From the IMG/VR virus record IMGVR_UViG_3300047994_000317, positions 1-27,706 of that record: a stretch of DNA of 27,706 nucleotides, one strand, 5' to 3'. Position numbers and translations under genes: made by a program. The notes below the pieces were generated by a model. The model searched no databases. It saw only the letters and a program-made list of their open reading frames with translations, and was not told the origin of the DNA. Source of the DNA: a virus. Below are positions 1 to 27,706 of the stretch, piece by piece. Each line of letters opens with the position of its first letter. Within the stretch, counting starts at the first letter, position 1.

Positions 1-420
1 ATATGGCTTGTCCAGCGCCACGGATAGCGCCACCCTGATCCTCGGCGGCAGCCTGCAACATCTGTATAACGGCGCGCGCGCCGTCGGCGATATCATCAGC
101 AGCGGCGGCCGTCAGGGCGTCTATGGCAGAGCCTCGGGCACCGTCATCAGCAATGGCGGCGTGGAATGGGTGTATGCCGGCGGCGTGACGTTCGGCGCGG
201 TGGTCAGCAGCGGCGGCCGGGACAATGTTTCCTCCGGCGGCGCCGCCAGCGGCAGCCTCGTCAGCAATGGCGGGTTCGAATATGTCAGCGCCGGCGCCGT
301 CACCAACGCTACGATCGTCTCCGCCGGTGGCGCCGAGATTGCATCCGCGGGCGGGACGACGCGTTCGGCCGTCATCAGTGCTGGCGGGTATGAGAGCGTA
401 TACGGCACTGCGTCGGCCAC
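1..420 (+). repeat. Direct repeat copy A (adhesin paralog 1)
   Basis: This block matches 2281-2700 at a constant offset of 2280. By eye the first 240 bases have only two mismatches, then differences accumulate after about base 244. No gaps were needed in the stretch I compared. Confidence 0.9.
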
Positions 421-1882
421 AACCGTGACCAGTGGCGGTGTCGAACGGATTTATTCCGGCGGTTTGGCGGTCGGAACGGTCGTCGGCAGCGGCGCCCGGG
501 ACAATGTTTCCTCCGGCGGCGCCACCATCAGCACGGTCTTGTACGGTGGCGGTGTCGAGTATGTCAGCGCCGGTGCCTTCACGACGAGCAGGTCCGTAGA
601 GGGCGGTGGGACCGAAATCTTCTATTCCGGGGGCGTCGGAAGCCACACTGTCGTGGACTACGGCTCCGAGATCGTGTCGTCAGGCGGCTCCACGGTCGAT
701 ACGTCCATATTAGCCGGGCAGGAAACCCTCAGCAGCGGCGGCGTTGCGACCTCTGCTTTCATAAATAGCGGTGGGGTGCAATATGTTCGCGGCGGCACGA
801 CCTATGATACAGATATAGGCTATCGCGCCGAAGAAATTGTTTATGCGGGCGTCGCCTCAGACACTTTGGTTAGCTATGATGGCGGGCTGTATGTAAGTGG
901 CGGTGCGGCCGACGGGGCCACGGTCCAGGAGGGCGGCTTGGACGTGATTTCCGGCGTCATCTCCAACACCGTGGCGAGCGATGAATCGGTCGTAGCCCTG
1001 GCTCGCGGCGCAATCTCCTATAATACCATGCTCAGCGGCAACCCATACGCCCAGGGCACTACGGAAACGGTCTACTCGGGTGCTGTCGCGCATGGAACAA
1101 CGGTCTATAACGGCGCTGGGGAAACTGCGGATGGCGGCAAGACCTACGGCACCGTGGTGTCCAGCGGCGGCGAACAATATGCCGTATCGGGCGGTATCAG
1201 CTATGATACCCTGATCTTCACCAGCGGCTATGTGTCAGTGGCCGACGGTGGCACGGAATCTGCGGCATCTATTGACGGTGGCGTTCTGGGAGTCGGATAC
1301 GGCGGGGTGCTGGCGGGAGGGGTGGACTTCTTAGGCTCCAGCGGCCAGCTGGAGATCGCCACCACCGTTATGCCGACGACCGTGATATCCGGCTTCGGGC
1401 CTGGCGATTCAATCGATCTGTTGATGGTGGCCTACTCGTCCGCCAGCACCGTCAGCGTCAACAGCCCTGGGGTGGTAACCGTTTCGGCTGGCGGGACCAC
1501 CTATAATCTCAACATTTCCGGCGCGGTGGTGGGGGCGACGAATTTCAGCCTCAGCAGTGCCGCCTATGGCGGCACGATGTTAACCGACCCGCTGGCGGGG
1601 AGCGATGTTGCCCGTATCGGGCCGGAATTGTCCGCTTTCAAAATGACATTTTTGACGCCGGTCAATGGCGGAGTCGCCAGCGCTTCGGCGCCGCCGATCG
1701 CCGATCTGTTCGCGCCGCATGACAATGCGCCGGCAAATCATGGGGCAAGCTGGCCGGCGTCGAGTGATCCGCTTTGGGGCACGACCAGCGCGTCCATCAT
1801 CGGCGGTTCGCAGATCGCGCATCTGGCTGCAGCCGTAACGCGTTCCACGCTCAGCCTGCCGGCAATGTCAGGAACCGGCTAG
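1..1882 (+). CDS. Repeat-rich AIDA-like surface/secreted adhesin, 5' end outside window
   Basis: The reading frame is already open at base 1, and the matching region of the downstream paralog (from 2281) lies about 120 bases inside that gene, so the true start is off-window. About 440 residues consist of degenerate repeats of roughly 19-20 residues, rich in Gly, Ser and Val with SGG, VSSGG and EYVSAG cores, as in AIDA-type passenger domains that form beta-solenoids. A non-repetitive C-terminal part follows, with ISGFGPGDSIDL, a segment resembling the end of type I-secreted repeat proteins. No autotransporter beta-barrel is visible. The likely role is cell-surface or secreted adhesion; the secretion route is inferred. 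The gene ends at TAG 1880-1882. It could equally be called a generic repeat protein. Confidence 0.8.
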   Translation, partial: YGLSSATDSATLILGGSLQHLYNGARAVGDIISSGGRQGVYGRASGTVISNGGVEWVYAGGVTFGAVVSSGGRDNVSSGGAASGSLVSNGGFEYVSAGAVTNATIVSAGGAEIASAGGTTRSAVISAGGYESVYGTASATTVTSGGVERIYSGGLAVGTVVGSGARDNVSSGGATISTVLYGGGVEYVSAGAFTTSRSVEGGGTEIFYSGGVGSHTVVDYGSEIVSSGGSTVDTSILAGQETLSSGGVATSAFINSGGVQYVRGGTTYDTDIGYRAEEIVYAGVASDTLVSYDGGLYVSGGAADGATVQEGGLDVISGVISNTVASDESVVALARGAISYNTMLSGNPYAQGTTETVYSGAVAHGTTVYNGAGETADGGKTYGTVVSSGGEQYAVSGGISYDTLIFTSGYVSVADGGTESAASIDGGVLGVGYGGVLAGGVDFLGSSGQLEIATTVMPTTVISGFGPGDSIDLLMVAYSSASTVSVNSPGVVTVSAGGTTYNLNISGAVVGATNFSLSSAAYGGTMLTDPLAGSDVARIGPELSAFKMTFLTPVNGGVASASAPPIADLFAPHDNAPANHGASWPASSDPLWGTTSASIIGGSQIAHLAAAVTRSTLSLPAMSGTG

Positions 1883-2158
1883 GAGGTAGGATCGGACGCG
1901 GGCGGGGACTGGCTGGCGGCGCGGCGAGGGCTGGGTCGCATCGCAGCTTCCGCCTATTCGCGAGTCGTGCAGCCTGCAGGCCAGTGGCGCGGCTGTATTC
2001 GCGGAATTTGATGGCTATCGAATTAATATTTTTTTAATGCTAATTCACAGCAGCTTAATCCTACACTGCCCAAACTCTGGCAGGTTACTGCCAAAAGAAT
2101 AAACAAGCCGGAGCGCATCTTCGTGCTGACTCCTGCGTAATCGTGCGAGGAGAGGGCA
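1883..2158. other. Intergenic spacer between paralogous adhesins
   Basis: This 276-bp gap has a GC-rich first half and an AT-rich second half around 2015-2060 that could hold the promoter of the downstream gene. I cannot assign -35/-10 boxes with confidence. A GAGGAGAGGG ribosome-binding sequence lies just before the GTG at 2159. No convincing terminator was seen. Confidence 0.4.
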
Positions 2159-3265
2159 GTGACCACATACACCGCAACGCCGGGAAATCCGGTCAGTGAC
2201 ACGACGATTACCGCAGCGGATACGCTATACGTATCCGCCGGCGGATTTGCGACGAGCAACACGCTGAATGGCGGCGACGAATATGGCTTGTCCAGCGCCA
2301 CGGATAGCGCCACCCTGATCCTCGGCGGCAGCCTGCAACATCTGTATAACGGCGCGCGCGCCGTCGGCGATATCATCAGAAGCGGCGGCCGTCAGGGCGT
2401 CTATGGCAGAGCCTCGGGCACCGTCATCAGCAATGGCGGCGTGGAATGGGTGTATGCCGGCGGCGTGACGTTCGGCACGGTGGTCAGCAGCGGCGGCCGG
2501 GACAATGTTTCCTCCGGCGGCGCCACTAGCGGCACCCTCGTGCGCAATGGCGGGTTCGAATATGTCAGCGCCGGCGCCGTCACCAACGCTACGATCGTCT
2601 CCGCCGGTGGCGCTGAAATCGCCTGGACAGGCGGGACGACGCAAGCCGCCGTCATCAGCAGCGGCGGTTATGAGCAGGTATACGGCACCGCCTCGGGCAC
2701 CATTGTGAGCGCTGGCGGCGTCGAATGGATTTATTCCGATGGCGTAGCGATTGGCACGGTGGTCAGCAGCGGCGCCCGGGATAATGTTTCCTCCGGCGGC
2801 GCCACCAGCGGCACGATCGTGAGCAATGGCGGGTTCGAATATGTCAGCGCAAGCGCGGTCACCAGCGGTACGATCGTCTTCAGCGGCGGGACCGAGGTCG
2901 CCTTTGCAGGTGCGAGGACGAGCAATGCCGTCATCAGCAATGGCGGTTCCCAAATCGTGTTCGCAGGGGGCGTTTCGGTCGATACCGTTATGAAAGGCAC
3001 CTACTCGAACGGGGTCTACGCGCCAGCGGCTGAGACCGTCAGTGGCGGCGGCGTTGCCATTTCTGCGGTTGTCAGCCGTTACGGGGAGCAATTTGTCTAC
3101 GGTACGACCTCCGGCACCACCATCGTTGGCGGTGGCGAGGAACTTGTCTTCTCCGGCGGCGTCGTCTCCAGCACCGTGGTCTCAGGCTCGTTCAGCGCCG
3201 GCCAGCTGGCTGTCCTGTTCCTCTCCGGCGGCGTGGCCTACGGGACAATTGCCGATGTCCTGTGA
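2159..3265 (+). pseudogene. Second AIDA-like repeat adhesin, 3'-truncated by prophage insertion
   Basis: The GTG start at 2159 follows a strong GAGGAG ribosome-binding site. The 368 residues are almost entirely 19-20-residue Gly/Ser/Val repeats of the same type as the upstream gene, and residues from about 41 onward match its visible start nearly base for base. Unlike the upstream paralog there is no C-terminal ISGF-type module. The frame ends at TGA 3263-3265, immediately inside the inferred phage end, and codon 3260-3262 spans the proposed junction. I therefore read it as a host adhesin interrupted by the prophage, with the missing part beyond the right end of the phage. Alternatively it is simply a short paralog that ends here. 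Confidence 0.7.
2281..2700 (+). repeat. Direct repeat copy B (adhesin paralog 2)
   Basis: This is the partner of 1-420. The near-identity at the start followed by gradual divergence suggests recent tandem duplication or gene conversion between the two adhesin genes. Confidence 0.9.
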
Positions 3266-3280
3266 CACCATTAATTAGAA

Positions 3281-3330
3281 ACGGGACAATCCGGGACCAA
3301 ACGGGATGAAGTGGGATAGAACGGCAGAAA
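3281..3330 (+). repeat. Five 10-bp tandem units at the phage left end (candidate transposase sites)
   Basis: Units start at 3281, 3291, 3301, 3311 and 3321: acgggacaat, ccgggaccaa, acgggatgaa, gtgggataga, acggcagaaa. The shared GGGA core falls on the same helical face at each turn. The position just inside the inferred phage end suggests MuA-type end binding; this is inference. Confidence 0.55.
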
Positions 3331-3698
3331 GCCGCCAAAAATTGCGCCGTCGTTAAAATCACCGGCGGCAGCATGATTGGGGGAAGGATGGGCGTCAACC
3401 GGCATTTTCGGGGCGTCAGGCACCACGTGGCAGGGAGCGCTATACGGTCTTTTAAGAGGGTCTGAATGGGCTCTTAAAGCCGTGCTAGAACCTGCTCTGA
3501 GGGCTCGCAAAGCCGCTAAAACACTGGAGTCTTGGGCTAAGAGATGGGGACCGGACGGGAAATGATCCATTGCGCGGAAACCTTTAGAATTCGCTCGGCG
3601 GGGTGAGAACAGCAGCATGGAACTCGGACATCGGGCGCAAATCTGAGGTGGAAACTGGGAACAGGTAAGCTGTTGATTTATAACCTATAAAAAGATCG

Positions 3699-3722
3699 TG
3701 TCCCACTTCGGTTGTCCCACTT
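3699..3722 (-). repeat. Two direct copies of TGTCCCACTT, 14 bp apart
   Basis: TGTCCCACTT occurs at 3699-3708 and 3713-3722. Read on the minus strand it is AAGTGGGACA, nearly the same as AAGTGGGATA at 3309-3318 in the left-end array but in opposite orientation. It may be an internal transposase or regulator binding site. Confidence 0.5.
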
Positions 3723-3982
3723 TAGCTTGATTTTTTGGCAGAAACAGCAGCTTAAAACCGCCAGAATAGACGAAATTGTTAGTGAAGATGTTAGGGAGGC
3801 TCTGGCAACGGCAGCCAACGGGTGATGCGATAGCTGAATGCATCATAATGCGCCAGTTTCCACCAGCCGTCGCGTTCGGAAGCCCTTACGACCATGATCG
3901 GATTCGGACGCATCACCATCTCACCGGCGGGAAGCAAGCTATCAAGACAATAGCAGGCGGTCTTGCAGCCATTTTGCGCACG

Positions 3983-4423
3983 TCAGGATGCACGGAAGTG
4001 CGCCCAGATCAGGGCGCCCAGGCAGACAAGCACGCTTAAGCCGAAGAGCATAGAAGAGAGGTCCACCCAACTATGGGAAATGGGGAAGGCCGAAAAGCTA
4101 GCGTAGGCTGCAGCTGCGGAGATTAGACATAAATAGAGAAAACCGAGCCGAAACAGCCCGGTTAAGATTAATCTGATCAGGCGCGGGAGGCGTTGATACC
4201 TCGCTCGGATAAGACCGGTTATCGAGAAAACGAGTAGCCAAAAGATGCACATATAGATCGCGGCCGAGCCGTCTGAACCCATCCACGCGCCAGCTGAATC
4301 CATCCGGAGCTTAAGTCTGATCAGGATGAGCGACAGGCTTAGAAAGTAGCCATAAACAAGCGATCGGATCGTTGTGGGTTTAGAGTTGAAAAGGCCGGCG
4401 ACGGCGTTGGAAGCCTGGATCAC
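3983..4423 (-). CDS. Small multi-spanning membrane protein co-transcribed with repressor
   Basis: The 146-residue product has about four hydrophobic segments (roughly residues 22-36, 55-71, 84-107 and 122-140), so it should be an inner-membrane protein. I do not recognise a family. Its start overlaps the stop of the upstream repressor gene by four bases, so the two are probably translated from one leftward transcript expressed in the lysogen. Lysogenically expressed phage membrane proteins often alter the host envelope or exclude other phages. That role is an inference from position and topology only. Confidence 0.65.
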   Translation of the reverse strand: MIQASNAVAGLFNSKPTTIRSLVYGYFLSLSLILIRLKLRMDSAGAWMGSDGSAAIYMCIFWLLVFSITGLIRARYQRLPRLIRLILTGLFRLGFLYLCLISAAAAYASFSAFPISHSWVDLSSMLFGLSVLVCLGALIWAHFRAS

Positions 4424-4938
4424 GGAGATTTGTCCTCAGTGGGTTTTGGCGTGACCGCGAATTGCTGGTCGGGGATTGAGGCGCGGAGCGCGTAGGGGCC
4501 GGAGATCCATTTCAGGGCGTCTCGAAGGGTGGGCTGTAAGTCGGAAGCCTTTTTGTAATGGGCGCGGCATAGCTGCAGGCTCAATGCCAACAGATAAAAA
4601 TTTGGCGGGGCGTCTAGGGTTTCGCTCTCCAGGATCGATGGCCCTTCGGCAAAAGGAAATAGCTCGGGGTTTGAGATGGACTGGTTCGGCGGCACCGACT
4701 TTCCGGCAAGCCAGTTGATATCGGAGTTTGTTTTGGTCGCTATGCGCCGCAATACCTGGGGCCGTGGAGTCTGCTTTCCGCTGAAATATTCGCTGAGAGA
4801 AGATCGTGAGACACCTATTAGGTTAGCAAAATCAACGTCCTTCTCAATTCCAAGTTGGTTTTGGATGATGCGAAGGCGGTCTCCGATCGATTCGCCGGCC
4901 CCGACAATCGAGGAATCGCCGCGGACAACCGCTTTCAT
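4420..4938 (-). CDS. HTH transcriptional repressor (Mu c / CI-like)
   Basis: I start at ATG 4938, giving 172 residues; the open frame extends upstream to 5193 but would run through the operator region. An XRE/CI-type helix-turn-helix lies at about residues 35-70 (recognition helix near GVSRSSLSEYFSGK), followed by the INWLAGK segment typical of phage CI N-terminal domains. The C-terminal part (about 90-172) shows no S24 LexA-type peptidase motif. It is transcribed leftward, divergent from the Ner gene, as the Mu c repressor is. The likely role is to maintain lysogeny by binding the 5041-5103 operators. The start has only a weak ribosome-binding site, so an upstream start is possible. Confidence 0.75.
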   Translation of the reverse strand: MKAVVRGDSSIVGAGESIGDRLRIIQNQLGIEKDVDFANLIGVSRSSLSEYFSGKQTPRPQVLRRIATKTNSDINWLAGKSVPPNQSISNPELFPFAEGPSILESETLDAPPNFYLLALSLQLCRAHYKKASDLQPTLRDALKWISGPYALRASIPDQQFAVTPKPTEDKSP

Positions 4939-5040
4939 GGAGACAAAATCCGGCGAAAAAAGGAAATAAATCGCTGCATAAGACACGTATGGCATGGGTT
5001 TTCGACAGTGTAAAAACCATAATTCGTCAAATTTGGCTTT

Positions 5041-5103
5041 TGTTCGCGTTGTTATGAAAAATCGTTCGACAAACAGCGAATTGTTCGCTATATACGCGAA
5101 CAA
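5041..5103. promoter_or_regulatory. Early operator/promoter with TTGTTCGC inverted repeats
   Basis: TTGTTCGC at 5081-5088 and GCGAACAA at 5096-5103 form a perfect 8-bp inverted repeat around TATATAC. AGCGAA/TTCGCT overlaps it (5075-5089), and further TGTTCGCG and CGTTCGAC half sites lie at 5041 and 5063. A plausible early promoter is TTCGAC (5065-5070), 18 bases, TATATA (5089-5094). These would be sites for the repressor and Ner. Confidence 0.6.
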
Positions 5104-5402
5104 TGAAACCGGCAGTAGAAAACGTTGTTCGACCAGGTGTCGGTTGGCACCATGAGGATATAAAGGCGGAACTGCGTAAAAGATACGGTTCACTGGCGAC
5201 TTTCGCGGAACGGCTAGGCACTTCTCGCCAATCTATATCGGGCGTTTTAACAAATCCCTTGGCTTCCACCCGGCTAGAGCGATTGATCGCCGACGCCCTG
5301 GAAGTTGACCCATCAATTATTTGGCCGATGCGCTGGCGTCCGGACGGTTCGCCGATTTCGAGACGTTTGCGGAAATCAAAAATTTTTGAATTTCATAAAT
5401 AA
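5103..5402 (+). CDS. ner: Ner-like (Nlp family) DNA-binding regulator
   Basis: The 99-residue protein matches the Mu Ner / Nlp architecture: the WHHEDIKAELRKRYGSL entry (residues 15-31), the helix-turn-helix around LGTSRQSISGVLTNPL (38-53) and the ALEVDPSIIWPMRW ending (65-78) that corresponds to the family's IWPSR motif. Ner dampens early transcription and represses the repressor gene during lytic growth. It is the first rightward gene after the operator. No ribosome-binding site precedes the ATG, and the predicted transcription start falls within a few bases of it, so the mRNA may be leaderless. The tail after residue 80 is basic and longer than in Mu. Confidence 0.85.
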   Translation: MKPAVENVVRPGVGWHHEDIKAELRKRYGSLATFAERLGTSRQSISGVLTNPLASTRLERLIADALEVDPSIIWPMRWRPDGSPISRRLRKSKIFEFHK

Positions 5403-5422
5403 ACGACGAAAGGGAACATCCG

Positions 5423-6220
5423 GTGTCGGCTATTGTCCTCATTGACCCCAGAAAAGTAAAAATTGTCGGACGCCTTCGCGACGTTGATGAGGCCGAAGTG
5501 GAGAAGATTGCTCTTTCCATGTCTGAGGTCGGCCAAATAACGCCGATCGAGGTCAGGTATTTTCCCGATGCAGAAGGCTTTTACGTTCTGATCTCCGGCG
5601 CCCATAGAGTCGCAGCCGCTCTGCGCAATGGCGACGAGACGATCCAGGCTCTGTTGTTCGAAGGCAACTCGGATGAGGAGCGGCTGCGCGAGATCGACGA
5701 GAACCTGTATCGTCATGAACTCACGCCTTACGACCAGGCAAATTTTCTTTTCGAACGCCGTGAAATTTGGGAGCGCCTGCACGGTAATTTGAAGCGCGGC
5801 GGCGACAAACGATCAAAGCGCCAAGCTGGCACTTTGATCCAACCTAATGAAATATCAGGGTTTTATAAAAATCTCGGGGATCTATTTTCAATACCAAAGC
5901 GGACGGTGCACCGCGCTCTTGAACGCAAACGCTGCATCGAACCTTCGGTCTGGAACGCTCTTCGCGGAACCCAAGAGGCAAAGAACGGGGCTTTTCTCGA
6001 CAAATTGGCCGATATTGAGCCAAGCGAACAAAAGAAACTTATCGAATTTTGTCGGAATACTGGAAGCACGATCGCTCACGCTATCTCGGATTTACGTGTC
6101 CGAGGGACGAAACGGACGCCCACGGTAACACTGATGGTCAAAAAGGTGCAGGCCGCCTGGGATGGCTGGGGAGCTGACGAGCGTACCGTTTTCCTTAGAG
6201 AAGTCAGGAAACTCAAATGA
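5423..6220 (+). CDS. ParB N-terminal domain protein (early region)
   Basis: The GTG start at 5423 follows AAGGGAA, and the product has 265 residues. Residues about 6-80 form a ParB/Spo0J N-terminal domain, with the conserved GAHRVAAAL (near 53-61) and the family's NLYRHELTPYDQANFL segment (near 91-106). A helical DNA-binding part follows. ParB-like proteins bind DNA and use a CTP/nuclease-like fold. Free-standing copies occur in the early region of several Mu-like phages, and their job there is not established. It is unlikely to partition the phage genome, because no ParA partner is visible. It ends in an ATGA overlap with the next small frame. Confidence 0.8.
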   Translation: MSAIVLIDPRKVKIVGRLRDVDEAEVEKIALSMSEVGQITPIEVRYFPDAEGFYVLISGAHRVAAALRNGDETIQALLFEGNSDEERLREIDENLYRHELTPYDQANFLFERREIWERLHGNLKRGGDKRSKRQAGTLIQPNEISGFYKNLGDLFSIPKRTVHRALERKRCIEPSVWNALRGTQEAKNGAFLDKLADIEPSEQKKLIEFCRNTGSTIAHAISDLRVRGTKRTPTVTLMVKKVQAAWDGWGADERTVFLREVRKLK

Positions 6221-6312
6221 AGAATAGCAGGTTCGAAGGCGCAATCGTTGCGTTTGCCGTGGTGTTTTGCATCGCGGCGATTTGGGTTCCCATCATTTTT
6301 TGTGGGAACTGA
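6217..6312 (+). CDS. 31-residue single-pass membrane peptide
   Basis: The ATG at 6217 overlaps the ParB gene stop (ATGA), so translational coupling is likely. The peptide is a short charged head (MKNSRFEG) followed by a hydrophobic helix from about residue 9 to 28. Its stop overlaps the candidate GTG start of the next gene by 11 bases. I recognise no family. A role in membrane targeting or host modulation is only a guess; the coding case rests on the overlap and the clean transmembrane pattern. Confidence 0.45.
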   Translation: MKNSRFEGAIVAFAVVFCIAAIWVPIIFCGN

Positions 6313-6919
6313 CGAGTTGGCTGTAGGACAAGAGATTGTTGTCCGCACAGAGAGACTGAGGCAGGCCATTAATTTAGCTGGCGGCGCGACCGCCGTGGCC
6401 CGCAAAATCTCGATGGCCCCGACGACAATTAATAACTATCTTGCTGGCAGAGATATGAAAGCCTCCGCGCTTGCCGCGCTGGCGGATGCCTGTGGCGTTT
6501 CGATCGAATGGCTAGCTGTGGGCCGCGGCCCGATGGTTCGGGAAACCGTATTCTCCAACTCCGCCGCCTCTATTGCCTTTGAATCTTCAACGGATTCAGC
6601 CTTCGAGAAGGTTTCCGTAGTCAGGAATTTCAGAGTTGAGATTCCGGAAATGCCGTCTGAAGCCGAAGCCATGACGGTATCGAGATTAATTATATCCGGA
6701 AAATTTGGTGAACCGCGAAGCGAGGCCTGGAACGCTGCCGTCGTCGCAGTGTTTGGTTTGATTCAAAAATCGCACGAGGAGCGAGCAGCTTTCGCTCGTC
6801 GACAAATCCCGCAAGGGTTGGAGGGAGATGTGACAGTGTACTGCTGCTTTACCGAAAAAATGCTGAAGGCGTTGCGCTGCGTCTGGCCGAGTCAGCCTGA
6901 TGATGAGTGGAAAGTTTAG
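6302..6919 (+). CDS. Second HTH (CI-like N-terminal) regulator
   Basis: I use GTG 6302, giving 205 residues; the frame opens at 6248, but that would be read through the upstream small gene, and TTG 6317 is a further option. Residues about 14-78 form a phage CI-type helix-turn-helix: RTERLRQAINLAGGATAVAR, then ISMAPTTINNYLAGRD and the ACGVSIEWLAVGRGPM ending that is highly typical of CI N-terminal domains. The remaining 120 residues have no recognisable peptidase or oligomerisation motif. It lies in the early operon and points rightward, so it is more likely an early or middle regulator than the main lysogeny repressor. Confidence 0.7.
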   Translation: MGTDELAVGQEIVVRTERLRQAINLAGGATAVARKISMAPTTINNYLAGRDMKASALAALADACGVSIEWLAVGRGPMVRETVFSNSAASIAFESSTDSAFEKVSVVRNFRVEIPEMPSEAEAMTVSRLIISGKFGEPRSEAWNAAVVAVFGLIQKSHEERAAFARRQIPQGLEGDVTVYCCFTEKMLKALRCVWPSQPDDEWKV

Positions 6920-6923
6920 GACC

Positions 6924-7211
6924 ATGAAGGAATGGTTCACCATCGCTGAGCTCCGCGCGGCGGGAATTCCTACGTTCGGCGAGCATTTTTTCGAGACGCT
7001 CAACGAGACGATGAAGTCTGATCTTCTATCGTCACATGAGGCGCGATGGCGCCGTGTTGGCGCGTGCGGTGTTGACCGGGAGTTTCATATCTCGCTGTTT
7101 ATGAAAGGCGAGCGGTTTGCGCTTGCGCGGTTTTACAAAGACCTGGCCATCGATGCGCAGATCGCTGACCTGGAGGGGATGCTGCGCGACCGTAACGGGC
7201 GGGACGCGTGA
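6924..7211 (+). CDS. Small early protein with N-terminal KEWFT motif
   Basis: The start at ATG 6924 is chosen because MKEWFTIAEL begins like the DNA-binding N-termini of Mu-type transposase and repressor proteins, and AGGA lies just upstream; ATG 6900 or 6903 are alternatives. The product has 95 residues. After the EWFT segment (2-12) I see no domain, and it lacks a nuclease or ATPase motif. The gene overlaps the NUMOD3 gene by four bases. It may be a small DNA-binding partner of transposition; the family is not recognised. Confidence 0.55.
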   Translation: MKEWFTIAELRAAGIPTFGEHFFETLNETMKSDLLSSHEARWRRVGACGVDREFHISLFMKGERFALARFYKDLAIDAQIADLEGMLRDRNGRDA

Positions 7212-7504
7212 GAAAGGGTTGGAAGCCTAGCCGGGAGACGCGGGCGAAGATTTCCGCGGCGCTGGCTAGGAAACCTCAAAGCCTCGAGCATAGAGCTAAA
7301 ATATCCGCGGCGCCGACAGGGCGCAGGTTTAGCCCTGAGCATCGCGCGAATATGTCGGCGGCGAAGAAGGGCATCGGCCTAATCCCGGAGACGCGGGAGA
7401 TGACGGAAGCGCAGATTGCCGATTTCCGGTTGTTCCGGCGTAAGGGATTTTCAAAGTCCGAAGCGGCGGCGCTGGTGTTTACCGGCAGGCTTGACGCCGA
7501 ATGA
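7208..7504 (+). CDS. Orphan NUMOD3-repeat DNA-binding protein
   Basis: The GTG start overlaps the previous stop. The 98-residue protein carries three tandem motifs of the NUMOD3 type (RETRAKISAALARK, EHRAKISAAPTGRR, EHRANMSAAKKG) over residues 10-55. NUMOD3 is a minor-groove DNA-binding module usually attached to GIY-YIG or HNH homing endonucleases. No nuclease domain is present here. A C-terminal helical segment (about 68-94, FRLFRRKGFSKSEAAALVF) resembles a small HTH. It lies directly before the transposase and overlaps its start. It could be a remnant of a homing endonuclease or a domesticated DNA-binding accessory protein. Confidence 0.65.
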   Translation: MRKGWKPSRETRAKISAALARKPQSLEHRAKISAAPTGRRFSPEHRANMSAAKKGIGLIPETREMTEAQIADFRLFRRKGFSKSEAAALVFTGRLDAE

Positions 7505-9432
7505 GGAAAGCCTGGTTCAGCGCCGCCGAAATTGCGGAGGAGGCGTTGCCGGGAATGCCGGCCAGTAAGCGCGGCGTGGCGCGGGTGGCCGAAGTTGAGA
7601 AATGGGACCGGCGCGAGGAATCGCGGCAGCGTAGCGGGCGCGGCGGCGGCCTGGAGTATCACTTCACGCTGCTGCCGGCGGCCGCGCAGGCCGTGCTGGT
7701 GGACCGCTACAGCGCGGCGCCGGCGGTGGAAGTCCAGAAGCGTACCGTGACGGCGCTGACGCCGCGTGGGGCGGCTGCCTGGGCCTGGTACGAGCAACAA
7801 CCGAATACGCTGAAGGACCGGGCCGTGCAGCGCCGGGAAGCGCTGGAGCGGATTGATACGCTGAGCCGGCGCGTTGGGCGCGGGGCGGCCATACGCACCA
7901 TTGCGGAAGAACAAGACGTTTCGATCGCGACGGTGCATAACTGGCTGGAGCGGGTGCGCGGCGTGCCGCGGACGGATTGGCTGCCGGCGCTGGTACCAGA
8001 GCCGCGCGGCGGCGGTGGCCGGGCGGTGGAAATTCACGACGCGTTCTGGGATGCCTTCAAGGCCGATTATTTAAGGCTGTCGCAGCCCAGCTTCAATTCC
8101 TGCTTTCGGCGGGTTGAGCGCATCGCCCACCAGCAAGGCTGGCCGGTGCCGAATATGCGGACCCTGCGCCGCCGGGTGGACCAAATTCCCGAGGCCGTGC
8201 TGACGATGGCGCGCAAGGGGCGCGACGCGACCAAGCGGCTGTTTCCAGCGCAGGAGCGCGATCGATCCGGCTTCCATGCTTTGGAAGCCGTGAACGCCGA
8301 CGGACATAAATGGGATGTGTTCGTGGAGTGGGAAGACGGCAAGATCGGCCGGCCCATGATGGTCGGGTTTCAAGATTTGTATTCAAACATGTTCCTGGCC
8401 TGGCGCGTCTGCCGAAGCGAGAACAAGGATGACGTGCGGCTTTGCTTTGGCGACCTGATCGAAACCTACGGCGTGCCGTATCATTGCTGGTTGGATAATG
8501 GCCGGGCCTTCGCCAGCAAATGGCTGACGGGCGGCATGCCGAACCGCTTCCGGTTCAAGGTGAAGGATGAAGAGCCGGACGGCATCTTCACGCAACTGGG
8601 CGTGCAGGTGCATTGGACCACGCCTTATGCCGGCCAAAGCAAGCCGATCGAGCGCGGGTTCAACGATTTCGCGGGGGATATCGCGAAACACCCGGCTTTT
8701 GAAGGGGCATATTGCGGCAATGATCCGCTGAGCAAGCCTGAAAACTACGGCACGAAGGCGGTGCCGATCGCGCTGTTCACCGCCATCATCAATCAGGAAA
8801 TTACCGAGCATAATGCGCGCCTGGCGCGTGATACCAGGGTGTGCGGCGGCAAGCTTTCGTTCCGGCAGGCGTTCGACGCGTCCTATGCCATATCGCCAAT
8901 CCGCCAAGCGACGGTAGAGCAGCGCCGGATGTGCATGCTGATGGCAGAACAAGTGAATGTAAGGCGCCGTGATGGCGCGATTTTCCTGATGAAGAACCGG
9001 TACTGGCACGAAACGCTGCTGGAACATCGCGGGCAAATGGTAACCGTGCGGTTCGATCCCGAGAACGTGCATGCCGATCTGGCGGTGTTTGCCAAGGACG
9101 GCACATTAATTTGTGTGGCCGAGCTGCAAGAGGCCGCGGGGTTTGCCGATACCAACGCGGCACGCGAGCATGCGGCAAACCGCAATGCGTTCCAGCGGGC
9201 GACACGCGAGCGGCTGGCGGCGTTGAACAAGATGTCCCTGCAAGACCTGGTAGCGCTGCAGCCGAAAGCTACCGAATACGAGCCGCCGGAGCGCAAGATC
9301 GTGCGGCCGATTTTTGCCGGCAACCTGGCGCTGAAAGCACGCGCGGAAGCCGAGGAAGAAGATGAAGCATTTCACGCCGATTTAGCGAAGGGCCTGCGGC
9401 TGCACATCGTGCGCCAGCAGGAGGAGTTCTGA
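7501..9432 (+). CDS. Mu-type DDE transposase (MuA homolog)
   Basis: This 643-residue protein fits the 663-residue MuA. The N-terminus (RKAWFSAAEIA, residues 2-12) is the Mu-type DNA-binding winged helix. The catalytic triad is visible at D267 (NADGHKWD), D332 (WLDNGR) and E384 (KPIERGF), close to D269, D336 and E392 of MuA. A beta-barrel-like segment follows (about 490-540), then a charged tail that in Mu binds MuB and ClpX. It catalyses donor cleavage and strand transfer at the phage ends for integration and replicative transposition. It overlaps the NUMOD3 gene by four bases and is followed by the MuB homolog. No lesion is visible. Confidence 0.96.
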   Translation: MRKAWFSAAEIAEEALPGMPASKRGVARVAEVEKWDRREESRQRSGRGGGLEYHFTLLPAAAQAVLVDRYSAAPAVEVQKRTVTALTPRGAAAWAWYEQQPNTLKDRAVQRREALERIDTLSRRVGRGAAIRTIAEEQDVSIATVHNWLERVRGVPRTDWLPALVPEPRGGGGRAVEIHDAFWDAFKADYLRLSQPSFNSCFRRVERIAHQQGWPVPNMRTLRRRVDQIPEAVLTMARKGRDATKRLFPAQERDRSGFHALEAVNADGHKWDVFVEWEDGKIGRPMMVGFQDLYSNMFLAWRVCRSENKDDVRLCFGDLIETYGVPYHCWLDNGRAFASKWLTGGMPNRFRFKVKDEEPDGIFTQLGVQVHWTTPYAGQSKPIERGFNDFAGDIAKHPAFEGAYCGNDPLSKPENYGTKAVPIALFTAIINQEITEHNARLARDTRVCGGKLSFRQAFDASYAISPIRQATVEQRRMCMLMAEQVNVRRRDGAIFLMKNRYWHETLLEHRGQMVTVRFDPENVHADLAVFAKDGTLICVAELQEAAGFADTNAAREHAANRNAFQRATRERLAALNKMSLQDLVALQPKATEYEPPERKIVRPIFAGNLALKARAEAEEEDEAFHADLAKGLRLHIVRQQEEF

Positions 9433-9470
9433 ATCCGATTTTCTATCCGTCCATCAACAAGGAAACAAAA

Positions 9471-10475
9471 ATGTCTGAAACTGCCGACCCGATACATGAT
9501 TTGAGCGCTGCAAAGATGGCGCAGGATTTAGGCGAACTGGACGGCGATGCCGTGCGCGGCAAGGTGCGCGAGTACATAGCGGCCCACGGTCTTAGCCAGA
9601 GCGCGGTAGGAACGCTTGCCGGCATTGCCGAGAGCACGTTCAGCGCGTGGTTGAAAGGCTACTACAAGGGCGATAACGAGAAGGTCGAGGAGCGGGTTCG
9701 CATCTGGCTGCGCAGCGTTGAGGTTTTTGCCGGGAAGCGAAAATCATCCCTGCGGAATATGCGCTTCGCGCCGACGGTTTCCGCCCAGAAGATCATCACC
9801 GCCCTGGAGCATGCGCAGGCGCTGCCGGATATCGCCGTGATCTCCGCCGGCGCCGGCGTGGGAAAGACTGCAACCTGCCTGCATTACAAGCGGACGCGGC
9901 CGAATGTGTTCCTGCTGACGGGCGATCCTTCCCTGCATTCGCATGGGAAGATGCTGGATTATTTGCGGGACATTTTGAACATCCCGAAAATGCCGACGCA
10001 TAAATTGACCCGCGCGATCGCGGACCGGCTTTCCAACAGCCAGGCGCTGCTGATTTTCGACGAGGCCCAGCATTTTGCGACGAAGTGCATGGACATGCTG
10101 CGATCGATCCATGACCGCGGGGGCGTTGGCATGGCGTTCGTGGGAAATGCCGAAGTGTGGAGGCGCATCGATGGCGGCGGGCGCAACGCCGAGCTGACGC
10201 AATTGTTCAGCCGCGTTGGCATTCGCGTGACGATCGCGAGCCCCAGCAACAAGGATATCGAGATCATCCTGGACACGCTGGAGATCCAGGATGCGAAACA
10301 GCGGACGATCTTGACGACGATCGCCAAGGAACCGGGCGCGCTGCGGGCGCTGGATAAGGTGCTGGGGCTGGCCTTGATGGTTGCCGACGGCGCCGGCGAA
10401 CCGCTGAACGAGTCACATTTGATGAAGTCCTGGAGCCGGTTTTCCGGCCGCAGGATCGGCCTGGAGGGAGCATGA
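9471..10475 (+). CDS. Mu-type transposition target protein B (AAA+ ATPase)
   Basis: The ATG at 9471 follows AAGGAAAC, and the product has 334 residues (MuB has 312). Residues about 38-65 are an N-terminal helix-turn-helix (LSQSAVGTLAGIAESTFSAW). Walker A is GAGVGKT near 127-133, and Walker B is LLIFDEAQ near 193-200 with D197/E198. MuB polymerises on target DNA, stimulates MuA and gives target immunity. It follows the transposase gene after a 38-base gap, the only real spacer in this stretch, and overlaps the next gene by four bases. Confidence 0.95.
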   Translation: MSETADPIHDLSAAKMAQDLGELDGDAVRGKVREYIAAHGLSQSAVGTLAGIAESTFSAWLKGYYKGDNEKVEERVRIWLRSVEVFAGKRKSSLRNMRFAPTVSAQKIITALEHAQALPDIAVISAGAGVGKTATCLHYKRTRPNVFLLTGDPSLHSHGKMLDYLRDILNIPKMPTHKLTRAIADRLSNSQALLIFDEAQHFATKCMDMLRSIHDRGGVGMAFVGNAEVWRRIDGGGRNAELTQLFSRVGIRVTIASPSNKDIEIILDTLEIQDAKQRTILTTIAKEPGALRALDKVLGLALMVADGAGEPLNESHLMKSWSRFSGRRIGLEGA

Positions 10476-10690
10476 GCGCCACCGATCCGGTTCACTGGGA
10501 GAAGATGCGCGAGGTCATCCGGATTGGGATGGAGATGCGCGGCGCGCAGCGGAAGTATTTCCGGACGCGCGATCGGAATGATCTGCTGCTGAGCAAGCAG
10601 CTTGAGCAGCAATACGATGCGGCGGCGGCGAGATTGTTCGGCGCCCCCAGCAAACCGGAACCGACGAAGCCGCAAGGAGCGCTGCTGTGA
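10472..10690 (+). CDS. Hypothetical small phage protein
   Basis: The 72-residue product is highly charged and mostly helical, with KYFRTRDRNDLLLSKQLEQQYDAAAARLFG in its centre (given in parts: KYFRTRDRND then LLLSKQLEQQYD). It overlaps both neighbours by four bases, so it is coupled to the MuB gene. No family was recognised. Confidence 0.65.
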   Translation: MSATDPVHWEKMREVIRIGMEMRGAQRKYFRTRDRNDLLLSKQLEQQYDAAAARLFGAPSKPEPTKPQGALL

Positions 10691-10890
10691 CGGCGCCCGT
10701 GGATAAGGCCGCGCAGAACCGTGGCCAGGCGATTATGGACCTGGTCGCGTGGATCAAGAGCGACGGCACGGCGAAAGCGCTTGAGGCGATGCAGCTGCTC
10801 GACCTTAGCGATGATGATCTCGAAACGCTGCTCCGCAGTCATGTTCCCGAGAACGTCATCCGCATTCCGCATTTGGGGAGGGTGAGATGA
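10687..10890 (+). CDS. Hypothetical small phage protein
   Basis: This 67-residue acidic protein has a GTG start overlapping the previous stop and a four-base overlap with the next gene. It contains LLDLSDDDLETLLRS (about residues 37-51). No family was recognised. Confidence 0.6.
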   Translation: MTAPVDKAAQNRGQAIMDLVAWIKSDGTAKALEAMQLLDLSDDDLETLLRSHVPENVIRIPHLGRVR

Positions 10891-11111
10891 GCGCAGGGCC
10901 CGGCCTGAACGATCTGCAGTTGGCTTTATTCCGAGCGCATATGTTTGCCTGCATGCAGGCTGTTTTGGCGCCGATGTCACCGGACGCGAAGGTGACGATC
11001 ATCGTGCGCGCGCCGGAGTCTTCGCCATCCGAAGCGGTGATTTGCACGAATGACAGCATGGCCCTTGTGCGCGATGCCGTGGCGCATGCTGCCGAGGTGA
11101 GCGGGAAATGA
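10887..11111 (+). CDS. Hypothetical small phage protein
   Basis: This 74-residue protein starts at an ATGA overlap with the previous gene. It shows a central hydrophobic strand pattern (AKVTIIVRAPE) and a helical end (SMALVRDAVAHAAEV). No family was recognised. It overlaps the zinc-ribbon frame by four bases. Confidence 0.6.
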   Translation: MSAGPGLNDLQLALFRAHMFACMQAVLAPMSPDAKVTIIVRAPESSPSEAVICTNDSMALVRDAVAHAAEVSGK

Positions 11112-11593
11112 CCCTGAACCTGGCACGAGATCGTGGGATGATCCCGCTCGGCAATTGTCCGGAGTGCAGAAATACGCGGGTGCGGCCTGGGTCTTTTAGC
11201 CAGGCGCTGCTGGATGCGTGCGCGCGATGCACGAAAACCGCTGAAATGCAGTGGGTCTATCACGTGGCGATAACCAGAAGTCAATCGAGTGGCGTTATTA
11301 TCGAAGGGGAAATTATCGATGGGGAAAAACAAAAAATTGCAGAAGGCAAAGGCATCGGTTGCGACGGTGCCGCAGACCTATGCGCAGGTGGTGACCGCGA
11401 TCGCGGAGCTGGGCCAGGCGCAACGCGCGAAGACGCGCATCGAGACGGAAATGAACGACGCGCTGGCCGCCGTGAAAGAGCAGCACGAGCTGCTCGCCGA
11501 GCCGTACAACGCGAGCATCAAGGATCTGTCGGCCGGCATCCAGATTTGGTGCGAAGCGAACCGGCACACGCTGACGAATGGGGGCAAGGTTAA
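11108..11593 (+). CDS. Zinc-ribbon-like protein with long out-of-frame overlap into gam
   Basis: The frame starts at an ATGA overlap. Two cysteine pairs, CPEC (residues 17-20) and CARC (38-41), suggest a small zinc ribbon. Up to about residue 70 the sequence looks like a normal protein; after that it runs for about 275 bases in a different frame over the gam gene and has the Arg/Ala-rich look of out-of-frame reading. Either the protein really has this odd tail or a frameshift has removed an earlier stop. The start is well supported, the 3' end is not. Confidence 0.5.
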   Translation: MTLNLARDRGMIPLGNCPECRNTRVRPGSFSQALLDACARCTKTAEMQWVYHVAITRSQSSGVIIEGEIIDGEKQKIAEGKGIGCDGAADLCAGGDRDRGAGPGATREDAHRDGNERRAGRRERAARAARRAVQREHQGSVGRHPDLVRSEPAHADEWGQG

Positions 11594-11849
11594 AACCGCA
11601 AACTTCGCCTCCGGCGAAGTGCGCTGGCGCCTGGCGCCTTCCAGCGTGGCGCTGAAGAAGGTGGAAGCCGTTATCGCGCTGCTGAAGGAAAAGGGGCTGC
11701 AAAAGTTTATCCGGACCAAAGAGGAGGTGAACAAGGACGCGATCCTGCTGGCGCCGAAAGAGGTTGCCGGCATTCCCGGCATTACCATCAATCAGGCCGA
11801 GGAATTCGTGATCGTTCCGTACGAAGCCAAGCTGGACGAGGTGGCGTGA
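11319..11849 (+). CDS. gam: Gam-like host-nuclease inhibitor
   Basis: I use ATG 11319 (MGKNKKLQK), which follows AAGGGGAA; the frame opens at 11289. The product has 176 residues, like Mu Gam (174). The N-terminal helices (about residues 20-70) form the coiled-coil arm, and the LIKEKG/FIRTKEEVNKDAILLAPKE region with GITINQAEEFVIVPYE at the C-terminus is characteristic of the family. Gam binds DNA ends as a Ku-like dimer and protects phage DNA from RecBCD-type exonucleases. Its stop overlaps the next ATG by one base. Confidence 0.9.
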   Translation: MGKNKKLQKAKASVATVPQTYAQVVTAIAELGQAQRAKTRIETEMNDALAAVKEQHELLAEPYNASIKDLSAGIQIWCEANRHTLTNGGKVKTANFASGEVRWRLAPSSVALKKVEAVIALLKEKGLQKFIRTKEEVNKDAILLAPKEVAGIPGITINQAEEFVIVPYEAKLDEVA

Positions 11850-12133
11850 TGCGCGCGTTTGCATATCGCAATGGAGCCATCGGGTTCGGCATGAAGTCGC
11901 CCGATTGGGAGACTGCGCTGCCGATCGCCAGCGCACCAAAGAAAATCTTGCGCGAAGCGATCTTTGGGTCGGCCAGGTTGGCGTATGACAATGAAACCTG
12001 GCTGGTCCCCGGTATCCCGGAAGCGGAAACCGAGGCGGCAGCTATTGACGCGCTGCTTGACTACAAGAAACACGTCCAGCGACGGATTGATCGCCTGCGG
12101 CTTGGCGGCCTTAGCCGCCGGAGGGCGGCGTGA
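11849..12133 (+). CDS. Hypothetical phage protein
   Basis: The 94-residue product starts at ATG 11849, which shares a base with the Gam stop (TGATG). The N-terminus FAYRNGAIGFG looks like a beta-rich entry. A helical basic C-terminus (DYKKHVQRRIDRLRLGG) follows. I recognise the general type from Mu-like phage middle operons but cannot name a function. Confidence 0.6.
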   Translation: MRAFAYRNGAIGFGMKSPDWETALPIASAPKKILREAIFGSARLAYDNETWLVPGIPEAETEAAAIDALLDYKKHVQRRIDRLRLGGLSRRRAA

Positions 12134-12312
12134 TGGAGCCCGGACAGAGGCCTTTGGGGCTGCAATCCACGATCATCGATCCAGCCGATCGGCAGATCGA
12201 GCCGCCTTGCGATGGGACGCCGTCTTTGATTTGGCTGCTGGTGGCGGGCGTGGTGTCGTGGGCGATTATCGTCGGCGTCGTCGCGCTCGTCATCAAGTTC
12301 TGGCCGGGCTGA
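12133..12312 (+). CDS. Small single-pass membrane protein
   Basis: This 59-residue product starts in a TGATG junction with the previous gene and ends in another with the next. Residues about 31-56 form one transmembrane helix (LIWLLVAGVVSWAIIVGVV). The function is unknown. Confidence 0.6.
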   Translation: MEPGQRPLGLQSTIIDPADRQIEPPCDGTPSLIWLLVAGVVSWAIIVGVVALVIKFWPG

Positions 12313-12725
12313 TGGTCGCCTACAACTTTCAGCCGATGTTCGAACTACCGATCGTGGCGCTGGCGAAGCTCGGCACGATCCGGAAGGCGGGCACGCGCCG
12401 GCACGCGCGGCCTGGCGAGAAGCTGCAGCTTTATACCGGGATGCGGACACGCAGCTGCCGGTTGATGGCGACGGCGACCTGCTCCGCCAATGACCGTATC
12501 CGGATTTCGTTCGAGCATTACGTCATCGTGATCGGGCAGCATCCCAATGCTGTCCGGCTGGTGGTGATCGATGACGCGCACATGCACCTGGTCGACAATT
12601 TTGCACGGGCGGATGGGTTTGGCGATTTCGCGGAGATGAAAGCGTTCTGGCTGCGGGCGCATGGGCCGGATGATTTCGACGGGCGGTGGATTCAGTGGGA
12701 TGCCGGTAGCGTGGTGCCGGCATGA
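12312..12725 (+). CDS. ASCH/PUA-like domain phage protein
   Basis: I use ATG 12312, which overlaps the previous stop (TGATG); the frame opens earlier at 11964 but is then antisense to gene logic. The product has 137 residues. The pattern YNFQPMFELPIVAL, TIRKAGTRRHARPGEKLQLY and TGMRTRSCRLM is typical of ASCH/PUA-like phage proteins, with the conserved K-TIR and PG-x-LQLYTGMRT segments. ASCH domains are RNA- or nucleotide-binding folds, and some deaminate or hydrolyse modified nucleosides. In Mu-like phages the exact role is not known. Confidence 0.7.
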   Translation: MVAYNFQPMFELPIVALAKLGTIRKAGTRRHARPGEKLQLYTGMRTRSCRLMATATCSANDRIRISFEHYVIVIGQHPNAVRLVVIDDAHMHLVDNFARADGFGDFAEMKAFWLRAHGPDDFDGRWIQWDAGSVVPA

Positions 12726-13198
12726 GCGTGAATCCTGGGCGCCGGGCGCGGCTGGCGAAAGTGCATATCGCCAAAAAACAACTGCAGATGGAAGACGAGG
12801 GCTACCGCGAGTTGTTGCAACGAATTACTGGGCATGGCAGCTCCGCAAACTGTACGGATGCGCAACTAGACGATCTGTTGCAGGAATTTCGACGTTTGGG
12901 TTTCGAACCGAAACAGGAACCACCATCGCCGGGAGCTGAAAAAGAATACGTTCGGATGATCTACGCGCTATGGAGCGGTCTGAAGCCGTATTTGAGGGAT
13001 TCTTCGCAGGTCGCATTACGCAGCTTCGTGAAGCGGATGACCGGCGTGGATAAGGCGGACTGGCTTGGCCCGGAAGAAGCCAATGACGTGATTGAAGGGT
13101 TGAAGGCGTGGCTGGCGCGGGAGCGCGATCAGAAGCGGCCGCGCCATTCAGCCGCGCCGGCAAAGCATAACCGGCGGCCGGGTAAAACTGCTCATTGA
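12722..13198 (+). CDS. gemA: GemA-like regulatory protein (gp16, DUF1018)
   Basis: The 158-residue product shows the family pattern: RRARLAKVHIAKKQLQM, DEGYRELLQRITG with SSANCTDAQLDDLLQEFRRLGF (about residues 8-60), then an ALWSGLKPYL segment, FVKRMTGVDKADWL and a helical end. GemA of Mu modulates host gene expression and DNA supercoiling-related functions early in infection. It overlaps the upstream gene by four bases (ATGA) and the Mor/C gene by four. The tail from about residue 140 is very basic. Confidence 0.85.
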   Translation: MSVNPGRRARLAKVHIAKKQLQMEDEGYRELLQRITGHGSSANCTDAQLDDLLQEFRRLGFEPKQEPPSPGAEKEYVRMIYALWSGLKPYLRDSSQVALRSFVKRMTGVDKADWLGPEEANDVIEGLKAWLARERDQKRPRHSAAPAKHNRRPGKTAH

Positions 13199-13545
13199 AA
13201 GAGCTCTCCAACCTTATCGAGCTGCTCGGCGAGGAGTCGACGTTGAAGCTGGTTCAGGAGCATGCCGGCACGCGGGTTGGCCTGCCGAAGAAGATGCCGG
13301 AAGACCATCCGCTGCGCGCGCTGCTGGGCGATGCGGGGTTTGCGTTGCTGTGTCAATATTTCGGCGGATACGAGATTTCGGTGCCGGTGGCGCGGGCCTG
13401 GCGGTTCGAGATGTATACGGCCCAAGGCTTGACGCCAAAGCGGATCGCAAGGCTTTGTGGCTGCAGCGAGGACGCATTCTACAAGTACCGCGCCCGGAAG
13501 GGCAGCGACCGGCAATTGGAGATGGATTTCACTGCCCGCCGCTAG
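13195..13545 (+). CDS. Mor/C-family transcription activator
   Basis: The start is TTG 13195, overlapping the GemA stop. The product has 116 residues (Mor 129, C 140). It carries the family core LCQYFGGYEISVPVA (dimerisation strand, about residues 52-66), then a C-terminal helix-turn-helix ending in RLCGCSEDAFYKYRARKG. Mor and C bind dyads as dimers and recruit RNA polymerase to middle and late promoters. It is immediately followed by a perfect dyad (13541-13556) and the lysozyme gene, which is the place of C and Plys in Mu. I see only one such protein in the window, so it may do both the Mor and C jobs. Confidence 0.8.
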   Translation: MKELSNLIELLGEESTLKLVQEHAGTRVGLPKKMPEDHPLRALLGDAGFALLCQYFGGYEISVPVARAWRFEMYTAQGLTPKRIARLCGCSEDAFYKYRARKGSDRQLEMDFTARR

Positions 13546-13584
13546 ACCTGTCTAGCGTGCAGACTGTTCCGCCAGGGCATTAAT
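13541..13584 (+). promoter_or_regulatory. Candidate C-type late promoter before lysis genes (Plys)
   Basis: GCTAGAC-CT-GTCTAGC is a perfect 7-bp dyad at 13541-13556, overlapping the activator stop codon. About 31 bases from its centre lies ATTAAT (13579-13584), a possible -10. In Mu the C dimer binds about this far upstream of -10. A near-identical site lies before gpI (25833-25848). Confidence 0.65.
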
Positions 13585-13607
13585 TGGCCTCACCCACAGA
13601 GGCAATT

Positions 13608-14099
13608 ATGGACATCTTCCCGCCAAATACCGACCCTTTCCAGCTTATAAATCTCGCAGCGAACAAGCTGACGATCCCGTTTGAGGGTGTTCGGCTGGCG
13701 CCGTACCAGGACGTGCGCGGGATCTGGACGATCGGCACCGGGTCGACCTTCGATCTGGCAGGCAATCGGGTGACGGCGAACACGCCGCCGATTACCGAGG
13801 CGCAGAACCTGCTGCTGCTACGGCGCGAGATGTGGGGCGCGTTCATGGCCGTGGAAAATGGCGTGACGGCGCCGATCAACGTGAACCAGGCCGCCGCATT
13901 GGTGGATATGGCGTACAATGTCGGTGACGGGGCTTTTAAGGTTTCGACCGTGCGGTTGCGGTTCAATGCTGGCGCCACGATGGATGCCGCGAATCATCTT
14001 TTGGATTGGGACATGTCTGGCGGTGCGGTGGTCGAAGGCCTGGCGCGGCGCTGCGAGGCGCGGCGGGTGTTGTTTCTGACACCGGTGTGGCAAGCATGA
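13608..14099 (+). CDS. Phage lysozyme (GH24 endolysin)
   Basis: ATG 13608 follows AGAGG; an in-frame TTG at 13584 is less likely. The product has 163 residues, like T4 lysozyme (164). The catalytic triad E26, D35 and T41 (FEGVRLAPYQDVRGIWTIGTG) has exactly the E-8-D-5-T spacing of T4 E11, D20 and T26. It cleaves peptidoglycan during lysis. There is no clear N-terminal signal-arrest helix, so it probably needs a holin. It is the first gene after the candidate Plys promoter and overlaps the next gene by four bases. Confidence 0.93.
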   Translation: MDIFPPNTDPFQLINLAANKLTIPFEGVRLAPYQDVRGIWTIGTGSTFDLAGNRVTANTPPITEAQNLLLLRREMWGAFMAVENGVTAPINVNQAAALVDMAYNVGDGAFKVSTVRLRFNAGATMDAANHLLDWDMSGGAVVEGLARRCEARRVLFLTPVWQA

Positions 14100-14662
14100 T
14101 TTTCTGGTTTTTTTGTTTGGTGTTGTGTGTGGCCTTCGTCTGGCGGCTGCGCGGGGGCGCCCTGGCGACGCTGCTTGGCGTCAAGGTGGGCACAGACGCC
14201 ACGCGGGCCTTGTGCGCTGCGCTGATCGCGCTGCCGTTCGCGGCGCCAAATTCGCTGCCGGTTCTGCTACCAGCAGGGTTATATATTGCCCTTTTTGTTG
14301 GGGAAATGATCGCCGGCTGGGCGCCGTTTCAGGAAATGGGACTGATCCCAGCCAATATGCCGGAGCAGTCCTGGTTGCGGTGGCTGCCGCTGCATCTGGG
14401 GTTGAAGATCGATACGTTCTGGCATGATTTCGTCGGGATGGCTGAAGCGGGTGTGTTTTTCATGCTGCCGATGTTCATTGTTGGGTTGTGGTGCGGGCAC
14501 CATGCTTGGCTGCTGCTGCTGGCCGGGCTGGGGTTTGCGCCGGCTTATGCGGCGGCACGGTTGAACCTGCCGGCGATCCCGAAATTCGCGGAAGGTCAGT
14601 CCTGGGGCGAGGTGTTTGCCGGCGCGATCGTCGGCGCCGGGCTTTTCGTTGTTTTCACGTAG
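14096..14662 (+). CDS. Polytopic membrane protein of lysis cassette
   Basis: The ATG at 14096 overlaps the lysozyme stop. The 188 residues contain about five hydrophobic segments (near 1-16, 40-58, 60-72, 117-134, 138-155 and a last one at 175-188). It is an inner-membrane protein placed between the endolysin and the holin-like gene. Its size is larger than usual holins. I cannot name the family; a helper in lysis is suggested by context alone. Confidence 0.65.
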   Translation: MIFWFFCLVLCVAFVWRLRGGALATLLGVKVGTDATRALCAALIALPFAAPNSLPVLLPAGLYIALFVGEMIAGWAPFQEMGLIPANMPEQSWLRWLPLHLGLKIDTFWHDFVGMAEAGVFFMLPMFIVGLWCGHHAWLLLLAGLGFAPAYAAARLNLPAIPKFAEGQSWGEVFAGAIVGAGLFVVFT

Positions 14663-14954
14663 CGCCCCCGACTACGCGGCACGGGCGCTGGCGCGTGCGC
14701 TGCAGCTGATCGAAGGCGCGGACGGCAAGCTGGATGAGCAGGCGCTGCTTTCGATCCTGTTTGGAATGGCGCTGATATTCTTGATGGTTTGGGTTGTGGT
14801 TGTCCAGCATCAGCCATTCGAGCCGCTGACCTTTGCCGCGGCGGGCGCGACCTTTGTGGGCGGCTCGCTGGGCATGCTGACCGTGCGTTCCCGTTTTTCG
14901 AAGGATAATTCGAATGTCATTCCCGATTCCAATTCCCAGCCTTCAGGCAATTAA
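14649..14954 (+). CDS. Candidate holin (two-segment membrane protein)
   Basis: The start is uncertain: TTG 14649 is chosen, TTG 14616 is in frame. The roughly 100-residue protein has an amphipathic N-terminus, two transmembrane segments (about ALLSILFGMALIFLMVWVVV and PLTFAAAGATFVGGSLGML) and a charged Ser/Asn-rich tail, the usual layout of small holins. It overlaps the upstream gene by 14 bases and the i-spanin start by 41. Confidence 0.55.
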   Translation: MFSRSAPDYAARALARALQLIEGADGKLDEQALLSILFGMALIFLMVWVVVVQHQPFEPLTFAAAGATFVGGSLGMLTVRSRFSKDNSNVIPDSNSQPSGN

Positions 14955-15318
14955 AGCCGGCGCGATGGCGGTGGGTGCGGTTGCGCTGTTCAGCCTTGGT
15001 TTTGCTGGCGGCTACCGCTTGGCGCTACCGGAAGTGCAGAAGGCGCAACTGGCGCTAAGCGCGCAGGTGACGCGCGATGCGGAAGCGGCCGAGGCGGCGG
15101 ATGAGAAGGCGACGGCGCAGGTTGTTGCCGATACCAATGCCAGCAATGCGGCGCTGGCGGCGCATCAGGGGCGCGGAGAGGCGGTGCAGGCCAAGCTGGG
15201 GGACGCGCTTGCCGGCATCCCCGCGCAGGCGGCGCAGGCCGGACAGGACGGGCCGGTTGCGCCGGTGTTGGGGCAAGCGCTGACGGCGATTGCGGCGGCG
15301 CAGGCGGGTGGGAAATGA
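14914..15318 (+). CDS. Candidate inner-membrane spanin (Rz-like)
   Basis: ATG 14914 follows AAGGA. The 134-residue product has one N-terminal transmembrane helix (about residues 16-34, GAMAVGAVALFSLGFAGGY) and then a periplasmic Ala/Gln/Glu-rich helix (about 40-100), matching i-spanin topology. It would pair with the lipoprotein at 15581-15901 to disrupt the outer membrane at the end of lysis. The pairing is inferred from topology and place. Confidence 0.7.
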   Translation: MSFPIPIPSLQAIKAGAMAVGAVALFSLGFAGGYRLALPEVQKAQLALSAQVTRDAEAAEAADEKATAQVVADTNASNAALAAHQGRGEAVQAKLGDALAGIPAQAAQAGQDGPVAPVLGQALTAIAAAQAGGK

Positions 15319-15581
15319 GCACGCAAGACGAATGGGACGATTGCTACGGACAGGGTGTTCCTGCGCGGTCAACGCCAACGATTCTCCGGCCGCACAAACG
15401 CGGCGCGGACGGGTTTCCCACGAGAAGCTCTGTGGAGCACTGGACGCCGGCCGAGCTTGCGATCGTGGAGGCGATGCGCGCCGTTGAGGATGCCGGCGCG
15501 AGTCCAGCCCTGACGGATGCGATCAATTTGCTGCAGCGGGCGCGAGATCGCGTCGCCGATCATGTTGAAGGGATAGCCTGA
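15315..15581 (+). CDS. Hypothetical phage protein between spanin candidates
   Basis: The 88-residue soluble product starts at an ATGA overlap with the i-spanin gene and its stop shares one base with the next ATG. The centre has WTPAELAIVEAMRAVEDAG, a helical segment, and then LTDAINLLQRARDRVADH. No family was recognised. Confidence 0.6.
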   Translation: MSTQDEWDDCYGQGVPARSTPTILRPHKRGADGFPTRSSVEHWTPAELAIVEAMRAVEDAGASPALTDAINLLQRARDRVADHVEGIA

Positions 15582-15901
15582 TGCTCTTTCGACCCGCGCC
15601 GCGTAAGGCGCTTATCGTGGTTCAATTGGTTTTGCTGGCGGTGCTGGTCATCCTGGGGCTGGCGGGCTGCGCGGCGCCGGCGCCGCCGGCGGCGGTGGTT
15701 GAAACGCGCTACCAGGTTGTGCGGGTGACCTTGCCGCCGGGCCTGCTGAAATGCGCCGACGCGCCGCCGGTGCCGCAGGCGCCCACGCTGCAGAGCGAGG
15801 TTGCCGGCTATATGGTGCGGCTGTGGGAGGCCGGGCAGGATTGCCGGGATGATGTGGCCTCGATCGCGACGATCGAAAATGCGCCGCCGTCATCGCCATA
15901 G
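15581..15901 (+). CDS. Lipoprotein, candidate outer-membrane spanin (Rz1-like)
   Basis: The 106-residue product has a basic N-terminus, a hydrophobic stretch and a lipobox LAGC with Cys30, so it should be a lipoprotein. A Pro-rich segment follows directly (APAPPAA), as in Rz1 proteins, then LPPGLLKCADAPPVP and an AGQDCRDD end that is common in phage o-spanins. It would complete the spanin complex with the 14914-15318 product. Unlike lambda, the two are separated by another gene and not nested. Confidence 0.75.
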   Translation: MLFRPAPRKALIVVQLVLLAVLVILGLAGCAAPAPPAAVVETRYQVVRVTLPPGLLKCADAPPVPQAPTLQSEVAGYMVRLWEAGQDCRDDVASIATIENAPPSSP

Positions 15902-15904
15902 CCG

Positions 15905-16273
15905 ATGAACCCGGAATGGATACAAGCCCTAGCAGAGCTTGCTGGCCTTATCATCGTGCTTGGGAATGCCGCTTTCTGGGCGGTGATATACCGCATGCAG
16001 GCGAGCTTCGTGACGCGGGCGGAGCACGGTAAAATGGGCGCCCGCGTGGACAAGGTCGAAACCGATATCGACGACATCAACGAGGCGCTGGCTAAGGTTT
16101 TCACGAATGAGCAGGCCGAGCAGCTGTACAACCGATTGGGCGTGGTGGAGAAGCAAGGTGCGACCCTGATCGGCCAGCTTGAAGGGACGACGAACAGCCT
16201 GGGGCGCCTTGGGCATCAGCTGGACCTGCTTTTCAAAAACGAACTCGATAAAGGCCGGGATCACAAAAGATGA
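15905..16273 (+). CDS. DUF2730 family protein (Mu gp25-like)
   Basis: The 122-residue product has one N-terminal transmembrane helix (about residues 8-30) followed by a long coiled coil (about 42-115) with VDKVETDIDDINEAL and LYNRLGVVEKQGATL. This layout and its place before gp26/gp27-like genes match DUF2730 of Mu-like phages. The role is not established. Confidence 0.75.
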   Translation: MNPEWIQALAELAGLIIVLGNAAFWAVIYRMQASFVTRAEHGKMGARVDKVETDIDDINEALAKVFTNEQAEQLYNRLGVVEKQGATLIGQLEGTTNSLGRLGHQLDLLFKNELDKGRDHKR

Positions 16274-16569
16274 GTTTTGCAGAGACGCTGGCCGAGGATC
16301 GGCGCCTGATCATGCTGCGCGCGCTGGATGAGGCAGGTTTTTCCGCCAATGAAACGGTGCTGGGCCGGGTGACCGAGGAATTCGGGCATCACCCGACGCG
16401 CGATTTGATCCGCGCGGATATGAGTTTCCTGGCGCAGCATGGATTGATCCGGCTGGAGAAGATCGCTGCGCAGAGCGGCGAGCTTTGGATTGCGCATTTG
16501 AAGACGCCAGGCCAGGAAGTGGCGCAGGGCCGCGTGCATCCGGGTGTAGCACGGCGCGAGCCCGGCTGA
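16270..16569 (+). CDS. Mu gp26-like phage protein (winged-helix-like)
   Basis: This 99-residue protein has the pattern ED RRLIMLRAL, NETVLGRVTEEFGH, RDLIRADMSFLAQHGLI and IAHLKTPGQEVAQGR seen in the small gp26-type proteins of Mu-like phages, which look like winged-helix folds. It overlaps the preceding gene by four bases and the next by one (TGATG). Its role is unknown; position suggests head or packaging regulation. Confidence 0.75.
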   Translation: MSFAETLAEDRRLIMLRALDEAGFSANETVLGRVTEEFGHHPTRDLIRADMSFLAQHGLIRLEKIAAQSGELWIAHLKTPGQEVAQGRVHPGVARREPG

Positions 16570-17150
16570 TGGCGCGGCCTTCCAGCATCGACCGGCTGCC
16601 GGACGCGATTAAGGCCGCGATCGGGCAGCTGCGGCAGAGCGGGCATACGATCGACGAGATATTGGCGCATCTGGCCGATATGAAAACCCAGGTGAGCCGG
16701 TCCGCGCTGGGCCGGCACGTGAAGGGGTTCGACAAGATTGCCGATAAAATGCGGCAATCCCGCGACGTGGCGACCGCGTTGGTGCGCGAGCTGGGCGATT
16801 TGCCGGAGAGCAAGACCGCGAAATTGAATATCGAGCTGATCCATTCCGCGGTGATGGATCTGTTCATGAATGCGCCTGAGGGCGGCGAGGCGGACGCGGA
16901 CGGCAAGGCGGCGACGCAAGGCAACCCGATGGGCTTGATGATGCTGGCCAAGGCGCTCGACCACCTTGGGCGCGCCAGCAAGAGCAACGTCGAATTCGTG
17001 GCGCTGGCGGAGAAGCGCGCTGCCGATAAGGCGCGGCAGGAAAGCGTGGCCGCGGTGGAGGCGGTGGCGAAAGATGCTGGGCTTTCCAGCGACACTGTGA
17101 CCGCGATTAAAGAGAAAATTTTTGGAGTGAAGCCTGATGCGCTTGCATGA
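16569..17150 (+). CDS. Small terminase subunit (DUF3486, Mu gp27-like)
   Basis: I start at ATG 16569 (MARPSSIDRLP), sharing a base with the previous stop. The 193 residues match DUF3486: RPSSIDRLPD, AIGQLRQSGHTIDEILAHL, VSRSALGRHVKGFD and the long helical C-terminal half. This family supplies the DNA-recognition subunit of Mu-type headful packaging. The large subunit follows after three small genes, an unusual separation. Confidence 0.87.
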   Translation: MARPSSIDRLPDAIKAAIGQLRQSGHTIDEILAHLADMKTQVSRSALGRHVKGFDKIADKMRQSRDVATALVRELGDLPESKTAKLNIELIHSAVMDLFMNAPEGGEADADGKAATQGNPMGLMMLAKALDHLGRASKSNVEFVALAEKRAADKARQESVAAVEAVAKDAGLSSDTVTAIKEKIFGVKPDALA

Positions 17151-17370
17151 ACTGGCCGGTGACGAGAGCGAGCGGCTGCGGGCGTTTTTGCTAAGCCGGG
17201 TCCAGGCCGGGGTTGATCCGCGCGCCCTGGTTATCGGCTGCGCGGCGCAGCTTGGCCGGATGGCGGCGACCTGCACGCAAGCGGGGCATTTGGAAGACAC
17301 GCTTGAAACGCTGATCAATACGATGCGGTACAACGCGCTGTTGAACGGGCCGGAGGTGGGAAATGCCTAG
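17137..17370 (+). CDS. Hypothetical small protein in packaging region
   Basis: This 77-residue, mostly helical protein overlaps the small terminase by 14 bases and the GcrA-like gene by eight. It carries LAGDESERLRAFLLSRVQ near the start. No family was recognised. Confidence 0.55.
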   Translation: MRLHELAGDESERLRAFLLSRVQAGVDPRALVIGCAAQLGRMAATCTQAGHLEDTLETLINTMRYNALLNGPEVGNA

Positions 17371-17878
17371 AAAGGGAGAGAAAGGAATGTCCGGTTTTTC
17401 GCCGCCAAAAACGGAGGCGTTCAAGGCGCGGCTTCGCGCATTGTGGGCGACGGGACTGTCGGCCGCCAAAATCGCCGAGGCAATGAACGTGTCGAAAAAC
17501 TCCGTCTTCGGTCTTGCGCACCGAATGAACCTGCCGACGCGCCCTTCGCCGATCAAACGGAGCATCGATCCGCAGAGCGGGGAGGTTGTGAAACGGGAAA
17601 AAAGCGACCGGCTGACCCTGGCGCCGGGGAAGCAGACGCTGCCGCCTTTGGCCTGCGTTGATACCGTGGTGATACCCCCCCCTGCGCCGGTAATTATGCC
17701 GCTGCGTAAATCGGAGCCGTGCTGCTGGCCAATCGGCGAGCCCGGCAAGCCGAGCTTCCATTTCTGCGATGCGCCGAGCGTTCCGGGCAAGGCTTATTGC
17801 GAGGCGCACCGCGCGATCGGCGTGGCGGGAACCGGGTCGCTGCAGGCCAGAACCTTGAACAAGCTGGCCGCCCTATGA
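17363..17878 (+). CDS. GcrA-family cell-cycle regulator, phage-encoded
   Basis: ATG 17363 follows GGAGGTGGG; ATG 17387 is an alternative. The product has 171 residues (Caulobacter GcrA 173). The N-terminal helix-turn-helix (about 27-55: LWATGLSAAKIAEAM, VSKNSVFGLAHRMNL) is followed by RPSPI, a Pro-rich linker and the conserved C-terminal pattern CCWPIGEPG, FHFC, and YCEAHR (Cys120/121, 135, 146, His149). GcrA is an alphaproteobacterial sigma70-associated regulator that acts at promoters methylated by CcrM at GANTC. A phage copy could redirect host or phage transcription through that system; this is inference. It sits between the two terminase genes. Confidence 0.88.
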   Translation: MPRKGEKGMSGFSPPKTEAFKARLRALWATGLSAAKIAEAMNVSKNSVFGLAHRMNLPTRPSPIKRSIDPQSGEVVKREKSDRLTLAPGKQTLPPLACVDTVVIPPPAPVIMPLRKSEPCCWPIGEPGKPSFHFCDAPSVPGKAYCEAHRAIGVAGTGSLQARTLNKLAAL

Positions 17879-18066
17879 TCCCGGAGCCGCAAGCGCAGCA
17901 AATGGTGATGGCCGCCGTTCCCGATACCGGCGTTGCCGTGGAGGACGGTTTTGAGGCGTATGTGATGGGGTTCGAGCGGTGCGCCAACCCGTATTGCCTT
18001 GGCCTGCCGGAACACACGGCCTGGGATAATGGCTGGGAGCTGGCGCGGGATTATCATGGACGGTAG
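17875..18066 (+). CDS. Rmf/CrpP-like small protein
   Basis: The ATG at 17875 overlaps the GcrA stop, and the product has 63 residues. The C-terminal half reads GFEAYVMGFERCANPYCLG then WDNGWELARDYH, which fits the ribosome modulation factor / CrpP pattern (a G-x-x-A-x-x-x-G segment, NPY, and W-x-x-G-W-x-x-A). Rmf dimerises ribosomes and silences translation. CrpP-like proteins have been linked to plasmids and phages, with other proposed roles. The family call is from motif reading only, and the function here is open. Confidence 0.6.
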   Translation: MIPEPQAQQMVMAAVPDTGVAVEDGFEAYVMGFERCANPYCLGLPEHTAWDNGWELARDYHGR

Positions 18067-19654
18067 GACCTATGCCGGCCCTGAAGAATTGCCCGATGTG
18101 TTCTGCGGGTTTCAGCAGCGGTTTCTCAGCGCGTGCTCGAAATACGCCGTGCTGGTTTGGGAGAAGAGCCGCCGCACGGGTTTCTCATGGATGGCGGCGC
18201 TGCATGCCTGCCTGACGTCCAGCAGCGCCGCCGCCGCCGGCGGCATGGATACGTTCTACCTTGGTTACAACATGGAGATGACCCGCGAGTTCATCGACTA
18301 TGTCGGCGAATGGGCGAAGCTGCTCTCGGTTGCGGTAAGCGAGATGCAAGAAGAAATCTTCAAAAACCCAGACCATCCAGAAAAGGACATCCTGGCTTTT
18401 CGTATAATGTTCGCGAGTGGGTTCAAAGTGCTAGCCTTGCCTTCGGTGCCGCGGGCGCTGCGCGGCATGCAGGGCCTGGTGATCATCGACGAAGCCGCGT
18501 TCCACGACGATCTGGACGGCGTGATGAAGGCGGCGTTCGCGCTGCTGATTTGGGGCGGCCGGGTGATTATCCTCAGCACCCATAATGGCGATGCAAACCC
18601 GTTCAACGTGCTTGTGCAGGATATTCGTGCCGGGAGGCTGCCGTATCACCTTGAGCGGACCACGCTCGATGACGCGATTTCCGACGGGTTGTTCAAGCGG
18701 GTTTGCCTGAAGACAGGCGAGACCTGGTCGGCCGAGCGCGAGGTTGAATGGCGGAAAGAGCTAATCGCGATCTACGGCGCGAATGCCGATGAGGAACTGT
18801 TCGTCATCCCGAGCGCGGGATCTGGCGCGTATCTTTCAGCCGCGGTGATCGAGGCCAGGATGCGCGATGACATCCCGGTGCTGCGGCTGGATTTGCCGGG
18901 CAGCTTTTTGATGATGGCCGAGCATCTGCGCGTGGCGGAAATTAAGGATTGGTGCGAAGAAAATTTGCTGCCGGTGCTGAAGGATTTGAACCCGAAAGAG
19001 CCGCATGCGTTCGGGCAGGATTTTGGGCGCAAGCGCGACCTTTCGGTATTCTGGCCACTGGCGATCCAGAGCAACCTGGTTCTACGCACGCCGTTTTTGC
19101 TGGAGATGCGCAACGTCCCGCACACCTCGCAGAGCCAGATCGTATTTTATATCTGCGACCGGCTGCCGCTGCTGCGGGCCGGGAAATTCGATGCCGGCGG
19201 CAATGGCAGCTACCTGGCGGAAGTGACGATGCAGAAATATGGCGAGCGGATCGAGCCGGTGCTGCTGAGCGAGCCGTGGTACCGGGAGAACATGCCGCGC
19301 TGGAAGGCGCAGTTCGAGGACGGCACGATACTCATTCCGAAGGATCGCGAGGTGCTGGACGATCACCGCCTGGTGAAGCTGATCCGCGGCGTGGGGCGCG
19401 TGCCGGATGAGCGCACAGGCGAGAAGGATAAGAAGCGGCACGGCGACAGCGCGATCGCCGGCGCGCTGGCGGTGGCGGCCGCGAAGGCGGCGCCGGTGAT
19501 TTATGAATATGAGGCGGTGGGGCGCTTGCCCGTGGCGCAGGGCGGCCGGCAGGGATTTTACCGGACGGCCGAGGAAGCCAATGACGCGGATGATGCCGAG
19601 CAGGACGGCAGCCGGGGCTTTATGCCGAAGCTTTCGCGGAGGACTTACCAGTGA
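18056..19654 (+). CDS. Terminase large subunit (Mu gp28-like)
   Basis: I use ATG 18056, giving 532 residues; an upstream in-frame TTG lies at 17999. The ATPase half has a Walker A-like EKSRRTGFSW (about residues 36-45) and Walker B LVIIDEAAF (141-149, D145/E146). The C-terminal nuclease half begins around FGQDFGRKRDLSVFW (D322) and includes FDAGGNGSYLAE. It cuts and pumps phage DNA into the prohead, and in Mu packages phage DNA with flanking host DNA. The gene overlaps the Rmf-like gene by 11 bases and appears complete. Confidence 0.92.
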   Translation: MDGRTYAGPEELPDVFCGFQQRFLSACSKYAVLVWEKSRRTGFSWMAALHACLTSSSAAAAGGMDTFYLGYNMEMTREFIDYVGEWAKLLSVAVSEMQEEIFKNPDHPEKDILAFRIMFASGFKVLALPSVPRALRGMQGLVIIDEAAFHDDLDGVMKAAFALLIWGGRVIILSTHNGDANPFNVLVQDIRAGRLPYHLERTTLDDAISDGLFKRVCLKTGETWSAEREVEWRKELIAIYGANADEELFVIPSAGSGAYLSAAVIEARMRDDIPVLRLDLPGSFLMMAEHLRVAEIKDWCEENLLPVLKDLNPKEPHAFGQDFGRKRDLSVFWPLAIQSNLVLRTPFLLEMRNVPHTSQSQIVFYICDRLPLLRAGKFDAGGNGSYLAEVTMQKYGERIEPVLLSEPWYRENMPRWKAQFEDGTILIPKDREVLDDHRLVKLIRGVGRVPDERTGEKDKKRHGDSAIAGALAVAAAKAAPVIYEYEAVGRLPVAQGGRQGFYRTAEEANDADDAEQDGSRGFMPKLSRRTYQ

Positions 19655-19938
19655 GCGCCCCGATCGATGAGGACGATAAAGCCCGCATGGCTCAGTCCGA
19701 AGTGAAGCTGCTGGGCATCACCGTGGAGAAACTGAAATCGGTTAGCGAGCTGACTGCGGAGGAGCGGCGGTTTGTAGAGGCGATGGATCTGCAGCTCAAC
19801 GTCTTCCGCAAGATCGTGGAGCGCGGCGAGGTTCAGCGCATCAAGGATTTGGCGTGGAAGTACCGGCGCAAGATGCCTTCGCATTTGGCGCCGAAGCTGC
19901 CGCCGTATGATCCGATTGTAGTGGAGATGGGCCTGTGA
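19651..19938 (+). CDS. Hypothetical phage protein after large terminase
   Basis: The 95-residue helical, charged product starts at GTG 19651 overlapping the terminase stop and overlaps the glycosyltransferase start by four bases. The last part, YRRKMPSHLAPKLPPYDP, is Pro/basic-rich. No family was recognised. Confidence 0.6.
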   Translation: MSAPIDEDDKARMAQSEVKLLGITVEKLKSVSELTAEERRFVEAMDLQLNVFRKIVERGEVQRIKDLAWKYRRKMPSHLAPKLPPYDPIVVEMGL

Positions 19939-21008
19939 CGAAAATTCTTTTTATTTTGAAATACCGAGAGAACGATTATGGAGAGGAGCGGCGCCCATAT
20001 TCTCAGGGCCTGTCGAGCGGCCTTTTTAATAGCGCCAGCTACATATCCGATGCGCTCCGGCCTCAGTTTGAGACCGAACTGGTGCAGGTTGCCGATAATA
20101 ATTGCATCGATCGTGAGGTGACGCGGTTCCGGCCGGACGTCGTGATCATCGAAGCCTATTGGGTTGTGCCGGAGAAATTTGCGGTGCTGACCAAGCTGCA
20201 CCCGAACGTGCAATGGATTATCCGCAACCACTCCAACTCGCCGTTCCTGGCAAACGAGGGCATCGCGTATGGGTGGAGCACTGAATATGTGAAGCATCCG
20301 AATGTATGGATCAGCTCCAACCATCCGGCCGCCCAGCAAGAGTTCAAGGATCTGCTGCGCGTGGTTTTCGATTCGAAGTTCGGCGCCCGCTTTCAGAAAG
20401 CCGTTTACACGCCTAATTACTATCCTGTTCCGGATGAGGTGCCGACATACGCGCCTTATGCCGATCGAAGCTCGATCGATATTGGCTGTTTCGGAGCCAT
20501 TCGGCCACTTAAGAACCAGATGATCCAGGCGCTTGCCGCGATCGAGTGGTCGCGGCAAAATGGTAAATTTTTGCGCTTTCATATGAATGGAAGCCGCGTG
20601 GAGGGTAAAGGCGACCCGATACTCAAAAACCTTCAGTCGCTCTTCTCCAACATCGAGACGGCCAAGTTGATCGAACATCCTTGGCTTTCGAGGGCAGAAT
20701 TCCTCACCCTGGTTGCAAAGATGGACCTTGGGCTACAGGTTTCGTTCAGCGAGACGTTCAATATCGTGGCGGCAGATTTTGCGGTGTGCGGCGTTCCGAT
20801 TGTGGTGAGCCCGGAAATCGACTGGGTAGACCATCGCTTCCGCGCCAACCCCACATCGGTCGAGAGCATCTGCGCTGCGATCTCAAAAGCGCTGACCACG
20901 CATGGCTGGGTCCATAAGGACAGAACCATCGAGACGCTGCGCCTGCGCAATGCCGAGGCGCTCTCGGCTTGGGAAACCGGGATCGATACAGTCTTGGCGA
21001 TGTCATGA
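19935..21008 (+). CDS. Phage-borne glycosyltransferase (GT-B / GT4-like)
   Basis: This 357-residue protein starts at GTG 19935. Its N-terminal half has a Rossmann-like entry (KILFILKYREND) and the segments VVIIEAYWVVPEKF and WIIRNHSNSPFLANEGI (about 94-110). The C-terminal half has IGCFGAIRPLKNQ (about 183-195) and SFSETFNIVAADFAVCGVPIVVS (about 270-292), the nucleotide-sugar-binding E-x7-E-like region of GT4-type enzymes. It likely transfers a sugar to a phage or host product such as DNA, capsid or cell-surface glycan; the acceptor cannot be read from sequence. It lies between large terminase and portal, an accessory (moron) position, and its first bases are AT-rich compared with its neighbours. 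Confidence 0.8.
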   Translation: MTKILFILKYRENDYGEERRPYSQGLSSGLFNSASYISDALRPQFETELVQVADNNCIDREVTRFRPDVVIIEAYWVVPEKFAVLTKLHPNVQWIIRNHSNSPFLANEGIAYGWSTEYVKHPNVWISSNHPAAQQEFKDLLRVVFDSKFGARFQKAVYTPNYYPVPDEVPTYAPYADRSSIDIGCFGAIRPLKNQMIQALAAIEWSRQNGKFLRFHMNGSRVEGKGDPILKNLQSLFSNIETAKLIEHPWLSRAEFLTLVAKMDLGLQVSFSETFNIVAADFAVCGVPIVVSPEIDWVDHRFRANPTSVESICAAISKALTTHGWVHKDRTIETLRLRNAEALSAWETGIDTVLAMS

Positions 21009-21232
21009 CGCACAAACCGCTCGCAGGGATGTCGTTTGGTGAGCTGCATGCTGAGCTGATCGCGGCGACTGCGGCGGTGCAGGCGGTGGAATATCAGGAT
21101 GGGCTGGCCAGCTATATGGCGGTCAGGGATGCCGCCTGCGCGCGCAAGCGGGCCGTGGAGGTGGAGATCGACCGGCGACTGACCGAACTACGGATCGATG
21201 AAAAAGGGGGCACTATCGGTGCAGATTTGTAA
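21005..21232 (+). CDS. Hypothetical small phage protein
   Basis: I use ATG 21005, overlapping the glycosyltransferase stop. The 75-residue protein is helical (MSFGELHAELIAATAAVQA, then KRAVEVEIDRRLTELRI). It overlaps the next gene by 14 bases. No family was recognised. Confidence 0.6.
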   Translation: MTHKPLAGMSFGELHAELIAATAAVQAVEYQDGLASYMAVRDAACARKRAVEVEIDRRLTELRIDEKGGTIGADL

Positions 21233-21572
21233 AGAGCATTGGGAAAAGTTGCGGGCTGCAATCGAAAAACGTGGCCTATCACATCTCGTTGCAAATAGCG
21301 GCGAGCAAGCTTTCGAGAACATTATCTCGGAGCTCTCCGGTGAGAATGCGCCGCATGATCCGCTCATGTCCTGCAACTGGATGATCCATGGCCAGGCGCT
21401 CGAACGCGGCGGCCTGTATTTGATGGGGCAAAAGGAAGACGGAACCGCTTACTGCCCTATCTGCGAAGCGATATCTCACGGCGCTGGTGACGAGAAATTT
21501 TGGATCGATGGTCCAGCTGAGGCAGAGTTGACCTTTTGTCGAGAGCAAGGGTTGGTCCCAAATGTCCAGTGA
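21219..21572 (+). CDS. Phage protein with CPIC motif
   Basis: I choose GTG 21219 because AAGGGGG lies just upstream; ATG 21198 is in frame. The product has 117 residues. The pattern ICKEHWEKLRAAIEKRGLSHLV near the N-terminus (split: ICKEHWEKLRAAI and EKRGLSHLV), PLMSCNWMIHGQALERGGLYLMG and YCPICEA recalls a family of small phage proteins next to terminase/portal genes. Cys residues at the start and at CPIC could bind zinc. The function is unknown. It overlaps the portal start by 11 bases. Confidence 0.65.
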   Translation: MQICKEHWEKLRAAIEKRGLSHLVANSGEQAFENIISELSGENAPHDPLMSCNWMIHGQALERGGLYLMGQKEDGTAYCPICEAISHGAGDEKFWIDGPAEAELTFCREQGLVPNVQ

Positions 21573-23253
21573 TAGCGGCCTGGTCGACCAGTTCGGTTTT
21601 GCCATCCTATCGTCGGATATCGCGCAGCTTAAAGGCGAGATGGCTGCGCCAAGCAGCTTTTCCGGCCGGCCGCCTTTTGCCGGGCATCTGGCGTTCGGCA
21701 TCGATCCTGGGCGGCTTGGGATGATCATCCGGGCGGCCGATAATGGCTCGACGCGGGAGTGGTATATCCTGGCGGAAGAGATCGAGGAGCTTTTCAGCCA
21801 TTATTCCTCGGTGCTGGCGAAGCGCCGGCGGCAGGTTTGCCTGCTGCCGATGACGGTTGAAGCCGCAGAGGACGTGAAAGACGGCGAGAAGCATGCCGAC
21901 TTCGTGCGGAAATGGCTGCAAAAGAAGGTGCTGGCGCGGGCGATGTTCGATATCACGGACGCGATCGGCAAAGGCTATACCGCGAACGAAATCATCTGGG
22001 ATACGCGGCCGGACCGGGTTGAGCCGGCCGAGATCAAATGGCGGCATCAGCGCGATTTCGAGGTGAGCTGGAAAGACGGGCAGACGATCTGGCTGCGCGA
22101 CGGCGCCGGGTTTTTGGATCTGCCGCCGCATAAATTCCTGTTGCATGCGCATTGCAGCAAGAGCGGTGACCCCGTGCGCAGCGGGCTGACCCGCATGGTG
22201 GCCTGGCTGTGGATGTATTCGACCTTTACGCTGAAGGACTGGGCGCTGTTCGTGCAGGGCTACGGCTTGCCGGTGCGGGTAGGCAAATACGGGCCGACGG
22301 CATCCGACAGCGATAAGCGCACGTTGTGGCGGGCGGTGCGCGGCATCGCCGGCGACCTGGCGGCGATTATCCCCGATTCGATGGCGCTGGAGTTTATTGA
22401 AGCAAAGGGCGCCAATGACGGCGCCAGGCTGTTCACCGAACGGGCGAACTGGCTGAACTATGAGGTCTCGAAACTCGTGCTGGGTAGCACCGCCGGGACG
22501 GATGCGATTTCCGGCGGGCATGCGGTGGGACAAGAGCATCGCTCGGCCGAGCAGGATGTGGAGAAGTTCGATGCCGAGCTGCTGGGCGATAGCATCAGCC
22601 GGCAGATCGTGCAGGCGATGGTGGCGTTCACGTTCGGGCCGCAGGACGGCTACCCGGTTATTACCATCGGCCAGAAGGAACAGGTGCCGCTGAGCGACGT
22701 GATTGCGGGCGTTGCGGATCTCGGGCCGCTTGGCTTCACGGCAAAGACGCAGGAGATCCGCGACCGGTTGCAGCTTACGAAGCCGGAGGCCGGCGACGAA
22801 GTGATCGGGATGCCGCCGGCGGCAGGCGGAACCCGGGCCGGTGCAACCAACCCTGACGGCTCGCCGATCGCGAAGGCGGATTTGACGGTGAAGGCGAACC
22901 CGCATCCGGAGATCAACCCGAGTTCGGATGAGCGGGCGCTGATGACGCGGACCCAGGCGAAACTTTTTGGGCGCCTGGTGGCGATGCATACCGGCGGCGC
23001 CGGGCAGCTGATGGAGGCGCTGGAGACGCGCCTGGCGCGCGAGGCCGGCGGCGCGATGGCGGCGATGACCGACCAGGTGCGCGCCTGCATGGAGCAGGCG
23101 GAGGATTTGCCGGATTTCGCGGCGCGCGTGGCGAAGTTGGGGCTGGATGACAAGGCGTTCGCCACGGCGATGACGCAGGGCATGGCGCTGGCGCATGTGG
23201 CCGGGCAGTCCTCGGTGCTGGATGAGATCGCGCCGTTTGCGAGGGCGTCGTGA
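21562..23253 (+). CDS. Portal protein (DUF935, Mu gp29-like)
   Basis: The 563-residue protein matches the DUF935 Mu-type portal: KGYTANEIIWDTR, AEIKWRHQRDFEVSW, PHKFLLHAHCSKSGDPVRSGL, TLKDWALFVQGYGLPVRVGKY and LVLGSTAGTDAISGGHAVGQEH (long strings here are given in pieces of the gene between about residues 135 and 335). It forms the dodecameric DNA channel at the head vertex, contacts the terminase and nucleates head assembly. The C-terminal 150 residues are Ala-rich and less conserved. It overlaps the CPIC protein gene upstream and the next small gene by four bases. Confidence 0.92.
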   Translation: MSSDSGLVDQFGFAILSSDIAQLKGEMAAPSSFSGRPPFAGHLAFGIDPGRLGMIIRAADNGSTREWYILAEEIEELFSHYSSVLAKRRRQVCLLPMTVEAAEDVKDGEKHADFVRKWLQKKVLARAMFDITDAIGKGYTANEIIWDTRPDRVEPAEIKWRHQRDFEVSWKDGQTIWLRDGAGFLDLPPHKFLLHAHCSKSGDPVRSGLTRMVAWLWMYSTFTLKDWALFVQGYGLPVRVGKYGPTASDSDKRTLWRAVRGIAGDLAAIIPDSMALEFIEAKGANDGARLFTERANWLNYEVSKLVLGSTAGTDAISGGHAVGQEHRSAEQDVEKFDAELLGDSISRQIVQAMVAFTFGPQDGYPVITIGQKEQVPLSDVIAGVADLGPLGFTAKTQEIRDRLQLTKPEAGDEVIGMPPAAGGTRAGATNPDGSPIAKADLTVKANPHPEINPSSDERALMTRTQAKLFGRLVAMHTGGAGQLMEALETRLAREAGGAMAAMTDQVRACMEQAEDLPDFAARVAKLGLDDKAFATAMTQGMALAHVAGQSSVLDEIAPFARAS

Positions 23254-23483
23254 TACCCGTCCGGATTGAGGGCGCAAATCATATCATGCGAGGTGCAGGT
23301 TTTAATGACCTGCATGTGAAAATTGTTGCAGGTTCCTTCAGCGTATCCAGGTGGGAGCCGACGCCAGATGATCTGGTGCTCCTGAATGCTGGCGGCAGTG
23401 TAGAGCTGTGGGTCTATGGTGGTCAGCCGCCGGTTCTGATCATTGCGCAACCGCATGTCGAAGTAATTGACCCAGGGGGCTGA
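23250..23483 (+). CDS. Hypothetical small protein between portal and MuF genes
   Basis: The GTG start at 23250 overlaps the portal stop. The 77-residue protein looks beta-rich (VRIEGANHIMRG, DLHVKIVAGSFSVSRW, SVELWVYGGQPPVLII). No family was recognised. It ends two bases before the MuF ATG. Confidence 0.6.
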   Translation: MIPVRIEGANHIMRGAGFNDLHVKIVAGSFSVSRWEPTPDDLVLLNAGGSVELWVYGGQPPVLIIAQPHVEVIDPGG

Positions 23484-23485
23484 GG

Positions 23486-24676
23486 ATGCCCAGCACCGCG
23501 AGCGCGGTTGATCTGCCGTTCAAGGATGCGATCGATTTCTTTCGGCAGAAAATAGATACGCCATCCGCGCATTGGACGACGGTTATGGACGAGGCGCATG
23601 CGCGGGCCTTTGCGGTGGCGGGGGCGACGAAGACCGCGCTGATCGGGGATTTCCGGCAGGCGGTCGATAAGGCAATCTCCCAGGGTACCAGCTATGGCGA
23701 GTTCAAAAAAGATTTCGATGCGCTGGTGAAAAAATTCGGTTGGAGCCATACCGGCACGGCGGATTGGCGGGCGCGGATTATCTACAACACCAATCTTTCC
23801 ACCGCCTTCGCGGCCGGGCGCTATGCGCAGATGACGGAGCCGGATGTGCTGGCCGCTTTTCCGTACTGGCAATACCAGCATGTGAATTGCCCGAACCCCC
23901 GGCTGCAGCATCTGGCCTGGTCCGGCATGGTGCTGCGGGCGGATGATCCGTTCTGGGCAACCTGCTACCCACCCAATGGCTGGAATTGCCATTGCATCGT
24001 CTACAATCTTTCGCAGCGCGCTTTGGAGAAGACCGGCAGGAGCGGCCCGGATAAATCGCCGGCGCTGCAGTGGCGGGAATATGTGAACCGCGCGACCGGC
24101 GTGGTGACGAAATATCCGGCCGGCGTTGACCCTGGATTTGTCGGCAACCCCGGCCAGGCGTGGCTGCGCAATAAGCCGCAGGATTTGAAGGCGCCGCGCG
24201 TGCGGCCGGTGAGCCCGGCACCGCCGGTGCTGGCACCGGCCGGTAAGACGGCAGTCGCGCCGGCGGTGCTGCAAAAATTCATCGCGCAGCCGCAAGGGGC
24301 CGTGCAGGTGGGCGTGTTGGATGGGCACACGGCGAAAATTCTCGATGCATATTCGCGCAGAGTGCTGCTCTCAGCCGATACCATGGCAAAGCAAGTGCTC
24401 GAGCACCCGGAGCTGCCGGCGGATATCTATGCCGGCATCGATGCCCTGGTCGCGGCCCCCGAGGCCGTATTGAGCAACCGGCCCTATCATGTCCGCCTTC
24501 TTGGGCGCATTGGCGATGCGGCGGTGACCGCGGTGGTGAAGAAGACGCCGGCTGAGAATTTCGTGGTCAGCTTGCACCGGGTGCGCGCGGATTCGATCAA
24601 GCAGTTCTTCAAGCGCGCCAAGCTGATGGCTGGCGATGCGCAGGCGTTGTTGGCGTGGCTTGAACAGACGCGCTGA
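23486..24676 (+). CDS. MuF head-morphogenesis protein with C-terminal PBECR-like nuclease domain
   Basis: The 396-residue protein has a Mu gpF/gp30-type domain at about residues 20-175 (TADWRARIIYNTNLSTAFAAGR, then DPFWATCYPPNGWNCHCIV, with Cys160, Cys168, Cys170). A Pro/Ala linker follows (about 235-265), then a separate domain at 275-381: VLLSADTMAKQVLEHPEL, Y-x-x-I, VKKTPAENFVVSLHRV and IKQFFKRAKLM. That order (S-D-x-x-x-K, H-P-x-L, then a beta strand with S-x-H/R and a basic helix) resembles the PBECR barnase/EndoU/colicin/RelE-like nucleases found at the C-terminus of MuF proteins. The MuF part is needed for head assembly. The toxin-like domain may be injected or may act on host RNA; that is inference. 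Confidence 0.85.
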   Translation: MPSTASAVDLPFKDAIDFFRQKIDTPSAHWTTVMDEAHARAFAVAGATKTALIGDFRQAVDKAISQGTSYGEFKKDFDALVKKFGWSHTGTADWRARIIYNTNLSTAFAAGRYAQMTEPDVLAAFPYWQYQHVNCPNPRLQHLAWSGMVLRADDPFWATCYPPNGWNCHCIVYNLSQRALEKTGRSGPDKSPALQWREYVNRATGVVTKYPAGVDPGFVGNPGQAWLRNKPQDLKAPRVRPVSPAPPVLAPAGKTAVAPAVLQKFIAQPQGAVQVGVLDGHTAKILDAYSRRVLLSADTMAKQVLEHPELPADIYAGIDALVAAPEAVLSNRPYHVRLLGRIGDAAVTAVVKKTPAENFVVSLHRVRADSIKQFFKRAKLMAGDAQALLAWLEQTR

Positions 24677-24790
24677 TGGGGACTGCCAAAACCCCACAAA
24701 AGCACACAATGGGCCCCGGTCGGCAGATCTCACCGGGTCACAGCGCGTCTTGCGCATATATAGGCCAAAGCGGGCGGGAGATAAAGTGAA
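24677..24790. promoter_or_regulatory. Spacer before gpG with hairpins and possible promoter
   Basis: This 114-bp gap breaks the otherwise overlapping gene chain. It contains CCCGGT/ACCGGG arms around an 11-base loop near 24715-24740 and an AT-rich CATATATAGG near 24755, a possible -10. No -35 or T-run is clear. Confidence 0.3.
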
Positions 24791-25306
24791 ATGACCGCGG
24801 CGGTGTTCGAGGCCGTACTGGATGATAGCCTGGTGTTGGGCGCGCTGGACCGGTTGGCGGCGGCCGCGGCGGATAGCGGGCCGCTGCTGCGGATTATCGG
24901 CGATTACGGGGTTGATACCACCAAGCGGCGGTTTGAGGCCCAGGCCGCGCCGGATGGCACGCCATGGGCGGCGCTGAATTCCGCCTACGCCGCGATGAAG
25001 CCTTCCGGCTATAATATCCTGTTCCTGTCCGGCGCGCTGTTGAATTCACAGCATTGGGTGGCCGGCATCGGCGAGGTGAAGTGGGGGAGCGGCATGATCT
25101 ACGCCGCGGCCCACCAGTGGGGCGCGGTGATTACGCCGAAGACGGCCAAGGCGCTGGTGTTCAAGACCGGGCTGGGCGGCGCGCAGACCGTGCGGGTGCA
25201 ATCGGTGACGCTGCCGGCCCGGCCTTATCTGGGGTTGAGCGCGGAAGACAGGATCGAGATTCCGCTATTGGCGCAGGATTACCTGATCCGGGCGATGCGC
25301 GGCTGA
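24791..25306 (+). CDS. Virion morphogenesis protein (Mu gpG-like)
   Basis: The 171-residue product matches the Mu gpG / tail completion family: GDYGVDTTKRRFEAQAAPDG, PWAALNSAYAAMKPSGYNIL, LFLSGALLNSQHW, YAAAHQWGAVI and LPARPYLGLSAED (about residues 37-160). The R-F-x-x-x-x-x-PDG-x-PW and PARPYLG signatures are typical. In Mu, gpG acts in tail-to-head completion. The stop at 25306 overlaps the 3' end of the reverse gene by 28 bases. Confidence 0.88.
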   Translation: MTAAVFEAVLDDSLVLGALDRLAAAAADSGPLLRIIGDYGVDTTKRRFEAQAAPDGTPWAALNSAYAAMKPSGYNILFLSGALLNSQHWVAGIGEVKWGSGMIYAAAHQWGAVITPKTAKALVFKTGLGGAQTVRVQSVTLPARPYLGLSAEDRIEIPLLAQDYLIRAMRG

Positions 25307-25566
25307 GCGGCCGCCGGAAATGGTTGCCAGCCCGTAGCCATATCGCCCCAGCTCGCATGCCGGATTGTTGCACCTTGGCCGTGGCACCGTGAGCAGCGCG
25401 CGGATCTGCGCAGCTTGTCACTCGACGTATTCGGCCCCCAGCGGATGACGAAGGGCGCGATCGCCACCGCCTGCGAGTGATTGCAGGCGAGGCAATACAG
25501 CCAGACCCATCCGGGCTCCGTTTTTTGGAGCTGGCCCAAGGATAAGGTTGGGGAGGTGTCTGGCAT
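25279..25566 (-). CDS. Reverse-strand zinc-finger protein (alphaproteobacterial type)
   Basis: I use ATG 25566 (MPDTSPTLSLGQL), 95 residues; a longer frame opens at 25809 but its first 81 residues look non-coding. The pattern LGQLQKTEPGWVWLYCLACNH, FVIRWGPNTSSDKLRRSARCSRCHGQGA and WGDMATGWQPFP recalls a small uncharacterised protein family of alphaproteobacteria, with CLAC and CSRC forming a zinc knuckle. It runs against the late operon, between gpG and gpI, so it is a moron with its own promoter in the 25567-25830 region. The function is unknown. Confidence 0.75.
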   Translation of the reverse strand: MPDTSPTLSLGQLQKTEPGWVWLYCLACNHSQAVAIAPFVIRWGPNTSSDKLRRSARCSRCHGQGATIRHASWGDMATGWQPFPAAAQPRIARIR

Positions 25567-25872
25567 GGCGGCATAAAAGCATCGCGGTTCTGGGAGTCGA
25601 GTCCGGGGGCGATTTTCGGCCGAAATACAGCCGGAGCGCGCGGCGCGGCATGACGCGGGGATGACCGGAAGTTTAAGAGGTAAATAAAAGCGCTTAAAAG
25701 GGTGTTGTGCGGCGCGCCGGTAAAGTTCCGGGCAACATGGACCGGGGCGCGGTCCGGGGCGCTTCCCGGCGCGGCGTATTCGGATTAGCGTGAAGCGCAG
25801 AGCCCGCATAATTACGGGCGCATGAAATTCCCGCTATACATGTCTAGCGTGTAGCGCCCGGTTTTTGACGGC
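25567..25872. promoter_or_regulatory. Divergent intergenic control region between reverse gene and gpI
   Basis: About 306 bases hold no gene. Seen here are two adjacent GAGTC (GANTC) sites at 25594-25603, a hairpin with GGACCG/CGGTCC arms at 25739-25755, a repeated CCGGGGCGC, and GCCCG/CGGGC arms near 25802-25819. The late dyad lies at 25833-25848. The region should carry the promoters of both neighbouring genes. Confidence 0.5.
25833..25848 (+). promoter_or_regulatory. Candidate C-type late promoter dyad before gpI (PI)
   Basis: GCTATAC-AT-GTCTAGC is the one-mismatch counterpart of the perfect dyad before the lysozyme gene. Counting the flanks, 21 of 24 bases agree with 13539-13562. It stands 25-40 bases before gpI, where Mu has PI. 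No clear -10 box is seen; GGCATGGT lies at the expected distance. Confidence 0.6.
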
Positions 25873-26862
25873 ATGGTCTGCCGCATGGACGTTTCCTCCC
25901 ATACTGTATCGTTGCCGGCCGGCGCGGGCGCACCCGAATGGGTGCATCTTTTGCCGGCCGGTACCTTTTCCGGGGCGGATGGCAAACAGTTCAAGCTGAC
26001 AGATCCGGCGCGGGTGATCGCGGCATCGATGACCAACGGCAAATTGCCGCTGGATGAGAATCATTCCACGCAACGGGCGCCGGCCATGGGCGCGCCCAGC
26101 CCGGCACGGGCCTGGATCGTCGAGCTGCAGAGCCGCGAAGATGGCATCTGGGGCCGCCCGGAGTGGAACGAGTCCGGCACGGCTTTGATGACGGATAAAA
26201 GCTACAAGGGGCTGAGCCCGGTTTTTACCCACACGAAGGATGGCACGGTTATCGCGATTTTGAGCGCGGCGCTGACCAATAATCCGAACCTGACGCAACT
26301 GACGGCACTTCACACAAACGGGAATGATATGGACAAAATTGCGATTTGCACCGCGCTCGGCCTGGCCGCGACGGTGGATGATGCTGCGGTGCTGACGGCG
26401 CTGCAGACGCTGGCACAGTCCGGCACGGCGCTGCAGACCGCGCAGGCGGATGTGACGCGGCTGAGCACCGAGCGGGAGCAGCTTAAGCGGACGCATGTGC
26501 CGGCCGACCAGGTGGTGGCGCTGCAGACGCGCCTGGAGACGCTGGAGGTCGAGCGCAAGCGGGCGGCCGCGATCGCCTTCGTGGACGGCGCGATCGCCGC
26601 CGGCAAGGCGATTACCCCGGTGCGCGATTTATACATCGCGCAGCATGTGGCGGACCCGGCGACGACCGAGAAGCTGATCAACGCCATGGTGTCGATCAAT
26701 GCGCGCGGCGCGGGCGGCAAGGTGCCGGCGATGAACGACGCCGGCGAGGATGCGCTGAGCGACGCCGAGACCACGATGTGCACGAAGATGAACATCGATC
26801 CGAAAGCCTTTTTGGCGACCAAGAAGAAGATGGCGCCAACCACTGAAGGGAGTGCCGCGTAA
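25873..26862 (+). CDS. Mu gpI-like protease with scaffold domain
   Basis: This 329-residue protein begins at ATG 25873 or 25885 (the second is favoured if the promoter at 25833 is right). The protease half (about residues 15-145) has the Mu I pattern: WVHLLPAGTFSGADGKQFKL, NGKLPLDENHSTQRA, APSPARAWIVEL, GIWGRPEWNESGTALMTDKSYKGLSPVF (in pieces). The C-terminal half (from about 153) is a charged coiled coil, the scaffold. In Mu the protease processes the scaffold and is itself lost during head maturation. It ends one base into the next ATG. Confidence 0.9.
   Translation: MVCRMDVSSHTVSLPAGAGAPEWVHLLPAGTFSGADGKQFKLTDPARVIAASMTNGKLPLDENHSTQRAPAMGAPSPARAWIVELQSREDGIWGRPEWNESGTALMTDKSYKGLSPVFTHTKDGTVIAILSAALTNNPNLTQLTALHTNGNDMDKIAICTALGLAATVDDAAVLTALQTLAQSGTALQTAQADVTRLSTEREQLKRTHVPADQVVALQTRLETLEVERKRAAAIAFVDGAIAAGKAITPVRDLYIAQHVADPATTEKLINAMVSINARGAGGKVPAMNDAGEDALSDAETTMCTKMNIDPKAFLATKKKMAPTTEGSAA
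26329..26862 (+). CDS. Nested scaffold protein (Mu gpZ-like) from internal start
   Basis: ATG 26329 (MDKIAICTALG) is in frame inside gpI, preceded by GGGAA, and would give a 177-residue protein with a long coiled coil. Mu makes gpZ from an internal start in gene I in the same way. The ribosome-binding site is modest, so this product is inferred from the Mu precedent. Confidence 0.5.
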   Translation: MDKIAICTALGLAATVDDAAVLTALQTLAQSGTALQTAQADVTRLSTEREQLKRTHVPADQVVALQTRLETLEVERKRAAAIAFVDGAIAAGKAITPVRDLYIAQHVADPATTEKLINAMVSINARGAGGKVPAMNDAGEDALSDAETTMCTKMNIDPKAFLATKKKMAPTTEGSAA

Positions 26863-27275
26863 TGGCGTTGACCGCTAGTTTGATTGTCACCCGCCGCGGG
26901 CCGCGGAAGGGTAGCGCGTTTGGCTATCCGGTGGCGCCGGGCGAGAAAATCTTTTCCGGCGGCCTGGTCTGCGTTAACGCGGCCGGCCAGCTTGTGCGCT
27001 TGCAGACCGCTGGCGCGGTCGCTTTCGTCGGCATGGCGCAGAGTGCCTACGACAATAGCGGATCGGCAGCCGCCGGCCCGATCGTTGTGGCGGCCAACGA
27101 CAGCTTCGCGCTCGCGGTGCCGTCCGCCACGCCTTCGAATATCAATGCGAAGGTTTACGCAACTGATGATGCCACCCTGACCCTGACCGCGCCGACGAGC
27201 GGCTTTGAAGGGGTCGTGGGTTATCTCGAGGGCATCGATAACGGGCAGACTTATGTCGCCCTGGCAGGACATTAA
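26862..27275 (+). CDS. Small head protein / decoration-like protein
   Basis: The 137-residue protein starts at ATG 26862, sharing a base with the gpI stop. It is beta-rich (GYPVAPGEKIFSGGLVCVN, VAFVGMAQSAYDN, PIVVAANDSFALAV, GYLEGIDNGQTYVAL), like the capsid decoration proteins that lie between scaffold and capsid in Mu-like phages. The family name is not certain. It ends five bases before the capsid gene. Confidence 0.7.
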   Translation: MALTASLIVTRRGPRKGSAFGYPVAPGEKIFSGGLVCVNAAGQLVRLQTAGAVAFVGMAQSAYDNSGSAAAGPIVVAANDSFALAVPSATPSNINAKVYATDDATLTLTAPTSGFEGVVGYLEGIDNGQTYVALAGH

Positions 27276-27280
27276 TCGCC

Positions 27281-27572
27281 ATGGATATTACCATCCCGAA
27301 TCTCGCGTCGATCAATATCGGCGTCACGACCGCGTACAATACTCAGTTCGAGGCGGCCGAAAGCTTCTACAGGGACATCACCACCGAAACCAGCTCCACG
27401 GGTTCCGACGAGGCCTATCCCCGCCTTGATATGATCCCCGGCATGCGCGAGTGGATCGGTGACCGGCTTGTGCATGAGCTGAGCCTGCTGATGTTCACCA
27501 TCAAGAACCGCACGTTCGAGAATACGATCGCGGTGCGGCGCGAGCAGATCGAGGATGATCGATATGGGTTTT
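27281..27572 (+). pseudogene. Major capsid protein (Mu gpT-like), truncated by IS insertion
   Basis: The frame begins MDITIPNLASINIGVTTAYN, and AYPRLDMIPGMREWIGDRLVHEL, IKNRTFENTIAVRREQIEDD follow, the clear N-terminal signature of Mu gpT capsids (normally about 300 residues). After DDRYG (about residue 96) the sequence stops resembling gpT and becomes the left end of an IS3-type element; the frame then runs on to a stop at 27665-27667 with unrelated residues. With no intact capsid the prophage should not make virions unless the IS excises. The remaining capsid sequence would lie beyond the right edge of the IS. Confidence 0.9.
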
Positions 27573-27706
27573 TGAGCACCGTGGACTTGCTTCGGAAAAG
27601 TGGAGAGTTCTTTGTTATGAAAGAGGACCTCGATGACCAAACAGAAGCGGCTAACGAAGGAATTTGAGATTGAGGCGGTTCGTCTGGCGCGGACCAGCGG
27701 GCGGAC
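27573..27706 (+). mobile_element. IS3-family insertion sequence, left end (continues off-window)
   Basis: The left end is placed at TGAGCACCGTGGACTTGC because the gpT homology stops just before and IS3-family ends begin with TG. The transposase OrfA starts 60 bases in, the usual distance. Target duplication and right end are off-window. Confidence 0.75.
27633..27706 (+). CDS. IS3-family transposase OrfA, 5' part
   Basis: ATG 27633 follows AAGAGG. The 24 visible residues read MTKQKRLTKEFEIEAVRLAR and then TSGR, the classic start of the IS3/IS911 OrfA helix-turn-helix domain (K-R-x-T-x-E-F-x-x-E-A-V-R-L). The gene is cut by the window edge; OrfB with the DDE catalytic core would follow. It explains the break in the capsid gene. 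Confidence 0.88.
   Translation, partial: MTKQKRLTKEFEIEAVRLARTSGR

Follow-up and report, generated by a model that had tools for sequence, protein, structure and literature searches.

The closest described systems are the two activator-dependent steps of phage Mu. At the middle promoter Pm the activator Mor (PF08765) binds a 16-bp dyad element between -51 and -36, centred at -43.5 (PMC4287176; PMC4390567), and the promoter has a -10 box without a proper -35 element. Pm drives the middle operon producing C, and the late regulon of C comprises Plys, PI, PP and Pmom, with sites before the lysozyme gene and gene I; the lysis genes follow immediately on the activator gene. What the C sites have in common is a match of another kind, 10 bp long (PMC4461284). 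A late regulon activated by a Mor/C protein is, as such, already known from Mu.

The phage analysed here shares with Pm the position of a 16-bp dyad, the -10 box lacking a proper -35 partner and a homologous activator, and with the C regulon the two sites before lysozyme and gene I and the place of the activator gene. It differs from Pm in that the dyads belong to two late promoters, lys and I, with no sign of a middle step; the dyad sequence is also different and its arms are longer. When Mu was included as a control in the search for pairs of 7-2-7 dyads, no pair was found: its C sites are not matching dyads of this kind and are built differently. Compared with Mu, the new elements are private, co-evolving dyads, a site at gp46, an apparently direct step from activator to late genes, and a layout predicted to be leaderless. 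Neither operators for Mor/C proteins outside Mu nor leaderless late mRNAs in Mu-like phages were found described in the literature searched, from which subscription journals were largely missing, so novelty is unproven.

Two matching dyads in a Mu-like contig

The window, that is, the whole stretch of viral DNA analysed (27,706 bases), contains a single Mor/C-type gene detectable by HMM search. It encodes a late activator of 116 amino acids (13195..13545, + strand; phrog_836, 5.4e-16) and directly follows a GemA-like gene (12722..13198, +; PF06252, 1.6e-29). The gemA stop overlaps the TTG start of the activator gene (TTGA, 13195-13198), an arrangement that may couple and limit activator synthesis; the genes of three relatives (L118, L119, L120) also start with TTG.

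The preliminary description had claimed that two dyads, at 13541 and 25833, agree at 21 of 24 bases with their flanks, that they lie ahead of lysozyme and gpI, that the only Mor/C-type gene directly precedes the first, and that they form a two-site late regulon through which this protein acts. The coordinates and the match (13539-13562 versus 25831-25854) were confirmed. The first putative operator, GCTAGACCTGTCTAGC (13541..13556, +), is a perfect 7-2-7 dyad with the arms GCTAGAC and GTCTAGC around CT, and overlaps the 3' end of the activator gene, whose TAG stop (13543-13545) falls within it. Relatives L004, L037, L040, L041 and L053 give further evidence for a site at this place. The dyad is followed by a phage lysozyme gene (13608..14099, +; PF00959, 4.5e-30). 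The second, GCTATACATGTCTAGC (25833..25848, +; arms GCTATAC and GTCTAGC around AT), pairs at 6 of 7 positions, has support from relatives and precedes gene I for the head maturation protease/scaffold (25885..26862, +; PF10123, 1.3e-42). The claims about the downstream genes and the activator gene thus held. That of a two-site regulon held in part: the regulon is strongly supported by comparison, but the number two reflects the end of the contig. A scan of the whole record (27,706 bases) tolerating two mismatches gave no further copy, and the record stops at 27,706, ahead of the tail genes.

It could be argued that the two palindromes resemble each other by chance. Within the window, symmetry and matching are weak evidence, because GC-rich shuffles yielded 0.67 matching dyad pairs of like quality per window. 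For a direct 24-base match of at least 21 identities there were 0.2 pairs per shuffle, although three such pairs, GC-rich and coding, occur in the real sequence as well. A 23-base pattern allowing 3 mismatches did not occur in 100 shuffles, but this pattern was itself derived from both sites. Taken alone, the pair excludes chance only modestly and may be regarded as suggestive rather than decisive; the significance of the sites rests on comparison with relatives.

Dyads of related and cultured phages

Viral contigs were scanned for GCTANACNNGTNTAGCGTG. Eleven stretches matched, 8 of them in Mu-type late regions: one marks the end of the Mor/C gene ahead of lysozyme (L004), two precede gene I (L001, L008) and five follow gp45 (L005, L006, L007, L009, L011), gp46 being the next gene in four of the five. 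In one relative's contig, of 33.6 kb, lys, I and gp46 each had a perfect copy. When the symmetric pattern was used without the GTG flank, matches fell mostly in unrelated contexts. Among bacterial and archaeal genomes (257 Gb) a slightly tighter pattern gave a single, unrelated match (Amphibacillus), which offered no clue to a host lineage, and a search for close relatives with the Mor/C protein alone found none.

Gene I homologues were used as bait to collect 80 Mu-like loci. Near relatives whose gene I starts with MDVSS had a dyad that lay at -51 or -52 relative to the ATG and whose sequence varied. Among the phages the 16-bp dyad came in several versions, including GCTANAC (for instance GCTAAAC), GCTGACR, GCMACC and GCCCGCC; one example is GCTGACATGTGTCAGC. 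Each phage's dyad was seen again downstream of its own Mor/C gene. This agreement was quantified in 43 Mu-like phages having both a Mor/C gene and gene I, the score being the best word common to the 3' region of the Mor/C gene and the region upstream of gene I. The mean was 14.2 for regions of the same phage as against 8.7 with regions of other phages, and none of 10,000 permutations reached as high a value (p<1e-4). The matching is thus a computed result. Recurrence at the same genes together with this test all but excludes the chance reading, which was rejected on the evidence of the relatives even though shuffled windows do produce similar pairs.

A dyad scan that was independent of any Mor/C gene was made at 74 non-redundant gene I loci. 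In 36 of them a strong dyad was centred 44-46 nt before the in-frame ATG of gene I, forming a single sharp peak, whereas control bins of 5 nt held 1-5 loci. About half of the 74 loci had no strong 7-2-7 dyad at the expected place. These results make it very likely, in the absence of binding data, that each such phage keeps a private version of the site, placed 44-46 bases ahead of the codon with which its head and tail operons begin.

The further copies before tail genes that the preliminary description had anticipated were found in relatives with a readable tail region, where the phage's own dyad returns between gp45 and gp46 (weakly in L042). In a separate gp46 search (phrog_180) about 15 of 20 non-redundant loci had a dyad whose centre was 43-47 nt upstream of the gp46 ATG, and new dyad sequences appeared in several of them. 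The intact phage likely has at least three sites, and for its missing right part a GCTANAC dyad is predicted in the interval from gp45 to gp46. In Mu the corresponding promoters are PP, before gene P, and Pmom, whereas the tail site of the relatives is in the gp45/gp46 gap; no Mu-type site before gene P (gp44) or at mom was observed, and the window ends before these genes.

The gp46 promoters also showed an alternating CG run between dyad and -10 box (L148, L150, L153, L155, L157, L158, L159, L161, L162, L165, L167). A (CG)3 or longer run at nt 17-34 past the dyad centre was present in 12 of 15 gp46 promoters; the corresponding counts were 4 of 29 for gene I and 8 of 29 for lys. Such a run could conceivably tune promoter melting or twist.

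The cultured phages B3, DMS3, RC1, ThpS-P1, TJ1 and RcapMu follow a like gene logic and have private repeated dyads at their late promoters, each of a different sequence; the papers searched contained no description of their operators. Four perfect sites of the form GGTGAA-N4-TTCACC occur in TJ1, at lysis, at gene I, ahead of a gp41-like gene and at gp46; B3 carries three dyads and RcapMu two identical ones. In RC1 and ThpS-P1, which have two each, the gene I ATG lies at nt 46; DMS3 also has two, but weaker, and its ATG is at nt 45. A single dyad, before gene I, was found in B23 (ATG at nt 45). No convincing dyad pair was detected in Sinorhizobium phage Aussie or Ochrobactrum POA1180.

The probable protein partner of the dyads

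By sequence the activator belongs to the Mor/C family. The Pfam Mor model (PF08765) was matched by 8 of 16 aligned homologues (best 2.2e-7) but not by the window protein itself, for which hhalign against Mu Mor gave an E value of 4.3e-5. The fold of Mor is an intertwined dimer with a C-terminal HTH. For the window protein a single-chain model was confident (pLDDT 87), and a fold search of the PDB with it returned generic HTH proteins only. The HTH occupies about residues 76-101, with CSEDAFYKY as the recognition helix.

Operator classes accompany recognition-helix classes: GCTANAC dyads occur with [ST]E.A.Y[KR][HY] helices, and GCCCGCC dyads with helices of the E..[VG]..KL type, such as ITESGVDKL. 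By rank regression, similarity between operators was associated with similarity of the recognition helix (0.28) and of the rest of Mor/C (0.34), but not of gene I (-0.03, p 0.65). The N-terminus of Mor/C carried an operator signal at least equal to that of the helix; the protein is therefore identified better than the residues.

The regulon is strongly supported because three results coincide: the matching of sites within one phage, a geometry equal to that of Mor on Pm, and the tracking of Mor/C rather than gene I. We consider it very likely that the dyads are the operators of the phage's own Mor/C activator in a co-evolving late regulon, an inference drawn by computation, without binding, footprint or RNA-end data. 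The earlier claim that they form the binding site of the Mor/C protein is in this sense supported by comparison.

An alternative is that the dyads bind another protein, such as a repressor, Ner, the GcrA-like protein or a host factor. In its favour, the phages have several HTH proteins and binding data are missing. Against it, the sites are found at late promoters only, the site of a host factor would not vary phage by phage, the geometry equals that of Mor at Pm, and similarity of the operators goes with Mor/C, gene I serving as the control and other phage HTH proteins having been left out of the comparison. This alternative was judged very unlikely. The GcrA-like cell-cycle regulator gene (17363-17878, +; PF07750, 5.3e-21) has the lysis genes on one side and the terminase genes on the other. 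GcrA is a regulator of alphaproteobacteria, and its presence in the phage therefore points to an alphaproteobacterial host.

If the dyads are Mor/C operators, the following sequence of events can be proposed. The activator gene, the last after gemA and presumably in the early operon, would supply a product that, as a dimer, occupies the 16-bp dyad between -51 and -36, in the absence of a proper -35 element. The bound activator would bring the sigma-70 polymerase of the host to a weak -10 box and so switch on the lysis/packaging unit, the head unit from gene I onwards and, outside the contig, the baseplate unit from gp46. Each lineage's dyad would stay matched at all of its own late promoters while the activator changes. 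Binding, dimer formation, activation and timing are all inferred. Autoregulation of the activator gene through this dyad was rejected, since the scans showed no such site upstream of it. A cascade of Mor followed by C with a middle promoter was not seen, and there was no third operator-like dyad in the window, but the record may be incomplete.

Promoter geometry and the inferred starts of gene I and gp46

Promoters were aligned on the dyad centre (32 in the lys set, 32 in the gene I set). In both sets RTG occupied nt 9-11 after the centre, the place of -35 to -33. An A at nt 34, the place of -11A, was present in 25/32 lys and 24/32 gene I promoters, and a T at nt 38, the place of -7T, in 25/32 and 19/32, respectively. 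The -10 box and the fixed geometry are computed features, and only RTG stands at -35; activation of sigma-70 polymerase at such a promoter is inferred. With the geometry of Mor on Pm applied, +1 corresponds to nt 44 past the dyad centre.

In the window the right flank of the first dyad is GTG at 13557..13559 (+), in the -35 to -33 place. The probable -10 region of Plys, TTAATTG (13580..13586, +), was placed from the dyad centre and is a weak match, and from the same distance the transcript is inferred to start near 13592. This leaves the lysozyme mRNA a leader of about 16 nt, with AGAGG ahead of the ATG. At the second dyad GTG occupies the same place (25849..25851, +) and the -10 box of PI is CATGGT (25872..25877, +); across the family an A recurs at nt 33/34 past the dyad centre and a T at nt 37/38. 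The PI transcript is predicted from geometry, without RNA-end data, to start at 25884-25885. The true start of gene I is the ATG at 25885, 45 nt past the dyad centre, from which the N-terminus MDVSSHT is invariant among relatives; the ATG at 25873 was rejected, as it sits in the -10 box. The gene I ATG has no Shine-Dalgarno sequence, unlike that of Mu, which has a leader with one.

Among the phages the gene I ATG was located at nt 44 (5 phages), 45 (11), 46 (11), 47 (1) or 48 (1) past the dyad centre. An SD-like 4-mer preceded none of 29 gene I ATGs, while 31% of control ORFs had one (p 6e-5). With the ATG at +1 to +3 and no Shine-Dalgarno sequence, the late mRNAs starting at gene I and gp46 are therefore read as leaderless, their predicted starts coinciding with the ATG or lying no more than two bases from it. 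For gene I this is likely, as inferred from activator geometry, the -10 box and the missing SD without RNA data; for gp46 it is inferred from geometry, again without RNA ends. The window lysozyme and RcapMu gene I are exceptions having leaders. Two annotated gene I starts are probably wrong: the CTG codon at 19857 in B3 (L139), where the ATG at 19887 fits the predicted +1, and the internal codon at 19163 in DMS3 (L126), where the ATG at 19037 does.

It remains possible that the operators are real but that the gene I and gp46 mRNAs start further upstream or elsewhere and are not leaderless. The starts were deduced from geometry and a degenerate -10 box without RNA ends, and both Mu gene I and the window lysozyme have SD-bearing leaders. 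This is nevertheless unlikely: the -10 signal has a fixed place in two site sets, the N-terminus is invariant from the predicted ATG, no SD is present, and a like spacing recurs at gp46.

The dyads might also act at the ends of operons, as intrinsic terminators or hairpins in the RNA, rather than as protein operators. They do lie at unit boundaries, after the early operon and before gene I, and the RcapMu dyad extends into a long GC-rich stem followed by TTTT. Nearly all sites, however, have RTG instead of a T run, arm mismatches are not enriched in G-U (8/50), the dyad sequence is shared by the sites of one phage and tracks Mor/C, the distance to the -10 box and ATG is fixed, and one site, before gp46, is within the run of tail genes. 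On account of the flanks, the mismatch types and the tracking of Mor/C this explanation was rejected as very unlikely.

Taking the dyads as activator operators, a bolder reading is that Mu-like phages at large use a fixed late promoter template for their head and baseplate operons: a private dyad, RTG, a 17-18 bp spacer, a -10 box and an ATG at +1 to +3. The main structural mRNAs would be leaderless, and activator and operators would drift together as lock-and-key pairs. We lean towards this reading as a whole, though by a narrow margin. If true, it would provide a natural library linking recognition helices to half-sites, with many natural activator/operator pairs available for one protein family, and related phages sharing a host would be insulated from each other's late activator. 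The two dyads of one window would then lead to a general rule from which the late promoters of Mu-like phages, their transcription starts and corrected gene starts could be predicted, and leaderless translation would be predicted for phage structural operons.

Two other parts of the window may be mentioned. Between the terminase and portal genes an ORF (19935-21008, +) weakly matches a family of phage glycosyltransferases (phrog_2170, 5.6e-5). Positions 1-3300 contain two ORFs with AIDA-type adhesin stalk repeats, including a near-identical 300-bp duplication (1-300 and 2281-2580, 98%); this region is possibly host DNA at the prophage end.

What the first reader, a model, noticed from the sequence alone, without database searches (positions are those of the whole stretch)
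24308..24676. MuF protein carrying a toxin-like PBECR nuclease tail
The domain at residues 275-381 follows a Pro/Ala linker and has the S-D-T-x-x-K, HPEL and V-S-L-H-R pattern of phage barnase/EndoU-like nucleases. It would ride in the head and could act on host RNA on entry, or against rivals. No immunity gene is obvious; the small gene at 23250 is one candidate.
Basis: partly seen in the sequence, partly recalled or inferred. Interest (0 to 1): 0.65.

Follow-up and report, generated by a model that had tools for sequence, protein, structure and literature searches.

The report
Phage head protein with RNase-like tail
A minor head protein of a Mu-like phage ends in a swappable domain related to known bacterial RNA-cutting toxins; it is a new, previously unflagged branch of a known phage theme, and unlike most such toxins its gene usually has no room beside it for an antidote gene.

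Summary
Window 23486-24676 encodes a 396-aa MuF protein (PF04233, 3.6e-18) in a Mu-type transposable phage. After a Pro/Ala-rich linker comes a separate domain, about residues 290-386. No Pfam model recognises this tail by itself. Its relatives link it to PBECR: the tail of Mannheimia phage 3927AP2 scores 2.8e-12 against PBECR3; a profile of 24 PBECR3 sequences finds the window tail at 1.4e-6, and profile-profile comparison gives 98.95%. The AlphaFold model (pLDDT 91) best matches BrnT, CdiA-CT and RelE-type toxins. The published active-site pair is present: His307 (66 of 69 unique tails) and Ser362 (Ser/Thr in 63 of 69). Tails are exchanged between MuF scaffolds: the window's tight clade of five holds three such tails, one ADP-ribosyltransferase and one unknown. 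The suggested immunity gene 23250-23483 is not supported: it has no counterpart in the other MuF loci, and 46 of 53 tail-bearing MuF genes with both flanks visible leave no gene slot on either side. Most likely it is a virion-carried RNase effector acting on entry; RNase activity and injection are inferred. The kind has been known since 2017.

The parts
21562..23253 (+). Mu-type portal protein (gp29-like), gene upstream
   Evidence: PF06074 2.8e-78
23250..23483 (+). 77-aa ORF inserted between portal and MuF; proposed immunity gene, not supported
   Evidence: No homologue at E <= 1e-3 in the other loci; remote phage relatives E 9e-4 or worse; no viral-contig relative confirmed
23486..24676 (+). 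MuF minor head protein, 396 aa
   Evidence: PF04233 3.6e-18; phrog_220 minor head protein and DNA pilot 1.8e-87 over residues 2-352
23651..24001 (+). Phage_Mu_F domain, residues 56-172
24188..24277 (+). Pro/Ala-rich linker, about residues 235-264
   Evidence: translation
24353..24643 (+). PBECR3-like tail domain, HMM core residues about 290-386
24404..24406 (+). His307 codon, predicted catalytic His in the N-terminal helix
   Evidence: His in 66 of 69 unique tails, Arg in 3; model helix at tail residues 33-42, His at 43; role from PMC5512222
24569..24571 (+). Ser362 codon, predicted catalytic Ser/Thr in a late strand
   Evidence: Ser 59 and Thr 4 of 69; model strand at tail residues 94-101, Ser at 98; role from PMC5512222
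24791..25306 (+). gpG-like virion morphogenesis protein; next gene, leaves about 115 nt after MuF
   Evidence: PF05069 2.5e-25

Best explanation
The tail is a PBECR-clade (PBECR3-like), metal-independent RNase domain joined by a flexible linker to the MuF head protein of a temperate Mu-type phage. The MuF part places a few copies next to the portal inside the head. The tail leaves with the DNA at infection and cleaves an RNA of the host, of a resident element or of an RNA-based defence in the first minutes, using His307 and Ser362. It works as a one-shot entry effector in the manner of T4 Alt, so a dedicated immunity protein is not needed: few copies per virion, made late in a cell about to lyse. 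Shown here: homology, fold class, conserved predicted catalytic pair, purifying selection, module exchange, lack of immunity slots. Inferred: packaging, ejection, RNase activity, target.
For: PBECR3 and PBECR2 hits of homologous tails; independent PBECR3 profile finds the window tail at 1.4e-6, hhalign 98.95% against 0.05-0.52% for ten scrambled targets; 9 of 65 tails hit PBECR3 at E <= 0.01; model pLDDT 91.2 with top VIA-align rows BrnT, CdiA-CT, RelE; His 66/69 and Ser/Thr 63/69; tail dN/dS 0.02-0.22 in 24 pairs; exchange with ADP-ribosyltransferase and PBECR2 tails on close scaffolds; Mu-type phage with transposase and an HTH regulator; no slot for an immunity gene in 46 of 53.
Against: The window tail itself has no Pfam hit. 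Foldseek finds no PDB match below E 0.2 and the VIA-align Z values (6.9 and lower) are middling. Position 362 is neither Ser nor Thr in 6 of 69. Phage Mu's own MuF tail is judged inactive in print. No RNase, packaging or ejection assay exists here. Missing immunity genes also fit a non-toxic, structural tail.
Confidence: 0.55

Rival explanations
1. Active fold lost its chemistry: the tail is an RNA- or DNA-binding pilot domain that helps genome entry, as proposed for phage Mu's own MuF tail.
For: phrog_220 is labelled minor head protein and DNA pilot and covers residues 2-352; Mu's copy is called inactive and perhaps RNA-binding; no immunity slot in 46 of 53.
Against: The predicted catalytic His and Ser/Thr are kept in 66 and 63 of 69; the tail is replaced by an ADP-ribosyltransferase or by nothing on close scaffolds, so a fixed structural role is unlikely.
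Confidence: 0.25
2. A true MuF polymorphic toxin with cognate immunity: the phage delivers a potent RNase to rivals, and lysogens are protected by an immunity gene (the 23250 gene or one elsewhere in the genome).
For: MuF scaffold with exchanged toxin-like tails in temperate phages, as in Jamet et al.; experimentally studied MuF toxins Apk2 and Bxa have adjacent immunity genes; the window has a small ORF beside MuF.
Against: No downstream slot in 53 of 56 and no upstream slot in 59 of 66; both absent in 46 of 53; the 23250 product has no counterpart in the other loci, and the other inserts examined are unrelated.
Confidence: 0.12
3. Chance likeness: the tail is an unrelated alpha+beta domain and the BECR match is superficial.
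For: No significant Foldseek PDB match; middling Z values; no Pfam hit for the window tail.
Against: Sequence-profile links to PBECR3 do not depend on the fold and vanish on column scrambling.
Confidence: 0.05

Closest known systems
PBECR3 (Pfam PF18812), for example the MuF tail of Mannheimia phage vB_MhM_3927AP2 and similar proteins in genomes of the family of Muribacter
   Same: Homologous by profile (1.4e-6) and profile-profile (98.95%) comparison; same place at the end of a MuF protein in the Mannheimia phage; same S-x-D-T-x-x-K motif
   Different: The window tail does not reach the Pfam model at all; this branch has His where most of the 24 PBECR3 sequences have Arg
MuF-C (PF18819) of phage Mu gpF
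   Same: Also a PBECR-clade tail on a Mu-type MuF protein (PMC5512222); 7 of 65 relatives hit PF18819 weakly
   Different: Mu's copy is called inactive in print; here the predicted catalytic pair is kept
MuF polymorphic toxins (Jamet et al. 2017; Apk2, Bxa)
   Same: Conserved MuF N-terminus with variable toxin-like C-terminus in temperate phages
   Different: No adjacent immunity gene in most members here; RNase-like rather than alarmone synthetase or ADP-ribosyltransferase
BrnT, CdiA-CT and RelE-type RNase toxins (BECR fold)
   Same: Nearest solved folds by VIA-align: Z 6.9 (BrnT), 5.8 and 5.3 (CdiA-CT), 4.6 (RelE)
   Different: 10-15% identity in the top five rows; not carried in a phage head
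T4 Alt (virion-injected ADP-ribosyltransferase)
   Same: Works-like comparison only: enzyme carried in the head and injected (described in PMC5512222)
   Different: Unrelated domain and chemistry

Membership tests
PBECR clade (phage BECR nucleases, Iyer et al. 2017) | Sequence homology to a PBECR family | tested here: met
   Own PBECR3 profile 1.4e-6; hhalign 98.95%, scrambled controls 0.05-0.52%
PBECR clade (phage BECR nucleases, Iyer et al. [quoted passage not shown]
   Model has helix 33-42, two short helices, then strands 63-68, 71-78, 81-89, 94-101; top VIA-align rows are BECR toxins, Z 6.9 and lower. Caveat: Foldseek PDB not significant, Z below 8
PBECR clade (phage BECR nucleases, Iyer et al. 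2017) | His (or Arg) in the N-terminal helix | tested here: met
   His307; His 66, Arg 3 of 69
PBECR clade (phage BECR nucleases, Iyer et al. 2017) | Ser/Thr in a late strand | tested here: met
   Ser362; Ser 59, Thr 4 of 69
PBECR clade (phage BECR nucleases, Iyer et al. 2017) | RNase activity | not testable with these tools
   Predicted in print, no assay seen in my searches
Pfam PF18812 (PBECR3) as curated | Score over the curated cut-off of 30 bits | tested here: not met
   No PF18812 hit for the window protein or tail; hence called PBECR3-like, not PF18812
MuF polymorphic toxins (Jamet et al. 2017) | N-terminal MuF domain encoded next to the portal gene | tested here: met
   PF04233 3.6e-18, portal upstream
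MuF polymorphic toxins (Jamet et al. 2017) | Variable, exchanged C-terminal toxin-like domains | tested here: met
   ART, PBECR2, PBECR3-like, other and no tail on related scaffolds
MuF polymorphic toxins (Jamet et al. 2017) | Temperate phage | tested here: met
   MuA, MuB and an HTH regulator; relatives lie in bacterial genome contigs
MuF polymorphic toxins (Jamet et al. 2017) | Small adjacent ORF for immunity, usually downstream | tested here: not met
   115 nt to gpG in the window; no slot on either side in 46 of 53
MuF polymorphic toxins (Jamet et al. 2017) | Growth inhibition by the isolated tail | not testable with these tools
   Needs an expression assay

The most novel reading that the evidence does not exclude
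A broad clade of Mu-type temperate phages carries head-borne, catalytically intact PBECR RNases without immunity genes: a class of virion-delivered RNase effectors distinct from toxin-immunity MuF systems, tuned to a phage-relevant RNA (for example a guide or sensor RNA of a defence) that a healthy cell can spare.
Probability: 0.3. Interest if true: 0.6.

Novelty: new member of a known kind. Interest (0 to 1): 0.37.

Why it matters
MuF-PBECR fusions have been predicted RNases since 2017, and in the six paper searches made here I saw no report of an activity test. This branch is wider than Pfam shows, keeps the predicted active site, and occurs in cultivable acetic-acid bacteria (Komagataeibacter, Acetobacter, Gluconacetobacter), so both predictions (RNase on entry; no immunity gene) could be tested in harmless hosts.

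Tried and rejected
Window tail by itself against Pfam, NCBIfam and PHROGs: nothing useful. PADLOC: nothing. PDB sequences with the A4 profile: only three weak hits (4D2-type chains), E 0.093 or worse. Tail-only viral scan with one protein: 17 pattern matches, none confirmed. Foldseek against PDB: nothing below E 0.2. Link to the PBECR2 tails of related scaffolds by hhalign: none, although single members score PBECR2 weakly. The 23250 gene as immunity gene: rejected; its VirB7 hit (2.5e-4, below the cut-off) was not pursued. The distance between His307 and Ser362 was not measured, because no model coordinates are handed out. Whether this domain equals Ct_MAD of Jamet et al. could not be tested (supplements not available).

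Limits of the counts: loci were gathered by MuF and tail peptide patterns, so shares are of this sample only; only exact duplicates were removed. The profile search covered 397 genomes (28 with a match at E <= 0.001); its hits were not added to the counts. A4 holds the window plus 64 of 65 candidate tails: L182, cut by a contig end, was left out, and L007, L008 and L010 were left out because the folding tool takes no such records. The hhalign query set holds 27 tails with E <= 1e-20, without L007, L008, L010. Gaps to gpG are measured to the start of the matched domain, so they overstate the true gap.

Full report
WHAT IS THERE. The window is a 27.7-kb virus record of a Mu-type transposable phage: MuA transposase 7501-9432 (PF02914 6e-56) and MuB 9471-10475 (PF09077 6.3e-18), Gam 11289-11849 (phrog_491 1.9e-52), Mu portal 21562-23253, MuF 23486-24676, gpG-like 24791-25306 and Mu-like protease 25873-26862. 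The finding concerns the C-terminus of the MuF protein.

IT IS A REAL DOMAIN. tblastn against 50,697 phage records finds 281 records with the whole protein; most of the 60 rows listed stop near residue 230, before the linker and tail, and only 7 records have a place covering at least 80% of the query. Scans of viral and genome contigs, four named phage records and the window's own locus gave the loci read. An iterated HMM finds the tail in 86 ORFs of 190 sequences (189 loci plus the window), 69 of them unique. The most constant positions are S296 69/69, Y315 68/69, K302 67/69, K352 67/69 and H307 66/69 (three Arg); position 362 is Ser in 59 and Thr in 4. In 24 close pairs, some of them near-duplicate loci, dN/dS of the tail is 0.02-0.22; that of the MuF part is 0.02-0.11.

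IT BELONGS TO THE PBECR CLADE. The window's tail scores nothing in Pfam. Its relatives do: Mannheimia phage 3927AP2 hits PBECR3 at 2.8e-12 (47 bits, cut-off 30) and PBECR2 at 3.8e-4 (below cut-off); Dulem virus 31 hits PBECR2 at 3.7e-4 (below cut-off). Of 65 tails scanned one by one, 9 hit PBECR3, 7 MuF_C, 7 LPD13, 5 HIT and 1 each PBECR2, PsbP and DUF3801 at E <= 0.01. Of 121 genomes of the family of Muribacter (Pasteurellaceae; family name recalled), 30 held PF18812. The 25 loci returned, 24 of them unique, gave a profile that finds the window tail at 1.4e-6; of its 82 hits below 1e-3, 81 are members of this family. hhalign of 27 tails against the 24 gives 98.95% (E 9e-18), a query of the few closest tails 98.62%, and ten column-scrambled targets 0.05-0.52%. 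Against four ART tails it gives 0.43% and against 11 PBECR2 tails 0.29%. The AlphaFold2 model of residues 265-396 has mean pLDDT 91.2 and pTM 0.85. Foldseek finds no PDB match below E 0.2, but five predicted viral proteins at E <= 0.001, among them a minor capsid protein, a 'Phage MuF C-terminal domain-containing protein' and a 'Nuclease' (TM to the query 0.60-0.76). VIA-align on Foldseek's top 1000 ranks BrnT 6.9, a Salmonella toxin-antitoxin chain 6.9, CdiA-CT 5.8 and 5.3, then mostly RelE, ParE, YoeB and HigB chains; these Z values are middling, and unrelated rows (AceK) reach 4.2.

ACTIVE SITE. Iyer et al. 2017 (PMC5512222; [quoted passage not shown] This tail has the His and the Ser. The PBECR3 reference set mostly has Arg at the equivalent place: 20 of 24 by motif count, with 2 misfires and 2 unmatched; 22 of 24 by eye on the listing. 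In a joint MAFFT alignment this column is not aligned cleanly, so the His/Arg contrast rests on spacing from the conserved Lys.

A SWAPPABLE MODULE. In the sample's 173 unique MuF-bearing ORFs, one per locus, the tail label was given to 69. Among scaffolds at least 50% identical to the window's N-terminus, 25 tails are of this kind, 4 ADP-ribosyltransferase, 6 PBECR2, 9 other and 7 short. Pfam confirms ADPrib_exo_Tox on L091, L014, L022 and L026, PBECR2 on L036 and PBECR3 on L066; L003, L019, L028 and L034 have no tail above a cut-off. On a quick tree of 134 scaffolds the label needs 18 changes, 11 forced by starred branches (shuffled mean 44.5). The smallest starred set holding the window has five rows: three of this tail, one ART, one other. 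The tree has long branches and no bootstrap, and clustering of the label is also real.

NO IMMUNITY GENE. MuF toxins Apk2 and Bxa have adjacent immunity genes (PMC12226406, PMC11699363, passages read), and Jamet et al. report a small downstream ORF for 89.4% of 191 MuF toxin genes (PMC5576092, sections 5 and 13 read). Here the gap from the MuF stop to the gpG domain is at most 175 nt in 53 of 56 tail-bearing genes with gpG next; 9 more are followed by the protease and 4 by neither. 59 of 66 have at most 100 nt before MuF. Of 53 with both flanks visible, 46 have no slot on either side, 6 only an upstream and 1 only a downstream insert; 16 could not be judged. The window is one of the six: its 77-aa ORF has no homologue at E <= 1e-3 in the other loci, and the inserts of L088, L104 and L161 encode other products. 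Remote relatives of the 77-aa product (17 records, E 9e-4 or worse) lie, in the two records opened, near a P-loop NTPase gene (Brevundimonas phage Leszy) and beside a helicase gene (Pseudomonas phage Psp6). The four ART-tailed relatives also have short downstream gaps (172-215 nt), so lack of immunity genes may be a habit of this phage group.

MECHANISM. Best reading: the MuF domain docks a few copies on the portal inside the head. For SPP1 gp7, portal binding and targeting to the procapsid interior are reported, and toxin tails are proposed to be delivered at the start of infection (PMC6316719, passages). The tail enters with the DNA and cuts an RNA early. Absence of immunity fits a dose of a few molecules and late expression. 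Docking, ejection, activity and target are inferred.

NOVELTY. The kind, MuF fused to PBECR, is in print. In my searches I saw no report of this branch, of an assay of a PBECR tail, or of the missing immunity slot; I saw listings only, apart from the papers cited. I rate it a new member of a known kind.

Noticed in passing
window 25279-25809 (- strand): Reverse-strand ORF between gpG and the protease gene with a C-x2-C...C-x2-C zinc-ribbon-like pattern (by eye); no PHROGs hit and no homologue at E <= 1e-3 in the other loci.
   Followed up: partly
window 8-1882 and 2159-3265: Two ORFs with AIDA autotransporter stalk repeats (PF16168 5.2e-16 and 8.6e-18) at the left end, before the phage early genes; possibly host DNA beside the prophage end, or cargo.
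   Followed up: no
window 5423-6220 and 6248-6919: ParB-like ORF (6e-4, below cut-off) beside an HTH regulator (HTH_3 1.4e-5) ahead of the transposase.
   Followed up: no
L003 2992-4083: Scaffold 74% identical to the window's, same linker start, but a different short tail without a Pfam hit; looks like a second unknown effector module.
   Followed up: partly
L028 4995-6593: MuF tail with an HEFGH motif (by eye, zincin-like) and no Pfam hit beyond MuF.
   Followed up: partly
L161 1855-3231: Two genes inserted between portal and MuF (175 and 279 aa), by eye a lysozyme-like and a Gp37/Gp68-like product; the slot before MuF accepts unrelated genes.
   Followed up: no
L139 4001-5234: The MuF gene is split between reading frames in this record, scaffold in one and tail in the other: decay or sequencing error.
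   Followed up: no
L008 (PP511318.1): Dulem virus 31 is filed under Microviridae but has 35.8 kb, a terminase and a portal gene, so the taxonomy line looks wrong.
   Followed up: no
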